From positions 186,001 to 250,000 of the forward strand of contig NZ_JAHDSZ010000001.1 in the NCBI RefSeq assembly GCF_018531145.1: DNA of 64,000 nt, in the 5' to 3' direction. Below, piece by piece: positions 1 through 64,000 of this stretch. The notes under the pieces are model-generated. The model was not told the origin of the DNA and searched no databases. It worked only from the letters and a program-made list of their open reading frames with translations. Each line of letters starts with the position of its first letter. Positions within the stretch are counted from its first letter, which is position 1. The stretch comes from Canibacter zhuwentaonis. Lineage in GTDB: Bacteria; Actinomycetota; Actinomycetes; Actinomycetales; Microbacteriaceae. The translations under genes and the position numbers were made by a program.

Positions 1-1499
1 GTCACGTGGATCACGGTAAAACCCTGCTGCTCGATGCGATCCGCAGCGCTAAAGTTGTGCAGGGCGAAGCCGGTGGCATCACGCAGCACATTGGCGCGTA
101 TCAGGTTACCGCCAAGCACGAGGGCAGCGAGCGTCAGATCACCTTTATTGACACCCCGGGTCACGAAGCGTTTACCGCGATGCGTGCTCGCGGCGCCAAG
201 GTGACTGATATTGCGGTGCTGGTTGTTGCCGCTGACGACGGCATTATGCCGCAGACGATTGAGGCCTTAAACCACGCAAAAGCGGCGAATGTGCCAATTG
301 TGGTTGCGGTTAACAAAGTTGATAAACCGGATGCGAACCCACAAAAAGTACGTTCTCAGCTGACCGAGTTTGAGCTTGTTGCAGAGGAATACGGCGGCGA
401 TGTTATGTTCGTCGATGTTTCTGCGAAGGCGAAAACCGGCATTGACGAGCTCCTTGATGCGGTGCTTTTGACGGCGGATGCGGCGCTTGAACTGACGGCT
501 AACCCAGATAAATCAGCGCGCGGTGTTGCTATTGAGGCGCATCTTGATAAGGGTCGTGGCGCGGTTGCAACCGTGCTTATTCAGAGCGGTACTCTGCAAA
601 TCGGTGACGCTATCGTGGCAGGAACGGCGCACGGGCGAGTGCGTGCAATGCTTGACGAAGACGGCAACAGGGTGCTTACTGCGAGGCCGTCACGACCGGT
701 CGCTGTGCAGGGCTTAAGCTCTGTGCCGCGCGCGGGCGACACCTTCATCGTAACCGAGGAGGATCGCACCGCGCGGCAGATTGCCGAGAAGCGTGAGGCT
801 GCTGAGCGCAATGCGCAGCTAGCCAAGGCACGTAAGCGGATGAGCCTTGAAGACTTCACCAAAGCGCTTGAAGACGGTAACGTTGAGTCACTCAACCTCA
901 TTATTAAGGGCGATGTTTCCGGTGCTGTTGAGGCGCTCGAAGAGGCTCTTACTAAGATTGAGATTGACGACACAGTGCAGCTTAGAATCCTGCACCGCGG
1001 AGTTGGTGCGATCACCGCTTCAGACGTGGATCTTGCGACGATCGATAACGCTATTATTGTGGGCTTTAACGTGCGCCCCGACATGAAAGCGCGCGAGCGT
1101 GCCAGCCGTGAAGGAGTGGACATCCGTTTTTACAGCGTTATTTACAACGCGATCGATGATATTGAAAACTCCCTTAAGGGTATGCTTAAACCAGAATACG
1201 AAGAAAAGCAGTCTGGTGTAGCGGAAATTCGAGAGGTTTTCAGGTCGTCGAAGTTTGGCAACATTGCTGGTGTTATTGTGCGTTCTGGCACTATTACCAG
1301 AAACGCGACAGCACGGGTTATTCGTGAAGGCGTTGTAATTGCTGACGGGCTTGCGATTGACTCACTACGTCGCTTTAAAGACGACGTAACTGAGGTGCGT
1401 ACCGACTTTGAGTGTGGTATCGGGTTTGGTAAGTACAATGACATTCGTGTTGGTGACGAGATTGAAACAATTGAAATGGTTGAGAAAACTCGCGATTAA
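1..1499 (+). CDS. infB: Translation initiation factor IF-2 (3' part; 5' end outside window)
   Basis: IF-2 is the GTPase that brings initiator fMet-tRNA to the 30S subunit. The window opens inside the G1 loop: the frame reads HVDHGKT from base 3, so the GTG at base 6 is an internal Val and the N-terminal part of the protein lies upstream. The remaining ~498 codons hold G2 ([12 protein letters not shown]), G3 (DTPGHEAF), G4 (NKVD), G5 (SAK) and then IF-2 domains II, III and IV to a normal C-terminus. A strong hairpin follows 24 bases after the stop, so infB probably ends its own transcript. Confidence 0.97.
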
Positions 1500-1522
1500 A
1501 ACTTTTAGCTAGTTGCTTTAGC

Positions 1523-1558
1523 GCCGCGCAAAACCTAATCTTCTGGGTTTTGCGCGGC
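1523..1558 (+). terminator. Terminator between infB and rbfA
   Basis: A perfect 13-bp stem (1523-1535 with 1546-1558, GCCGCGCAAAACC on the left arm) encloses a 10-base loop and is followed by ATTAAAGTTTT. This looks like an intrinsic terminator for infB, which implies rbfA has its own promoter. Confidence 0.8.
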
Positions 1559-1598
1559 ATTAAAGTTTTCTCCAGTTTTTTGCTAGTAGCATAACAGT

Positions 1599-2225
1599 AT
1601 GAGTAATCCACGCATTGGTAAAGTAGCTGACCGCATCCACCAGATTATCGCGAGCCGTCTCGAGAAAGGCTTGCGGGATCCGCGTTTGGGTTTTGTAACC
1701 ATTACAGATGTGCGGGTAACCGGTGATTTGCAGCAGGCGTCTGTTTTTTACACTGTTTACGGCAGTGACGAAGATCGCGTAAACAGCGCTAAGGCGCTAA
1801 AAGCCGCAACGGGAATGCTGCGCAGCGAGGTTGCTAAAAACCTTGGCACGCGCCTAACTCCGACAATTGAGTTTATTCCGGATGAGCTGCCAGAAACGGC
1901 GGAGCATCTGAGCGAGCTGCTAAAAGAAGCAAAACAGCGTGACGCGGAGCTTAGAGCGCAGGCGAAAAACGCAGAGTATGCTGGCGATGCTGACCCTTAC
2001 GGACGCTTGAGCGGTGATGAGGCAACGGCGGATGATGCTGCTGCAGAAAGTTTGAGCGGTGGTGAAACTGCTGCGAGTGATGACGCGATGGATGGTGCTG
2101 ACTTAAGCGGTTATGAAACTACCGCGCGCGATGCCGTAGAAAGTTTGAGTGGTGGCGAAACAACCACCAGCGGCGGCGAAACACCCGCTGGTGAAGCTGA
2201 TTGTGCGCATCCTGCAGGCTCTTAA
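1599..2225 (+). CDS. rbfA: Ribosome-binding factor A with repeat-rich C-terminal tail
   Basis: RbfA is a cold-shock KH-fold protein that assists maturation of the 16S rRNA 5' end on the 30S subunit. Residues 1-110 are a canonical RbfA domain (RIADRI-like start, DPRLGFVTITDV, FIPDELPETAEHL). Residues ~120-208 are an acidic low-complexity tail built from degenerate repeats (LSGDEAT, ESLSGGETAA, DLSGYETTA, ESLSGGETTT, SGGETPA), well beyond the usual ~120-150 residues. The ATG has no clear Shine-Dalgarno and a TAGCAT hexamer (1587-1592) ends seven bases upstream, so the mRNA may be leaderless. The end lies 8 bases before the preferred truB start. Confidence 0.93.
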   Translation: MSNPRIGKVADRIHQIIASRLEKGLRDPRLGFVTITDVRVTGDLQQASVFYTVYGSDEDRVNSAKALKAATGMLRSEVAKNLGTRLTPTIEFIPDELPETAEHLSELLKEAKQRDAELRAQAKNAEYAGDADPYGRLSGDEATADDAAAESLSGGETAASDDAMDGADLSGYETTARDAVESLSGGETTTSGGETPAGEADCAHPAGS

Positions 2226-2233
2226 ACGCCACG

Positions 2234-3286
2234 GTGCGCAACACGATAACGCTCGCTGCGGCGGCAAACGAGGGCGCGATTGTACTCGTTGACAAGACTG
2301 CCGACTGGACAAGCCACGACGTTGTTGCCCGTACGCGCCGGGTTATGGGCACGCGCAAAGTCGGGCACGCGGGTACGCTTGATCCGATGGCAACGGGTCT
2401 TTTAACACTCGGTGTTGGTAACGCAACCCGGCTGCTTACTCATTTTGTCGGTCTTGATAAGGTCTACAAGGCAACTATCAGGCTAGGGCAGCAAACGCTC
2501 ACAGACGATGCAACCTCGCCCGCGACAGCATCCGCAGATCCTGCTCGCATTGCAGAGGTTATACGGGGCGGATTCGCTCTCCTCAATAGCGTGGCCGCTG
2601 ATTTTTGCGGCGAGATTTTACAGGTTCCTAGTACTGTTAGCGCGATCAGGAAAGATGGCAAGCGTGCGTATGAGCTGGTGCGCGAGGGCACAACCCCGGA
2701 GCTTACAGCGCGGCAGGTCACAGTGCATAAAATCGAGCTGGCAGAACCTGAGCTGGTCGTAACCGGTGACGGGGGCGTGGTAATAGATGTGCGGTGCCTG
2801 GTGCACGTTTCGTCTGGCACCTATGTGCGGGCTCTGGCGCGCGATATCGGCGCTAAACTCGGTGTTTACGGGCATTTAATCGCGCTGCGCCGGGTACGTG
2901 TTGGTCCTTTTAAGGTTGCCGATGCGGTGCCGTTGCAGACGCTCGACGAGCAGGCGCGCCGGGTTAGTGAGGGGCTGGGCGTGAGTGCCCGTGTGATTCC
3001 GGTTTTGAGCGCGGCGCAGGCGGCGCAGAAGCTGTTTCCGGTGATTGTCGTAACAGCGGACGAGGCGATCGCAATCGGGCACGGAAAGCGCCCCAGCCTA
3101 AGCCGCGCTAGTGCGTATATGGGCGCGGCAGCGAGCGCAGCACCAAGCCCAACTCCGCACACGCACCACACCCCGCTCGCGGCGGCTGTTAGCGAGTCCG
3201 GCTCGCTGCTCGCGCTGGTTGAAATTAAAAACGGTATCGCGCGGGTTGTAACCGGTTTTCCGCAGTCCAAAAGGGAGGCGCTGTGA
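2234..3286 (+). CDS. truB: tRNA pseudouridine(55) synthase
   Basis: TruB converts U55 of the tRNA T-loop to pseudouridine. The catalytic aspartate sits in HAGTLDPMATG, and the RxYxR/LIALRRVRVG region and C-terminal PUA-like part follow. I prefer GTG 2234, eight bases after the rbfA stop, because the protein then begins close to the conserved GAIVLVDK; the longer reading from 2201 would overlap rbfA. Residues near 280-310 form an Ala/Pro/His-rich insert (PTPHTHH) not expected in the family. The stop overlaps the next gene's GTG start. Confidence 0.93.
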   Translation: MRNTITLAAAANEGAIVLVDKTADWTSHDVVARTRRVMGTRKVGHAGTLDPMATGLLTLGVGNATRLLTHFVGLDKVYKATIRLGQQTLTDDATSPATASADPARIAEVIRGGFALLNSVAADFCGEILQVPSTVSAIRKDGKRAYELVREGTTPELTARQVTVHKIELAEPELVVTGDGGVVIDVRCLVHVSSGTYVRALARDIGAKLGVYGHLIALRRVRVGPFKVADAVPLQTLDEQARRVSEGLGVSARVIPVLSAAQAAQKLFPVIVVTADEAIAIGHGKRPSLSRASAYMGAAASAAPSPTPHTHHTPLAAAVSESGSLLALVEIKNGIARVVTGFPQSKREAL

Positions 3287-3645
3287 TTCTTTGGTTTGCC
3301 TATCTTATTATGGGTATTGCCGGGCTGGGCACACTCGCCTGCCTCGGTGCGGCTGCGATCCGTAAAACACCCAACGATTTCACGATGGTTCCGGTTGCGC
3401 TGACAGCACTGTTGTTACTGGTGCAAATTGTGATTGCGATTATCGCTCCGTTCGCGGGCAATCAGGCGCGCGGTGATCTGCTTGAGTTCTGGCTGTACCT
3501 GATTGTTGCTTTTGTGCTGCTGCTGGCTGTGGGAGTGTGGGCGCTAATTGAGCGCTCAATTACGGCAAACGTGATTCTGGCGCTCACCCTGGCAACGGTC
3601 GCGGTTATGGTTTACCGGATGTGCGTTATCTGGGGTGTTTGGTAG
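3283..3645 (+). CDS. Small four-helix membrane protein, unknown function
   Basis: A 120-residue protein made almost entirely of four predicted transmembrane helices (starting MILWFAYLIMGIAG, then helices near residues 35-58, 67-88 and 93-115). No catalytic or transport motif is visible. The GTG start overlaps the truB stop (GTGA), so it is translationally coupled. Small membrane proteins of this layout are commonly found at this place in actinobacterial genomes. No function can be assigned. Confidence 0.8.
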   Translation: MILWFAYLIMGIAGLGTLACLGAAAIRKTPNDFTMVPVALTALLLLVQIVIAIIAPFAGNQARGDLLEFWLYLIVAFVLLLAVGVWALIERSITANVILALTLATVAVMVYRMCVIWGVW

Positions 3646-3654
3646 TGTGCATAT

Positions 3655-3681
3655 CTTACGTTCACACCGTAAGGGTAAAAT
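3655..3681 (+). promoter_or_regulatory. ftsY promoter with palindrome; likely leaderless start
   Basis: An inverted repeat CTTACG-N7-CGTAAG (3655-3673) abuts a -10 hexamer TAAAAT (3676-3681). The ATG of ftsY starts six bases later (3688), which would coincide with the expected transcription start, so the mRNA is probably leaderless. The palindrome lies where a -35 element would be and could be an operator. No good -35 is visible. Confidence 0.45.
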
Positions 3682-3687
3682 AGCAGC

Positions 3688-4569
3688 ATGGCAGAACCAC
3701 AAAAGAAATGGTCGTTCTCAAAAGCGTTTGCGGGTATTTTTTCGCGCAGCGAGCCGATCACCGACGACACCTGGGATGAGCTTGAGGTTGCTCTAATAGG
3801 CGCAGATTTTGGTCTCGATATCACCGAGGAGCTGTTATCAGAGCTGCGCGACAGCGTGATCCGCTATGGCATTAATGATGTGCGGCAGCTGCGTGAGCTT
3901 CTGCGCGACACTGTTACAGAAAAGCTGGCGTGTTTCGATTCGACGCTGCGCCTGACCGAGAAGCCCGCGATTGTGCTGGTTGTGGGCGTGAACGGGGTGG
4001 GCAAGACCACGACAATCGGCAAGTTTGCCAGGTATCTGCGCAATTTTGACAAGCGGGTTTTAATCGGTGCGGCGGATACATTTCGTGCTGCCGCAGTGGA
4101 GCAGCTGGCAACCTGGGCGGATCGCGCGGGGGCGGATATTGTAACACCCAGAAGCAGCGGGCAGGATCCAGCGTCAGTGGCGTACGAGACGGTCTCTAAG
4201 GCGCTGAGCGAGAATTATGATGTTGTTTTAATTGACACCGCGGGGCGTTTGCAGACTAAAAACGGTTTGATGGATGAGCTGAGCAAAATCAAGCGCGTTA
4301 TTGAGAAGCTGGCGCCGATTTCCGAGGTTTTGCTGGTGCTTGACGCAACAACCGGACAGAACGGATTATCGCAGGCAGAGTCATTTATTGCGCACGCGGG
4401 TGTTAGTGGGATTGTGCTCACCAAGCTTGATGGCTCGGCTAAGGGCGGGTTTGTGTTGAGTGTGCAGCGCACAACCGATTTACCGCTTAAGCTCGTGGGT
4501 CAGGGCGAGGGGATCGGTGACTTCACCGGGTTTACTTCGCACGTTTTTGCGCAGCAGCTGGTGGGCTGA
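3688..4569 (+). CDS. ftsY: Signal recognition particle receptor FtsY (short NG-domain form)
   Basis: FtsY is the membrane-associated GTPase receptor that docks SRP-ribosome complexes for co-translational membrane insertion; its partner Ffh is encoded at 7.0 kb. The N domain (residues ~15-85) is followed by the G domain: P-loop GVNGVGKTTT near residue 98, DTFRAAA, DTAGR, TKLDGSAKGG and the closing GQGEGIGDF. At 293 residues it lacks the long acidic A domain of E. coli FtsY, as is usual for short-form receptors. It probably has its own promoter directly upstream. Confidence 0.96.
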   Translation: MAEPQKKWSFSKAFAGIFSRSEPITDDTWDELEVALIGADFGLDITEELLSELRDSVIRYGINDVRQLRELLRDTVTEKLACFDSTLRLTEKPAIVLVVGVNGVGKTTTIGKFARYLRNFDKRVLIGAADTFRAAAVEQLATWADRAGADIVTPRSSGQDPASVAYETVSKALSENYDVVLIDTAGRLQTKNGLMDELSKIKRVIEKLAPISEVLLVLDATTGQNGLSQAESFIAHAGVSGIVLTKLDGSAKGGFVLSVQRTTDLPLKLVGQGEGIGDFTGFTSHVFAQQLVG

Positions 4570-4756
4570 GCGCGGGCGGGTTGGCTGTGCGTTGTTAAAC
4601 GGCAGCTGGTTTGTAGGTTGCGCGTGGGCGTGCTGTTTTGCGTGTTTTCTCACAGCTTCCTAGCTAATGCGGGTTTGCTGGTTTTTTAGTGTCTTTGCCC
4701 AACAACCGGCTGGTTGCGTGCGGGCGAGCTGTTCGCAGTATCAAATCCGATACGTT

Positions 4757-4790
4757 TAGGAGGGGGCACTGTTTTGGTGCCACCCCCTAA
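4757..4790. terminator. Hairpin between convergent ftsY and surface-protein gene
   Basis: An imperfect G/C-rich inverted repeat (AGGGGGCAC on the left, GTGCC-ACCCCCT on the right) lies in the 240-base gap between convergent genes. Both transcripts could end here. The rest of the gap shows nothing recognisable. Confidence 0.5.
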
Positions 4791-4809
4791 GGCATTTTAG
4801 CGCGGATTA

Positions 4810-6906
4810 TTAGCTTGCGCGTTCGCGCTTCGCTCTTGTACGCGCAACGGTTATTGTGCAAACTCCGGTTAGCAGCGCTGTAAGTGCGGCAATTGCTGGC
4901 AGAGTGCCAGCGGTATTACCGGTGTTAGCGAGTGTTTCTTGCGTTCCCGCTTTCTGCTCTGCCGCTGTGCTTGAATCGTTCGGCACGCTCACAGATGGTG
5001 TGCTGCCTGTTGCGGGCAGCACAGCAGAGCTTCTCGCATCCGAGGCAGCGGGCGCATCAGGAGCGGCAGTTGCCGCATCGCATATGCTCTGTGTGGCTGT
5101 GAAGCTAATAGTAACCGGTAGCGGAACTTTGGCCGAGTCCAGGTTTGCGCCGGTGCTGTACCACCACGGGCGCATTTGCGGGTTGTGGTAGTCAATAAAC
5201 TCTGCCGGATACGACGAGCTGTGAACTTTGCCGCTTGCTGCCGTGTAGGCTCGCCCATCATATTCGGGGGTTGCAGTCATAGCCACTGTGTCGCCCGTTT
5301 TTACAAGGTTTACATCCTTAAACGTTGCAACGGTCAGCCGTTTGTAGCCGTCACTGCTCTCGGTTTTAGACAGAATCCACTTTATATCGTAGCTCAGCGT
5401 CGCGGTTTTATTCGCGTTCACGGTCAGCACAGGGTTTCCCCAGATGCTCTGCAGATCTGGCACGAGCGTTGGATAGTGCGTAATATTCAGCCCGTCCGCC
5501 CAGGCAATCTGAGCTTCGCCGGTTTTCTCGTTGTACCAGCCTGATCCGCTAGTCCACTGAAAAACATGATCCTGCTTGCTGGTTTTGCCCAGTGGAGTAC
5601 TCCGCCAGGTTTGGGTGTAGTCGCTGATACCCCATGCGAGCTGTGCATTGCCGGTCGTTACAGCGCAGGCGTCGGTTGTGACCGGGGTTTGAGCTGCCGG
5701 TCCTGCCCAGCTTGTGGGAGCTGCTTCGTCGGCTTCGTGACCCTCGGCAGGTTTAGCTTTGCGTTGGGTCACGGTTGGTTTCTCACCCGTTCTGGTCAGC
5801 ACACTGATTGAGGCGGTTTTGTACGGGTGGGTCACATAAGCGGTGCTGCCAGCTCCGTTAAACGCGATACCCCAGGTGTTGGCTTCGCCGGATCCTGTGC
5901 CGCTCGTGATTTTGAGGGTGTTGAAGTTGGCAGCCTCGCTTGCTTGCCAAGTTTCGGGTGAAATAACGCTCACGCTGTTGCTGTGCCCGTTTGTTGTGTA
6001 AATCTCGTGGGTTGCTTTGTTCACGGTCATCTTGTAGGCGTTTTCGCCAACTTCAATATAGGTGTCACCGCGCACCGACTGGGCTTTTGTGTCATAGGTA
6101 ATAACGCGGTCATTTTTCCAGTTGTCACTGGTGGTTGCGCGCTGCAGAATGTGCAGCAGATTCAGTTGCGGATCAATCGCTAGCAGTTTTGGGCGTCCGC
6201 TGAGAGCATCGCCGTTGTATTTCAGCTCCGCTGTTGGTAGCTTCGCTTTCTGCATCCAGATTTGAGCGGATGTGCTGTACGCGGTAACAACTTTTTCGCG
6301 CCCCTCAGCTATCCACAGCAGCTTGTTCGGAGCGTCATACACAACGTCCTGAATTGACGGGTATTTTTCGTCAGAAACCACAATTCTTTCTGAGACCTTG
6401 TTGGTATCAGGATCTATTCGCTGCAGCCCCTTTGAGTCGTAAACATATACCGCGCCGGTGTCAGTGTCGGCCGTTATTCCGCTCGGGTATTTCGCCTCTG
6501 TTGTAACCGTTTCAACTGTGCCGGTAATGGTGTCCACAATGCTCACATTGCCGCTCTTGTTGTGTACTGCATATAGTTTACTGCCGTCGCTGTTGAGCGT
6601 GAAATAGCCGGGGTCTTTTGTTGGCAGCTCCCAAGCTGTTTCGCTTGGGGTGTTGGTTTTGGTGTCAAGCCAGGTGACCGTATCTTTTTTGCTGCTGTCG
6701 CTGGTGTAGGAGTTTACAAAATAGGCGCGCCCTTTTGACTCGTCAACTTCAATATCGCGCGGCACAGAGCCGGTCTTGACGTTTGTTGAGAGCTCTAGTT
6801 TGTCCGTTGCGGATGCTGCGTGCGTGGGGTTTGCAAGTCCCAGCACAAGCCCGCCGCAGACTGCGGCTGCCAGAGCTGATGTGATTGTTTTGCTATAGCG
6901 GATCAT
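4810..6906 (-). CDS. Cell-wall-anchored surface protein: YVTN-type beta-propeller plus HtaA-like domain
   Basis: A 698-residue exported protein. Residues 1-31 are a Sec signal peptide ending at THAAS. Residues ~40-375 contain repeated propeller blades (YFTLNSDGSKLYAVHN, VSIVDTITGTVETV, AYVTHPY) like YVTN/surface-layer propellers. Residues ~420-610 resemble the HtaA haem-binding domain of Corynebacterium (WGISDYTQTW, GEAQIAWADGLNITHY). The C-terminus has LANTG (659-663), a hydrophobic helix and an RTRAKRERAS tail, as in sortase substrates, and a second motif, LPATG, lies at 630-634. Haem or iron capture at the cell surface is an inference from the HtaA resemblance. No sortase is in the window. 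It is divergent from ffh. Confidence 0.78.
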   Translation of the reverse strand: MIRYSKTITSALAAAVCGGLVLGLANPTHAASATDKLELSTNVKTGSVPRDIEVDESKGRAYFVNSYTSDSSKKDTVTWLDTKTNTPSETAWELPTKDPGYFTLNSDGSKLYAVHNKSGNVSIVDTITGTVETVTTEAKYPSGITADTDTGAVYVYDSKGLQRIDPDTNKVSERIVVSDEKYPSIQDVVYDAPNKLLWIAEGREKVVTAYSTSAQIWMQKAKLPTAELKYNGDALSGRPKLLAIDPQLNLLHILQRATTSDNWKNDRVITYDTKAQSVRGDTYIEVGENAYKMTVNKATHEIYTTNGHSNSVSVISPETWQASEAANFNTLKITSGTGSGEANTWGIAFNGAGSTAYVTHPYKTASISVLTRTGEKPTVTQRKAKPAEGHEADEAAPTSWAGPAAQTPVTTDACAVTTGNAQLAWGISDYTQTWRSTPLGKTSKQDHVFQWTSGSGWYNEKTGEAQIAWADGLNITHYPTLVPDLQSIWGNPVLTVNANKTATLSYDIKWILSKTESSDGYKRLTVATFKDVNLVKTGDTVAMTATPEYDGRAYTAASGKVHSSSYPAEFIDYHNPQMRPWWYSTGANLDSAKVPLPVTISFTATQSICDAATAAPDAPAASDARSSAVLPATGSTPSVSVPNDSSTAAEQKAGTQETLANTGNTAGTLPAIAALTALLTGVCTITVARTRAKRERAS

Positions 6907-7044
6907 ACATTTCCTGTTGTAGTGAATAATTACCGCATTAATTCTATAACATCAGATGTTTCTAGCGGTAGCCTAATTTACATATTTTTTTTGTCTAATT
7001 GCTGCTTAAATATTTTCAGTACGAGAGTATAGAATTGAGTGATT

Positions 7045-8610
7045 ATGAACACTTTTGGATCTCTCTCAGCACGTTTAACCGAGACTTTCGCGAAACTGCG
7101 CACTAAGGGCAAGCTTTCTGCGAGCGATGTTGACGGCACAGTTAGAGAGATCCGCCGAGCCCTGCTCGAAGCGGATGTGGCACTGCCGGTTGTAAAAGAT
7201 TTTGTGGGGCGGGTGCGGGAGCGCGCGCTCGGTGACGAGGTTAATGCGGTGCTCAACCCGGCGCAGCAGGTTGTGCAGATAGTAAATGACGAGCTGGTAG
7301 GGATTCTGGGCGGGCAGCAGCGCCGACTGATGTTTGCTAAGCAGCCGCCAACCATTTTAATGCTTGCGGGCTTGCAGGGTGCTGGTAAAACTACGCTCGC
7401 GGGTAAGCTTGCTAAGTGGCTTAAAAAGGAGGGGCACACACCGCTGCTGGTAGCGTGTGATTTGCAGCGCCCGAACGCGGTAACGCAGCTCGGAGTTGTT
7501 GCTGAGCAGGCGGGAGCTGCGATCTATGCACCAGAGCCTGGCAACGGTGTTGGCGATCCGGTGCGGGTTGCGCGCGATGGTGTGAGCTACGCGCGGGAGA
7601 AACATCACGATTTTGTTATTATCGACACCGCCGGTCGTTTGGGTGTTGATGCGGAGCTGATGCAGCAGGCGGCGGACATTCGTCGCGCCACAAATCCTGA
7701 TGAGGTTTTGTTTGTTATTGACGCAATGATCGGTCAGGATGCTGTTGCAACAGCGCAGGCGTTCCAAACCGGAGTTGATTTTACGGGCGTTGTGCTGACA
7801 AAACTTGACGGTGACGCGCGCGGTGGCGCGGCGCTCTCGATCCGCGGAGTTACAGGCAAGCCGATTCTGTTTGCTGCAACCGGCGAAACGCTTGACGATT
7901 TTGAGCCTTTTCACCCGGATCGGATGGCGAGCAGGATTCTTGATTTGGGCGATGTGCTTACCCTGATAGAGCAGGCGCAGGCGGCTTTTAACGAGGAGGA
8001 AGCCCGCAAAACCGCCGAAAAAATAGCTAATGACCAGTTCACGCTTGACGATTTCTTGCACCAGATGCAGCAGCTGCGCGGGCAGGGCTCGATCAAAAAG
8101 ATGATGGGTATGCTGCCTGGCATGGGCAAAATAAAACAGCAGCTCGAAGAGTTCGACGAACGCAAGATTTTGCACACCGAGGCGATTATTCAGGCGATGA
8201 CGAAAGCCGAGCGCGCTAATCCGAAGCTTCTCAACGGCTCTCGCAGATTGCGGATTGCGAAGGGCTCTGGTATGACCGTAACAGATGTAAATATGCTGAT
8301 GAAGCAGTTTGAACAGGCGTCTAAGATGATGCGCACCGTGGCGCGCGGTGGTGTGCCGCAGGTGTCGGGCATGAGTCCTGTTCCGGGGATGCACGGCGGT
8401 AAAAAGAAGCAGCAGGCGCAGGGTAAAAAACGCGGCGCGAAAAAGTCCGGCAACCCGGCAAAGCGCGCGGCTGTGGCGACAGCTGCCCCGGTTAAAGCGC
8501 AGGGTGCTGGCTTTGCGCTGAACAGTAGTGCGGCGAGTGCCGCCAAAGCCCCCCGCGCGGAAGATTTAGCGAAAGTGCAGAATATTCTACGTAACAGCGG
8601 ATTGCGCTAG
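7045..8610 (+). CDS. ffh: Signal recognition particle protein Ffh
   Basis: Ffh is the SRP54 homologue that binds signal sequences and 4.5S RNA and interacts with FtsY. The N domain (1-95) is followed by the G domain with GLQGAGKTT, DTAGRL, TKLDGDARGG and GETLDDFEPF. The Met-rich M domain (~residues 325-440) contains MMGMLPGMGKIKQQ and the RNA-binding SRRLRIAKGSG. Residues ~450-521 are a Lys/Ala-rich tail. I start at ATG 7045 rather than the in-frame GTG 7039. No SRP RNA gene was recognised in this window. Confidence 0.97.
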   Translation: MNTFGSLSARLTETFAKLRTKGKLSASDVDGTVREIRRALLEADVALPVVKDFVGRVRERALGDEVNAVLNPAQQVVQIVNDELVGILGGQQRRLMFAKQPPTILMLAGLQGAGKTTLAGKLAKWLKKEGHTPLLVACDLQRPNAVTQLGVVAEQAGAAIYAPEPGNGVGDPVRVARDGVSYAREKHHDFVIIDTAGRLGVDAELMQQAADIRRATNPDEVLFVIDAMIGQDAVATAQAFQTGVDFTGVVLTKLDGDARGGAALSIRGVTGKPILFAATGETLDDFEPFHPDRMASRILDLGDVLTLIEQAQAAFNEEEARKTAEKIANDQFTLDDFLHQMQQLRGQGSIKKMMGMLPGMGKIKQQLEEFDERKILHTEAIIQAMTKAERANPKLLNGSRRLRIAKGSGMTVTDVNMLMKQFEQASKMMRTVARGGVPQVSGMSPVPGMHGGKKKQQAQGKKRGAKKSGNPAKRAAVATAAPVKAQGAGFALNSSAASAAKAPRAEDLAKVQNILRNSGLR

Positions 8611-8737
8611 TGCCCGGTTTGCTACGCGCCGGTCATATGAAGTTGCGGGCTTTGTTTCGCTCGGGGCGCAGAGTGTTTTAGCGAGTGCAGCGTTCCAATT
8701 TTCGGTAAAGGGCGCTTATTACACGGGTGCTGTGGCG

Positions 8738-9901
8738 CTAGCCGAGGATGGAATCTCGCATTTGCTGGGTTAGTTCTTTAACAACCGTTTGTAGCGCGGC
8801 GAGGGGTTGCGCGCCGGCTGCAATTTCGCGATTGTAGCTCATAATCTGCCTGGTGCTGTTGTTTTCTTTGGTCTCAGCCAGTTCCGCAACATAAGTCATT
8901 TCACTCTGACAGTTTAGCTCTGCGGCAATTGGTTCGAGCTCTTTGCAGAGGCTTTTGAGTAGTTCTGAGAGCGGTGCTTCAGTGCCGTGGTTGTCTGTTA
9001 AAACATTGGCTTCAAGCCCAAACCGTGCGGCGCGCCATTTATTTTCGATAATCACCAGCGGATGCAGCTTCCGTGGCGTCTCAGCGCTGTTAATTTTACG
9101 GTTCACGCTTTCAACCAGGCACTGCGTGAGCGCCGTTGTTGCGCTGATTTTCTTCAGATTGGTGGCTCCGTCGCAGGTGCGTACCTCAACTGTGCCAACG
9201 TGCGGTGCGGGGCGGATATCCCACCGTGCCTCGTTTATTTCCTCGAGTACTTTTGCGCGCCGCAGATCCGTGATAGTCTGCTCAAATTCCTCCCAAGTGT
9301 GCATCTCCGGCGGGATTCCTGCGCTCGGCAGCTGCTGAAAAATCATTGTGCGGTTGGAAACATAGCCGGTGTTTTCAAGATTCCAAAACGGGCTGGATGC
9401 TGATATCCCGATCAGATAGGGCTGATAGGTTAGCAGCGAGTTCATAATCGCAACCGCGTTTTCACGTTTTGCAACGCCAACGTGGGTATGCACACCCCAA
9501 ATCAGCATATTGCGCCCCCACCAGGCGTGGTGCGTGGCAAACTCCTGATAGCGCGGTTCTGCGGTTATTTTCTGCTCATGCCATTTTGAAAAGGGATGGC
9601 ATCCGCCGCCAAAAGGAGCGATATCGTGCTCATCGCAAACCCGGATCAACAGTTCTGCCATCTCGCGCAGCTGAGCAACGGCTGATTTTACGCTGGGGTG
9701 CGGTGAAGTGACAAGCTCGACGGTGTTTTGCAGCAGTTCTTTGGTGAAAATCGCCTCCGGGTTGCCCTGCCACTGCGCTTTCAGCTGCGGTAGTATCTCC
9801 GGCGCGGCATTAACAAGCTCTCCGGTTTCCTTGGAAACGAGAGCTAACTCCCACTCGATTCCGACTGAAGACTGGGGTGATTTCTTAAAACTGATTGACA
9901 T
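8738..9901 (-). CDS. YbdK/GCS2-family carboxylate-amine ligase (glutamate-cysteine ligase-like)
   Basis: A 387-residue member of the GCS2 family, ATP-dependent ligases that join glutamate to an amine, classically cysteine. Family hallmarks are GIEWELALV near the N-terminus, the GGCHPFSKW and TPRYQE-like (AEPRYQEF) segments, the WGVHTHVGV motif and GTVEVRTCDGATN. The physiological product cannot be read from sequence; actinobacterial members may make gamma-glutamylcysteine for thiol biosynthesis or act on other amines. Single gene, with ffh ending 127 bases away on the other strand and no recognisable partner. Confidence 0.88.
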   Translation of the reverse strand: MSISFKKSPQSSVGIEWELALVSKETGELVNAAPEILPQLKAQWQGNPEAIFTKELLQNTVELVTSPHPSVKSAVAQLREMAELLIRVCDEHDIAPFGGGCHPFSKWHEQKITAEPRYQEFATHHAWWGRNMLIWGVHTHVGVAKRENAVAIMNSLLTYQPYLIGISASSPFWNLENTGYVSNRTMIFQQLPSAGIPPEMHTWEEFEQTITDLRRAKVLEEINEARWDIRPAPHVGTVEVRTCDGATNLKKISATTALTQCLVESVNRKINSAETPRKLHPLVIIENKWRAARFGLEANVLTDNHGTEAPLSELLKSLCKELEPIAAELNCQSEMTYVAELAETKENNSTRQIMSYNREIAAGAQPLAALQTVVKELTQQMRDSILG

Positions 9902-10021
9902 GGCGAGTTGATCCGGTGCTAGTGCGACATTTTAACCGACTATAGCTTACTATGTCAGTTCGATTATTTCGTTTGTGCGAAGGGAAGCGGATCGTTTGTT
10001 TGCGCGATGCCTGTATGCGAC

Positions 10022-10208
10022 TGCGGGCGCTGGAACAGGCAGGTGATTGCGGACCTGGGTGCGGGCGCTGGAACAGGCGTGCGGATAGGCGCAGCTACGG
10101 GCGCGGGAGCCCAGATTGCGCGTAGCTTTTCCCAGTATCTCTGGGTGATTTCACTCACCACTTTCGCGCAGTTTTACGCAACACATTCGCGCAGTTTTGC
10201 GCAACACA
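10022..10208. repeat. Two short repeat families in the 9902-10343 gap upstream of rpsP
   Basis: This 442-base stretch has no convincing gene. It contains a 19-bp direct repeat (TGCGGGCGCTGGAACAGGC at 10022-10040 and 10060-10078, 38 bp apart), an inverted repeat AGCTACG...CGTAGCT around 10093-10127, and a 23-bp tandem repeat (10163-10185 and 10186-10208, beginning TTCGCGCAGTTTT) with a third partial copy. The ORFs running through it are repeat-driven. Confidence 0.7.
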
Positions 10209-10259
10209 TTCGCACTGCGCTGTAAAATGGCTGGTCATGGCGAAAATTGCGATCCGCTA

Positions 10260-10265
10260 TATAAT
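10260..10265 (+). promoter_or_regulatory. Candidate -10 element for the rpsP operon
   Basis: A perfect TATAAT lies 78 bases upstream of rpsP, just after the repeat cluster. No close match to a -35 was found at 16-18 bases. It would drive rpsP-khpA-rimM-trmD. Confidence 0.35.
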
Positions 10266-10343
10266 TGCTGTAAGATATTAAACATAGCGTTTTATGGGTA
10301 TGTGTAAAATGATTTAGTTTATTTATCTGGTAAGGATTCTAAA

Positions 10344-10769
10344 ATGGCAGTAAAAATTCGTCTCAAGCGCATGGGTAAGATTCGTGCGCCGTTCTATCGC
10401 GTTGTTGTTGCCGATTCACGCACCAAGCGTGACGGTCGCGTGATCGAAGAGATCGGCAAGTACCACCCAACTGAAAACCCATCATTCATCGAGATTAAAT
10501 CAGATCGTGCGCAGTACTGGCTAAGTGTTGGCGCGCAGCCAACCGAGCAGGTGCGTGCGCTGCTGAAGCTAACCGGTGACTGGGGCAAGTTTACGGGCGA
10601 GGGTAACACCAAGTCTGTTGTAAAAGCACCTGAGCCAAAGCCTGTTTTCTTGTACGATGGCAATAAAAAATCTGTGATTCGCCCACAGGCTGCAAAATCA
10701 GCTGCGACCGCGCCAGAGTCAGAAGCCGCTGCGACCGCCGCTGCTGAAACCGCCGAAGAGGCTGCGTAA
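10344..10769 (+). CDS. rpsP: 30S ribosomal protein bS16
   Basis: bS16 is an assembly protein of the 30S body. Residues 1-80 carry the signature [24 protein letters not shown] and the following RDGR-like [15 protein letters not shown]. The family is usually 80-100 residues in most bacteria; here residues ~115-141 form an Ala/Glu-rich tail ([12 protein letters not shown]), a form common in actinobacteria. ATG start, with AAGGA upstream. First gene of the operon, five bases before khpA. Confidence 0.97.
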
Positions 10770-10774
10770 ATTCA

Positions 10775-11035
10775 ATGAGCTCAAACTCATCACTGCAGGC
10801 TATTTTAAGCCACCTGGTAAGTGGCATAGTTACAAAGCCCGAGGGCGTTAATATTAGCGCCTTCACGGATGTTCGCGGTCAGGTTTTGCAAGTGCGAGTT
10901 GATCCCGTGGATTTAGGGCGCGTAATCGGTAAACGGGGGCGCACCGTGCAGGCTTTACGCACTGTTATTAGCGCCCTGGCAAAGGGTGAGCCGGTGCGTG
11001 TTGAGGTTGTTGAAACTGACTACGAGAGCTCCTAA
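10775..11035 (+). CDS. khpA: KH-domain RNA-binding protein KhpA
   Basis: KhpA is a small single-KH protein that forms a complex with KhpB and binds many transcripts, affecting cell division and growth. The 86-residue protein has the KH GXXG loop as GKRG within VIGKRGRTVQALR. It sits between rpsP and rimM, its conserved position in Gram-positive bacteria. It ends one base before the rimM ATG. Confidence 0.92.
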   Translation: MSSNSSLQAILSHLVSGIVTKPEGVNISAFTDVRGQVLQVRVDPVDLGRVIGKRGRTVQALRTVISALAKGEPVRVEVVETDYESS

Positions 11036-11036
11036 A

Positions 11037-11795
11037 ATGAGCGAGAAATCGCGTGTTTTAGCTCCCCGCCCGGAAATCGGCGCGGGGAGTTTGCGCGTGG
11101 CACGGTTAACCAAGCCGCACGGGCTTAAAGGTGCTCTGAAACTAGAGCTTTACACTGACAATCCGGAGCTGCGTTTCACGCCCGGAGCGGTTTTTTATTT
11201 GCAGGTGCCACGCGATAGCGTGTGGTTTAATAAGACAATCACTCTCACACAGCTGCGCTGGTTTAATAACGTGCCCGTGGGATTTTTTGATGAGATCAGT
11301 GACCGCACGGCGGCTGAGAGTGCGGCGCGCGCAATTTTATGGATAGATGAGGCCACGGTCAATGCGGGCGCTGAAGAAAACGCCTGGTACGATACTGAGC
11401 TGGTCGGGCTGAGCGTGCGCGAGGGCGAAAAAACGCTAGGCACCGTTGAGAGTGTCGAGCATCTGCCGTCGCAGGATCTGCTCGTGGTAACAACTCTTGA
11501 CGGCGCAACCGTGCTTGTGCCCCTTGTGAACGAGATTGTGCCCGAAGTAAACACCGCCGAGGGGTATGTTGTTGTGACTCCTCCCGGCGGGCTTTTCGAG
11601 ACTGCGGCGGATGCTGCTGTAGGTGCGGGTGATACTGCGGGGGCGCAAACTGCGTGCGAACAAAATACTTGCGGGCAGGAAAAGAGCATTGCCAAGGCGA
11701 CGGAAAATGCGGATGCGCAGGCAAAGCGCGCGGTCGAGTACGCCAGCGCAATTGTTGACACTGCTGCTGACGCCGTTGCTAAAACCGCTGATTAG
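11037..11795 (+). CDS. rimM: Ribosome maturation factor RimM
   Basis: RimM binds uS19 and helps mature the 30S head. The N-terminal RimM domain (LRVARLTKPHGLKGALKLELYTDN) and the PRC-barrel part (WYDTELVGLSV, LPSQDLLVV, VLVPLVNEIVPEV) are intact to about residue 185. The last ~65 residues are an Ala-rich tail with two Cys (ACEQNTCGQ) that is not part of the family. I take ATG 11037, directly after the khpA stop, rather than the upstream in-frame GTG at 10986. Confidence 0.93.
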   Translation: MSEKSRVLAPRPEIGAGSLRVARLTKPHGLKGALKLELYTDNPELRFTPGAVFYLQVPRDSVWFNKTITLTQLRWFNNVPVGFFDEISDRTAAESAARAILWIDEATVNAGAEENAWYDTELVGLSVREGEKTLGTVESVEHLPSQDLLVVTTLDGATVLVPLVNEIVPEVNTAEGYVVVTPPGGLFETAADAAVGAGDTAGAQTACEQNTCGQEKSIAKATENADAQAKRAVEYASAIVDTAADAVAKTAD

Positions 11796-11808
11796 AGTCT
11801 AGTTTAAG

Positions 11809-12501
11809 ATGAAAATCGACGTTGTTTCAATTTTCCCCGTGTTCTTTAATGTGCTAGAGCTTTCCCTGCTGGGCAAAGCTAGAGCCCGTGGGATGCTTGA
11901 TTTTGCCGTGCACGATCTACGCGATCACACGCACGACAAGCATCGCACAGTCGACGGAACCCCCGCAGGCGGTGGGGCAGGAATGGTTATGAAAGCCGAG
12001 CCTTGGGGTAGCGCGCTCGACAGTCTGATTGCGGGCGGAACAGATCCGCTGCTAATATTCCCCGCGCCCGCAGGAGAGGTTTTTAATCAGCGCCTCGCTC
12101 ACGAACTCGCTGCTGAAAAACACCTTATTTTTGGGTGCGGTCGCTACGAGGGAATTGACCAGCGGGTTTTTGACGAGTACACCGCCCGTGCCCGCGTTAA
12201 GCTCGTGAGTCTGGGTGACTACGTTTTAAACGGCGGCGAGGTTGCGACGGTCGCAATTATCGAGGCGGTTGCGAGGCTGCTGCCGGGCATGGTTGGCAAC
12301 CCCGAGAGCCTTGTTGAGGAGTCACATGAGGGCGGGATGCTGGAGTACCCCAATTACACGCAGCCGGCGGTGTGGCGCGGGCGTGAAATCCCTGAGGTTT
12401 TACGCAGCGGCAATCACGCGGCAATAGCTAAGTGGCGGGCCGAGCAACGCCTGCTACGCACCCGGGAGCTGCGCCCCGATCTGCTGGGCGACGCGGACTA
12501 A
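11809..12501 (+). CDS. trmD: tRNA (guanine-N1)-methyltransferase TrmD
   Basis: TrmD makes m1G37 next to the anticodon, preventing +1 frameshifting. The SPOUT-fold motifs are present: [10 protein letters not shown] start, [33 protein letters not shown] (SAM-binding trefoil knot) and the C-terminal [14 protein letters not shown]. At 230 residues it is of normal length. Last gene of the rpsP cluster before a long gap; in most relatives rplS follows directly. Confidence 0.97.
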
Positions 12502-12683
12502 ATTATAGCGGATCGTACATCGCGATCTGTTGTTGCTGGGTGGCGCGAGCCGCACAGGGCTTTTGGCAGCGCGGGACTATTGGTCGGCAAGGATTCTTTA
12601 TGGCGGATCGCGCAAGTCGTGCTTATTGAGAGACTTTATTAATTAGTCATATTTCTTCCCGTTTGCATAGTAAAAGGTGTAGC

Positions 12684-12704
12684 ATGAGAAATGAGTTAGT
12701 TTAA
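12684..12704 (+). other. Possible 6-codon leader ORF
   Basis: ATG to TAA encoding MRNELV, preceded by AAAAGGTG (12672-12679) at good Shine-Dalgarno distance. It lies 67 bases upstream of the cysteine-rich peptide. Too short to be sure it is translated. Confidence 0.2.
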
Positions 12705-12771
12705 GAAGGCTATTCTTTTGCTGACCAACTATCCGCTATTGAACTTCTAGTTTGAATTAAGGAGGTGCATC

Positions 12772-12846
12772 GTGAATACAAGCTATGACGTAACATCATG
12801 CGAGTGCTCATGTAGCTGCTCTTGCGGTTGCTCTTGCAGCGCGTAA
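12772..12846 (+). CDS. 24-residue peptide with cysteine at every second position
   Basis: A GTG-initiated micro-ORF with a near-perfect Shine-Dalgarno (AAGGAGGTG, 12759-12767). It encodes a nine-residue N-terminal part (MNTSYDVTS) followed by CECSCSCSCGCSCSA, in which all seven Cys alternate with Ser, Glu or Gly; six codons are TGC and one is TGT. Possibilities are a cysteine-responsive leader peptide of the polycysteine type described in mycobacteria, a metal-binding peptide, or a precursor of a modified peptide. No sulfur gene or modification enzyme follows, so none is supported by context. A hairpin follows 18 bases after the stop. Confidence 0.6.
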   Translation: MNTSYDVTSCECSCSCSCGCSCSA

Positions 12847-12864
12847 CCCTATCTAAAATTTTGG

Positions 12865-12883
12865 CTGGGGTGCGGGCTGCGCC
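12865..12883 (+). terminator. Hairpin after the cysteine peptide
   Basis: GGGGTGCG-GGC-TGCGCCCC forms an 8-bp stem with two G-U pairs and a 3-base loop, starting 18 bases after the peptide stop. There is no T-tract, so it may be a transcript end, an attenuator stem, or an RNA-processing barrier. Confidence 0.4.
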
Positions 12884-13358
12884 CCGGTCAAACTACGTTT
12901 AGAGGCTGGGTTTGCGCGGCACGCGGAGCTAAAGTTGAACAACTTTCGCGATTGTGAACAGCAGCACAAGTCTGCGCACTGTGTTCGAGCTTACGGGCGA
13001 GCGTCCTACTTCGGGTACTTTGAGCGTCACCGGTCGTGTGGAATGTAATACTGATGAGCGCTGGCATCGTGATTCTAATTTCGTTTTCGACTATGCTGAT
13101 TTGCTGTTTAATGGGCGGTTGTGCTCGTGTTGGGTGTTATAGCCGGGCTGATGGGATGTCGCAGGTATTCGCGGATCAGCTAGTGTCGGGCTTATGTCCG
13201 CCGAATTTTATTTTACCGTGTTTTAAGGTAATATATTGCCCTGTGCTGGTTTTACTCGCCGCTGCCGCAAGGGTGTGCGAGTTTTAACAACCGGTGTGAT
13301 TTGGTTTTATTCCTAACAGATGTGATTCGACTTGCGGCGAGCGCAGAAAGAAGCAAAA
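12884..13358. other. Intergenic stretch before rplS
   Basis: About 475 bases without a convincing gene. It includes a palindrome AAAGTTG-AA-CAACTTT (12931-12946), which could be an operator, and an AT-rich section near 13205-13240 (TTTTAAGGTAATATATTG) that may hold the rplS promoter. Two ORFs starting at 12954 and 13036 lack ribosome binding sites and family features. Confidence 0.4.
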
Positions 13359-13709
13359 ATGCAGAAGCTAGATTTTCTAGATGCTCAGTCTCTTAAAACA
13401 GACGTTCCGGATTTTCGTGCTGGTGATACGGTTAAAGTTCACGTAAACATCGTCGAGGGTAATCGTTCTCGTGTGCAGATCTTCCAAGGCATTGTTATCG
13501 CCCGTCACGGTGACGGCGTGCGTGAAACATTCACCGTGCGTAAAATTAGTTTCCAGGTTGGTGTTGAGCGTAAGTTCCCAGTACACTCACCTGCTATCGA
13601 TAAAATAGAGATTGTGAGCCGTGGTGTTGTGCGTCGCGCCAAGCTGTACTACTTGCGTGGTCTCACCGGCAAAAAAGCAAAGATCCGCGAAAAACGCGAC
13701 GATATCTAA
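13359..13709 (+). CDS. rplS: 50S ribosomal protein bL19
   Basis: bL19 sits at the 30S-50S interface. The 116-residue protein has the characteristic [40 protein letters not shown] and [18 protein letters not shown] segments. The ATG at 13359 follows GAAAGAAG; the longer in-frame reading from 13332 adds nine atypical residues. Separated from trmD by the region carrying the cysteine peptide, and closed by a strong terminator. Confidence 0.97.
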
Positions 13710-13720
13710 AAGAATTTTTA

Positions 13721-13764
13721 AAAACAGGGTCATTGGGGTTCATCCGCGATGACCCTGTTTTGTA
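13721..13764 (+). terminator. rplS terminator
   Basis: A 13-bp perfect stem (AAAACAGGGTCAT, 13721-13733, with its complement at 13749-13761) with a 15-base loop; the right arm ends in TTTT. This is a clear intrinsic terminator. The rest of the 13710-14038 gap shows nothing else recognisable except an AT-rich stretch just before lepB. Confidence 0.85.
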
Positions 13765-14038
13765 ATAAGCGGTGGTAAATAAGTGGTGATGCGGTGCTGG
13801 GCGTAGTGCTAGAGCACAGGTGTGCTGGTGCGTAGGTACTGGCTCAGAGGTGGCAGGGCTGCGCAGATCGCTTATCCTCGCTAGTAGTTAGCGACCAGCC
13901 AATCAGCGAGAAACAGACCCCGTTCAAAACATCCGCCCATCCGCCGCGCGGCTCTCTTTGTGCGGTGTCTGCAGCATCCGCTAAGTAAAAAAAGATAAAC
14001 TCAAAGCTGTTTATTGTTTTGTATTTTAGGGAGCGTGC

Positions 14039-14872
14039 GTGTTCAAAAAAACCAAAAAAGAGGATCAAAAAAAGACGCTTTTGCGTTCCCTAACAGAAAC
14101 CGCAATGATGATCGCGATAGCCTTGCTCGCGTCTTTTTTACTAAACACCTTCTTAATCCGTAGCTTTTACATCCCCTCAGCATCAATGCAAAACACGCTG
14201 CAGGTTAATGACCACGTGCTCGTTAACAAACTCGTACCAAAGGTTGTTGCGCTGCAACGAGGCGATATTGTCGTTTTTGACGATCCGGGAGGGTGGCTCG
14301 TTGGAGCTGTTGCGCCGCCAGCTAATCCGGTGCAAAAAGTGCTGCAAAAAATCGGTATTTTCCCCGACGCAACCGACAACAAATACCTCATAAAACGCGT
14401 TATCGGAGTTGCGGGCGACCGCATTCAGTGCTGCGGCGCAAGTGGCAAACTAAAGGTTAACGGGATAGAGATTGACGAACCCTACGCGGTGATTCCCGCC
14501 GGGCAAACACGCGTTTCGGCAGTAGATTTTGATGTTACGGTGCCTGCCGGGCATATTTGGGTTATGGGTGATAACCGCTACGACTCCCGCGATTCGCGCT
14601 ACAACCAGGATCAGCCTACAAAAGGGTTTGTGCCGGTCGAAAACATTGTCGGCAGGGCGTTCCTGCTAACATATCCGTTTAATCGGCTAACAATCCTGGG
14701 CAATTATCCCGAGACTTTCAGCAGAGTGCCGCCGGCAGAGGGCGGATCCGCCGCCGCAAAGGCAAGCTCGGTAGCAGCAAGCGCTACAGGCGCTAACAGT
14801 GCGGAGCAAACCCCCGCCGCAGCGCGCCACCCTCAAGCAAACCGCGCAGCAAAAACTGACGGGGCGTACTAG
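14039..14872 (+). CDS. lepB: Signal peptidase I
   Basis: Type I signal peptidase removes Sec/Tat signal peptides on the outer face of the membrane. One N-terminal helix (residues ~18-40) precedes the catalytic Ser49 in PSASM, and the general base Lys119 lies in LIKRVIGVAGD; GDNRYDSRDSR is the conserved box E. GTG start with AGGGAG ten bases upstream. The C-terminal ~45 residues are an Ala/Ser-rich tail with no second membrane helix. It ends six bases before rnhB. Confidence 0.95.
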   Translation: MFKKTKKEDQKKTLLRSLTETAMMIAIALLASFLLNTFLIRSFYIPSASMQNTLQVNDHVLVNKLVPKVVALQRGDIVVFDDPGGWLVGAVAPPANPVQKVLQKIGIFPDATDNKYLIKRVIGVAGDRIQCCGASGKLKVNGIEIDEPYAVIPAGQTRVSAVDFDVTVPAGHIWVMGDNRYDSRDSRYNQDQPTKGFVPVENIVGRAFLLTYPFNRLTILGNYPETFSRVPPAEGGSAAAKASSVAASATGANSAEQTPAAARHPQANRAAKTDGAY

Positions 14873-14878
14873 CAAACC

Positions 14879-15544
14879 ATGACAGAAGTGTTTAATAACC
14901 GTGTTAAAAACCCGACGAGCGATTACGAGAACGAGTTGCTCGCGGTGTATGACAGGGTTATTGGTGTCGACGAGGCCGGCAGGGGCGCTATCGCCGGCCC
15001 GGTTGCTGTCGGAGCGCAACTGCTCACACTAACCGAGCCACCGACTTTCCCCACCGGGCTAAGAGACTCTAAGCTGCTCATACCTCGCCGTCGCGAGGCC
15101 GTCTATGAAGAACTCGCCCGCGCATCAACCGGCGCGGTGGGGTTTACAAGCCCCGCCATCATTGACAGCGAGGGTATTATCGCGGGTCTTGCAGCCGCCG
15201 CAATTGCCGCGCTGCGAAAACTGCTGCGTAAAAGCCCTGCGGCGCTCTTAAATGCGGTGATTCTGCTAGACGGCAAACACGACTGGCTCACTCCGGTGAT
15301 AACAGCAGAGTTCACAGCCGCACCCCGGGTGATTACGCGGGTTGGAGCTGACAGCGCCTGCACGGTTGTGGCGGCAGCGAGCGTGCGCGCAAAAGTCGCG
15401 CGCGACCGGCTAATGTGTACCCTCGCACAAGAACTGCCAGAATACCTGTGGCAAAACAATAAGGGGTACGGCTCCGCCGCCCACTATCAGGCGATAGTGG
15501 ATCACGGAGTTACACCGCAACACCGCGTGAGCTGGATCCGCTAA
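14879..15544 (+). CDS. rnhB: Ribonuclease HII
   Basis: RNase HII removes misincorporated ribonucleotides and RNA from RNA-DNA hybrids. The catalytic DEAGRG motif lies at residues 31-36, followed by DSK (LRDSKLL), the internal aspartate in ILLDGKHDW and the fourth acidic site near ADSACTVVAAASVRAKVARDR. The NKGYGS and HR.SW ending are family typical. ATG start immediately downstream of lepB, as in many actinobacteria (rplS-lepB-rnhB). Confidence 0.95.
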   Translation: MTEVFNNRVKNPTSDYENELLAVYDRVIGVDEAGRGAIAGPVAVGAQLLTLTEPPTFPTGLRDSKLLIPRRREAVYEELARASTGAVGFTSPAIIDSEGIIAGLAAAAIAALRKLLRKSPAALLNAVILLDGKHDWLTPVITAEFTAAPRVITRVGADSACTVVAAASVRAKVARDRLMCTLAQELPEYLWQNNKGYGSAAHYQAIVDHGVTPQHRVSWIR

Positions 15545-15578
15545 ATATTAGTACAGCCGCACAGGGTATCTTTAGAGC

Positions 15579-16508
15579 GTGAAAAATAACCAGCTGCCGA
15601 TAGGGATTTTTGACTCCGGCGTGGGCGGGCTCACCGTTGCCAGGGCGGTGCGTGACCTGCTGCCGGGTGAGTCGATAAGCTACCTTGGCGATAGCGCGCG
15701 TGCGCCGTACGGGTCGCGAGCGATTAGTGAGGTGCGCGAATTTTCGCTCGAGATGCTCGATGTGCTGGTTGCGCGCGGGGTTAAAATGCTCGTGATCGCG
15801 TGTAACACCTCCTCGGCCGCGGTGCTGCGGGATGCTTACGAGAGGTATAACGTGCCAATTGTTGAGGTTATTTTACCCACTGTGCGCGCGGCTCTTGCGA
15901 TAACCAAAACGGGTAGAATCGGTCTGTTGGCGACTCGCGCAACCGTGAAGTCTAATATTTATCGTGATTTTTGTGAAATTGATCGCGGCGCGAGAATTTT
16001 TGCCGAGCCGGCTCCGAAGTTTGTTGAGCTGGTTGAGGCGGGCATTACCGCAGGTAGCGAGGTTGCGCACTACGCACAAAAATACTGCGCACCGCTGTTG
16101 GAGGCGGATGTTGACACAGTTATTCTGGGGTGCACGCACTATCCGTTTTTGCGCGGTGCTTTAAAGCGTGTGGTTGGTGATGCCGTTAATCTGGTGTCGA
16201 GTGATATTGAGACGGCTAACGAGGTATATCGCGTGCTGAGTGAGGCTGAGCTGCTGCGTGCGCCGGGGGAGTTGGGTGCGGTGCGCGCAACGGTGTTAGC
16301 GGATGTGCCGGGGCCGGCGGGAGTATCGAGTCCGGCGAGCGCATTGAGCAAGCTGGGCGAGACTGAGCTGCCGAGTGCTCTGGCAACAGCAGGTGCGCAG
16401 CCTGATCCGCCGGTTTTTGAGTGTTTCACAACGGGCCACAACGTGGCAGATTTTAAGCGCTTAGCACAGCAAATGCTGGGCTTGCAGGTAACAGTTACGA
16501 GTATCTAG
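15579..16508 (+). CDS. murI: Glutamate racemase
   Basis: MurI supplies D-glutamate for peptidoglycan. Residue pairs expected for catalysis are present: DSGVGG near the N-terminus, Cys75 in VIACNTSSA, and Cys185-His187 in ILGCTHYPF. Residues ~236-282 form an Ala/Pro/Ser-rich stretch before the closing VFECFTTGH, longer than in most racemases. GTG start. It forms a likely operon with rph and rdgB (gaps of 11 and 4 bases). Confidence 0.95.
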
Positions 16509-16519
16509 AGAGGCAGAAA

Positions 16520-17260
16520 ATGGCAGAAAACACGGTAATGCGCGCTGCTGGCAGGGCGCTGCACGAAATGCGCGAGGTTAAAATTGAGCGCGGTTGGAGC
16601 ACGCAGGCAGAGGGTTCGTGCCTGATCAGCTATGGCAACACCAGGGTGCTCTGCACAGCGAGTTTTATCGCGGGAGTGCCGCGCTGGCGGGCAAACTCTA
16701 AGCAGGGCTGGGTTACTGCGGAGTATGCGATGCTGCCGCGCGCAACTTCTGAGCGGATGCCGCGCGAGTCGGTGAAGGGTAAAATTGGCGGCAGAACCCA
16801 TGAGATCTCACGCCTTGTTGCGCGCAGCTTGCGGGCGGTTGTTGATCTGTCAGCTCTTGGCGAAAACACGATAACCGTTGACTGCGATGTTTTGCAGGCC
16901 GACGGGGGTACACGCACTGCGGCGATAACCGGCGCGTTTGTTGCGCTGGCCGATGCTGTTGAGTGTGCCAAGGGTGAAAAACTGGTGCGTAAAAACGCGA
17001 CCGTGATTAAAGACTCTGTTGCCGCGGTTTCGGTGGGAATTGTTGACGGGGTTGTGATGGTGGATCTGACCTATGCTGAAGACAGTGCCGCTTTTACCGA
17101 CATGAATGTGGTGATTACCGGGAGCGGGGAGCTTGTTGAAGTGCAGGGAACAGCCGAGCGGGAGCCGTTTACGAGAGCGCAGCTGCATAAGATGCTGGAT
17201 TTAGCAGAATCCGCTGTGGTTTCGGTGCGCGAGGCGCAGCTGCGAGCTTTGGAAGGGTAA
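16520..17260 (+). CDS. rph: Ribonuclease PH
   Basis: RNase PH is a phosphate-dependent 3'-5' exoribonuclease that trims tRNA 3' ends. The 246-residue protein has the family segments [64 protein letters not shown] and [20 protein letters not shown]. It is normal in length and lies between murI and rdgB, the standard actinobacterial arrangement. Confidence 0.96.
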
Positions 17261-17264
17261 CAGC

Positions 17265-17870
17265 GTGACACGCGAGATTATTTTAGCAACCGGCAACGCG
17301 CACAAAGTGCAAGAGATTTCTGCGATTTTGGGCGCTGTTTTGCCGGGGGTGAGCGTTGCCGGATATGCGGATGCGCAGCCGGCAGAAACAGGGGTTACTT
17401 TTTGTGAGAACGCACTTATTAAGGCACGCGCCGCTGCTCTGGTAACCGGTAAAATGAGTATTGCCGATGACAGCGGAATTGCGGTGGATGTTTTAGGTGG
17501 CGCACCCGGGATTTTTTCTGCCCGCTGGGCGGGTAAGAACAGCTCAGATAAAAACAATCTAGAGCTGTTGTTACAGCAGCTGCAAGATATTGTGCCTAAG
17601 TCGCGCGGTGCTGAGTTTGTGTGCGCGGCGGCTGTTGTGCAGCCTTTAGCGGACGGGCAACTGTTTGAGCGCTGCGTTGTTGGACGCTGGCGTGGGGTCC
17701 TGCTTGACGCGCCGCGCGGTGGCGCGGGGTTTGGGTATGATCCGATTTTTTGCCCTGAGGGTTACAGTGTTTCTGCGGCGGAGCTTGATGGACGCTTAAA
17801 AAATCAGCTCAGTCACAGACGGAAAGCTTTTAATCTACTCGTTGCCGAGCTGCAGCAGTTGCTCGCGTAG
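17265..17870 (+). CDS. rdgB: XTP/dITP diphosphatase (RdgB/HAM1 family)
   Basis: This enzyme removes non-canonical purine nucleotides (ITP, XTP, dITP) before they enter nucleic acids. Signatures are LATGNAHKVQEI at the N-terminus, the TFCENALIKA segment, IADDSGIAVDVLGGAPGIFSARWAG, and GGAGFGYDPIF with the SHRRKA ending. GTG start at 17265. Last gene of the murI-rph-rdgB unit. Confidence 0.95.
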   Translation: MTREIILATGNAHKVQEISAILGAVLPGVSVAGYADAQPAETGVTFCENALIKARAAALVTGKMSIADDSGIAVDVLGGAPGIFSARWAGKNSSDKNNLELLLQQLQDIVPKSRGAEFVCAAAVVQPLADGQLFERCVVGRWRGVLLDAPRGGAGFGYDPIFCPEGYSVSAAELDGRLKNQLSHRRKAFNLLVAELQQLLA

Positions 17871-17920
17871 CGTGTTGCGTGTTTACGGCTGAGCCGGTTA
17901 CTGTTTTGCGCACTGTTTGC

Positions 17921-17934
17921 GGGGGGGGGGGGGG
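17921..17934. repeat. Homopolymer of 14 G
   Basis: An uninterrupted run of 14 G lies 50 bases after rdgB. It is outside any gene I can support. Such tracts are prone to length change and to sequencing error. Confidence 0.8.
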
Positions 17935-17964
17935 TCTGTGCTGCTGTTAAGTTGTGTTTAAAAC

Positions 17965-18005
17965 AAGTTAGGCTCGGGATGATTTATACGCCCCGAACCT
18001 AACTT
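17965..18005. terminator. Bidirectional terminator between rdgB and the His-rich gene
   Basis: AAGTTAGGCTCGGG (17965-17978) pairs with CCCGAACCTAACTT (17992-18005) with one C-A mismatch; T-rich sequence flanks both sides. It suits convergent transcripts from rdgB and the small minus-strand gene. Confidence 0.75.
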
Positions 18006-18019
18006 TCTGTTTTGAGCTT

Positions 18020-18178
18020 TTAGTGCTCGTCGTAGTGGTCACCGTGCGCTGCGTGGCGGTGTCCGTCATGCAGATAGTCAATGTGATCATCGTGTGGCAC
18101 AGCCTTGTGACCGCATGTTTTGCCGTGCTCGTGATCGGTTACTGTATGCTCTCCGGTAACGTGCTTTTCTTCTGACAT
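18020..18178 (-). CDS. 52-residue histidine-rich metal-binding-type protein
   Basis: A short gene with a good Shine-Dalgarno (AAGGAG, six bases before the ATG). The product has 13 His and one Cys, and the C-terminal part reads HDDHIDYLHDGHRHAAHGDH. Small proteins with this TCGHxAVPHxDHxDYxHDGHRH pattern are widespread in actinobacteria and are often mis-named in databases; metal (zinc or nickel) binding is inferred from composition only. It is monocistronic, with a terminator directly downstream. A partial palindrome GATTATAGTTATC about 100 bases upstream (18272-18284) could be a metal-regulator site but is weak. Confidence 0.8.
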   Translation of the reverse strand: MSEEKHVTGEHTVTDHEHGKTCGHKAVPHDDHIDYLHDGHRHAAHGDHYDEH

Positions 18179-18484
18179 TTCTACTCCTTGATGTTAGTGC
18201 GAGCAGTTTTCGCATTTGTCTTACTGAATAATTAAGCCACATGCTTTACGCCGTGGGCAAGTTATAGTTGATGATTATAGTTATCGTTAGCAGTTAGTGC
18301 TAGGTGTTGTGTTCGTTCAGTGTTTTTGTGTGCTGTGCGTTCGCAGTGATTGCGCTGTGTTTGCCAGATAGCCGCGTGCGCTTGTGTTCGTGGCTGTGTT
18401 CGTGGCTGTGTCCGGCAATATTCCGCCCGATGCGGCACTACTGGTGATTTGGGTTTTAACTCGTTTTAGAGTAGACTTTTCTGT
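18179..18484. other. Intergenic region between the His-rich gene and tRNA-Leu
   Basis: About 300 bases that must hold the minus-strand promoter of the His-rich gene and the plus-strand promoter of tRNA-Leu. Apart from the imperfect palindrome at 18272-18284 and short GTGTTCGTGGCTGT-type direct repeats near 18383-18412, I see nothing definite. Confidence 0.4.
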
Positions 18485-18569
18485 GCGGGTGTGGTGGAAT
18501 TGGTAGACACGCAGGATTTAGGTTCCTGTGCTGCAAGGCGTGAGAGTTCAAGTCTCTTCACCCGCACCA
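18485..18569 (+). tRNA. tRNA-Leu (anticodon TAG), CCA encoded
   Basis: A class II tRNA with a long variable arm. The acceptor stem GCGGGTG pairs with CACCCGC (18559-18565); the anticodon stem CAGGA/TCCTG encloses TTTAGGT, giving anticodon TAG at 18519-18521. The T-arm contains GTTCAAG. The discriminator A is followed by an encoded CCA (18567-18569). It borders the foreign-looking peptide locus. Confidence 0.95.
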
Positions 18570-18664
18570 CTTAAAGTTTTTAAGTCCTTTAGTGTTTTAT
18601 TGTGACATATATCTTGAATATTGATTTCAGTGATGTGCTGGTGTTGTATTAGTTTTCACAATAT

Positions 18665-18678
18665 CGATTATATAATCG
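18665..18678. promoter_or_regulatory. Perfect 14-bp palindrome upstream of the peptide promoter
   Basis: CGATTATATAATCG is a perfect palindrome 14 bases upstream of a TTGACT -35 box. Its place suggests a regulator site for the 18.77-kb gene pair. Confidence 0.4.
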
Positions 18679-18691
18679 TTGCGTTTTTTGC

Positions 18692-18718
18692 TTGACTTGG
18701 CTTTTCTGATCATATTAT
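18692..18718 (+). promoter_or_regulatory. Promoter of the secreted peptide/membrane protein pair
   Basis: TTGACT (18692-18697) and TATTAT (18713-18718) are close to consensus, with a short 15-base spacer. The predicted transcription start falls inside the DnaA-box palindrome just downstream. Confidence 0.5.
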
Positions 18719-18720
18719 TC

Positions 18721-18751
18721 TGTGGATAACTGAGAATCCCAGTTATCCACA
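18721..18751. promoter_or_regulatory. Two perfect inverted DnaA boxes at the transcription start
   Basis: TGTGGATAA (18721-18729) and TTATCCACA (18743-18751) are exact DnaA-box consensus 9-mers in inverted orientation, forming a 10-bp perfect inverted repeat (11 bp counting the outer T/A pair) around a 9-base centre. They sit just after the -10 box and before the Shine-Dalgarno of the gene at 18770. DnaA repression or an RNA hairpin are both possible. No dnaA, dnaN or other origin gene is nearby. Confidence 0.6.
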
Positions 18752-18769
18752 ACTAGAAGGATATATAAA

Positions 18770-19234
18770 ATGATGAAGTTTAGTCTATCAAAGAGTGTGG
18801 TTATGGGGCTTCTCACCGGGGCTCTTGTTTTTACTGTACCTCTGAATATGGCTCAAGCAAGTGAGAATTATCAGACTCACGTTGCAGTGCTTGAAAATCT
18901 GACGATAAATGAGTTGAGTGATGATAAATTTTTGATCTCTAACGGGAAAGAAAGCTATATTGTCACTCTGGATCAAGACTTAAATCCTAAGTCAGTTCAA
19001 ACTCTTGAGGCTACTGAGTATAGCAGATCGGTAAGCTCGATTACTGCCCAAGATCTAGACGGACGTGCTATATGTCGTGCGGCCATGAGAGTTGCAACTC
19101 AGCTACATCTTAGAGGATGGGTAGCCGCTATAGGACTAACTGCAAGTATGGGAGCAGTTGGCGCAACTATAGCTGCTATTATTTATGCCGGTGGTACTAC
19201 GGGTTTTCTTTTGTGGTTGAGGAGTAAATGCTAA
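18770..19234 (+). CDS. Secreted small protein with Cys-bounded hydrophobic C-terminus (bacteriocin-like)
   Basis: A 154-residue protein with a Sec signal peptide (residues 1-31, cleavage near AQAS). It continues with a polar ~70-residue part and a C-terminal Ala/Gly-rich amphipathic and hydrophobic section from CRAAMRVATQ to the final Cys (LLWLRSKC). Processing at the polar/hydrophobic junction (after DLDG or so) would give a ~55-residue cationic peptide with two Cys, a layout like class II or circular bacteriocins. No family was recognised. The sequence is clearly more AT-rich than its neighbours. ATG start with AGAAGGA upstream. The next gene overlaps the stop. Confidence 0.75.
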   Translation: MMKFSLSKSVVMGLLTGALVFTVPLNMAQASENYQTHVAVLENLTINELSDDKFLISNGKESYIVTLDQDLNPKSVQTLEATEYSRSVSSITAQDLDGRAICRAAMRVATQLHLRGWVAAIGLTASMGAVGATIAAIIYAGGTTGFLLWLRSKC

Positions 19235-19626
19235 TGTCTAAGAGAAGTAAAGTTCTTATAGTCATTGCCGCAATAGCTGTTGTTGCGCTTGGATCTGCTG
19301 TAGCTCTCTGGAGTGTTGGCAAACTCCTGGAAGGCTCCATAGTCTGCTTGGCTGCGGGCACTGTTGTCGTAGCATTGCTTTTAATCTACAAGCCGGATGC
19401 GGGGCAAACGGAAAACCAGATTTCGCGCAATCGCAATATTATTTCAGCGGCTCTAGCTCTCTTAGGTCTGAGCGGTGTTGTTGTCGCACTGTTTTTACGA
19501 AGCAACGAAGTGCTATCTGAGATACTTCTTGAGTTAGGCCTTGGATTCTTGGCCGTTGGCTTAATTGTTCCATTCTTCTTCACGGTTATCAAACCAATGG
19601 TAATCGACGGAAAGACTAGCCGGTAA
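19234..19626 (+). CDS. Four-helix membrane protein, possible immunity protein
   Basis: A 130-residue membrane protein with helices near residues 6-24, 30-50, 68-86 and 95-118, and a short basic tail. I start at ATG 19234, which overlaps the upstream stop (TAATG) and lies nine bases after GAGGAG; ATG 19228 would be too close to that site. Tight coupling to the secreted peptide and the lack of any enzyme motif suggest an immunity or export-helper role, by analogy with bacteriocin operons; this is inference. A strong terminator follows at once, so the locus is a two-gene unit. Confidence 0.75.
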   Translation: MSKRSKVLIVIAAIAVVALGSAVALWSVGKLLEGSIVCLAAGTVVVALLLIYKPDAGQTENQISRNRNIISAALALLGLSGVVVALFLRSNEVLSEILLELGLGFLAVGLIVPFFFTVIKPMVIDGKTSR

Positions 19627-19631
19627 CACAA

Positions 19632-19671
19632 AAAACCTCTGGAGTTCTTAACCAAGAGCTCCAGAGGTTTT
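19632..19671. terminator. Terminator after the peptide locus
   Basis: A 13-bp perfect stem, AAAACCTCTGGAG (19632-19644) with CTCCAGAGGTTTT (19659-19671), with a 14-base loop. The T and A ends make it usable from both strands, suiting the convergent 212-residue gene. Confidence 0.85.
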
Positions 19672-19687
19672 CTAGTTGCGATAGTGT

Positions 19688-20326
19688 TTACTCAGCACCG
19701 GATAGTTTGAGCATTTCCAGGTGTGTTTTAAGCACCTCTTCTAGCACGCTATCCGCTGGCAGTGCATCCGTCGCGATTCTTTCGCGCATAGCGGTTTTGA
19801 GCCGCGCCAAATCTATATCCTGCGGCTGCTTATAGTAGCCGAGTGCGAGCATCGACTTTTCAAAGGCGTTAACGGTGCTCGGCTGTAATCCGTGGCGGAT
19901 CAAACAGATAGGGTAACTGTTCAATTGCAGGCGATCAGCCAGCTCAACTATCGCCTGTATCGCCCAAGAAAGCTCGACTTCTTTTTCGTTGCTGTAGGTG
20001 TCTGCTGCTAGACCTGACATTTTAAGCTCCTTAAATAGTGGGGGCGTGGTGCCCGTGTAGGCTGCGAGTAGACTGCTAACAGTGTGTTTGTTAATGTCGA
20101 TCTCGCGCCCTAGCGTTTTGGAAACACGAGCGGATGTCAACTCGTGTGCCCGCTCACAAGAGATGCTGTTGTTAGCGGCGCACACTGTGCTTATAAACGC
20201 TGCCGCGATCACCGGCTCAACATGGTTTTTAACGAGTATTATCGCAAAAGAATTGTGTGCAGCCGCTGTTGCAATATCGGCGATAGCGTTTTTAAGCCAC
20301 GAAAGTTTAACCGCGCTAATGATCAT
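19688..20326 (-). CDS. Unknown 212-residue protein downstream of the biotin transporter genes
   Basis: No family recognised. The sequence looks like a soluble, mostly helical protein (for example DRLQLNSYPICLIRHGLQPST and LARLKTAMRERIATDALP). It has a good Shine-Dalgarno (AGGAAGGAG) and lies 50 bases after bioN on the same strand, so it may be the last gene of the ECF operon. No link to biotin can be read from its sequence. Confidence 0.7.
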   Translation of the reverse strand: MIISAVKLSWLKNAIADIATAAAHNSFAIILVKNHVEPVIAAAFISTVCAANNSISCERAHELTSARVSKTLGREIDINKHTVSSLLAAYTGTTPPLFKELKMSGLAADTYSNEKEVELSWAIQAIVELADRLQLNSYPICLIRHGLQPSTVNAFEKSMLALGYYKQPQDIDLARLKTAMRERIATDALPADSVLEEVLKTHLEMLKLSGAE

Positions 20327-20376
20327 TTCACTCCTTCCTGTGACGAAGTTTCCTCTATGATTGCAGATGTTTCTGA

Positions 20377-20997
20377 CTAATCCATATAATCTAATCCGCG
20401 CGCTATTAGCGCATCGCCCGTGTTTTCGGCGTATGCCACGGTTGCAATAATTAGCGGAATTAATAACCGCCAGGGCACAATGCGCAGTCCGCGCGCGGTG
20501 GCCGCCGTTTTTAGCTCCTGCCAGCTATCCATAATCGTGGGAATTGAGCGGATCATTAGCGCGAGCGCGAGCCCGATCCGCTGTGGGCAAAGCCCGACAT
20601 ATTTAAGCGGCGTGCAGAGCTTAACAAAACCATCAATTATTGTGGGCATGGGAGTTGTGAAAAGCAGGATTTTTGCGGCAAAAATCATAGTTAACAGGGT
20701 TAAAACAGTGTCTGCGCCGGTGATTATTTTGCCGGTGACCGCGTAATAGATGCTTAGAATGAGGAGTAGCGGGGTGAGTGTTTTTAGCGCGTGACCCCAT
20801 GTGCGCGCGGGGATTTTTGCGAGCGCGCCGACGACCAGCACGAGCGTGAGCGCTATTAAGCTGAAAATCCAGCTGTTCGTGGCGGTTAAAAACACGCTCA
20901 GGAAGAGTGCGATAATTGCTTTCAACGCTAGCGGGCAACTGTGCACAACTGTTGTTAGCGGATGATAAGCGCCAAAAAGATTATTGCTGGTGCTCAT
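20377..20997 (-). CDS. bioN: ECF transporter transmembrane protein (EcfT/BioN)
   Basis: The T component couples the ATPase to the substrate-binding S component in energy-coupling factor vitamin importers. The 206-residue protein has about five membrane helices and the two Ala-Arg-Gly signatures of EcfT coupling helices (TAATARG and ALIARG). It overlaps the ATPase gene by 17 bases and follows bioY, so the unit encodes a biotin importer BioY-BioM-BioN. Confidence 0.9.
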   Translation of the reverse strand: MSTSNNLFGAYHPLTTVVHSCPLALKAIIALFLSVFLTATNSWIFSLIALTLVLVVGALAKIPARTWGHALKTLTPLLLILSIYYAVTGKIITGADTVLTLLTMIFAAKILLFTTPMPTIIDGFVKLCTPLKYVGLCPQRIGLALALMIRSIPTIMDSWQELKTAATARGLRIVPWRLLIPLIIATVAYAENTGDALIARGLDYMD

Positions 20998-21709
20998 GGT
21001 TTCCTCCCGGGGCTGTGGGAAAATCGGTGGCGCACCAGCTTTTATAAGCAGAGATTATAGATGTCGCTGGTCCCTGAGCTATTATCCGCCCATCGTGAAT
21101 TACAACCGCCGCGTCGCAGGTCGCGGCGAGTTCAAGATCGTGAGTTGCAATTACCAGCTGCTGCGGCAGTGTTTTAAGCAGTCTAATAAGCGCTGTTTTG
21201 TGTCGCAGATCCAGCAGGGTTGTTGGCTCATCTAACAGCAGTACTTGCGGATCCGCCGCCAAAACAGCAGCCAACGCCACCAGTTGTTTTTCGCCGCTCG
21301 ACAGGCTGTGCACCGAGTCAAAAGCCCGATGCTCAACCCCGCGTTCAGCCAGCGCATTGAGCGCAGCGGTGCGGCGCGCCCGCTTGTTTTTGATGTGCTG
21401 CAGAGACAGCTCGACGTCTTCAACTGCGGTTGGCATAATCAGCTGCGCGGCGGGGTTTGCAAAGAGCATTCCCACGTGCTTGCGCACCTCGTGCAGGTGA
21501 TCGGGGACGCTGATTCCGTGCACGGTCGCGTCGCCCGAACTGAGCTGCGCAAGCCCGTTAAAGAGCCGTAAAAAGGTTGATTTTCCCGACCCGTTAAGCC
21601 CCAGTACGGCGGTGCGGCGCGAGGTAAGCTCTGCTGTTGCGCCGTGCAGAATCGTGCGCTCTGCTGTGCCTGTGTTAACCGTGACGGTTGCGCGGTGTGT
21701 TTTAAGCAC
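20981..21709 (-). CDS. bioM: ECF transporter ATP-binding protein (EcfA/BioM)
   Basis: ABC ATPase of the biotin ECF importer. Walker A is GLNGSGKST, the Q-loop region MLFANPAAQ, the signature LSSGEKQLVALA, Walker B VLLLDEPTTLLD, and the switch His is in ATHDLEL. The frame stays open to 21850, but that start overlaps bioY by 67 bases and adds an atypical Cys-rich leader. GTG 21709 (VLKTHRATVTV) gives a normal ABC N-terminus, so I prefer it with moderate certainty. Confidence 0.9.
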   Translation of the reverse strand: MLKTHRATVTVNTGTAERTILHGATAELTSRRTAVLGLNGSGKSTFLRLFNGLAQLSSGDATVHGISVPDHLHEVRKHVGMLFANPAAQLIMPTAVEDVELSLQHIKNKRARRTAALNALAERGVEHRAFDSVHSLSSGEKQLVALAAVLAADPQVLLLDEPTTLLDLRHKTALIRLLKTLPQQLVIATHDLELAATCDAAVVIHDGRIIAQGPATSIISAYKSWCATDFPTAPGGNHEHQQ

Positions 21710-21783
21710 CCTCGCGGCTGTAAAGTTTGCCGGCGGGAGTGCCGGCTTGCGCCCGGCGCTAAAAAACGACACGCACGTAAACG

Positions 21784-22422
21784 CTAGCGTCGCGCAAGAT
21801 TTGGAAATGCGCGATGCACAGCCAGCGCAATAAACACGCTGAGCAGGCATTTAACCAGATCACCTGGCACATAAACCAGGGCAGCGGCAAGGGCTGTGGG
21901 CAGCTCAAGGTGAGCATTAATTACTAGCCCGGCAACGCCAAACACCTGAATTACAGCAAACCCTGCGAGCGCGGCCAGCGCAAAAATCGCAGCTCGCGCA
22001 AAGCCTGAAACCTGTTTGCGCAAAGCCGTATACGCGAGCGCACCCGCCGCCAACGCGCCTGGAATAAACCCGAGAAGATAGCCAAAAGAGGGGACCGCCA
22101 CCGTGCCAAATCCGCCCCGCCCGCCGGAGAATATCGGCAGCCCAATTAGCCCGGCGAGCACATACAGCGTTGTTGCTAGCAGTGCACGCTTGCCGCCCAG
22201 CACAAGAGCTGCGGTATAAACCGCGAGTGTTTGCAGCGTGATTGGCACGGCAACGGATCCGATGGGCACGGCTGGCAGAATCGCGCAGACAGCAATAAAA
22301 GCCGCAAAAACAGCGACCAGAGCTAGGTTTTTAGCGGGATTTACGGTTATTTTTAGAGGGCGCACAGCGACCGGTTTTGAAGTCATACTTACAACTGTAA
22401 ACAATTTTGCTGTGCTGTTCAA
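21784..22422 (-). CDS. bioY: Biotin transporter substrate-binding protein BioY
   Basis: BioY is the S component that captures biotin in the membrane. The six-helix protein has the family pattern LPAVPIGSVAVPITLQTLAVY, VLGGKRALLATTLYVLAGLIGLPIF and the GGRGG...SFGYLLGFIPGA segment. Two starts are possible: TTG 22422 or ATG 22386 (MTSKPVAVRP). The ATG is directly preceded by the palindrome TTACA-AC-TGTAA (22389-22400), which argues either for a leaderless/operator arrangement or for the longer form. The presence of an importer suggests that biotin is scavenged. Confidence 0.93.
   Translation of the reverse strand: MNSTAKLFTVVSMTSKPVAVRPLKITVNPAKNLALVAVFAAFIAVCAILPAVPIGSVAVPITLQTLAVYTAALVLGGKRALLATTLYVLAGLIGLPIFSGGRGGFGTVAVPSFGYLLGFIPGALAAGALAYTALRKQVSGFARAAIFALAALAGFAVIQVFGVAGLVINAHLELPTALAAALVYVPGDLVKCLLSVFIALAVHRAFPNLARR
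22389..22400. promoter_or_regulatory. Palindrome at the bioY start
   Basis: TTACA-AC-TGTAA lies 3-14 bases upstream of ATG 22386 of bioY. A biotin repressor site is possible given the gene, but I cannot match it to a known consensus with confidence. Confidence 0.3.
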
Positions 22423-22423
22423 G

Positions 22424-22700
22424 AGCTATTTTTACGCTGCCCGAAGCCGGGCTGATAAAGTGCTGATCAGGGGTTGATTTATGCTGTCGAGAGCTGCGCG
22501 GCTAAAGCGTTATTCGGAGGTGAATTTTACGCTCCCAGAAGCCCTGTTGATAAAGCACTATTTAAAAGCTGTTTTTACGCTGCCCGAAGCCGGGCTGATA
22601 AAGTTCTGTTCGTGAGCAGATTCTAAACTGCCAGAAACCGCTCGAGCGCTGCGCTGTCAAAACGCGCTGCCAAAAAGCGAATTTACACTCTGAAACAGGG
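22424..22700. repeat. Degenerate hairpin repeat family between bioY and the helicase gene
   Basis: Two ~42-bp copies (22424-22465 and 22567-22608) differ at only two places and share TTTTTACGCTGCCCGAAGCC; each can fold through GCCCG-AAGC-CGGGC. A diverged copy lies at 22522-22560, and weaker relatives can be seen near 22622-22645 and 22682-22705. No gene is apparent. It fills most of the gap 22423-22758. Confidence 0.7.
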
Positions 22701-22759
22701 GCTAGCAAGAAGCTCACTAACAGCTGAAATTGCAGAGTCCTAATTTGAGGGTAGAATTG

Positions 22760-22800
22760 TTTATCTCAAAAATGGCGGGCATTTATCTTAAAATAGCGGG
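22760..22800 (+). promoter_or_regulatory. Twin direct repeats in the helicase promoter
   Basis: TTTATCTCAAAAATGGCGGG (22760-22779) is repeated as TTTATCTTAAAATAGCGGG (22782-22800), a 22-base step of about two helical turns. The second copy contains a TAAAAT that could serve as -10. This looks like a promoter with a paired regulator site. Confidence 0.45.
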
Positions 22801-22810
22801 GGTGAAATAG

Positions 22811-24610
22811 TTGCAGCAGGACAGATTACACGCTGCTGGCACCTTTGCGGCAGAGCACCTACCTCCCGCATACCCCGAACGCGCGGCGTGGGGCACCGCA
22901 CAAACTCTGCGCTCCTGGCAAGAAGAGGCTATTAATCACTACCTCGTCAAACAGCCGCAGGACTTTCTGGCTGCGGCCACGCCCGGCGCAGGCAAAACAA
23001 CTTTTGCGCTGCGCCTTGCTGCAATTTTACGCTCGAATAACACTGTTTCGCAGATTATTGTGGTCGCGCCAACCGAGCACCTAAAAACGCAGTGGGCGGA
23101 TGCGGCGGCGCGAGCCGCGATCCGCCTCAATCCCAACTATAGCAACGGTCAGGGGCTTAACTACGGGCACGAGTATCACGGCATCGTGGTCACCTATGCG
23201 CAGGTTGCAATGCAGCCGGTGCTGCACCGGCTGATCACAGAGGGCGCGCCAACCCTGGTAATTCTTGACGAGGTGCATCACGGCGGTGACGCGCTGAGCT
23301 GGGGAGAAGCGATTATGGAGGCGTACGCAACCGCGCAGCGGCGGCTGTTACTGACGGGCACGCCGTTTCGTTCCGATGACGCGCAGATTCCCTTTGTGAC
23401 CTACGAGCCGCGCGAAGACGGCAGCAGGGTTTCTGCAACCGACTATGACTATGGCTACGGGCGGGCGCTGGCGGATGGGGTTGTGCGACCCGTTATTTTT
23501 ATGAGCTATGCTGGCAAAATGCGCTGGCAGAGCACAGCGGGTGAAGAGATGACCGCCAGGCTCGGTGAGGGCAATACAAAAGACATTACGAATCAGGCGT
23601 GGCGCACCGCGCTTGATCCCGCTGGCGAGTGGATCAGCTCGGTGCTAGCGTCTGCGCACAGGCGCTTGCTAGAGGTGCGCCAGCACGTGCCGGATGCGGG
23701 CGGGCTTGTGATTGCGACGGATCACGCAACAGCGCGCGCTTACGCGAGCATTTTGCGGGAAATAACAGGCGAAGAACCCGTTCTTGTGCTCTCTGATGAC
23801 CCGAGCGCGTCACGGCGAATAACAGATTTTAGTGGTGCTAAAAGTTTTTGGATGGTTGCTGTGCGCATGATTTCTGAGGGGGTTGATGTGCCGCGCTTGG
23901 CTGTTGGAGTGTATGCAACAAGCTTTGCAACACCGCTGTTTTTTGCGCAGGCTGTGGGGCGTTTTGTGCGCAGTCGTAGGCGAGGTGAGGTTGCAACGGT
24001 TTTTATTCCGAACGTGCCGCAGCTTATGCAGCTGGCGGCGCAGTTGGAAAAAGCACGCGATCATGTTTTAGATCTTGCCAAGGGAGCGCAGGAGCTGCTC
24101 GATGCTGAGCAGCAACTTATTGACGCCGCCAACAGAGAGGAGCTGGTGGCGGATGCGCTAAGCGGCGGCGGTTACGAGTATAAGGCCTTAGCCAGTGACG
24201 CTCACTTTGCAAGAGCTGTTTATAACGGCGCGGATTTTGGCGGGTACGCGGAGATTGCTAGCGAAGAAGAGCTTGATTTTTTGGGGCTGCCCGGAATTTT
24301 AGAAACTTCCGAGGTGAAACAGCTGCTGCTACAGCGACAGGCGCGGCAGGCAAAGCGCGCTGCTCAGAAACAGGGCTTGAGTGAGTATCCGCCGCTCCGG
24401 GCGCAGCACCCAGAAGCCGTGCACCGTACGATTAAAGAGCAGCGGCAGCTGCTGCACAAGCTCGTGAGTATACACGCGCGCACCAGCGGGCAGCCGCACA
24501 GCGCTGTGCATGCGCAAATCAGGCGGATCTGTGGCGGCCCGGAGGTTGCAAAAGCCAGTGTTACGCAGTTACAGGCGCGGATTAAATATTTGCGCACGCT
24601 AATAAAGTAG
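22811..24610 (+). CDS. DEAD/DEAH-box (superfamily 2) helicase
   Basis: A 599-residue SF2 helicase of an actinobacterial type. Motif I is ATPGAGKTTF (residues ~54-63), motif II is DEVHH rather than DEAD/DEAH, motif III-like LTGTPFR follows, and motifs V/VI read SEGVDVPRLAVGVYAT and QAVGRFVRSRR. A C-terminal ~150 residues includes a helical RQARQAKRAAQKQ segment. The start is TTG 22811, close to the promoter; no Shine-Dalgarno is obvious, and a leaderless or alternative start is possible. It lies ten bases before ligA and is presumably linked to DNA metabolism. Confidence 0.88.
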   Translation: MQQDRLHAAGTFAAEHLPPAYPERAAWGTAQTLRSWQEEAINHYLVKQPQDFLAAATPGAGKTTFALRLAAILRSNNTVSQIIVVAPTEHLKTQWADAAARAAIRLNPNYSNGQGLNYGHEYHGIVVTYAQVAMQPVLHRLITEGAPTLVILDEVHHGGDALSWGEAIMEAYATAQRRLLLTGTPFRSDDAQIPFVTYEPREDGSRVSATDYDYGYGRALADGVVRPVIFMSYAGKMRWQSTAGEEMTARLGEGNTKDITNQAWRTALDPAGEWISSVLASAHRRLLEVRQHVPDAGGLVIATDHATARAYASILREITGEEPVLVLSDDPSASRRITDFSGAKSFWMVAVRMISEGVDVPRLAVGVYATSFATPLFFAQAVGRFVRSRRRGEVATVFIPNVPQLMQLAAQLEKARDHVLDLAKGAQELLDAEQQLIDAANREELVADALSGGGYEYKALASDAHFARAVYNGADFGGYAEIASEEELDFLGLPGILETSEVKQLLLQRQARQAKRAAQKQGLSEYPPLRAQHPEAVHRTIKEQRQLLHKLVSIHARTSGQPHSAVHAQIRRICGGPEVAKASVTQLQARIKYLRTLIK

Positions 24611-27088
<2,478 letters not shown>

Positions 27089-27167
27089 AAACACGATCAG
27101 CGGATATAAACTTCGCAACGGTAGAATTGAAGGGTAGATTTTTTGAATTTGAGAGACAGTGGAAATA

Positions 27168-27476
27168 ATGTCAGATAATACCGTAATTACGAGTGAAACG
27201 GTTGAGCATATTGCAGGGCTTGCCCACATCGCTTTAACACCAGAAGAAACGGAAAATTACGCCGCCGAGCTGACGCAAATACTTAGTGCGATCGCTAAAA
27301 TCAGTGAGGTTGCATCCGCTGATGTGCCACCGACGAGTCATCCTGTGGCACTTGTTAACGTAACCCGCCCTGATGAGGTGCGTGATGTGCTAACACAGCA
27401 AGAGGCACTGCAGAATGCCCCGGCTAGCGCTGCGGGTAAGTTCCAGGTCACCGCTATTTTGGGGGAGGAGCAGTAA
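27168..27476 (+). CDS. gatC: Asp/Glu-tRNA amidotransferase subunit C
   Basis: GatC holds GatA and GatB together in the enzyme that amidates Glu-tRNA(Gln) and/or Asp-tRNA(Asn). The protein has the family start [16 protein letters not shown] and the LRPDEV-like [12 protein letters not shown] 27168 is preferred over the in-frame GTG 27159. The stop overlaps the gatA ATG (TAATG), beginning the gatCAB operon. Confidence 0.94.
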
Positions 27477-29005
27477 TGAGCGCGGAATACACTAAATTAA
27501 CAGCGGCAGAACTGGCAGCGGGGCTTGCTGCCGGTGATTTCAGCGCGGCAGAGGTAACAGCTGCGCACCTTGCGCAGATTGAGGCCACAAACGATACGCT
27601 GAACTCGTTTTTGTGCACCAATGATGCGGCGCTAGAAACCGCGCGCAAAATCGACGAGCGCCGCGCTGCCGGCGAGCAGCTCGCAGAGCTTGCGGGCGTG
27701 CCGCTTGCGGTTAAAGACGTGCTGGTAACAACGGATATGCCGAGCACCTCCGGGTCAAAAATTCTAGCGGGCTATATGTCCCCGTTTGACGCGACCGTTG
27801 TTGCAAAAGCGCGCCGCGCGGGGCTTGTGCTGCTCGGTAAAACCAATATGGACGAATTCGCAATGGGCTCGTCGAACGAAAACTCCGCCTACGGTTCGGT
27901 TAAAAACCCGTGGCAAACAGATTGCGTTCCTGGCGGATCGGGCGGCGGATCCGCTGCTGCAGTTGCCGCGTTCCAAGCTCCGCTGGCACTCGGCAGCGAC
28001 ACGGGCGGATCGATCCGCCAGCCAGCCGCTCTAACGGGATCGGTCGGGGTTAAGCCGACGTACGGCGCGGTGAGCAGGTACGGCGCGATTGCGATGGCAT
28101 CTTCGCTCGACCAGATCGGTCCGTGCGCGCGTACGGTGCTCGATGCCGGGATGCTGCAGGATGTTATCGCAGGTCACGACTGGCACGACGCAACCTCACT
28201 GCGGCACGACTGGGTTTCTATGGCGCAGGCGGCGCGCGAGGGTGCGGCTACAGGGTCGCTTAAGGGCGTAAAAATAGGTGTTGTTAAAGAGCTTATTTCT
28301 GAATCGCACACGCAGACGGGAGTGCTGCAAAACTTTAATGCCGCGCTTGAGCTTGCGGCGCGCGAGGGCGCTGAAATTGTGCCCATTACGGCAAAACATT
28401 TTGAGTATGCGGTGGCAGCCTATTATCTGATTATGCCAGCTGAGGTGTCATCTAACCTTGCTCGCTACGATTCTGTGCGGTTTGGAATGCGAGTTGACGC
28501 GGCATCCGGTGACACGGTTGCAGATGTTATGAGCAAAACTCGCGCGGTGGGCTTTGGCAGCGAGGTTAAACGCCGCATTATTCTGGGCACTTACGCGCTT
28601 TCGGCGGGCTACTACGATGCTTATTACGGCACCGCGCAGCGGGTGCGAACCCTTGTGCAGCGTGATTTCAACGAGGCTTTTGCGCAGGTGGATGTGCTGG
28701 CAGCGCCAACCTCCAATACAACCGCGTGGCATCTGGGTGAGCGGACGGCGGATCCGATGCAGAACTATCTTAACGATGCAACAACAATTCCTGCTAACCT
28801 GGCTGGAGTGCCGGGCATTAGCGTGCCGATCGGGCTTGCGGCAGAAGATAATATGCCGGTTGGTTTGCAGTTAATGGCGTCGCAGTATGAGGATGCCAGG
28901 CTCTACAAGACGGGCGCGGCGTTTGAGAGGTTAATTGCAGCACGAGACGGAAAAATGTTTTGGCAGCGAATGCCTGCGCTGCAGAGTGTGAAAGCGGGGG
29001 CATAA
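27476..29005 (+). CDS. gatA: Glu-tRNA(Gln) amidotransferase subunit A
   Basis: GatA is the amidase that releases ammonia from glutamine. The amidase signature [13 protein letters not shown] and the Ser-cisSer-Lys triad can be seen: Lys in [10 protein letters not shown], Ser in [13 protein letters not shown] and the preceding GSGGGSAA Ser. The 509-residue length is normal. It overlaps gatC and lies one base before gatB. Confidence 0.96.
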
Positions 29006-29006
29006 A

Positions 29007-30509
29007 ATGGCTAAAACAAAACTAATGGATTTTGATAAAGCACTGGAACTGTTCGAGCCGGTTATCGGTCTTGAAGTGCATGTTGAGTTGAATACAAAAA
29101 CTAAAATGTTTTCTGCCGCACCCAACTTTTTTGGAGGCGACCCCAACACAAACGTAACCCCTGTGTGCCTGGGGCTGCCCGGAACCCTGCCGGTTGTTAA
29201 TGAAAAAGCCGTTAAATCTGCGATTAGTCTAGGGCTTGCGCTGGGCTGTGAAATTGCTGAACACAGCGGGTTTGCGCGGAAAAACTATTTCTACCCTGAT
29301 ATGGCAAAAAACTATCAAATCTCGCAGTACGACGACCCGATCGCGTTTAACGGCAGCGTTGAAATTGAGCTTTCTAACGGGCGGGTTATGCACGTTGAAA
29401 TTGAGCGCGCGCACATGGAAGAAGATGCCGGTAAATTAACACACGAGGGCGGCGCAACCGGGCGAATTCAGGGGGCCACACACTCCGCTGTTGACTACAA
29501 CCGCGGTGGTATTCCGCTTGTTGAAATTGTGACCCGTCCCGTGTTCGGGGGCGAAGCAGACACCCCCGAGATTGCGGCAGAGTATGTTTCCACGATCCGC
29601 GAGATTGTGAAGGGTTTGGGTATTTCTGAGGCGCGCATGGAGCGCGGTAATATCCGCTGCGATGCTAATGTGTCACTGCGCCCACGCGGTGAAAACAAGC
29701 TCGGCACTCGCACCGAAACCAAAAACGTAAACTCGCTGCGTTCCATTGAGCGCGCGGTGCGGTTTGAGATTCAGCGCCAGGCGCAGATTCTCGCCAGCGG
29801 CGGCACGATTCTGCAGGAAACCCGCCACTGGCACGAAGACACCGGCGAAACCTCTGCCGGGCGCGTAAAATCTGATGCGGATGATTACCGGTATTTCCCA
29901 GAGCCTGATCTTGTGCCGCTGCAACCCTCTCGTGAACTGGTTGCGAGCCTGCGCGCGGCTCTGCCAGAGCATCCCACGCTGCGCAGAAGAAGACTGCGAG
30001 CGGAGTGGGAGTTCACAGCTCTTGAGTTCCGCGATGTTGTTAATGCGGGGCTGCTGGACGCGGTTGCGGATACGGTTGCCGCGGGTGTAACCCCGGCGGC
30101 AGCGCGCAAATGGTGGACGTGTGAAATCAGCCGTATTGCCAACGAGCGCGGGGTGCTAGCAACCGAGCTGATATCGGTGCAGCAGCTTACAGAGGTTGTT
30201 GAGCTGGTAACAGCGGGCACACTGAACGACAAACTGGCGCGTGAGGTAATCGGCGCGATTATCGCGGGAGAAGGCAGCGCCGCCGAGATCGTTACGGCGC
30301 GCTCGCTTGCAATAGTCTCCGACGATGGCGCTCTAACGGCGGCAATTGACGAGGCGCTGCAAGCGCAGCCGGATGTTTTGCAGAAAATCCGCGACGGCAA
30401 AGTGCAGGCGGCGGGCGCTATTATCGGCGCGGTTATGAAAGCAATGCGCGGGCAGGCGGATGCCGCTCGCGTGCGTGAACTGGTGCTAGAGCGCGCACAA
30501 GAGCTGTAA
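29007..30509 (+). CDS. gatB: Asp/Glu-tRNA amidotransferase subunit B
   Basis: GatB binds the mis-acylated tRNA and activates its carboxyl group with ATP. Signatures are IGLEVHVELNTKTKMFS, CLGLPGTLPVVN, FYPDMAKNYQISQYD, RMERGNIRCDANVSLRP and the C-terminal YqeY-like helical domain ending VRELVLERAQEL. The presence of GatCAB suggests indirect Gln-tRNA (and/or Asn-tRNA) synthesis, as in most actinobacteria. Confidence 0.96.
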   Translation: MAKTKLMDFDKALELFEPVIGLEVHVELNTKTKMFSAAPNFFGGDPNTNVTPVCLGLPGTLPVVNEKAVKSAISLGLALGCEIAEHSGFARKNYFYPDMAKNYQISQYDDPIAFNGSVEIELSNGRVMHVEIERAHMEEDAGKLTHEGGATGRIQGATHSAVDYNRGGIPLVEIVTRPVFGGEADTPEIAAEYVSTIREIVKGLGISEARMERGNIRCDANVSLRPRGENKLGTRTETKNVNSLRSIERAVRFEIQRQAQILASGGTILQETRHWHEDTGETSAGRVKSDADDYRYFPEPDLVPLQPSRELVASLRAALPEHPTLRRRRLRAEWEFTALEFRDVVNAGLLDAVADTVAAGVTPAAARKWWTCEISRIANERGVLATELISVQQLTEVVELVTAGTLNDKLAREVIGAIIAGEGSAAEIVTARSLAIVSDDGALTAAIDEALQAQPDVLQKIRDGKVQAAGAIIGAVMKAMRGQADAARVRELVLERAQEL

Positions 30510-30515
30510 AAAGCA

Positions 30516-31727
30516 ATGGGCGCAGTTCATCAATCACTGCTTGTGGCGAGTATGAGCGCGCCCATTTTGCACATTGACATGGACTCGTTTTTTGTGTCGG
30601 TTGCAAGACTTGACAACCCCGGACTGCACGGTAAGCCGGTTGTTGTGGCAAACGACTCGCCGCGCTCTGTTGTGTCAAGCGCCAGTTATGAGGCGCGCCG
30701 TTTTGGGGTGCGTAGCGCAATGCCGGTCTCAACGGCAAAACAAATTTGTAAAAATCTGGTGTTTGCGGAGCCTAAAATGGATCGCTACGAAGAAATCTCA
30801 CAGCAGGTTTTTAAGATTTTTGAACGGTTTACGCCCAGGGTTGAAAAACTCGGGATAGACGAGGGGTTCTTAGACGTTGCGGGGGCTGTTAAGCACTTTG
30901 GCTTGCCCTACGAGATCGCCCAAAAAATCCGCGCGAGTGTGTGCGAAGAGCTTAAAATTCCGTGCTCTGTGGGGCTCGCTGGTGCAAAATTTGTTGCTAA
31001 ACTCGCCTCGGTTAAAGCTAAGCCGGATGGTATTTTTTGTGTCCCAGCCGAGCAGACCCTGCAGTTTTTGCATCCGCTAAAAATTGGTGAGATGCCCGGT
31101 GTTGGCTATAAAACGGCTGAAAAACTGCGCTCGCGCGCGCTTAACACGGTCGCCGATTTAGCAGCTCAGAGCGAAGAGTCGCTGGTGCGCCTGCTCGGGA
31201 AGGCACACGGAGCTCAGCTCTATCAAATGGCGCGCGGAATTGATCCGCGCCCCGTTATCCCCGAGCGTGAAATGAAGTCTTTGGGCGCTGAAAAAACGCT
31301 CAGCCAAAACACCAGCGACAGTGAGGTGCTGGCGCGTGAGCTTGCGCAGCTGGCTGCGAAGGTGACGCAGCGCTCTCGCGCCAACGGCACCGTCGCAGAA
31401 ACTGTGACCCTTACCCTGCGCACACCAGATTTGCGGCGGGTTAATAAAAGCCTCACGCTCAGCCAGCCCACAAACTCAACAAAAATTGTCTACGACACGG
31501 CGTTGCGGTTGCTGACGCAGGTGAAAGCGCGGCACGACGCGGTGCGCCTGATCGGGGTGCGGTTGTCTGGGTTGCAAGACGAGCACACGCTCGCGCCTGT
31601 TTTATGGGAGGATGAAAGCAGCGCTCGCTGGCGCAAAATCGATGCGATAGCGGATCAGATAATAAATAAACTAGGCGGGGTTAAGCTCGAATCCGCTGCT
31701 GCGATCAATCTGACGCGCGGTGAATGA
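30516..31727 (+). CDS. dinB: DNA polymerase IV (Y-family)
   Basis: A translesion polymerase. The catalytic residues lie in HIDMDSFFVSV and GIDEGFLDV; SASYEARRFGVRSAMP, SVGLAGAKFVAKLAS and the little-finger ending are typical. ATG 30516 follows gatB by six bases; ATG 30552 (MSAPILHIDMD) would be the tighter family start. The last ~26 codons, including the stop, lie in a 90-bp segment repeated at 43447-43536: the gene's 3' end is one boundary of the defence island. Before insertion it must have overlapped the pyridoxal kinase gene tail to tail. Confidence 0.93.
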   Translation: MGAVHQSLLVASMSAPILHIDMDSFFVSVARLDNPGLHGKPVVVANDSPRSVVSSASYEARRFGVRSAMPVSTAKQICKNLVFAEPKMDRYEEISQQVFKIFERFTPRVEKLGIDEGFLDVAGAVKHFGLPYEIAQKIRASVCEELKIPCSVGLAGAKFVAKLASVKAKPDGIFCVPAEQTLQFLHPLKIGEMPGVGYKTAEKLRSRALNTVADLAAQSEESLVRLLGKAHGAQLYQMARGIDPRPVIPEREMKSLGAEKTLSQNTSDSEVLARELAQLAAKVTQRSRANGTVAETVTLTLRTPDLRRVNKSLTLSQPTNSTKIVYDTALRLLTQVKARHDAVRLIGVRLSGLQDEHTLAPVLWEDESSARWRKIDAIADQIINKLGGVKLESAAAINLTRGE

Positions 31728-31738
31728 GCGTGCGGGAG
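31649..31738. repeat. Left island boundary: direct repeat of dinB 3' end (attL-like)
   Basis: This 90-bp segment recurs at 43447-43536. From 31666 to 31738 (73 bp) there is a single A/G difference; the first 17 bases carry five more differences, all transitions. It ends with the shared core GGTGAATGAGCGTGCGGGAG and then diverges from the other copies (AGTACACC here). It marks a site-specific insertion point in the overlapping 3' ends of dinB and pdxY. Confidence 0.9.
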
Positions 31739-31783
31739 AGTACACCAGAAGGGGGTCTAGGCAATTTGTGGTACTCGGTTCAG

Positions 31784-34700
31784 TTATTCAAACTCGGATG
31801 CGTCCCATTCACTGATATCCATGCCACCCCGTTTGAAGAACTCTATTAGGAGCATTTGTGCGGCCCAGTTACGGTCGATGGGTAGGAGGTCAAGGTTCTT
31901 CTTTGATTTCAGCCATTCGGCGAAGGTTTCGCTATCGACGGTTTCACGGATTTTGTCGAAGCGGCCGAATCGGTGCAGGTCTGCATCTGTGATGCCTTGC
32001 CCGCCGTAGGCTTTCAGCATCTCTTTCACCAGCAACGCATCGGCACCGGTTGCTGCGACAAGATCAGCAATCTGGCTGTCTTGCACGGCAGAAAGCTCTT
32101 CGTTGATGTAGTCGCGGAAAGACTTAGTAGCGTCTGGTGCCACGCGATCGGACTGGATCATGGCGATAACTCGTCTTGCTGCTTGCTGTTCTTTTTGACT
32201 CAAAGCCGCGTAATATTGCTGAACTTCGACAAGGAGGTCATCTATCTGAGCTTGGCTGGCTTGTTGGCTTGCAACGGCTGCGCGCCACTTGTCGAACTTC
32301 GCGTCAAGAGCCTCCATGTCTATACGCTGCGCATCATGCGCATAGGTCAGACAGGTCAAGTCGAGGGGTACCTGTGCGGCGGGTTCACCGCCACCGCCTG
32401 AACTTAGCTCGCTGTAACGGGTGAGCCATGTCTCGTAGATCTCCTTTGTCAGCAGTACTTCAATGTCGGGATCTCCTGGAGCTACTCCGGGATAGACTCG
32501 CTGATCCCACGTAAAACCTTGGATTCTGACTGTTTCGACAAGGCTTGCCAAATAGGAGAAAGAAACTGCGAATTTCTTACGATCCTCCAGGGCGTCAGGC
32601 AGACGGGAATAGTCTGGAATTCTAGCCTTAGTGAAGATAGCTTTGATGACTTCATATTCTCCATTGAGTGCTTGCAGGTTGGCCGGTAGCGGGTCAACGA
32701 ACACACCTCGGGCGTTTCCGCCAGCGTAGAGGTCAAAGGCGATCTCGAAATTATGGGTCATCGTTTTGGGTTTGCGGTAGTAGACGATGGTGCCTTGAGG
32801 CTTGATGAGCTTGTTGTAGATGCGGTTGGTGCGAGAAGCTGCCTGGACGAGGTCAGCGTATTCGAGGACCTTGTCCATGTAGAGCGTGCCGACATATTTG
32901 GAGTCATATCCGGTAAGCAACTGGTCTACTACGATGACAAGATCAAGCATCTTGTCTTGGCTGATGTGTTTGCGGCTGTCCTTGTGGGCAAGCCTGTCAG
33001 CAACGTCGGACTTGAAGTCAGCGATTTCTGCCCGATCAAAACTAACACCGAACATTGCTTCGTAATCGTCGAGGATCTCAAAGATACCTTCGGTTCTCAG
33101 CTGCTGGTTTCCGACGTTTTCGTCTGCATCAGAAAACACAGCGGTCACTTTGAGCTCTTGGTTCAATACAGGAGGTACGGCGGTATGGTCTGCTGCGGCT
33201 TTCTGTACTTGCTCGTTGTGGGCTTGGAACAGGCGGTAGTACTTAATGGCGTCTTCAATGCTGCTGGTTGCAAACATTGCATGTAGTTGTTCGCCTTGGG
33301 AACGGCGCAGCCAGTTCTTGAGGATCTCATCGACGACAGCCTGTTGGTATTCAGGGGTCTCCCAGGTGGCCGTCTTTGCTAGATCGTCAATCCCGGCGAT
33401 AAAGTGCCCTTTATCGTCACGGTAACTCACCCACGGAATCTTGTCAGGATCGCTGTACCGTTTAAAGATCGCGAGCTGCTTCTTGTCCTGGTATACCTCT
33501 GCGACCGTCTTGGCTCCAGCTTTCGCCAACGCCACCTTCTCACGCATCTCATCGTAGGGGTAGATATCTACCTGCTGATAGTCGAAACGCAACACTGCCC
33601 CATCGCGCAAACCGTGATAGATGCTGTAACGGTGAAGCTCAGAACCGAAAAGATCCGATGTTTGCGTGGACTTCTTCGCATTGGGTTCTTGAATCGGCGT
33701 ACCGGTGAAACCAAAGAACACCGCACGAGGGAAACACCGGCGAATTTTGGCATACATGTCACCAAACGTTGACCGATGCGCCTCATCGACAATGAACACG
33801 ATGCGCTGAGACTGAATTTTGTCGAAATCAGTCTTTGCGTAAAACTCATCCTGAGGATTCGTGAGCCGCCCGAGCTTGTGTAAAGACGTAATAATCAGGC
33901 GCTCGGTGCCGGTTTGAAGCTCCTTCGCGAGGAGGCGTGTTGAAGCAGGTCGAGCAATATCTGTAGCATCGCCAGCGAAATTACGGTATTCCATCTCAGA
34001 TTGGTCGCCGAGCTCGATGCGATCAAGAACGAACACGACTTTGTCGGCAATCTTGTCGCGTGCCAGCAGCATCGCGGTCTTAAACGAGGTCATCGTCTTA
34101 CCTGACCCCGTGGTATGCCAAATGTAGCCGCCCTTGTGATCGTGGATTCCACGATCCTCTAAAGGCACACGGTTCACATTTGACATCTGTGCCTCAACAG
34201 CAGCCACCGCATGCATCTGATACGGACGCAACACCTTCAGCTCTCCATCGCCCCCATCGGCGATCAGATAGTCACCGATCAGCGTGTGAGCAGCCGGGAT
34301 GGAAATAAAGTGGCGCGCGATATCCTGCCACGATTCGTAACGCTCGTTGTAGAAGTCGGTGTACTCGAAATGAAACATGTCGGTCAGATGACTGGTATCC
34401 CTTGGGCGGGCGAAGTAACGCATATCCGTTGGTGTCATACCGATGAACACCTGGAGGGCGTTGAACAGGCCACTGAAGATGTTCGACTGCAGGTACTTGT
34501 GGATCTGGCCGGTAGCTTCAGACACATCGTGCCCATGGTTTTTCAACTCAACATGGACAACAGGGATGCCCCAAATCAGGAGCATGAAATCCCCACGCCG
34601 ATCCTTGTCGCGCGGATGACTGCGAGGCATTACTGGCTGACGGGCAATCTGATAGGTAGAGTCTCCACCGGCAACCTCTTTGGGGTCAAAGATCGTCAAC

Positions 34701-35032
34701 GACACGATTTTGCCCTTATGCGCTTCGTCATCAGGGTGATCGCGGCGAATGGTGGTCTCTTTACCTTGTAAGAAGCGCTGGACATCTGCAGGAGTAGCCA
34801 GGGTGCTGATTTGCTCTACCAGCTGCTGCTTTTCACCCTCAGACAGCGGAACGTTGTTGAGTCTATGAGGGGTGTTGTTGTTCTTGAAAACAATTGAAGC
34901 CCAGTTATCCACCAGATCAGCAACACTCGGATGAACCAAGACACGCTTAGACCAGCCGTGGCGCTCAGTCAGCGCGGATACGACCGCGTCTTCAAACTCG
35001 AGTTCAGAACCAAAATGCACTAAATCAGTCAT
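31784..35032 (-). CDS. hsdR: Type I restriction enzyme subunit R (HsdR)
   Basis: HsdR is the motor and nuclease of the type I complex. The PD-(D/E)xK nuclease motif is intact (Asp148 in RRGDF, Glu162-Lys164 in VELK). The SF2 translocase follows: Walker A HTTGSGKT (306-313), DEAH (416-419), FTGTP (~442-446) and later helicase motifs (DQLLTGYDSKYVGTLYMDK, QAASRTNRIY). The C-terminal ~250 residues form the HsdM-binding region. At 1082 residues it is full length. Third gene of hsdM-hsdS-hsdR, 17 bases after hsdS. Confidence 0.95.
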   Translation of the reverse strand: MTDLVHFGSELEFEDAVVSALTERHGWSKRVLVHPSVADLVDNWASIVFKNNNTPHRLNNVPLSEGEKQQLVEQISTLATPADVQRFLQGKETTIRRDHPDDEAHKGKIVSLTIFDPKEVAGGDSTYQIARQPVMPRSHPRDKDRRGDFMLLIWGIPVVHVELKNHGHDVSEATGQIHKYLQSNIFSGLFNALQVFIGMTPTDMRYFARPRDTSHLTDMFHFEYTDFYNERYESWQDIARHFISIPAAHTLIGDYLIADGGDGELKVLRPYQMHAVAAVEAQMSNVNRVPLEDRGIHDHKGGYIWHTTGSGKTMTSFKTAMLLARDKIADKVVFVLDRIELGDQSEMEYRNFAGDATDIARPASTRLLAKELQTGTERLIITSLHKLGRLTNPQDEFYAKTDFDKIQSQRIVFIVDEAHRSTFGDMYAKIRRCFPRAVFFGFTGTPIQEPNAKKSTQTSDLFGSELHRYSIYHGLRDGAVLRFDYQQVDIYPYDEMREKVALAKAGAKTVAEVYQDKKQLAIFKRYSDPDKIPWVSYRDDKGHFIAGIDDLAKTATWETPEYQQAVVDEILKNWLRRSQGEQLHAMFATSSIEDAIKYYRLFQAHNEQVQKAAADHTAVPPVLNQELKVTAVFSDADENVGNQQLRTEGIFEILDDYEAMFGVSFDRAEIADFKSDVADRLAHKDSRKHISQDKMLDLVIVVDQLLTGYDSKYVGTLYMDKVLEYADLVQAASRTNRIYNKLIKPQGTIVYYRKPKTMTHNFEIAFDLYAGGNARGVFVDPLPANLQALNGEYEVIKAIFTKARIPDYSRLPDALEDRKKFAVSFSYLASLVETVRIQGFTWDQRVYPGVAPGDPDIEVLLTKEIYETWLTRYSELSSGGGGEPAAQVPLDLTCLTYAHDAQRIDMEALDAKFDKWRAAVASQQASQAQIDDLLVEVQQYYAALSQKEQQAARRVIAMIQSDRVAPDATKSFRDYINEELSAVQDSQIADLVAATGADALLVKEMLKAYGGQGITDADLHRFGRFDKIRETVDSETFAEWLKSKKNLDLLPIDRNWAAQMLLIEFFKRGGMDISEWDASEFE

Positions 35033-35049
35033 CGGAGTACCCCTTCGAA

Positions 35050-36315
35050 CTAAACGAACATCGACGCCAGGAACGCCGACTTCAAATGATGCAACTTTTC
35101 CAGCTTTTCCAGTTCGAAATTGATGAGAATGTCGAGCTCACGGAAATAATTACTAATGCCTTCTTGCTCAGATAGGGAAGGAATCAGGAGTAATAATCCC
35201 GACAGTGCTTCCTTGCTGACAGAAGTAACTTTAGTCCCTTGAGAAAAATGTACGATTTGGGAGTGAACTAACGCACTGTTCATAAGAACACCTAAGAATC
35301 CTTCTGCGCACTCTATCAAGGGGTGCAGTACGTATGTGTGAAGTCCGCCAAAAACAGGCAATTCGCCACGGATGCGTAGTTCCGCACACCGACCTACCGA
35401 TTCGTCTTCTGCTGTATCGGCCATAACGACATCACCGTTTAGCAGTTGTTTGCTGAATAATCTTGAGACCAACTCTGGGTCATTGATGAAAGGGAGTTTT
35501 TGCGAGCTGACATCAACTAGATTGGGTAGAGAAGTGAGGATGTCCCCGTAGTGAACGCTTAATGCATTTCCAGCTTTCTCATTGAGGTTCGCACGGGTCA
35601 CTGGGACCGATCTACCAAATTTGAAAAAGCTACTGAAATCCCACTTTTTCCACTCGTCTTGGAAGCCACTGAATCTGATCTCTGGCACGCGAGAGTCTCC
35701 TTGTGGGAACATCTTCGTGAGCATGGTGGTCTTGAGCTGCTTCAGCTTCTCGATCTTCTTCGCCGATGCGTCAAGCAGATCATCCAACTTATGGAACAAC
35801 GATCCAATCGCTTCCTGTTCTTTTAAAGAAGGAACAAAGAGGGGGAACGACTTTACTTTTTCGGCATTAAGATTTCTCTGTGTACCAGTGGAAATATATG
35901 GCTCCCACTCAAGCCCAAGTTCTGCGTTTTTTAAGCGTGCATAAATGAAATCACGGGTTCCCGCACTAGAGAAGACCATATTGTAAAATGCCTGACTTGT
36001 GGCAGCGTCTATGTCGAGAATTCCGACCTTACCCACACTTGCGTACATAGCGAGAGAAATAGATCCCTTAGGTGCTATCCACGCAGCGCTATTGTTTAGA
36101 CCCGCATCAGTAATGTGTTTAGCCGTACTACGAATGAAGCGATCCTTAATATCCGATATTCCTAAAAAAGGTATATGGCCGTTATAGTAGGAAGGATTTG
36201 TTGCTGTTGGCGTGCCACCCGAGCACCCAAGAGCAATCAAGTTTCCCAGTTGGCTTTGAATCCACTCCTCATGGAAGCCTTGGAAGCGTATCGCCGGAGC
36301 GTTATTCTGACTCAT
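35050..36315 (-). CDS. hsdS: Type I restriction enzyme specificity subunit S (HsdS)
   Basis: HsdS recognises the bipartite DNA target. Two target-recognition domains are present, each opened by the same motif (IRFQGFHEEW at residue ~9 and IRFSGFQDEW at ~215) and closed by a conserved helical spacer (PSLKEQEAIGSLFHKLDDLLD and PSLSEQEGISNYFRELDILI, followed by KIEKLKQLK / KLEKLHHLK). At 421 residues it is a complete two-domain subunit. The target sequence cannot be predicted. The start overlaps the hsdM stop (ATGA). Confidence 0.95.
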   Translation of the reverse strand: MSQNNAPAIRFQGFHEEWIQSQLGNLIALGCSGGTPTATNPSYYNGHIPFLGISDIKDRFIRSTAKHITDAGLNNSAAWIAPKGSISLAMYASVGKVGILDIDAATSQAFYNMVFSSAGTRDFIYARLKNAELGLEWEPYISTGTQRNLNAEKVKSFPLFVPSLKEQEAIGSLFHKLDDLLDASAKKIEKLKQLKTTMLTKMFPQGDSRVPEIRFSGFQDEWKKWDFSSFFKFGRSVPVTRANLNEKAGNALSVHYGDILTSLPNLVDVSSQKLPFINDPELVSRLFSKQLLNGDVVMADTAEDESVGRCAELRIRGELPVFGGLHTYVLHPLIECAEGFLGVLMNSALVHSQIVHFSQGTKVTSVSKEALSGLLLLIPSLSEQEGISNYFRELDILINFELEKLEKLHHLKSAFLASMFV

Positions 36316-39080
36316 TGTTGCTCTCCGAGGATCTTGGCGAGTTCGGTGATGCCTTCCATGTCTCGTTCGGAGCCGATGAGTTGCCCCATCATGCGCGAAA
36401 GATTCTGCTGTGCTGCTTGTGTTCTGTGGCCGATGTCGGAGAGGGTTGTGTTGTATTTTGCGTCAAGCTCTGAGATGGCCTCGATGAGTGTTTCGATGGT
36501 TTGATGCGGGACGGTGTTGATGTCGTCGAGTAGGCGATCGACCCATTTGACTTCGAGGAGACTACGGGCGGTGTTGTCATCGAGGTTCTCGATAATGTGC
36601 TTGGTGTCAAGGTGGATCTTGGCTTCTCGGGTTTTGATGTCCTTCTTGGCTGTTTTGACTTCTTCGAGCAGGTCGAGTGCTTCGATGAGGATCGGTTCGA
36701 GTGCGTCGTCTTCGAAATCTGTAGCGCGTTTTAGCTGGTCGATATAGGTGCGTACTGTCGTAGCGGTGTATGCGCCTGACTTGTCGGCCGTCATTGCTGC
36801 CCAGTTCACTTCTGGATGTAGCGTTACGAGAGACTTCCGTGCCGCTCCGCGTGTATCTATGTATTCTTCGAGCACTCCAATTTCGGGCGAGGTGATGTCT
36901 TTCATGAGCGAGCCGAGCCGGTTCTTCGCGTTGGTAGCGTTGAATGCATCCCCGGCGGCGTTAGTTACTGAGTTTTTTCCGGAGCCGAGTTGTTCTTCTG
37001 ACAGGGAGTCAAATAGTTCGCTTATTCGTTCTTCGGCTTGCGCTAGGCGTGTTTGAAGAGCTTCAAGGTCGCTGGAGTCTTCGGCCAGGAGTTCTTGTTG
37101 GACGAGCTGAAACGGGAGGACAGTGCCAAACCATCCTTCTTGAACTTCCTTTTCGACTCCTTTTACTTTCTTGATGACGTAGTTAGGCTCGACGCGGCGC
37201 ACTTGATCCCAGCCCTGCCTTTTGAGGACTTCTAGGTCTCTGCCGATTACTTTCCAGTGGTTGGCAAAGATTTGATATACGGAGTAGTCATCGATGATGG
37301 GTACTTGCTTGAGGTGCTGGAAGAGTTCTGTTCGTAGCGCTGCCTCGATGATGGTCATGTCCACGTCGGCGAGATGGTGAACGAGTCGAGTCTTTAGTGA
37401 TTGCGAATATCCGTTGAAAGCTGACGTAAAGCTGGCTTCGAACGAGGCAACAGATGGGTGTTGATGCACCGAATCGGCCAAGGAGTTGTTGGTCTTGATG
37501 TTCTCTTGCACGTGGGTGTGGGTCTCGGTTGTGGAATTGAAGATTTGTTCACGCAGCCCTGGCAAGGCATCCCAGTAGGTGGCGAGCGTGTCGATTTCTT
37601 TTTGTGGGATTCCACCAAACATGGTCGCGTAGATGTCCCACGTCTCGGCAGGATCTGACGAGTCGACATAGCGTGGAATGTTTAGGTTGTAGCCGTTTTC
37701 TCGGATTTCTGCTCGGCTAACGAGTCTGGAGAATTTGTCTTCTGTTCGCCGTTCGATAGCGGTGTCGACGATCTTTCGAACGTCACGTTCGCGCAGCTCG
37801 TTCTTCTTACCCGCTTTTTCAAAACCGCGTGAGGCATCGATGAAGAGAATGGAATCGTCTGAGCCGCGTTCTTTCTTGAGGATCATGACGATGGTGGCAA
37901 TGCCAGTCCCGTAGAAGATGTTGGCAGGCAGACCGATGATGGTTTCGATGTGGTTGCGGTCGATGAGTTGAGTGCGGATTGCTTCTTCTTCGCCGCCTCG
38001 GAAGAGTACGCCGTGAGGGAGAACGATGGCGAGAATCCCATCGCTCTTGAGGTGGTAGAGCTCGTGGAGCAAGAACGCATAGTCAGCTGTCTTTTCAGGT
38101 GCAAGCCCGTAGGCGAATCGTGGATCAGCGCCTAGCTTCGGGCGTTCCCACTCCGCAGAATACGGCGGGTTTGACACCACAGCGTCTACCAACAAGGTTT
38201 GATACACGCCAGTAATGGGGTCGATCATCGGCCAGTCTGCACCGAGCGAGTCGCCCTCGCGGGTGATGATGTTAGCTGGACGGATACCCCGCATAACCAG
38301 GTTCATTCTTGTTAGCGCATACGCAGCCTTCTTCAGCTCTTGAGCATAGTACTGAATCGAGTCAGGGTTGCCGCTGCGGCGGGAAATAGCGTCACCAATA
38401 TTGAGCAGTAGCGAAGCCGATCCAGATGTGGGGTCGTATACCTGAATGTCTCGCCGATCTTTCAGATGGTGACCCACGATTTCAGCCATCACCAAAGCGA
38501 CTTGATGGGGCGTGTAGAACTCACCAGCAGACTTGCCCGCGTTAGCCGCGAAATTAGCAATCAGATACTCATAGACGTACCCCAACACATCGTACCCTTG
38601 GCGACCATCAGTAGGAATCTCGCGGACGATACGGATTAGCTCACGCAGCTTTTTGGCTTGCGCAGTGGAATCAGTTCCCAGCTTTGGCACCGCCGAAGCC
38701 AGAGGGGTAAAGATCTCATGGAAGATGGATCGGTACTGCGGGTTGACCTGGGCATCAAAAGCGAGCGCTGCTTCGGTGATCCATGAAGGTTGAAGATCTG
38801 GAAGCTTCTTTTCCCACGTAGAGAACAAGTCGCTGTACTCGATGAAATACCCCAGCGAGGCTTGCGCCATAGCGACTCGGCGTGGTTTTTTAGAAGTAAT
38901 CTCAGATTCGAGTTGATCCTCGGGGATTTCATTTTTCAGGAAGAACTCAACTTCTCGGCCCGATAGAAACTTGTAGAACATCAAACTAAGAATTAGGTCT
39001 TTGTAGTCGTTCGCGTCCAAAGAGCCACGCATTTTGTTGGCAGCTTTCCAGATCTGAGCTGCGAGTTGTTGTTTATCCAT
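36312..39080 (-). CDS. hsdM: Type I modification subunit M (HsdM) with long C-terminal extension
   Basis: N6-adenine methyltransferase of the type I system. Residues 1-150 match the HsdM N-terminal domain; motif I is DPTSGSAS (~216-223) and motif IV NPPY (304-307). Typical HsdM proteins are ~500-550 residues; here about 400 further residues follow, rich in charged helices (LEALQTRLAQAEERISELFDSL, ITELAKILGEQQ), probably coiled coil. The extension reads through without a break, so it is a real long form. First gene of the operon; its promoter must lie in 39081-39240. Confidence 0.94.
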   Translation of the reverse strand: MDKQQLAAQIWKAANKMRGSLDANDYKDLILSLMFYKFLSGREVEFFLKNEIPEDQLESEITSKKPRRVAMAQASLGYFIEYSDLFSTWEKKLPDLQPSWITEAALAFDAQVNPQYRSIFHEIFTPLASAVPKLGTDSTAQAKKLRELIRIVREIPTDGRQGYDVLGYVYEYLIANFAANAGKSAGEFYTPHQVALVMAEIVGHHLKDRRDIQVYDPTSGSASLLLNIGDAISRRSGNPDSIQYYAQELKKAAYALTRMNLVMRGIRPANIITREGDSLGADWPMIDPITGVYQTLLVDAVVSNPPYSAEWERPKLGADPRFAYGLAPEKTADYAFLLHELYHLKSDGILAIVLPHGVLFRGGEEEAIRTQLIDRNHIETIIGLPANIFYGTGIATIVMILKKERGSDDSILFIDASRGFEKAGKKNELRERDVRKIVDTAIERRTEDKFSRLVSRAEIRENGYNLNIPRYVDSSDPAETWDIYATMFGGIPQKEIDTLATYWDALPGLREQIFNSTTETHTHVQENIKTNNSLADSVHQHPSVASFEASFTSAFNGYSQSLKTRLVHHLADVDMTIIEAALRTELFQHLKQVPIIDDYSVYQIFANHWKVIGRDLEVLKRQGWDQVRRVEPNYVIKKVKGVEKEVQEGWFGTVLPFQLVQQELLAEDSSDLEALQTRLAQAEERISELFDSLSEEQLGSGKNSVTNAAGDAFNATNAKNRLGSLMKDITSPEIGVLEEYIDTRGAARKSLVTLHPEVNWAAMTADKSGAYTATTVRTYIDQLKRATDFEDDALEPILIEALDLLEEVKTAKKDIKTREAKIHLDTKHIIENLDDNTARSLLEVKWVDRLLDDINTVPHQTIETLIEAISELDAKYNTTLSDIGHRTQAAQQNLSRMMGQLIGSERDMEGITELAKILGEQQ

Positions 39081-39241
39081 GAGGGGTTTCGTCTTTCGTA
39101 TTGTCGGGCAAGTTCAAAAACAACTATGCATCCATGCTCGGGTTGTCTCTTCTTCACCGAGAGGATCAGTAGTGACGACGAAGCCAAGGGCTTAGGGGTG
39201 AATCCACATCTCTATAGTACCTGGAAAACGTCGTTAAAGAG

Positions 39242-39276
39242 TCTGGCGCGCGGTGAATGAGCGTGCGGGAGCAACA
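39242..39276. repeat. Internal third copy of the island boundary core
   Basis: 35 bp identical, except for one base, to 43507-43541 at the right boundary, including the bases GCAACA that belong to the pdxY side and are absent from the left copy. On the minus strand it still encodes the pdxY C-terminal motif VAPARSFTARQ. It lies exactly between the type I and type II systems. Confidence 0.85.
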
Positions 39277-39419
39277 GCGGGTAAGAGCCCTGCGATTGTC
39301 GTCTGGGTGGATGATTTCTACTGAGCGAATCTGGTTACCATGCACGTGAACTGCGAACTGCTGGAATGGGGTTATGCTATGGGCTCGGAGGGGATGGGGG
39401 GAGTGGTAGAGGGCAGTTT

Positions 39420-39644
39420 TCAAAGGTGATGCGCTTTATTAAGAACATCAGCACGTAAACCAGCTGATGCTGAGAGTATTTCAATTCCTAGAAGGTAGCC
39501 TTCGCTATCTATATCAATCGTCACTTGTGTTTGACCGTTTGGCGTTTCTATGAGAGAAACCTGTTGAGCTGATTCTTTCGGTGCTAAGTCTTTACCAAAG
39601 GTAATGTACGCGGCATCAGCTTCGCTATCGTAAGTCATTTTCAC
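39420..39644 (-). CDS. DUF2283 family protein (antitoxin-like)
   Basis: A 74-residue protein with the DUF2283 pattern: MTYDSEADAAYITFG start, a central beta-rich VSLIETPNGQ and the IDIDSEGYLLGIEIL ending. Members often lie next to small DUF4258 proteins in what look like toxin-antitoxin pairs. Here the upstream partner appears to be a relic (39649-39792). The start is GTG 39644 or ATG 39638; an AAAGGG site precedes. The function is not established. Confidence 0.75.
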   Translation of the reverse strand: MKMTYDSEADAAYITFGKDLAPKESAQQVSLIETPNGQTQVTIDIDSEGYLLGIEILSASAGLRADVLNKAHHL

Positions 39645-39648
39645 GAGA

Positions 39649-39792
39649 CTACCCTTTCGTAACTGTAATGATATTGCCGGTTTTGTTAGCCACTATCACG
39701 CGAATCTTGTTTCCCCCTTTTTTCTTCATCATGTCAGCTTGTTTTGGTGGTTTCCAATGTGCCCGATGTGAAAGGGGAGTTTCTGTCTCTGT
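39649..39792 (-). pseudogene. 3' remnant of a small gene, possibly DUF4258-type
   Basis: An open frame without a start codon in its first part ends five bases before DUF2283. It reads HRAHWKPPKQADMM, then KIRVIVANKTGNIITVTKG. The ending resembles the last strand of DUF4258 proteins, the usual neighbours of DUF2283. The 5' part is missing, so it is probably a decayed toxin-like gene. Tentative. Confidence 0.35.
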
Positions 39793-39880
39793 TTAGAGTA
39801 TAGTAAAAAGTTTCACATTTATTGCTGGCTATCTAACGCCGACAAATGGCGGGGTGTACTCTGATATTCGTCAGGGTACG

Positions 39881-40186
39881 CTAGATAACCAACAGCCCCC
39901 GCTCGTCATACACCGATTCGGCAGGTTCGCTCCAGTTTCGGATCGTGCGATCCAAGGCAATGATGAATGCGACGATGCCGTCGATTTCCTCTGTGCTCTT
40001 GGATTTGTAGGGTTTGATGTTTCCGCTGGAGAGGTCTACTTGCTTCTCTTGGTTGGCTTGGCTTGCGCCAGCGCTGAGCCAGCAACACTCTTTACCGCTG
40101 AGCCATACCGGCCATCGCTCAAGATCTTGCTTGCCTTTGACGCAACCTTCAGGGTCATCTGCTTCTGATTTCGTCATGCTCTTCAC
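39881..40186 (-). pseudogene. Phage terminase large-subunit C-terminal remnant
   Basis: The last ~40 codons read STEEIDGIVAFIIALDRTI and SVYDERGLLVI, the typical end of actinophage terminase large subunits. The first ~60 codons of the frame (rich in Lys, Gln, Trp and Cys) do not match and may be a frameshifted or unrelated stretch. A complete terminase would be over 400 residues, so this is a fragment. It shows that a prophage once used this site or contributed to the island. Confidence 0.5.
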
Positions 40187-40268
40187 ATTATCTGCTGTAG
40201 CGTTTGTGCACTTTTTGTGCGCATATACATCGTTTTCTATAAAATAAGTTAGATGGAAGAAAAGTATT

Positions 40269-40296
40269 TGCGCTACAGAATCTATATTCTAAAATT
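40269..40296 (+). promoter_or_regulatory. Promoter of the small ORF-HTH unit
   Basis: TTGCGC (40269-40274) and TAAAAT (40291-40296) with a 16-base spacer, 28 bases upstream of the 57-residue ORF. Confidence 0.45.
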
Positions 40297-40324
40297 GGAT
40301 CTTTAGCACCGCAGACGAGAGAAG

Positions 40325-40498
40325 ATGAACATGGCAGAAAACCCGACGACATATGCGCGAATGCGCGGTCTCGATGAAGGTATCCAGGAACACGAAAAGG
40401 TGAATGTTATTAGATTTATGAAAGAAAAAGACAGAGGCCGGTATGGCTATTTGCTGGATGTTTACGATGTTGCCGAGGGTCAGCACTATGGTCGATAA
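40325..40498 (+). CDS. 57-residue protein of unknown function preceding the HTH gene
   Basis: A short ORF with ATG and GAGAGAAG upstream. It encodes a charged soluble protein (TTYARMRGLDEGIQEHEKV, then RFMKEKDRGRYGYLLDVYDV). Its last 11 bases overlap the start of the HTH gene in another frame, a coupling typical of controller operons. No family recognised. It could be a small phage or restriction-associated protein. Confidence 0.55.
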   Translation: MNMAENPTTYARMRGLDEGIQEHEKVNVIRFMKEKDRGRYGYLLDVYDVAEGQHYGR

Positions 40499-40718
40499 CA
40501 ACAAACGGGTGTCAATTAGTTACAAACCACTTTGGAAATTGCTTATTGACAAGAATATGAAGAAACAGGATCTGCGTCGACTGACAGGTCTATCCGGTGC
40601 GACTATTGCAAAGTTGGGGCGCAATGAGAATGTTAATACGGACATTCTAGTTCGTATATGTGATGCTCTCGATTGCCAGCTTGTGGATGTATGCACAGTC
40701 GAACACTCCTGTATCTAG
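40488..40718 (+). CDS. Cro/C1-type HTH regulator of the type II system
   Basis: A 76-residue helix-turn-helix protein (HTH_26/Xre type): KPLWKLLIDKNMKKQDLRRL, LSGATIAKLGRNENVNTDIL, then RICDALDCQLVDVC. ATG 40488 is preferred over the longer in-frame 40443 because the latter lies inside the upstream small ORF. It stands 110 bases upstream of the methyltransferase gene on the same strand, the position of controller proteins in type II systems, so control of the M and R genes is likely but inferred. Confidence 0.8.
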   Translation: MVDNNKRVSISYKPLWKLLIDKNMKKQDLRRLTGLSGATIAKLGRNENVNTDILVRICDALDCQLVDVCTVEHSCI

Positions 40719-40828
40719 AATTGCACATTTTAATAATGCCGATGAGGAATATTTTGCTTTTATTACTTAACTTTTCTTGTACTAAATGAACATCTATAGG
40801 TGACTGAAAATGAAGGAGAATTGAGCGC

Positions 40829-42379
40829 GTGAAAAATGATTATGGGCAGTACTTCACACCAATGCATATAGCAAGGATGATGGTTGGGTGTATTACTGCC
40901 GCCAAAGAAGCGCCGATACTTGAACCTAGTGCAGGAGAGGGCGTCTTTTTGGATGCGTTGTATGAAGCCGGATTTTCTAACTACATCGGTGTTGAAATCG
41001 ACCTCCGGCTTCAGCAGAAAAGCAACCATAAGGTTGAGCACGCCTCTTTTGTTTCGTGGAAGCCGTCAGAAAAATACGCTGGAATCATAGGAAATCCACC
41101 ATATATCAGATGGAAACATCTGGAGCCAGAATTGCAATTAGAACTAAAGCGGCATCACTTATGGGGCAAGCTGTTCAACCCTTTGTCCGATTATCTCAGC
41201 GTATTTATTGCGAACAGTATCGAGCACCTGATGCCCAGAGGTGAACTCGTTTTTATTACTCCGTCTTTTTGGATGCACACTCTGCACTCTGCACCTTTAA
41301 GAGATTGGATTTTAACGCAAGGCGTTGTTACTGAGATTATTGATTTCGGCGAAGCGAAAGTTTTCGATGGCGTTTCAAGTGCTATCGTAATTTTTAAATT
41401 TGTAAAAGACTCGGCACAATCTACGATTAGCTATTGGAAGTATATTGGTGGAAGAAAAGTCAGTGCGGATGTCGAGCTTGATAGTCAAAAACACTTTCAG
41501 AGCTTGACTATTCCCTCTTTTCAGCCTGGAAAGCACTGGACGCTTGCTGACGCCAAAACCCAAAGCGTGGTGGAAGAAGTTGAAAAGGTCGCCATGAGAA
41601 CCTCGGATGAGTATCTTTTCGACATTCCTCAAATCGCTCGTCTCGGCGATTATGTCAGTATCGCTAATGGTATGGTTTCAGGATTAGATAAAGCTTTCCG
41701 CTTCGATCACGCAGAAGATTTCAAACTTACCGCAGACGAACAAAAGTGTCTTATGAAGGTTGCCAAAGCAAAGGATTTAGATTCTTTGAGACCCAAAGCT
41801 TTCTCTGCGTATATTGATATACCAGTGGGGCTGTCGGAAAAGGAGGTTCAGATCCGGTATCCAAATTTTGTTACTCAATTAATGCCGTACAAGAAGCAGC
41901 TTCTCAGCCGTTACTCTTATGGGCGCGAACTCCCTATATGGGAATGGGCTTTTAGGAGATCTGAAAAGTTTCTTGTATCAAATACCCCAAAGATTTTCGT
42001 TCCATGTAAGGAACGCATGACGAACAGAAGAACTGCGCGTTTCGCACTGGTGGATGGCGGAATTGTAGCGACCCAAGATGTGACAGCGCTTGCACCATTA
42101 GACACCACTCGAGAGTCGATTGAATACATCCTCGCCTATCTATCTACCATTCAGGTTTCTGAGTGGATTAGAGTCCGAGGTCTCATGAAGGGAGGGATCG
42201 CAGAGTTCTCCGAAAAACCTTTAAGCGACATACCATTCCGCTTCATCGATTGGAATGATCCGATCGAAGTCGAATTTCACAATCGCATTACCGAGGAGGT
42301 ATCTGCTTATCTCAAAAGCACGATGAACTCAGAAGAATTCATTAACGCGATTAGTAAAGAGTTTAAGGATTTCAATTAA
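40829..42379 (+). CDS. Type II N6-adenine DNA methyltransferase (gamma class, HincII-system partner)
   Basis: A 516-residue amino-methyltransferase. It opens with the gamma-class signature GQYFTP, motif I is LEPSAGEGVF (~31-40) and motif IV is NPPY (89-92). The C-terminal ~280 residues form the target-recognition part. Paired with a HincII-like endonuclease ending 21 bases downstream on the opposite strand, it should protect GTYRAC sites by adenine methylation; the specificity is inferred from the nuclease. GTG start after AAGGAG. Confidence 0.88.
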   Translation: MKNDYGQYFTPMHIARMMVGCITAAKEAPILEPSAGEGVFLDALYEAGFSNYIGVEIDLRLQQKSNHKVEHASFVSWKPSEKYAGIIGNPPYIRWKHLEPELQLELKRHHLWGKLFNPLSDYLSVFIANSIEHLMPRGELVFITPSFWMHTLHSAPLRDWILTQGVVTEIIDFGEAKVFDGVSSAIVIFKFVKDSAQSTISYWKYIGGRKVSADVELDSQKHFQSLTIPSFQPGKHWTLADAKTQSVVEEVEKVAMRTSDEYLFDIPQIARLGDYVSIANGMVSGLDKAFRFDHAEDFKLTADEQKCLMKVAKAKDLDSLRPKAFSAYIDIPVGLSEKEVQIRYPNFVTQLMPYKKQLLSRYSYGRELPIWEWAFRRSEKFLVSNTPKIFVPCKERMTNRRTARFALVDGGIVATQDVTALAPLDTTRESIEYILAYLSTIQVSEWIRVRGLMKGGIAEFSEKPLSDIPFRFIDWNDPIEVEFHNRITEEVSAYLKSTMNSEEFINAISKEFKDFN

Positions 42380-42400
42380 CTCGAAGACGCTCTGTGCTCC

Positions 42401-43207
42401 CTAATATTTATGCAAAATGGCAAGGACTTCGTCAAGTCGTTTTTGCTGTTTTGCTATTCTAGATGCGAGCGACTTCGAATAACAATGTTCCAGGAAGTCT
42501 CTAAACCAGTCGCGTTTAGATCTTTGATAGTTTTGTTTCACATCAAATGGATGGAATTGAATCTGGAGTGCTGCAGCCCAATTGATATAAAGCTCTGTAG
42601 GGGCGATCTTGAATAAATCAACGACACACCACTCGTCAGCTTTGAGGATCTTCACCCCATTTCTCTCTGTCGGGAAGAAACGAACACCCAAGTAATAAAT
42701 ATCGAATTTAGGCTCTGCGCCGCTCTCTAGTACTAACTTTGCCGCTTGTGACAATTTGTTTGCCGAAATAATGTTCGGAGGCTGGGAGGGCTTAGAGGCG
42801 TTCTGAGATTTAATATCAATCAGAGTTACTTCAGGGGATTCGAATTTTAGCTCACCGTCAGAAAACAAGATACTCTCAGCGGTATCATTTTGCTTCTCCT
42901 CAAAGGGATTTGAAGGTTTCCACTTTTCCGTAGCGCTCTTACTTCGCGAAACCAGATAATCTAGTGCAGGCTCACCAAAAGTCGCCGATTCTGGTTTTTT
43001 GCCAGTAGCTACAAAGTCAGAAAGAGCAGCATTGAGAGCTTCATAATGCCTAAACGCTCTTCCTGGTGCATGAGAAACGAGCTCTTTGTGTGCTAAACCT
43101 TCGAATACAAGTCCTCCTGCGTGCCCCGACAGTTGCCCGCTAGGGCGAGGGGCTTCTGCATGGGTAAGTTTTGTTGCAATATCTTGTAACAGTTGTGGCA
43201 CATTCAT
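42401..43207 (-). CDS. HincII/HindII-family type II restriction endonuclease
   Basis: A 268-residue nuclease closely resembling HincII along its length: GQLSGHAGG near residue 25, LVSRSKSATEKW, FEEKQNDTAE, LIDIK, PPNIISANKL, and APTELYINWAAALQIQFH. The HincII active-site residues are conserved as Asp108 (in QNDTA), Asp131 and Lys133 (IDIK), with a longer loop between them than in HincII. HincII cuts GTYRAC to blunt ends; the same specificity is likely. A TATATA element ends only two or three bases before the ATG, and no Shine-Dalgarno is visible. Convergent with its methyltransferase gene. Confidence 0.85.
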   Translation of the reverse strand: MNVPQLLQDIATKLTHAEAPRPSGQLSGHAGGLVFEGLAHKELVSHAPGRAFRHYEALNAALSDFVATGKKPESATFGEPALDYLVSRSKSATEKWKPSNPFEEKQNDTAESILFSDGELKFESPEVTLIDIKSQNASKPSQPPNIISANKLSQAAKLVLESGAEPKFDIYYLGVRFFPTERNGVKILKADEWCVVDLFKIAPTELYINWAAALQIQFHPFDVKQNYQRSKRDWFRDFLEHCYSKSLASRIAKQQKRLDEVLAILHKY

Positions 43208-43446
43208 GTTATATAGGCTACATATGAAGAGAGCTCGGGTCTAGAGCGCAACATTTCGAAGACTAACGAGCAGGACATTGCGCGAGCTGACACCTGGGAT
43301 GATCTCAAGTTCTTCGCACAGCCGGTCAGCAATGCTCTGTGATATCGAGGCCGTCGGAGTACATCACCGGTGTCCAGCGCCTCGGCAAGTCTAAGGTGAC
43401 AGTTTCGCCCAAACCTTCCGAAGCGCCGAGACCCAACTACTTCGTA
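43208..43446 (+). pseudogene. Coding remnants at the right edge of the island
   Basis: No intact gene. One frame ends ERNISKTNEQDIARADTWDD then a stop at about 43342; another ends LGKSKVTVSPKPSEAPRPNY, then FVSGSGGR with a stop that falls inside the boundary repeat. Both look like C-terminal pieces of former genes. I do not recognise either. The second suggests that the element-borne copy of the repeat was once the end of a gene. Confidence 0.35.
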
Positions 43447-43536
43447 AGCGGATCAGGTGGCAGATAAACTAGGCGGGGTTAAGCTCGGATCCGCTGCTGC
43501 GATCAATCTGACGCGCGGTGAATGAGCGTGCGGGAG
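43447..43536. repeat. Right island boundary: direct repeat (attR-like)
   Basis: Second full copy of the 31649-31738 segment, 11,798 bases away, here running on into intact pdxY. The first 17 bases hold five transition differences from the left copy and the other 73 bases hold one. Confidence 0.9.
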
Positions 43537-44350
43537 CAACATACGCTTCTTGAGCTTCAATAAGCAGCAGCTCTTTAGAGCCCGCGCTGATTGTTTTAGC
43601 GAGCAGCTCAAAAACACTGGCCGTTGTCAGCTCTAGCGCCTGACGCAGAGACTTGCCGCTGCTTAAGTGAGCGGCAAACAGCGCCTGGGTCACATCGCCC
43701 GAGCCGTTAATTTTACCGGGCAGGCGGGGAGTGCTGATAAGCCACGCCTCGCTCTGGTTTACCGCGAGCATTTCGAGCGTCTGGCTCTGCGCATCGGCGC
43801 GATTTACGCTTGTTACCAGCACCGTTTGCGGGCCGATCCGCTGAATTTCTTTAATTGCGTCGAACGTGTCGGCGAGCGTGTTTAGCTCGCGCCCGGTTAA
43901 AAAGCCAAGCTCAAACTGGTTGGGAGTAATAATATCTGCGTGCTGAATAACTCTGTCGCGGATTAGCTCCTGCACCTCGGGGCTTACAAAACAGCCCGAG
44001 TTTTCGTTGCCTAGTACCGGGTCGCAGGAGTAAACCGCGCGCGGATTGCGGGCTTTGGTTTTTGCGACCGTGTCAAGAATTGCGTCGCCGATGCTTGATC
44101 CGCCCTGGTAGCCGGATATTATTAGCTCGGTGTCTGCCAGCGCGCCGCGCTTATCGATGCCCGCAACAATATCGCGCACCTGCTCTCCGTTAAACATAAC
44201 ACCCTGCCAGTCGCCATAGCCGGTGTGGTTTGAGAAGCACACGGTTGCAACGGGCATCACCTCGTGCCCGAGGCGTTGCAGCGGAAACACTGCGGCAGAA
44301 TTACCCACGTGACCGTAGCTTACAGCAGACTGAATAGATAGTATACGCAT
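43469..44350 (-). CDS. pdxY: Pyridoxal kinase PdxY
   Basis: Pyridoxal kinase phosphorylates pyridoxal for B6 salvage. Ribokinase-fold features are MRILSIQSAVSYGHVGNSAA, the DPVLGN segment, ITPNQFELGFLTG and the anion-hole/catalytic GKINGSGDVTQALFAA. The native family ending (AQEAYVAPARSFTARQI) is encoded inside the right boundary repeat on the strand opposite the dinB end, followed by about 11 further residues to the stop. So island insertion left both genes with usable 3' ends. Divergent from gluQRS with a 41-base gap. Confidence 0.93.
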   Translation of the reverse strand: MRILSIQSAVSYGHVGNSAAVFPLQRLGHEVMPVATVCFSNHTGYGDWQGVMFNGEQVRDIVAGIDKRGALADTELIISGYQGGSSIGDAILDTVAKTKARNPRAVYSCDPVLGNENSGCFVSPEVQELIRDRVIQHADIITPNQFELGFLTGRELNTLADTFDAIKEIQRIGPQTVLVTSVNRADAQSQTLEMLAVNQSEAWLISTPRLPGKINGSGDVTQALFAAHLSSGKSLRQALELTTASVFELLAKTISAGSKELLLIEAQEAYVAPARSFTARQIDRSSGSELNPA

Positions 44351-44391
44351 ATCTAGATTCTGCCACAGGATGCTTAATTTTTGCCGGTAGG

Positions 44392-45360
44392 ATGAATTGC
44401 ATGGTTGCCAACGAACCTGCGAGCCATGAAGTTTTAGGCGCGCACAAGCCGGGCGCGGGGCGGTATGCGCCGAGCCCGTCGGGAGACTTACACCTTGGCA
44501 ATTTGCGCACCGCGCTGGTGGCGTTTTTGGCGGCGCGCGGCACTTGTCGCGATTTTCTGCTGCGCATCGACGATATTGACAGGGCGCGAGATAAGGGTTT
44601 TGCAGAGCGGCAGCTGGCGGATCTGCGCAGGCTCGGGATTGTGTGGGAGCTGCCGGTTATGAAGCAGTCAGAGCGCGATCACGCCTATTATGTGGCGTTG
44701 CAAACGCTGTGTGAGCAGGATCGCGTTTACGAGTGTGTGTGCTCGCGCAAAGACATTTTGACCGCGCCAACCGCGCCGCACGCGCCTCCGGGAGCGTATC
44801 CGGGAATTTGTCGCACTCTCAGCACGGCAGCTTTGCAGCGCGCCAAGGCTAAAATTGCGCCCAGGCTGCCAGCGCTGCGCCTAAAAGTTGCGGCCTCTGA
44901 GCGGCAGCTGTGCTTCACCGATCTGATTAAGGGCAGGGTTTGCGCGCCGATTGATGATTTTGTGCTGCGCCGTGGCGATGGTGTGTACGCCTATAATCTG
45001 GCGACTGTTGTTGATGACGCGGCCGCTGGCGTGGATCAGGTTGTGCGCGGTGACGATCTGGCCAGCAGCACGCCTCGCCAAATACTGCTTGCGCGGCTGC
45101 TAAATGCGCCGGCGCCAAGCTACGCCCATGTGCCGTTGGTGGTTAATGCTCGGGGGGTGAGGCTCGCAAAAAGAGACGGCGCGGTGACACTGGCGCAGCT
45201 GCGGGAGCAGGGAGTCGGTACGGCTGAGGTGCTGCAAATGTTGCTGTTGTCGCTGGGAATGGCAGCGGATCCGCTCGCCACAGACGCACTAAAAGCTGCC
45301 GCCTGTGATTTTGCTTTTCACAAACTAAGCAGAGACCCCTTTGTTTTTAAGGGTTTTTAG
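44392..45360 (+). CDS. gluQRS: Glutamyl-Q tRNA(Asp) synthetase
   Basis: GluQRS is a truncated glutamyl-tRNA synthetase that attaches glutamate to queuosine of tRNA(Asp). It has the catalytic domain only: RYAPSPSGDLHLGNLRTAL (HIGH-like), a zinc site CVCSRKDI with YPGIC, the DDFVLRRGDGVYAYNLATVVDD stretch and a KMSKS-like RLAKRDG, without an anticodon-binding domain. ATG start with GGTAGG upstream. Its last four bases overlap the end of the SGNH gene. Confidence 0.93.
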   Translation: MNCMVANEPASHEVLGAHKPGAGRYAPSPSGDLHLGNLRTALVAFLAARGTCRDFLLRIDDIDRARDKGFAERQLADLRRLGIVWELPVMKQSERDHAYYVALQTLCEQDRVYECVCSRKDILTAPTAPHAPPGAYPGICRTLSTAALQRAKAKIAPRLPALRLKVAASERQLCFTDLIKGRVCAPIDDFVLRRGDGVYAYNLATVVDDAAAGVDQVVRGDDLASSTPRQILLARLLNAPAPSYAHVPLVVNARGVRLAKRDGAVTLAQLREQGVGTAEVLQMLLLSLGMAADPLATDALKAAACDFAFHKLSRDPFVFKGF

Positions 45361-46394
45361 TGTTTTGCCGGTTGCGCCTTTGTTTGGGTGGTGGCTGCTT
45401 TGTTTGGGTGCGTGTTGTGTGTGCGTCTGTCAGTGCGCTCACGTTCTGGACGTTCTGGTTTTGCGCTTGCGCCCTCGCCTAGATTTACGGCTGAGCCCGC
45501 CGCTGTGCCCGGGGCGGGGTGCGTGTTTACAGCTGCACCCGTGGCTGCGCTCGAATCCGCATCCGCGCCATTAACCGTCAGCGGTAGCGCCTCGGGGCGT
45601 TTGGGGCTGAGGTTATCACCGGAAGAAACCCTTTTAACCCGTCGAATCACCCACGGCATAAAGTGTTCGCGCGCCCAAATAACGTCTTCGTGACGTGCCT
45701 GTCGCCAGCTGCGCTCGGGCAGCGGGGCGGGATGCTGCTGTTTTAGATTGTGCGGTACATTGAGCGTGTTGAGCACCTGTAAGGCAACCGTGTGATGCCC
45801 GAGCGCGTTGAGATGCAGCCTGTCGGCATCCCAGTATCGCTCGTCGTGTGCGGCGATAATTCCCCAGCAGTGCACAACCAGCGCATCATGTTTGTTTGCG
45901 ATACTGTAAATATTTTGCGAAAAAACAGCGGCTTTTTCGCGCACTGTGCGGAAAACCTTCGCGTCTTTAACGTCAAATGCGCTAAACAGCACAACGGTTG
46001 CGCCCACGGCACTAAACTCTGCTACTATTTTTTCCAGGCGTTGCGAGATCTGATCGGGATTCGAGCGTGGTCTGAGCACATCATTACCACCGGCTGAGAT
46101 AAACACAAGATCGGGTTTTAGTTTGAGCGCGGGAGCAACCTGCTCTGCGGCTATCTGGCGGATCACCTTGCCGCGCACCGCCAGATTTGCGTAGGCGAAA
46201 TTAGGATCTAAACCGGCAAAAACCTCGGCAACTCGATCCGCCCAGCCCCGCAGCTGACCGCAGGCTTTCGGCTCAGGATCTCCGAGCCCCTCGGCAAAAG
46301 AGTCGCCGATTACTATCATGCGCGACCAGGGCAGCTCGGAACTATCGGAATTAGATGAATTTTGCAAAGCTGACTTTTTGTTGTTTATGCACAT
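45357..46394 (-). CDS. SGNH/GDSL-family hydrolase
   Basis: A 345-residue esterase-type protein. The catalytic Ser is in IGDSFAEG (block I), Gly in GK-type block II, Asn in SAGGNDV (block III), and the Asp/His pair in DADRLHLNALGHH (block V). No signal peptide is visible. The C-terminal ~95 residues are a low-complexity Ala/Thr/Pro and Arg/Lys-rich tail. The substrate is unknown. Convergent with gluQRS. Confidence 0.88.
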   Translation of the reverse strand: MCINNKKSALQNSSNSDSSELPWSRMIVIGDSFAEGLGDPEPKACGQLRGWADRVAEVFAGLDPNFAYANLAVRGKVIRQIAAEQVAPALKLKPDLVFISAGGNDVLRPRSNPDQISQRLEKIVAEFSAVGATVVLFSAFDVKDAKVFRTVREKAAVFSQNIYSIANKHDALVVHCWGIIAAHDERYWDADRLHLNALGHHTVALQVLNTLNVPHNLKQQHPAPLPERSWRQARHEDVIWAREHFMPWVIRRVKRVSSGDNLSPKRPEALPLTVNGADADSSAATGAAVNTHPAPGTAAGSAVNLGEGASAKPERPERERTDRRTHNTHPNKAATTQTKAQPAKH

Positions 46395-46450
46395 CCAAAA
46401 ATACTACCGGCAATTTGACCGGCTCAGCTGTGCGTGGCTAGACTTTTAAG

Positions 46451-46829
46451 GTGAGTAATGCAGTGAAACACGGTGTTCTGGCAGGTGCATCCGTTAATTC
46501 TTCGGTCAGGCTTGTGGTGCCTGATTTTGCGCGCGGTCTTGCGCTGCTGGGAATTGCGCTTGCGAACTTACCAACGGGCTGGCTAATAGAGCGGGTGAGT
46601 GACCCAAATTTTATTCTTCCCGCAAGGCACTGGTGGCACCGTTAGTAACACCGGTGTTTGGGGCTTTTTAGATCATTTGAACGTTATTTTTAGCGCCCTG
46701 TTTGTGTATGTGCGTGGTCTGCTAATGTTTGCAACCCTGCTTGGTTTTGGGGTTGGAATTATCGCCTTAAACCTGTTGCGTAAGGGTATTTCGCTGCGTG
46801 GTGCGCGCCGCATTTTGGCGCGCAGATAG
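46451..46829 (+). pseudogene. DUF418-type membrane protein gene, frameshifted and truncated
   Basis: The first frame reads RLVVPDFARGLALLGIALANL (the DUF418/YeiB-like N-terminus) and ends at 46645; the same protein continues in another frame as PQGTGGTVSNTGVWG, then DHLNVIFSALFVYVRGLLMF, and ends at LRGARRILARR (46829). Full members are ~350-400 residues. One frameshift around 46600-46640 and loss of the 3' two thirds show that this is a decayed gene. The 46830-47060 stretch shows no further recognisable piece. Confidence 0.8.
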
Positions 46830-47060
46830 CTGTTTTTGATGAGGATAAAACCACTCCGATGCAATGGGATTCATTAACCTGTACGGGCTGCCGACTGCTG
46901 TTGTGACGCAAATGCAACTCTGTGATCCGGCAATCCGCAACGGTTAAGGCTGATATTGCAAGAGTGCAAGCAGCGCTGCGCAAACTGCTTTCTTAGCCTG
47001 AGCACGTTGGCTGTGAGGCTACGGCACGCGCAGCATAGGATCATCGAGTATGCGCTAAAC

Positions 47061-47066
47061 TATAAT
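47061..47066 (+). promoter_or_regulatory. -10 element of the pyrimidine operon
   Basis: A perfect TATAAT seven bases upstream of the proposed leader stem. It predicts a transcript start near 47073. No good -35 is visible. Confidence 0.5.
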
Positions 47067-47072
47067 TACGCA

Positions 47073-47111
47073 CTTCTTTTAATGTGTCGTCCCGTGAGGC
47101 GAAGAAAGGAG
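47073..47111 (+). promoter_or_regulatory. PyrR-binding RNA element controlling pyrR translation
   Basis: CTTCTTT (47073-47079) can pair with AAAGGAG (47105-47111), which is the pyrR Shine-Dalgarno. The intervening loop contains GTCCCGTGAGGC (47089-47100), matching the PyrR recognition pattern UCCnGnGAGG known from Bacillus and mycobacterial pyr leaders. UMP-bound PyrR should hold this stem and block translation, as described for mycobacterial PyrR. Confidence 0.7.
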
Positions 47112-47119
47112 GCACTGTT

Positions 47120-47839
47120 TTGCGGATAGTGCTTGAGGCAACGGATATGAGGCGTGCTTTAACGCGCATATCCCATGAAATTTTAGAGTTTAACAAGGGC
47201 GCGTCAGACCTTGTAATAGTCGGCGTTCAAACCAGGGGAGTGCCCCTCGCAGAGCGGATAGCCGCGATTATCGGCAAACTAGAAAACACGAGCGTTTCGG
47301 TTATTGAGCTTAATATCACTAAATACCGCGACGATTTGGCATATGAGCGGCATGATCCGCTTGAAAACAGTGGCGCGCAGGCGCAATCTAAACAGCTCAA
47401 CAATAAAACCGTGGTGCTTGTTGATGATGTGCTGTATTCGGGGCGCACCGTGCGGGCCGCGCTTGATGCGCTCAGGGAGTATGGCAGGCCGAGCGTTATT
47501 AAACTGGCCGCGTTAATTGACCGCGGGCATCGCGAAGTGCCAATCCGTGCTGATTTTATCGGCAAAAATCTGCCGAGCGCGAAAAGTGAGCGGATTTTAG
47601 TGCGGCTCGCCGAAACTGACGGGGTTGATGAAGTTTTGATCGGTGATATTAGCGCCGCAACCGAGCTGAAAGTGAACTGTTTTGCAGACGTTGCGAGTGT
47701 TGCAACTACTGCGAGTAGTGAGGCAGCTGCGGTCGTCACGAGCCTTGCTGATTCTGAGAGTGCCGCGTGCGCTGAGGATGCCGCGGGCATCATGAGCGTT
47801 GCGCCCGCTAAGACCGCGCTGAAAGAGCAGGTCGCATAG
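47120..47839 (+). CDS. pyrR: Bifunctional pyr operon regulator / uracil phosphoribosyltransferase PyrR
   Basis: PyrR binds pyr mRNA when UMP is high and also makes UMP from uracil and PRPP. The PRPP loop is [18 protein letters not shown], and the N-terminal [14 protein letters not shown] and [14 protein letters not shown] segments are typical. I choose TTG 47120, eight bases after AAAGGAGG; the frame is open back to GTG 47084, but that stretch is the RNA element. Residues beyond ~185 form an Ala/Thr/Ser-rich tail absent from other PyrR proteins. First gene of pyrR-pyrB-pyrC-orf-carA-carB-pyrF-gmk. Confidence 0.92.
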
Positions 47840-48795
47840 TGCAACACCTACTACACACGCAGGATTTAAGCCGGGCAGACGCGATCGCGCTGCTCGATAG
47901 CGCGGCGGGTTTTGCCCGTCAGAAGCAGCACACGGGCAGTGCCAAAACAGACCTTTTGGGCGGCAAAAAAATAATCAACCTGTTTTTTGAAGATTCTACC
48001 CGCACTAAAATATCCTTTGAAACGGCGGCTAAAAACCTGGGCGCAGAAGTTCTAAGCTTCAGCGCTAGGGGCTCCTCTGTGAGCAAGGGAGAATCCCTGA
48101 AAGACACCGCCCAAACCCTGCAGGCGATGGGTGCGGATGCGATGGTTATCCGCCACTGGGCATCGGGAGCAGCTCACAAGCTCGCGCACAGCGGCTGGGT
48201 TAATTGCGCGGTTTTGAACGCGGGAGACGGCACGCACGAGCATCCCACACAGGCATTGCTTGACGCTTACACGATCCGCCAGCGATTGCGCTTAGCTGCC
48301 TCACCGGGGCAGGATCTTGACGGCGTGCGAGTTGTGATTGTGGGCGATATTTTGCACTCGCGAGTTGCCCGTTCCAATATGTGGCTGCTCAGTACTCTCG
48401 GCGCGAGCGTTACTTTTGTGGCGCCAGCAACCCTGCTGCCGTTTGGGGTTGCGCAGATGCCTGCGCGAGTTTCACATTCGCTGGATGAGGCGCTGGCAGA
48501 AAAGCCCGATGTTGTGATGCTGCTGCGGGTGCAGCACGAACGGATGCGTGCGGGATTTTTCCCGTCAATACCGGAGTATGTGGCCTCCTGGGGGCTTACC
48601 GCAGAGCGTTTTGCCGCCCTGCCAGAGAGCACTCTTATAATGCACCCGGGCCCTGTTAACAGGGGGGTTGAGATTTGTTCTGCCGCGGTGGATGCGGCGC
48701 AAACGAGCGTGCTTGAGCAGGTTGAGAACGGTGTTTTTGTGCGGATGGCGGCGCTGGCTATGCTGCTTAAAACGGGTCTTCAGGAAGTGAGTTAA
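47839..48795 (+). CDS. pyrB: Aspartate carbamoyltransferase catalytic subunit
   Basis: PyrB joins carbamoyl phosphate and aspartate. Family motifs are [13 protein letters not shown] (carbamoyl phosphate loop), the SKGESLKDT loop, [12 protein letters not shown] and [14 protein letters not shown] start overlaps the pyrR stop by one base. No regulatory subunit PyrI is present, as in other actinobacteria. Confidence 0.96.
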
Positions 48796-48800
48796 GCGGT

Positions 48801-50141
48801 ATGAGCTATCAAAAACAGATTCTTATTAGGGGTGTGCAGCTCGCAAAAGAACTAACTACGCCGGGGCGGTTGCAACCCGCGGTAGACACCGTGGATATTT
48901 TAATTATTGGTGACAAAATAAGCTCTGTTGCGCCGTGCATAACAGAGGTGAGCAAAAGCGCCGAAATTATTGAGGGGCACGGACTGATTGCCGCAACCGG
49001 GTTTGTTGATTTGCACACGCATCTAAGAGAGCCAGGTTTTGTGCAGTCAGAAACCATTTACACCGGCTCACGCGCGGCGGCAGCTGGCGGATTTACAACT
49101 GTTTTTGCGATGGCAAACACCGATCCTGTTGCAGACACCGCGGCGGTTGTTGAGCAGGTTGCAGCCCTTGGCGAGCAGGCAGGATACGTTACTGTGCGGC
49201 CGATCGGCGCGGTGACACAGCAGCTGGCGGGCGAAAAACTGAGCGCCATCGGGCAGATGGCAAACTCGCGCGCTGCGGTGCGTGTTTTTAGCGACGACGG
49301 TAAGTGTGTTCATAACTCGCAGCTTATGCGGCGCGCGCTCGAGTACGTAAAAACTTTTGACGGGGTTATTGCGCAGCACGCACAAGATCCCGAACTGACT
49401 ACTGACGCGCAAATGCACGAGAGCACACTCGCGAGTGAGCTCGGTCTGGGCGGCTGGCCGGCGGTTGCGGAAGCTTCAATTATCGCCCGCGATGCAATGC
49501 TTGCCGAGCACACGGGCGCGCGCCTGCACGTTTGCCACCTATCGACGGCAGCGGCGGTGCGGGTGTTACGCGCGGCGAAAGCGCGCGGGGTGCGGATCAC
49601 GGCCGAGGTCACCCCGCACCATTTGTTGCTAACCGAAGAGGCGGTGCGCGGATACGATGCGCGCTATAAGGTGAACCCGCCGCTGCGGCAGGAATCTGAC
49701 GTAGAAACTCTCAGACGCGCGGTTGCCGAGGGTGTTATCGATATTATCGCAACCGATCACGCGCCGCACTCACCAGAAGCAAAAGAGTGTGAGTTTCAAT
49801 CCGCCGCTTTTGGCATGGTCGGGCTAGAGTCGGCGTTGTCGGTTGCGGTGACCAGCCTAATAGTGCAGGGGCATATTAGCTGGGCGAAGCTGGAGCAGCT
49901 GCTGAGTCAAAAGCCGGCTGAAATTGGTGGATACGCTGCGCACCCAAAATCAATCGCACCGGGTGAAATCGCCGATATCGTACTGATTGATCCGGCCACA
50001 AAAACCGTTTTTGAGCCGAATATGCTGTGCGGCAAAAACAAAAACTCGCCGTTTTTGGGGCTTGAGCTTGTAGCGAGCGTGTACACAACGATCCGTCACG
50101 GGGTTATAACCCGCACTAGTACGGGGGTAGTGCAGCTGTGA
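48801..50141 (+). CDS. pyrC: Dihydroorotase
   Basis: Cyclises carbamoyl aspartate to dihydroorotate. Metal ligands are visible in GFVDLHTHLREPG, the later His residues in VCHLSTA and VTPHHLLLT, and the Asp in ATDHAPHS. At 446 residues it is of the type I amidohydrolase form. It overlaps the following gene by four bases (GTGA). Confidence 0.96.
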   Translation: MSYQKQILIRGVQLAKELTTPGRLQPAVDTVDILIIGDKISSVAPCITEVSKSAEIIEGHGLIAATGFVDLHTHLREPGFVQSETIYTGSRAAAAGGFTTVFAMANTDPVADTAAVVEQVAALGEQAGYVTVRPIGAVTQQLAGEKLSAIGQMANSRAAVRVFSDDGKCVHNSQLMRRALEYVKTFDGVIAQHAQDPELTTDAQMHESTLASELGLGGWPAVAEASIIARDAMLAEHTGARLHVCHLSTAAAVRVLRAAKARGVRITAEVTPHHLLLTEEAVRGYDARYKVNPPLRQESDVETLRRAVAEGVIDIIATDHAPHSPEAKECEFQSAAFGMVGLESALSVAVTSLIVQGHISWAKLEQLLSQKPAEIGGYAAHPKSIAPGEIADIVLIDPATKTVFEPNMLCGKNKNSPFLGLELVASVYTTIRHGVITRTSTGVVQL

Positions 50142-50632
50142 GCTATGCAATAAATGCGCTGGTTTGCCTGGCAATTATTGGGCTGTCATTCTTTGGAATG
50201 TGGCGTGGCTGGCGTAAGCGCGCGAGCGCGGGCGAGTTGCTGCCAACACAGATCGAACCTGCGGGAGCTGCGCTGCGGCATTTTGAGCGGGTGCTGTACG
50301 TGGTTACCAACAGCGCCGTGAGCAAGTATCAGCGCGTCAGCCTGCCCGGCTTAAAATACCGCGGCTATGCTGCTGTGACGGTGCATGAGAACGCGGTGCG
50401 AGTTGCGGTTACCGGCGAGTCCGAGTGTGTTTTGCAGCGGATTACGGGCGTGAGTTTGGGGCGCAACAGCATTGCAAAAGCTGTTGAGGCGGGCGGGCTG
50501 GTTATTATCAGCTGGCAGGTTGCGGAGCGCGAGCTGGAAACGGTCTTTAGGTTTGCGAGCGACACGGAGCAGACAGAGTTTATTGCTCTGGTTAAAACAA
50601 TTATCGAAAATAAAGGAGCGGTGCGGTGCTAA
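50138..50632 (+). CDS. Membrane-anchored PH-like protein of the pyr operon
   Basis: A 164-residue protein with one N-terminal helix (NALVCLAIIGLSFFGMW) followed by a basic stop-transfer WRKR and a soluble domain. Proteins of this shape sit between pyrC and carA across actinobacteria and are annotated as PH-like domain proteins or, without support, transporters. No role in pyrimidine synthesis is known to me. Its end overlaps the carA GTG by seven bases. Confidence 0.8.
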   Translation: MSYAINALVCLAIIGLSFFGMWRGWRKRASAGELLPTQIEPAGAALRHFERVLYVVTNSAVSKYQRVSLPGLKYRGYAAVTVHENAVRVAVTGESECVLQRITGVSLGRNSIAKAVEAGGLVIISWQVAERELETVFRFASDTEQTEFIALVKTIIENKGAVRC

Positions 50633-51837
50633 AAAGTTTTGTGCCAGAAAATATAACTGCGGCTAGTGAAAAAGCGGTTTTGGTGCTTGCTGACGGCACC
50701 AGATACGAGGGCAAAGCCTATGGCAAGCTCGGGCAGAGCCTGGGCGAGCTGGTGTTTGCAACCAGCATGACGGGGTATCAGGAAACTCTCACAGACCCCT
50801 CTTATGCGGGGCAAATAGTGCTGATGACGGCCCCGCACATAGGCAATACCGGTGTTAACGAGGCGGATAAAGAATCGCGCCGCATCTGGGTTAGCGGTTT
50901 TGTTGTGCGCGATAAGGCGCGCCGGGTTTCTAACTTCCGCGCAGAAAAATCGCTTGACGAAGAACTGATTGCAAACGGCGTTGTGGGGATATGCGGGGTT
51001 GATACGCGCGCTATAACAAGGCATATCAGATCTCTTGGAGCTATGAAATCAGGGATTTTCTCGGGCGATGCGTACGCGCTATCTCCCGCGCAGCAGTTTG
51101 AAATTGTGACAGAACAGCCAGATATGGCGGGGCGCTCACTAACGGCCGAGGTTTCAACGCCCGAGCCGTACGAGGTGCCAGCGGCAAGCGATGTGCCCTT
51201 TGTTGGCACAATTGCGGTGCTTGATCTGGGAGTTAAAAGCGCCACAATTAGCTATCTGGCAGAGCACGGTTTCAGAGTTGTTGTGCTGCCAGCTAGCACA
51301 ACGCTAGACGAAATAACAGCGCTTAACCCGGACGCGTTCTTCTACTCTAACGGCCCGGGTGATCCGGCCGCGAGTGAGCAGCAGGTAGTTTTGCTGCGAG
51401 AGCTGCTGCGGCGCAATATTCCGTATTTTGGAATCTGTTTCGGCAACCAGCTGTTGGCGCGCGCGCTCGGTTTTAACACCTATAAGCTCGCTTTTGGGCA
51501 CAGGGGAATTAACCAGCCAGTTTTGGACACGCGCACCGCAAAGGTTGTAATCACCTCTCAAAACCACGGTTTTGCGGTGGATCTGCAAGCCGGTGTTGTG
51601 CATGAGTCGCCGCACGGTTTAGGGCGGGTGCAGGTGAGCCACGTTAGCCTTAATGACGGGGTTGTTGAGGGGCTTGAGTGCCTTGATATTCCGGCATTCA
51701 GCGTGCAGTATCATCCGGAGGCGGCGGCAGGTCCGCACGATGCCTGCTATCTGTTCAACGATTTCGTTGAGCTTGTTAAAAATCACAACAGTATGTTGCG
51801 CAGCTGTGCAGACGCAGCCGTAGAAGACACTAAATAG
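50626..51837 (+). CDS. carA: Carbamoyl-phosphate synthase small subunit
   Basis: Glutamine amidotransferase subunit that supplies ammonia to CarB. The N-terminal domain has [10 protein letters not shown] and [14 protein letters not shown]; the class I glutaminase domain has the nucleophile in [27 protein letters not shown] and the His-Glu pair in [15 protein letters not shown] 50626 lies nine bases after AAAGGAG. Operon gene, 11 bases before carB. Confidence 0.96.
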
Positions 51838-51848
51838 GGCGGGGTAAA

Positions 51849-54800
51849 ATGCCAAAACGTGAAGATATTAATTCAGTTCTTGTAATCGGATCGGGTCCGA
51901 TTGTAATCGGGCAGGCCTGCGAGTTTGACTATTCAGGTTCTGGTGCGTGTCGTGTGCTGCGCAGCGAGGGCGTACGGGTTATTCTGATTAACTCGAACCC
52001 GGCAACAATTATGACCGATCCTGATTTTGCCGACGCAACCTATGTTGAGCCGATCACCTGCGAGGTTATCGAGTCGATTATCGCAAAAGAAAAACCCGAC
52101 GCAATCCTGCCGACTCTGGGAGGGCAGACGGCTCTTAACGCCGCGATTGAGTTGCACGAGCGGGGAATCCTTGAAAAATACGGTGTTGAGTTAATCGGAG
52201 CTAATATTGAGGCGATCCAGCGTGGTGAAGATCGCCAGCTCTTCAAAGATCTTGTGCTCGCAGCCGGTGGCGATGTGGCGCGCTCCAGAGTGGTTAACAG
52301 CCTCGCTGACGCAAAGACCGTCGCGGCAGAGCTGGGATATCCCGTTGTTGTTAGGCCGTCGTTTACGATGGGCGGGCTCGGCTCAGGATTTGCGCACACA
52401 GCAGCGGAGCTGGAGCGGATCGCGGGAGACGGAATCCGCTATAGTCCAACAGGTGAAGTGCTGCTGGAGGAGTCTATTCTCGGGTGGAAAGAGTACGAGC
52501 TTGAGCTGATGCGTGACACCGCCGATAACACCGTTGTTGTGTGTTCGATTGAAAACATTGACGCTGTTGGCGTGCACACTGGTGACTCACTCACTGTTGC
52601 GCCCGCACTAACACTTACAGACAGGGAGTTTCAGCGGTTGCGCAACATTGGCATTGACGTGATTCGGCGGGTTGGTGTTGATACCGGAGGCTGCAATATT
52701 CAGTTCGCGGTTGAGCCCGACACGGGTAGGGTTATTGTGATCGAAATGAATCCGCGCGTGTCACGATCGTCGGCGCTGGCGTCTAAAGCCACGGGTTTTC
52801 CGATTGCAAAAATCGCTGCAAAGCTCGCTATTGGCTATCGTTTAGACGAGATCCCCAACGATATTACAGAAAAAACGCCCGCGAGTTTTGAGCCGAGCAT
52901 CGACTATGTTGTTGTTAAAGCGCCGCGGTTTGCGTTTGAGAAGTTCCCATCCGCCGATGACACCCTCACAACCACGATGAAATCGGTTGGCGAGGCGATG
53001 GCAATTGCGCGTAATTTTACGAGCGCGCTGCAAAAATCGCTGCGATCCCTTGAAAAGCGCGACAGTTCTTTCCACTGGGAGCTAGCTAAAAACACGGTTG
53101 CAGAGCTGCTTGAGTTAATTAAACGTCCAACAGAGCAGCGCATAGTACAGGTACAGCAGGCACTGCGCCTGGGTGCGAGTATCGAGGATGTTTACGACGC
53201 TTGCAAAATCGATCCGTGGTTTCTCGATCAGATTCAGCTTATTAATGAGGTTGCGGCAAGGGTGCAGGAGGGTGACGCGCTCACTTACGAGCTGCTGCGC
53301 GAGGCTAAAGATCACGGGTTCAGCGACGCGCAAATAGCTAGCCTGCGCAAAATTTCAGAGGCAGAGGTGCGCGGTTTACGGCACGGGCTGGGGTTGCGCC
53401 CCGTGTATAAAACGGTGGACACCTGCGCGTGCGAGTTTCCGGCGCTAACACCGTACTATTACAGCTCTTACGATTTGGAAACAGAGGTGCAAAAGAGCGA
53501 ACGTCAAAAAGTTATTATTGTTGGTTCCGGGCCTAACCGCATCGGGCAGGGAATTGAATTTGACTACTCTTGTGTGCACGCCTCATACGAGCTCTCTGTC
53601 GCCGGTTATGAAACCGTTATGATTAACTGCAATCCGGAGACGGTTTCAACCGACTATGATACCTCTGACAGGCTCTATTTTGAGCCGCTCACGCTTGAAG
53701 ATGTGCTAGAGGTTGTGCATGCCGAGCAGCAGTCGGGGCAGGTGCTGGGAGTTATTGTGCAGCTGGGCGGGCAAACCGCGCTGGGTCTTGCCGCGGGGCT
53801 AAAGGCTGCGGGAGTGCCTATTTTGGGAACCGATCCGGCGGCAATCGATCTGGCAGAAGAGCGCGGTGCTTTCAGCGAGATTTTGGCGGGGGCGGATCTG
53901 CTCGCCCCCGCTCACGGCACGGCGATAACAGTTTCTGGTGCGGCGCAGATCGCCACAAAAATCGGCTACCCGGTGCTTGTACGCCCATCTTTTGTGCTGG
54001 GTGGCCGCGGCATGGAAATTATCTACTCAGAAACCAGGCTGCGCGATTATTTCACGCGGATCGCTGACCAGGAGCTTGTGAACGCGAGCAATCCGCTGCT
54101 TGTTGACAGCTTCCTTGACGAAGCTGTTGAAATTGATGTTGACGGGCTTTATGACGGTACTCAGCTTTATCTTGGCGGGGTTATGGAGCACATCGAGGAG
54201 GCTGGTGTGCACTCGGGTGACTCCAGCTGCACCCTGCCGCCGGTTTCGCTCGGATACGCGCAGATTCAAGAGGTGCGGCGGGCAACCGAAAAAATCGCAT
54301 TCGGAGTTGGCGTGCGCGGGCTGCTAAACGTACAGTTCGCCTTTGCTCGCGGGCAGTTGTTCGTTTTGGAGGCGAACCCGCGCGCATCGCGCACCGTTCC
54401 CTTTGTTTCTAAGGCGCTGGGCGTGCCACTGGCCAAAGCGGCGGCGCGAATCATGGCGGGGCAGAGCATCACCGAGCTGATTGCGAGCGGGATTCTGCCC
54501 GAGCGCGACGGCGGACGTGCGCCCATTGACGCGCCGGTCGCGGTTAAAGCCGCAGTGTTGCCGTTTAAGCGTTTCCGCACCGCCGAAGGCAAGTCTGTTG
54601 ACGCTCTGCTGGGCCCTGAAATGCGCTCAACAGGCGAGGTTATGGGCATAGATCGTGACTTTGCAAGCGCGTTCGCAAAAAGCCAGATTGCCGCCGGCAA
54701 CAGCTTCAAGGCTGGCGCAACAGTCTTTATTTCGGTGGCGGATCGCGACAAGCGCGCGGTTGTGCTACCGGCAAAACGCCTTACTGAGCTGGGCTGTAAA

Positions 54801-55130
54801 ATTATGGCAACCAGCGGCACACAGGTGGTACTGGCGCGGCACGGGATCGCGTCTGAGGTTGTGCGTCGCCGCTCTGATACGGGAGATGCGGAAGGTTCAA
54901 TTATCGATCTGATCGCAAGCGGTGAGGTGCAAATGGTTGTGAACACGCCAAGCGGTCAAACAGAGCGCGCCGACGGGTACGAAATTCGGGCGGCTGCGGT
55001 AACGGCCGATATCCCTATTTTCACAACCGTTACAGAGCTTGCCGCGGCGGTTATTGCGCTGAGTGCGCAGGAGCACGATTTTGAGGTCACATCGCTGCAA
55101 GAGTACACTCTGAGGAGGTTTGAAAAATGA
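51849..55130 (+). CDS. carB: Carbamoyl-phosphate synthase large subunit
   Basis: Makes carbamoyl phosphate from bicarbonate, ammonia and two ATP for pyrimidine and arginine synthesis. The two homologous synthetase halves start with [22 protein letters not shown] and [21 protein letters not shown]; each has ATP-grasp segments ([23 protein letters not shown]) and ENxRxSRSSAL / [12 protein letters not shown]. The C-terminal ~150 residues are the MGS-like allosteric domain. The length of 1093 residues is normal. Confidence 0.97.
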
Positions 55131-55987
55131 GTTTCGCAACAACTCTAGATGCCTGCTTTACTGCAGGTAAGCGGTTGTGCGTGGGGGTTGATCCGCACCC
55201 CTATCTGCTTGCTGCTTGGGGGTATCCTAACAGTGCTGCCGGTGTGCGCGAGTTTGGGCTGCGCGTTGTTGAAGCGGCTGCTTCGCAGGCGCTCGCAATA
55301 AAACCGCAGATTGCTTTTTTTGAGCGTTTTGGATCTGCTGGATACGCCGCGCTCGAGCAAATTTTAAGCGCTGCCAGGGAGATTGCACTGCCCGTTATTG
55401 CTGATATTAAGCGCGGTGATATTGGATCGAGTTTTGCCGCGTACGCGCAGGCGTGGCTCACGCCAGGTGCGCCGCTCGAGGTTGACGCGATAACCGTGCA
55501 CCCCTATCAGGGTGTTGGCTCGCTGCAGCCGGGATTCGAGCTGGCGCGACAGTATGGCAAGGGAATGTTTCTGCTCGCGGCAACCTCTAACCCTGGGGCC
55601 GCTAGTTTTCAGCTGGCAAAAACTGGCACTCAGGAAACTGTTGCGGCAAGTGTTGTGCGCGAAGTTAATGAGCTAAACAGGGCACACGCAGCTGCAATTA
55701 GCGGCAGCTGCGGGCAATTTGGGGTTGTGCTTGGAGCAACTCTGCAGCTTGCAGAATACGAAATTGCACCCTCTGCAAACGACACGCAGGTGCCGGTAAT
55801 GCCCGTGCTCGCGCCGGGTTTTGGCGCGCAGGGAGCCGCTCTTGAAAACGTTAAAAATATTTACGGCGCGCTGAGCGCCGGGGTTATTCCCAACGAGTCG
55901 AGGTCACTGTTGCAGGGTGGTGCGGAGGAGCTATCCGCTCGCATAACCGCGCGCGCAACAGAGATCAGAAAGGTTTTTAGAGGATGA
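55127..55987 (+). CDS. pyrF: Orotidine 5'-phosphate decarboxylase (type 2)
   Basis: Last step to UMP. The 286-residue protein is of the longer subfamily 2: [12 protein letters not shown] at the N-terminus, the catalytic [19 protein letters not shown], and [12 protein letters not shown] for phosphate binding. It overlaps carB and the following gene by four bases each. pyrD and pyrE are not in this window. Confidence 0.95.
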
Positions 55988-56865
55988 ATCCGCTGCCACC
56001 GGCAAATGTGGATCGACGTGCTGCCTCGCAGGCGGCAATAAAAGCTAGGCGCGAGCGGGCAGTGATTAAAGAGGCGTTGCGCACTGCTGAAATTAAACCG
56101 CAAACGGTTGTTTTGCGCAGTCAGCAGCGCACCGATATTTGCGCCACGCTGCGGGTGCAGGAGTTTTTGCGGGCGATGTATTCGGTGGGTAGAGTGCGTG
56201 CAAAAAAGATTATGACAGAGCTTAAAATCTCTGAGACTAAAAAACTCGGCGGTTTAGGCAGGATTCAGAGGGAGCGGCTAATGGCGTTTTTGGAGCGCGG
56301 ATACGGACAGCAGAACGCGCCGGTGTTAACTGTTTTGGCGGGTCCGACCGCGGTTGGCAAGGGAACTGTTGTGCGGCATCTGCTGCAGAACTTCACAGAT
56401 GTTGTGCTCTCTGTTTCTGCAACAACGCGAGATCCGCGCCCTGGCGAGGTGCACGGACGCGACTACTATTTTGTTTCCGAGGCGGAATTTGACGAGCTAA
56501 TTGCGACCGGTGAAATGCTCGAGTGGGCTGTTGTGCACGGTAAGCACTGTTATGGCACCCCGCGCAAGCCGATTGCGGATGCGGTTGCAGAGGGTAAGCT
56601 GGTGCTGCTTGAAATTGACCTACAGGGCGCGCGCGAGGTTAAAAAATCAGAACCGGGCGTTAAAACGGTGTTTTTGCTGCCGCCCAGCTGGGAGGAACTG
56701 GAGCGCCGCCTGCTCGAGCGGGGCACTGAGAACTCGGAGGAGCAAAAACGGCGCTTAGAGACTGCGAAAACAGAGCTTGCGGCAGCCGGTGAATTTGACG
56801 AGCAGATCGTTAATGACGAGGTTGCGCGTGCGGCGATTGCACTGTACGAGATTATGCACGGCTAA
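55984..56865 (+). CDS. gmk: Fusion of actinobacterial integration host factor (mIHF) and guanylate kinase
   Basis: Residues ~1-106 match mIHF, the nucleoid-associated protein of actinobacteria (RVQEFLRAMYSVGRVRAKKIM and LGGLGRIQRERLMAFL, a helix-two-turn-helix DNA-binding region). Residues ~113-293 are guanylate kinase: P-loop GPTAVGKGT (120-128), SATTRDPRPGEVHGRDYYFV and DLQGAREVKK. mIHF and gmk are separate adjacent genes in mycobacteria and streptomycetes, but here one uninterrupted frame joins them. It may couple DNA binding and GMP phosphorylation or be processed. Confidence 0.9.
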   Translation: MNPLPPANVDRRAASQAAIKARRERAVIKEALRTAEIKPQTVVLRSQQRTDICATLRVQEFLRAMYSVGRVRAKKIMTELKISETKKLGGLGRIQRERLMAFLERGYGQQNAPVLTVLAGPTAVGKGTVVRHLLQNFTDVVLSVSATTRDPRPGEVHGRDYYFVSEAEFDELIATGEMLEWAVVHGKHCYGTPRKPIADAVAEGKLVLLEIDLQGAREVKKSEPGVKTVFLLPPSWEELERRLLERGTENSEEQKRRLETAKTELAAAGEFDEQIVNDEVARAAIALYEIMHG

Positions 56866-56896
56866 TTTCTAGACTAATATTTTATTATTAGTAGTT

Positions 56897-57883
56897 GTGT
56901 ATCACATTCAAATTTTAAAGCTGATTGATATTGTCCCCGCGGGGATTCCAACGGATAAGTTACTGACAGGCGTTGCACTGGCGCTTGCAGGAGCTATTCT
57001 AATGGCGTTCGGGCTGCAGTATCAGTCGCGCGGCGTTAATAAAATGGAGCGCGTAACTTCATCAGAGGTCGCCACAGGTCTTTCAATGGGGCAAATATCG
57101 CAACTGCTGCGCCGCCCATCGTGGCTGTTTGGCACGCTGTCGCTAGGCGCGGCTGTTATTTTGCAGCTTACCGCACTAACTTTCGCGCCGCTTATTGTGG
57201 TGCAGCCGCTGGGTATAATGTCGCTTGTTATTATCGTATTTTTGAGCGCTAACCGCTTAAAAATTAAGCTTGATAAGCGCGTTTTTGCAGCCGTTGGGCT
57301 GTGCTTCTTGGGTATTGTTGCGTTCGTGCTGGTGGCTGCTTCTAACGCTGCAGAAACCGAGATTAACCAGACCCAACTGATTATAGTGCTGGCGCTGTTT
57401 ATTGTTGTTGCCGGCGGGTTTGCGGTTACGATTCGCTTGAAACGCGACAATCCGAGCCAGCTGATTTATATTATTGCAGCGGGTGTTAACTACGGCTTTG
57501 TTGTGACATTCTCCAAAACTCTGATCGTTAGGATCACCCAGGGCGATTTTAGTTTCCTGAGCATTATTACGATAGTTATGGTCATAATCGGCTTCCTGCT
57601 GGCTATGGGGTATGTGCAGAACGCGCACTCCTGTGGTCCGCCAGATCTGGTTGTTGCCGGTCTCACAGTTGTGGATCCGTTGGTTGCGGTGACAATTGGA
57701 ATTGTTGTTTTGCAGGAGGCAAAGCACGCCGCACTTTGGGTTCTTGTGGTGTTTATTGTTGCTGGCGCAGCCGCTGTTAACGGCGTTTTCAAGCTCGCAA
57801 AATATCACCCCGAGAGCCAGCAGAAGCTTGAAGAGGCTGTGGAGAAGGTTGCGGAAGCGGCAGAAAAAGCCGCCGAAAAATAA
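56897..57883 (+). CDS. DMT-family membrane transporter-like protein
   Basis: A 328-residue protein with about nine or ten membrane helices. The pattern LTFAPLIVVQPLGIMSLVI and a second-half PDLVVAGLTVVDPLVAVTIG, each followed by a helix, matches the paired repeats of drug/metabolite transporter proteins. The last ~30 residues form a charged Glu/Lys/Ala helix (EEAVEKVAEAAEKAAEK). GTG start. The substrate is unknown. The gap after gmk contains CTAATA-N6-TATTAG, possibly part of a promoter or a weak terminator. Confidence 0.85.
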   Translation: MYHIQILKLIDIVPAGIPTDKLLTGVALALAGAILMAFGLQYQSRGVNKMERVTSSEVATGLSMGQISQLLRRPSWLFGTLSLGAAVILQLTALTFAPLIVVQPLGIMSLVIIVFLSANRLKIKLDKRVFAAVGLCFLGIVAFVLVAASNAAETEINQTQLIIVLALFIVVAGGFAVTIRLKRDNPSQLIYIIAAGVNYGFVVTFSKTLIVRITQGDFSFLSIITIVMVIIGFLLAMGYVQNAHSCGPPDLVVAGLTVVDPLVAVTIGIVVLQEAKHAALWVLVVFIVAGAAAVNGVFKLAKYHPESQQKLEEAVEKVAEAAEKAAEK

Positions 57884-57953
57884 CGGTTCTTTATGGTTTT
57901 ATGCTTAGAGCTGTACAGTTTTACGCTAAGATGTATTACGGTCGTAAGACTTA

Positions 57954-58027
57954 GGGGCGTTAGCTCAGCTGGTTAGAGCAGAGGACTCATAATCCTTTGG
58001 TCGCGGGTTCAAGTCCCGCACGCCCTA
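57954..58027 (+). tRNA. tRNA-Met (anticodon CAT)
   Basis: Acceptor GGGGCGT pairs with ACGCCCT (one G-U), the D-arm is GCTCAGCTGGTTAGAGC, the anticodon loop CTCATAA gives CAT at 57988-57990, and the T-arm is CGCGGGTTCAAGTCCCGC. CCA is not encoded (CAA follows). The sequence looks like elongator tRNA-Met; a lysidine-modified tRNA-Ile2 with CAT cannot be fully excluded by eye. Confidence 0.9.
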
Positions 58028-58084
58028 CAATTTTACTGTTGTGGTGGTTACGCTGCAGGTTTCGCGGCGTGATTTGCGGGAGCG

Positions 58085-58117
58085 AGATGGCAAAAATAGT
58101 TACTTCCGCCATCTTTT
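58085..58117 (+). terminator. Terminator-like hairpin after tRNA-Met
   Basis: AGATGGC (58085-58091) pairs with GCCATCT (58108-58114), followed by TTT. The loop is 16 bases. It may end the tRNA-Met transcript. Confidence 0.5.
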
Positions 58118-58420
58118 GCCCCTATGTCGGCTCGCGTGGGCGCTAAACACGCCCCTGTGCCAGATAGCACGCGAGATGAGATAGCGGATGTGCTGGCGGG
58201 TGTAAAAATCACCAGAGCGGCTTAGACGCCGCTGTGCTGCTTGCTGGTACGAGCGGTATATAGCTTAAGCATGGCTCTCCGATGTGTTTCCCTGTTGCTT
58301 GTGAGCAGTGTAACAAGATTACCTGGTCAGGTTGTGGCGAGCGCATTGAGCAGGCGCTCGCTCCTTTTGATTGATCAGAGCTGTGCGTGTGCGAGCGTAA
58401 ACAGTAGCGCTCGCATCGGT
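58118..58420. other. Non-coding stretch between tRNA-Met and tRNA-Glu
   Basis: No gene recognised. It holds two further perfect hairpins: AGCGGC-N6-GCCGCT (58216-58233) and GCGAGCGC-N9-GCGCTCGC (58337-58361), the latter followed by TCCTTTTGATT, so it could be a terminator of an unannotated small RNA. Known small RNAs (SRP RNA, RNase P RNA, tmRNA) were looked for and not seen. Confidence 0.35.
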
Positions 58421-58421
58421 T

Positions 58422-58450
58422 TTGTCAGCGACTGCAAATATGTGTATAAT
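58422..58450 (+). promoter_or_regulatory. tRNA-Glu promoter
   Basis: TTGTCA (58422-58427) and TATAAT (58445-58450) with a 17-base spacer, 27 bases upstream of the tRNA. Confidence 0.7.
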
Positions 58451-58477
58451 GTTTACGTTGTACTCAAAACGCACAAC

Positions 58478-58550
58478 GGCCTCATCGTATAGCGGCCTAG
58501 TACTCCGCCCTCTCACGGCGGCAACACGGGTTCGAATCCCGTTGGGGTCA
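58478..58550 (+). tRNA. tRNA-Glu (anticodon CTC)
   Basis: Acceptor GGCCTCA pairs with TGGGGTC (G-U pairs included), the anticodon stem CCGCC/GGCGG encloses CTCTCAC, giving CTC at 58512-58514, and the T-arm is ACGGGTTCGAATCCCGT. CCA is not encoded. A strong terminator follows directly. Confidence 0.95.
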
Positions 58551-58555
58551 CAGTT

Positions 58556-58594
58556 AGCACTGCCCTTGTAATACGAGCAAGGGCAGTGCTTTTT
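58556..58594 (+). terminator. tRNA-Glu terminator
   Basis: A 13-bp perfect stem AGCACTGCCCTTG / CAAGGGCAGTGCT with a 9-base loop, followed by TTTTG. Clear intrinsic terminator. Confidence 0.9.
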
Positions 58595-58811
58595 GTTTGC
58601 CGCAGGTTTGTTGCCAAATCTCTTGGGGAAAGCGTAGAAACCCACGTTGCAACAGGCAAACCCTTACAGTTCCGGGTAACTAGTATCCGGAGGTAAGCAG
58701 CACAGACTTATGAACGCCTTCTCAAAGAGCTGTTGATATGCTGTGCTAAAGTTTGAGGGTGGCACAAACTGAATAATTCTAATCCAATAAACTTCTTTAA
58801 GGGAGGATAAT

Positions 58812-59933
58812 TTGTTTCTCGCGCTTCGCGAAATGCGCCATAATGCTTCACGCTTTATATTAATCACAGCGGTGGTTTTTCTGGTTAGTTATGTCGTATA
58901 TTTTCTAACAGGGCTCTCAACGGGCTTAGCCGGTTCCTACTCGGAGGCTGTTGAAGACTGGAAAGCTGACAGCATAGTGCTGTCAGAATCCGCTAACTAC
59001 AACATTGCAGCATCGGGAATTACCGCAGCCGCGCTAAAAGATATTAAAACTCAAGAGCCAGGCAACGAGGCGCTTGAGGTAAGCCCGGTTGTTGTTGACG
59101 CTCCCGGTAAGGATAACACCGTGAAACGCATTAGCGCCTACACTTTCGGCATTGACTTTAATTCGCCGCTTGCGCCACGCCTTGCAGAAGGAGACCTGCC
59201 AATAAAATCGAACGAACTGGTCGCTGATGTTAAGTTTAAGCAGGCGGGCATGAAGATCGGTGACCCGGTTGTTTTGCCGGTGCCACAGGCGCCCGATTCT
59301 AAGAACGTCACCTGGCGGATCTCAGGCTTTGTGAACGCGAAGTTCCAGGCCGCCCCAACGCTGTTTGTGTCCGCGGCGGAGTTTGCGCAGCATTTGCGCG
59401 CCGTGCGTAACCCGCACATTCCGGAAGAGCAAAAAGTTCTTGCAAACGCGGTTGTTCTATTTAAAACCCCGGGTGATAGCCTGCAAAAAACTGCCGGCGA
59501 TAATGATCTTGAAATAATTGAGCCGGCTAAGTTTATTCAAAACCTGCCGGGGTTTGCGCCGCAGCAGCTAACGTTTAACATGATGATTGGTGCTTTAATC
59601 GGCATTCTAACCCTGGTGTTGGGCATCTTCGTTTACGTTTTAACGGTGCAAAAACGACAGATTTTTGGGGTTATGAAGGCGCAGGGTATCGCCACCTCAT
59701 ACATAGTGCGTTCGAGCGTGCTGCAAACGCTAGTTCTCACAGTTGTGGGTATTGCGCTTGGCTTTATCGCAACCTGGCTGACGAGTTTGGCGGTCGGCGG
59801 TGTGATCCCGTTTAAAATGGATCCGCTGCTATACCCGCTAATAAGTCTGGCGTTCATTGTGTTTTCTGTTGTTGGCGCGCTCGTACCAGCGCGAATGATA
59901 AGTAAAATTGATCCGATTGAGGCGATTAGCTAA
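58812..59933 (+). CDS. ABC transporter permease of the MacB/FtsX (DevC-like) type
   Basis: A 373-residue permease with one N-terminal helix (FILITAVVFLVSYVVYFLTG), a large extracytoplasmic domain (~residues 45-255) and three C-terminal helices (GILTLVLGIFVYVLTV, VLTVVGIALGFIATWL, LISLAFIVFSVVGALVP) joined by the conserved KAQGIATSYIVRSSVLQ loop and ending RMISKIDPIEAIS. TTG start with GGGAGGA upstream. It overlaps the ATPase gene by one base, forming a two-gene exporter unit. The substrate is unknown. Confidence 0.9.
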   Translation: MFLALREMRHNASRFILITAVVFLVSYVVYFLTGLSTGLAGSYSEAVEDWKADSIVLSESANYNIAASGITAAALKDIKTQEPGNEALEVSPVVVDAPGKDNTVKRISAYTFGIDFNSPLAPRLAEGDLPIKSNELVADVKFKQAGMKIGDPVVLPVPQAPDSKNVTWRISGFVNAKFQAAPTLFVSAAEFAQHLRAVRNPHIPEEQKVLANAVVLFKTPGDSLQKTAGDNDLEIIEPAKFIQNLPGFAPQQLTFNMMIGALIGILTLVLGIFVYVLTVQKRQIFGVMKAQGIATSYIVRSSVLQTLVLTVVGIALGFIATWLTSLAVGGVIPFKMDPLLYPLISLAFIVFSVVGALVPARMISKIDPIEAIS

Positions 59934-60616
59934 TGATTAGCTTAAAAAATGTAACCAAAACTTTTAAGCAGGGCACAACCACTATGCAGGCTCTAAAAAC
60001 AACCAATTTTACGGCAGGCAGGGGTGATTTCGTTGCGATTATCGGACCGTCAGGCTCCGGCAAATCAACGTTCCTCACAATTGTCGGCGGGCTGCAGCGC
60101 GCGAGCACCGGCGAGGTTATGCTCGCCGGTGAGCGGGTGGACAACCTCAGCGCTAAAAAACGCTCTCAGATCCGCTTTGAAAATCTCGGATTTATTCTAC
60201 AGTCGTCATCGCTCGTGCCGTTTTTGAAGGTCGAAGAGCAGCTGCTGTTGCACTCGAAGGTTGCGGGCACAAAGCCAGATATCGAGAAGCGGCAGCGGCT
60301 GCTGGAGAGGCTCGGGGTGCAATCGTTGACTAAGAAGTATCCTGCGGAGCTTTCGGGCGGTGAGCGGCAGCGGGTTGCAATAGCTAATGCGCTGATGCAC
60401 GATCCCGAGGTTATTTTAGCGGATGAACCAACCGCTGCGCTTGATACCGAGCGAGCGCTTGAAACCGCTAAGCTGCTGCGTGATATCACCAGAGAGTACC
60501 AGCGCACAACAATTATGGTGACCCACGATCAAAGGCTGCTGCAGTTCTGCACGCGAGTGTATGAGATCCGCGACGGCGTACTTACGGAAAAACCGGAGCT
60601 CTGCGGGGCGGATTAG
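59933..60616 (+). CDS. ABC transporter ATP-binding protein (MacB/LolD-like)
   Basis: 227-residue ATPase partner of the preceding permease. Walker A GPSGSGKST, the signature LSGGERQRVAIA, Walker B VILADEPTAALD and the switch His in TMVTHDQRLL; the Q-loop region is NLGFILQSSSLVPFL. ATG overlaps the permease stop (TAATG). Such pairs export peptides or antimicrobials or act in mechanotransmission; no further clue is present. Confidence 0.93.
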   Translation: MISLKNVTKTFKQGTTTMQALKTTNFTAGRGDFVAIIGPSGSGKSTFLTIVGGLQRASTGEVMLAGERVDNLSAKKRSQIRFENLGFILQSSSLVPFLKVEEQLLLHSKVAGTKPDIEKRQRLLERLGVQSLTKKYPAELSGGERQRVAIANALMHDPEVILADEPTAALDTERALETAKLLRDITREYQRTTIMVTHDQRLLQFCTRVYEIRDGVLTEKPELCGAD

Positions 60617-60750
60617 ACCGTGCAGCGGCTGGTCTGTGGTGTTACTGGAGTGCGCGTGGGCGTCCGGATTCGCGCTGCCTGCCCGTCAGCAGATAGCATA
60701 CAGTTTGTGATACCTGCCGCGCTTTATGCGAGGTGTGCCGGGCGGCTTGC

Positions 60751-60779
60751 TTGTTTGCGCCCAGCAGCTGTGGTATGCT
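60751..60779 (+). promoter_or_regulatory. Promoter of infC-rpmI-rplT
   Basis: TTGTTT (60751-60756) and TATGCT (60774-60779) with an exact 17-base spacer. This gives a ~200-base leader before infC, which includes the small hairpin CTCAG-CAAG-CTGAG (60788-60801) and GGTGTGCACACC (60931-60942). Confidence 0.55.
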
Positions 60780-60988
60780 TGTTGCAGCTCTCAGCAAGCT
60801 GAGAATTGAAGCGGATAATCTCCCACCTTTTATGCACTGAGCATATTCAGGTAGTTGGCATCCCGTCGCGGTTTAACCGTGATAGCTACAGGGTGCGGGG
60901 CGCTGTGTTGCTCTATATTTCGTTTCTTTGGTGTGCACACCGTTATGGTGAGCCGTCGCTGTCACACTTATTGTTTAAGGAGCAAGCT

Positions 60989-61588
60989 ATTAGCGAACCA
61001 CGCACAAACGAACGAATCCGCGTCCCAGAGGTGCGCCTGGTAGGTCCAGGAGGTGAGCAGGTTGGCGTTGTAGCGGTTAGTGTAGCGTTGCGACTTGCCC
61101 GAGAAGCTGATCTTGATCTCGTTGAGGTTGCCCCAAACTCTAAACCGCCCGTGGCCAAAATTATGGACTACGGTAAGTTTAAGTATGAGGCTGCGCAGAA
61201 AGCTAAAGAAGCTCGTCGTAATCAGGCTAATACCGTGCTGAAAGAGGTGCGGTTTAGGCTTAAAATAGACACGCACGATTATGAAACAAAAGCTAAGCGT
61301 GCGGTAGGGTTCTTAGAGTCCGGCGATAAGGTTAAAGCAATGATTCAGTTTAGAGGTCGTGAGCAGTCGCGCCCTGAGCTGGGAGTTAAACTGTTGAAGC
61401 AGTTTGCCGCAGACATTGCAGAGCACGGCGTGGTTGAATCCGCGCCGCGTATCGACGGGCGCAATATGGTGATGGTGATTGCACCGCTGAAGAATAAGTC
61501 GGAGGCTCGCGCAAAGCAAAATGCGAAGCGCGCCGAAGAGAAAGTTAGCCGCCAGAAAGCACGCGCAGATAAAAACGCGTCTGCCTAA
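60989..61588 (+). CDS. infC: Translation initiation factor IF-3, apparent AUU start
   Basis: IF-3 proofreads start codons and keeps ribosomal subunits apart. The coding part begins [19 protein letters not shown], the normal IF-3 N-terminus, and no ATG, GTG or TTG lies near it; an AAGGAG (60977-60982) stands six bases before ATT 60989. The frame is open back to 60806, but that would add 61 residues that do not resemble IF-3. An AUU start, as in E. coli infC, allows autoregulation because IF-3 discriminates against AUU. The 199-residue product ends in a Lys/Ala-rich tail. Followed by rpmI and rplT. Confidence 0.93.
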
Positions 61589-61644
61589 GGCGGCAAGAAA
61601 ATAGTCATCGCTGTTAGCAGTGATCGTATATCAAGGAGAATCGA

Positions 61645-61839
61645 ATGAAGCAGAAAACGCACTCGGGAGCTAAAAAACGCTTTCGTGTTACAGGCAGTGG
61701 CAAAATTATGAAACAGCAAGCTGGTATGCGGCACAACCTCGAGGTTAAAGCGTCAAAGCGCAAGCGCCGTCTAAATGCGGATCAGGTGCTCGCAAAGGGC
61801 GATGTGAAGCAGGCTAAAAAGATGCTAGGGCTGTCATAG
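61645..61839 (+). CDS. rpmI: 50S ribosomal protein bL35
   Basis: The 64-residue basic protein has the family pattern [35 protein letters not shown] and ends in KKMLGLS. AAGGAGAATCG precedes the ATG. Middle gene of infC-rpmI-rplT. Confidence 0.97.
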
Positions 61840-61889
61840 TCCGCTTTCCCGGGTAAACCACAAGAATTATTAAGTAAGGAAAATCAGCA

Positions 61890-62276
61890 ATGGCAAGAGT
61901 AAAAAGAGCTGTTAATGCTCACAAGAAGCGTCGCACAGTTCTCGAGCGCGCACAGGGATATCGCGGTCAGCGGTCGCGTCTTTACCGTAAGGCTAAAGAG
62001 CAGCTGCTGCACTCATACGTTTATGCGTATAACGACCGCCGTAAAAACAAGGGTAATTTCCGTCGCCTCTGGATTCAGCGTATTAACGCAGGCGCACGTG
62101 CAAACGGTTTGACATACAACCGGTTTATTCAGGGTCTAAGTCTGGCGGGCATTGAGGTTGATCGTCGGATGCTTGCAGAGCTTGCAACCAACGAGCCAAA
62201 CACCTTTGCACAGTTGGTAAAACTGGCTAAAGAAGCGCTCCCGGCAGACACCTCTGCTCCTAAAACAGACGCTTAA
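61890..62276 (+). CDS. rplT: 50S ribosomal protein bL20
   Basis: bL20 is an early 50S assembly protein binding 23S rRNA. The 128-residue protein has [55 protein letters not shown] and the [18 protein letters not shown] ending. ATG start with AAGGAAA upstream. It closes the infC operon. Confidence 0.97.
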
Positions 62277-62287
62277 CTATTAGGCTT

Positions 62288-62356
62288 AAGAGCTGCTTAC
62301 AGTTTTGACTGTGAGTAATCTTAAAGAGTGGCTTACGGCTTTGGCTGTGAGTCACT
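62288..62356. repeat. Twin direct repeats with hairpins after rplT
   Basis: Two related ~31-base units, GAGCTGCTTACAGTTTTGAC... and GAGTGGCTTACGGCTTTGGC..., each continuing CTGTGAGT. The second is bracketed by AGAGTG...CACTCT and could fold as a terminator. The next gene starts at 62479. Confidence 0.5.
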
Positions 62357-62478
62357 CTGCTGTGCTAGCACGAGTATATTCCAGCAGTTTTGTCGCCCGT
62401 CTCTCTCGAGCGAGGTTTAAACGGTAGTATTGCCTGCGCTAGATTTAAGATTGACTAAAACAGAGAGAGAGGTTAAGC

Positions 62479-63279
62479 GTGATCGACAATCCCAAAGCCG
62501 AGCAGATCAGAAAAGCGCGCCAGCTACTGCGCAAAAAAGAGCGGCTACAGCAGAATAAATTCTTAGTAGAGGGTCCGCACGCCGTAACCGAACTGTTGAG
62601 TGCCAGCGTGGGCGTGCCGCTGGTTATCTACATAACCCTTGCCGCGCGAGCGGCTCGTCCGCTGCTCGGCAGGCTGGCTGATAAACGCCGCGTGCGTGTT
62701 GAAACGGTTACCGAGCAGGTTATAGCCGAGCTTAGCGACACAGTGACTCCGCAGGGCGTTGTTGCGATTGCAGAGATTCAAAACGCCACGCTGGCAAAAA
62801 TTTTCACCCCGGCAGCGTCGCTCGTGGCGGTGCTGCACGGGGTGCAAGACCCTGGCAATGCTGGCACCGTGCTGCGGGTTGCTGATGCAAGCGGGGCGGA
62901 CGGCGTGATTTTCACAGGGGCCGGAGTTGATCCGTGGCATCCGAAGGTGTTGCGCGCCACAACAGGATCTATTTTCCACCTGCCAGTTGCTGCAGTTGGC
63001 GACATTGACACTGTGCTTCACTCCGCCACGCAGGCGGGGCTAATAACGGTTGCAACCGACCTTGCGGGGGCTGATTTGAATCCGACGGATCAGCTGTTCA
63101 AAAACCCGGTGTGCTGGGTATTTGGTAATGAAGCGCAGGGGCTTGACAGATCCGCCAGAGAAAAATGCGAGACATCACGCAAGCTCCCGATATACGGCGC
63201 GGCAGAGTCGCTGAACATCGCAACCGCGGCATCGGTGTGCCTGTACATCAGCGCGTTCGGTCGTCGGAGCGGTAGCTAG
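62479..63279 (+). CDS. TrmH/SpoU-family rRNA methyltransferase
   Basis: SAM-dependent 2'-O-ribose methyltransferase of the SPOUT class. An N-terminal substrate-binding domain (KERLQQNKFLVEGPHAVTE) is followed by motif 1 VLHGVQDPGNAGTVLRVADA, motif 2 VFGNEAQGLD and motif 3 IYGAAESLNIATAASVCLY. The target nucleotide in rRNA or tRNA is not clear from sequence. GTG start. In relatives this gene stands between rplT and pheS; pheS is not seen before the window ends. Confidence 0.93.
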   Translation: MIDNPKAEQIRKARQLLRKKERLQQNKFLVEGPHAVTELLSASVGVPLVIYITLAARAARPLLGRLADKRRVRVETVTEQVIAELSDTVTPQGVVAIAEIQNATLAKIFTPAASLVAVLHGVQDPGNAGTVLRVADASGADGVIFTGAGVDPWHPKVLRATTGSIFHLPVAAVGDIDTVLHSATQAGLITVATDLAGADLNPTDQLFKNPVCWVFGNEAQGLDRSAREKCETSRKLPIYGAAESLNIATAASVCLYISAFGRRSGS

Positions 63280-63868
63280 GGGATTGTTTCCCCTCAGCTG
63301 GGTAACTACCTGCTTTTCGGCGCAGCAGCAGAAACACCAGCGCGCCGCCGATAATGGTTGCGCAAAGAGCCATAGCTAGCGGCAGACTAAACTTTATCCA
63401 TGGCATACCTTGTGGTGGCACGGCTGCCGTCTGCTCTGCTGATTCGTGCGCAATCACGTCGCTGCTGCTAACGCTGCCAACGCCAAATTTAAATGACCCC
63501 TCGATCGGATGCCCGTCGGAGGAAACAACACGCCAGTTCACAACGTAAATGCCGTCTGCTGCGCCTTTGATCTTAGCAGCGAAATCCTGCGTTACAGTGT
63601 TGCGGTTAATTTTTGGAACACCGTTTGAAACAATCTCACCCGTGGCGTTTTTAATCTCAACTACGGTGCCCTCGTTGGTGTTAATAACATCGTTATTGAA
63701 AGTGAGCGATATTTTTTCGGGGGCTGCTGCGGCAACGCTGTTTGCAACCGGGTCTGTTACAACTAGCTTATCGTGAGAGTGCGCGGAGGTTATATTAGAG
63801 GCGAGCAAAAGCACTGTTATTGCTGCGATGGCAACTATAACGGCGGCGGATTTTTTAATTAACTGCAT
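63248..63868 (-). CDS. CopC-domain copper-binding protein with C-terminal membrane anchor
   Basis: A 206-residue exported protein: Sec signal peptide ending near SAHSH, then a CopC/YcnJ-like beta domain (AHSHDKLVVTDPVANS start, ISLTFNNDV, IYVVNWRVVSSDGHPIEGSFKFGV end), a linker and one membrane helix (LPLAMALCATIIGGALVFLLL) with a basic tail. The N-terminal His and the SSDGHP His are the expected copper ligands. The last 32 bases overlap the methyltransferase gene on the other strand. Copper handling or delivery is inferred. Confidence 0.88.
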   Translation of the reverse strand: MQLIKKSAAVIVAIAAITVLLLASNITSAHSHDKLVVTDPVANSVAAAAPEKISLTFNNDVINTNEGTVVEIKNATGEIVSNGVPKINRNTVTQDFAAKIKGAADGIYVVNWRVVSSDGHPIEGSFKFGVGSVSSSDVIAHESAEQTAAVPPQGMPWIKFSLPLAMALCATIIGGALVFLLLRRKAGSYPAEGKQSPSYRSDDRTR

Positions 63869-63899
63869 GATTTCCTTTAGGTTAATTTAGAGAATAAAA

Positions 63900-63912
63900 C
63901 GATTCAGAATCG
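63900..63912. promoter_or_regulatory. Palindrome upstream of the copC-like gene
   Basis: CGATTC-A-GAATCG, a perfect inverted repeat 31 bases upstream of the CopC start on the minus strand. It is possibly an operator. The rest of the window to 64000 shows no gene I can support. Confidence 0.3.
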
Positions 63913-64000
63913 GGGTAACGATGTAGAACCGTGATAAACGCGTTGTTGCTTGCAATGACTGCAGTGAAGCGCAAAAGCTCTTTGCACGCGCCCAATTATA

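What the first reader, a model, noticed from the sequence alone, without database searches (positions are those of the whole stretch)
39242..39276. Third boundary copy splits the island into two tandem defence cassettes
A 35-bp copy of the right boundary (one mismatch) lies exactly between the type I operon and the type II system. All three copies share a core ending GGTGAATGAGCGTGCGGGAG. The arrangement repeat - type I R-M - repeat - type II R-M - repeat suggests stepwise accretion of cassettes at one site, each carrying its own copy of the site, without an encoded integrase. This is the best candidate in the window for an undescribed mobile defence-cassette system.
Basis: partly seen in the sequence, partly recalled or inferred. 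Interest (0 to 1): 0.85.

Follow-up and report, generated by a model that had tools for sequence, protein, structure and literature searches.

The report
Restriction systems stacked by target duplication
Two bacterial DNA-cutting defence systems sit one after the other between partial copies of the same host sequence; the copies look like host DNA duplicated when each system inserted, a process already described for such systems, rather than the marks of a new mobile element.

Summary
A 30-bp core lies in direct orientation at 31709, 39242 and 43507, around a type I R-M operon and a HincII-like type II R-M system; its 20-bp centre has no fourth copy in the assembly.

The repeat is host DNA: the overlapping 3' ends of convergent dinB and pdxY. 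The outer copies share 90 bp, the middle one only 30-35 bp. This fits two successive insertions with target duplication: HincII-like cassette first (about 95 bp), type I cassette into the left duplicate later (25-30 bp). No recombinase gene was recognised in the island; the genome searches found only an XerD, an XerC-like protein and no serine resolvase.

A distant HincII-like cassette (G479, another family) sits between 109-bp copies of a host gene's 3' end; related genomes carry that stretch once.

R-M insertion with about 100-bp target duplications is in print (PMC3874152). So this is a well-layered new member of a known kind, at the joint of a chromosomal rearrangement. No empty or single-cassette version of the window's own locus was available, and some details leave other histories open.

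The parts
30516..31727 (+). dinB (DNA polymerase IV), host gene; its last 79 bp form most of repeat R1
   Evidence: Pfam IMS/IMS_C; gatB-dinB order in 3 of 4 genus relatives, G001, G002, G004; in G003 no dinB in the 2.4 kb after gatB
31649..31738 (+). R1: left outer repeat, 90 bp, 93% identical to 43447-43536
31739..39241 (.). type I R-M insert (7503 bp, GC 0.511), read as the second insertion
31784..35032 (-). hsdR
   Evidence: HSDR_N, SWI2_SNF2; TIGR00348 above cut-off
35050..36315 (-). hsdS
   Evidence: Methylase_S; PADLOC Specificity_I
36312..39080 (-). hsdM
   Evidence: N6_Mtase, HsdM_N; TIGR00497 above cut-off
39242..39276 (+). R2: middle repeat (the finding), 35 bp; 97% to R3 over 35 bp, 97% to R1 over 30 bp
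39277..43446 (.). HincII-like R-M insert (4170 bp, GC 0.45), read as the first insertion
39420..39644 (-). small DUF2283 gene in the HincII-like insert
   Evidence: PF10049
40443..40718 (+). small HTH (HTH_26) regulator-like gene
   Evidence: PF13443
40829..42379 (+). adenine-N6 type II methyltransferase (NPPY in the translation)
   Evidence: Eco57I/N6_Mtase; PADLOC MTase_II
42401..43207 (-). HincII-like restriction endonuclease
   Evidence: PF09226 E 1e-49; PDB 1kc6 E 2e-44
43447..43541 (+). R3: right outer repeat, 95 bp = dinB tail + core + CAACA, running into pdxY
43469..44350 (-). pdxY (pyridoxal kinase), host gene, 293 aa; its last residues are read from the dinB-derived stretch
   Evidence: NF004398 above cut-off; C-termini at 26 pdxY loci

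Best explanation
Two R-M cassettes were captured one after the other at the joint where the 3' ends of dinB and pdxY meet, each insertion duplicating its target. Inferred step 1: the HincII-like cassette (39277-43446) inserted and duplicated about 95 bp, giving dinB-[95 bp]-HincII cassette-[95 bp]-pdxY. Inferred step 2: the type I cassette (31739-39241) inserted inside the left duplicate and duplicated 25-30 bp, splitting it into R1 and R2. The probable chemistry (inferred, untested) is capture of a linear R-M fragment at a staggered break, with the overhangs filled in. The duplications leave both host genes with complete reading frames. Shown: the repeats, their host-gene origin, no dedicated recombinase found by two Pfam searches of the assembly, and a single-copy site in relatives for a distant HincII-like cassette with a 109-bp duplication. 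Not shown: an empty or single-cassette version of this locus.
For: The model rebuilds the flanks without gaps: R1 (90 bp) plus the CAACA of R2 aligns to the 95 bp of R3 with 6 mismatches, and R1/R2 share 30 bp with 1 mismatch. With two target-duplicating insertions only this order fits, since the dinB tail is at R1 and R3 but not R2. The repeats are host coding sequence: dinB follows gatB in 3 of 4 genus relatives, and the core encodes a PdxY C-terminus like those of relatives. Phage_integrase finds two proteins in the assembly: an XerD (above the NCBIfam cut-off) beside CTP synthase, and one whose best model is XerC (below its cut-off) beside dprA; Resolvase finds none. In G479 the other HincII-like system (1 further hit in 396 genomes of the order) lies between 109-bp repeats, 97% identical, starting at a host gene's stop codon. 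In G1166, G205 and G1165 that stretch occurs once beside the same right flank; the left flank is continuous with it in the G1166 and G205 alignments. Print precedent: PMC3874152 and PMC3031569 (passages), PMC4978471 (section 20).
Against: No conspecific genome was available, so the empty site here is unproven. All six R1/R3 differences are transitions with A/T in R1 and G/C in R3, five within 7 bp, and R3 by eye looks the more dinB-like; simple drift of a spare copy predicts the reverse. R2, read in the pdxY frame, ends at exactly the usual PdxY length (283 aa), which hints at another history. Of 19 type I loci tested in the family 1 had a flanking repeat (25 bp, exact), against 4 of 22 control loci (24-27 bp, 88-92%). 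Three HincII-like loci in viral contigs had no flanking repeat over 23 bp. In G479, the last 60 bp before the repeat match G1166 but not G205 or G1165.
Confidence: 0.66

Rival explanations
1. Site-specific cassettes: the 30-bp core is an attachment site recognised by a recombinase acting in trans, and each cassette integrates by recombination at the core.
For: Common 30-bp core in direct orientation at every boundary. R2 x R3 excision would restore a 283-aa PdxY, the length at 20 of 26 loci read. Homology at the G479 cassette ends exactly at a stop codon, as integrase islands often show (the comparison is recalled).
Against: The two Phage_integrase proteins of the assembly are XerD and XerC-like, and Resolvase gives no hit. 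The core is host coding sequence. It has 0 exact hits in viral contigs, and a 161-bp query around R1 matched only the own genome of 5 in the genus. The G479 target is a different sequence.
Confidence: 0.12
2. Homologous import: a donor segment or circle carrying hsdRSM, a native pdxY tail (R2) and the HincII cassette next to a different dinB-tail allele (R3) recombined into the locus through the 90-bp dinB tail.
For: R3's dinB tail (ADQVADKLGG) resembles C. oris (ADQIAEKYG) more than R1's (ADQIINKLGG) does (by eye). R2 encodes ...FTARQTL* at the usual PdxY stop position. The block pdxY...dinB is rearranged relative to C. oris. A dprA gene is present.
Against: Needs several unobserved intermediates. 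Residue 282 in R2 is T, while all 23 of the 26 loci with a 283- or 289-aa PdxY have V, I or L as last but one residue. Two nested target duplications explain the same sequence more simply.
Confidence: 0.17
3. Assembly artefact or chance repeat.
For: Draft assembly of 28 contigs.
Against: Repeats of at most 95 bp are short; expected chance matches 0.01; the three boundaries have different flanks.
Confidence: 0.03

Closest known systems
R-M insertion with long target duplication (Nobusato et al. 2000, known to me only through citing papers; PMC3874152, PMC3031569, PMC4978471)
   Same: R-M genes between direct repeats on the order of 100 bp that are host target sequence; no transposase; linked to genome rearrangement
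   Different: Here two insertions appear nested so that repeat lengths record the order; actinobacterial host; one cassette is type I, which PMC3874152 calls less mobile than type II
H. pylori RM-B beside RM-A (PMC4978471, section 20 read)
   Same: One R-M system suggested to have inserted into another R-M cluster with long target duplication at one locus
   Different: There the host locus is itself an R-M cluster; here the site is the 3' ends of two housekeeping genes
Integrase-borne genomic islands at gene 3' ends (recalled)
   Same: Direct repeats at the 3' end of a host gene that keep the gene intact
   Different: No integrase recognised in the island; the two Phage_integrase proteins found in the assembly are XerD and XerC-like
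HincII/HindII R-M (PDB 1kc6)
   Same: Endonuclease homologous over most of its length (residues 5-246 of 267), adenine methyltransferase alongside
   Different: Divergent sequence; recognition sequence untested

Membership tests
R-M insertion with long target duplication | R-M genes flanked by direct repeats of roughly 100 bp | tested here: met
   90/95 bp around the island, 30-35 bp at the inner boundary
R-M insertion with long target duplication | Repeat is host sequence present once in genomes without the insertion | tested here: inconclusive
   Host origin shown. Single-copy site shown for the G479 relative system, not for the window: no conspecific genome
R-M insertion with long target duplication | No transposase or integrase at the locus | tested here: met
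   None among the island proteins searched (small ORFs other than 39881-40186 were not searched); assembly holds only XerD and XerC-like Phage_integrase proteins and no Resolvase
R-M insertion with long target duplication | Association with genome rearrangement | tested here: met
   Island sits at the joint of a permuted 13-kb block relative to C. oris
Integrase-dependent genomic island | Encodes or has access to a dedicated site-specific recombinase | tested here: not met
   a recombinase of another family, or one since lost, is not excluded
IS-flanked composite transposon | Flanking IS copies | tested here: not met
   The boundary repeats are 30-95 bp of host coding sequence; transposases were not searched genome-wide
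HincII-type II R-M | HincII-family endonuclease with the D-x-K catalytic segment | tested here: met
   PF09226 E 1e-49; LIDIK aligned with LLDVK of 1kc6; catalytic role of that segment recalled
HincII-type II R-M | Cuts GTYRAC (recalled) | not testable with these tools
   needs enzyme assay or methylome
Type I R-M | hsdR, hsdM and hsdS side by side on one strand | tested here: met

The most novel reading that the evidence does not exclude
HincII-family R-M systems move by themselves: their own cutting of a genome that lacks their methylation makes or exploits staggered breaks into which the R-M genes are captured with duplication of about 100 bp of a gene's 3' end, and the duplicated stretch then serves as a landing pad for further defence cassettes. 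Two HincII-like systems in different families show 95- and 109-bp duplications at unrelated targets. Against it: for another R-M system (PaeR7I) essentially no insertions appeared in an IS-free E. coli host (PMC3031569, passage).
Probability: 0.2. Interest if true: 0.75.

Novelty: new member of a known kind. Interest (0 to 1): 0.48.

Why it matters
How R-M genes move without a transposase or integrase remains unclear although long target duplications have been described. This locus seems to keep the layers of two such events in readable order, and G479 with its relatives gives a before-and-after comparison for the same endonuclease family, so the mechanism could be tested with one enzyme family. 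It also corrects the idea that the repeat is a mobile-element site: a repeat flanking defence genes can be duplicated host DNA.

Tried and rejected
Element-borne site in phages or plasmids: no megablast match of 31600-44400 in plasmids or phages, no exact core in IMG/VR, no protein match of the window's HincII-like enzyme in plasmids or phages or of the G479 enzyme in plasmids.

Type I first, then HincII: rejected, because the dinB tail would then lie left of R2, and it lies left of R3.

General rule for all R-M: 19 type I loci, chosen by me from the 95 other genomes with an HsdR match (two of the stretches cut short by contig ends), gave 1 with a flanking repeat of at least 24 bp and 88% (25 bp, exact); controls, the 22 of 24 other pdxY loci long enough, gave 4. 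Long flanking repeats are not a general feature of type I loci in this family.

More HincII-like loci: none but the own one in 396 genomes of the phylum with the Pfam model, which also rang in 0 of 14 control genomes; 3 in viral contigs, without flanking repeats over 23 bp.

Locating a former neighbour of dinB elsewhere in the genome gave no match, and the tool notes that an empty answer shows nothing. Terminal inverted repeats of the inserts: no exact 7-bp matches within 60 bp of the ends.

Full report
OBSERVATION. The 20-bp core occurs three times in the window, exactly, and no fourth time in the assembly with up to 3 mismatches. R1 is 31649-31738, R2 39242-39276, R3 43447-43541. R1 and R3 share 90 bp (93%), R2 and R3 35 bp (97%), R1 and R2 30 bp (97%). 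Within the 144 kb of this contig that I compared with itself, R1/R3 is the best repeat pair lying more than 1 kb apart.

WHAT THE REPEAT IS. R1 is the last 79 bp of dinB plus 11 bp. R3 overlaps the 3' end of pdxY. The core, read on the minus strand, encodes APARSFTAR, which lines up with the C-termini of PdxY in relatives. dinB follows gatB in 3 of 4 genus relatives; in G003 the 2.4 kb after gatB holds no dinB. So the 'site' is host coding sequence. The window comes from a relative of Canibacter oris: G001, of the same genus, has a contig of the same length as the C. oris DSM 27064 record.

THE CARGO. Between R1 and R2 lie hsdR, hsdS and hsdM. Between R2 and R3 lie a DUF2283 gene, an HTH gene, an adenine methyltransferase and a HincII-like endonuclease. 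GC is 0.511 and 0.45 against 0.565 and 0.556 in the flanks. No recombinase was recognised among the island proteins searched. Over the assembly, Pfam Phage_integrase finds two proteins and Resolvase none. One is XerD above the NCBIfam cut-off, beside CTP synthase; the other has XerC as best model, below its cut-off, beside dprA.

READING THE LAYERS. If the HincII-like cassette went in first with a 95-bp duplication, the left copy read R1 plus CAACA; R1+CAACA aligns to R3 over 95 bp with 6 mismatches. If the type I cassette then went into that left copy with a 25-30 bp duplication, R1 and R2 result, with 1 mismatch in 30. The reverse order would put the dinB tail beside R2, where it is not. dinB keeps an open frame of 403 aa. 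pdxY keeps one of 293 aa, against 283 aa at 20 of 26 loci read.

A SECOND CASE. Among 396 genomes of the order, one other carries this endonuclease: G479, another family, 38% identity. Its cassette lies between 109-bp direct repeats, 97% identical, which begin at the stop codon of a 145-aa host ORF without a Pfam match. The methyltransferase and endonuclease are the only ORFs over 90 aa between the repeats. Of 34 other genomes of that genus searched with 5 kb of DNA, 17 gave some match; three (G1166, G1165, G205) match both sides of the cassette, and the other 14 only short pieces of the query. In G1166 and G205 the left flank runs through a single copy of the 109 bp into the right flank. In G1165 a single copy joins the right flank, and the 0.2 kb to its left is diverged. 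The 60 bp directly before the repeat resemble G479 only in G1166. The two G479 copies are 97% identical to each other and about 84-86% to the relatives' single copy, so the duplication is of G479's own lineage.

HOW GENERAL. Nineteen type I loci of the family gave one flanking repeat (25 bp, exact), against 4 of 22 control loci (24-27 bp, 88-92%). Three HincII-like loci in viral contigs had none over 23 bp. The pattern is thus two of two HincII-like loci found in the order, not a rule for R-M at large.

REARRANGEMENT. In C. oris pdxY-gluQ-MFS-lipase-helicase-ligA-gatCAB-dinB form one 13-kb block (gene names here partly by eye). In the window the same genes, without the MFS gene, run helicase-ligA-gatCAB-dinB, then the island, then pdxY-gluQ-lipase, on the same strands. 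At 14 of 26 pdxY loci read (C. oris and 13 Leucobacter) gluQ, lipase and helicase follow pdxY in the C. oris order; the other 12 do not show all three within the 10 kb or less held on that side. In G002 and G004 pdxY has no gluQ nearby. I therefore take the window's order as the derived one. The island sits exactly at the new joint. Whether the joint came before the insertions or with them is unknown.

RESULTS AGAINST. All six R1/R3 differences are transitions with A/T in R1, and R3 looks the more typical dinB tail. R2 read as pdxY ends at the usual length, although with T at residue 282, where all 23 loci of 283 or 289 aa have V, I or L as last but one residue. The usual length leaves room for import of a donor segment by homologous recombination, and so does the odd pattern of differences.

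KNOWN KINDS. PMC3874152 (passages seen) states that some R-M systems insert with long and variable target duplications on the order of 100 bp, that movement is often associated with rearrangements, and that type I and III systems look less mobile than type II. PMC3031569 (passages seen) says the same of insertions and shows R-M movement in E. coli, mostly at IS1 or IS5; in an IS-free host it found essentially none. PMC4978471 (section 20 read) suggests one H. pylori R-M cluster entered another with long target duplication. The primary papers of 2000 and 2010 were not read (one search failed for a DOI I recalled for the latter). In the listings of my searches and the passages seen I met no report on HincII-like systems inserting this way or on stacked duplications of this kind; that is a statement about those searches only.

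VERDICT. Ordinary in kind, unusually legible in detail. Interest 0.48.

Noticed in passing
window 22811-46394 against C. oris contig 106613-119844: A 13-kb housekeeping block is permuted (pdxY-gluQ-lipase moved from before helicase to after dinB, same strands), with the R-M island at the joint.
   Followed up: partly
window 31659-31690 against 43457-43488: All six differences between R1 and R3 are transitions with A/T in R1, five within 7 bp; the spare copy looks more ancestral than the working gene.
   Followed up: partly
   Followed up: yes
window about 46440-47080: Stretch right of the lipase gene reads like a decayed membrane-protein (DUF418-like, by eye) gene with stops in all three forward frames; not searched against families.
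   Followed up: partly
L125 1059-6484 (IMG/VR contig): HincII-like methyltransferase and endonuclease downstream of a 598-aa ORF that by eye looks like a serine recombinase (no NCBIfam match at 1e-10).
   Followed up: partly
L064 4959-5228: Array of tandem repeats spaced in multiples of 15 bp in the neighbouring stretch of the same contig; repeats with about 0.7-0.8 kb spacing follow at L064 about 7.9-9.3 kb.
   Followed up: no
window 22415-22608: Two 51-bp direct repeats (90%) in the gap upstream of the helicase gene.
   Followed up: no
L033 (G003): In G003 gatB is followed by a convergent 227-aa ORF and a DedA-like gene (by eye), with no dinB between, so dinB has been lost or gained at this spot in the genus.
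   Followed up: no
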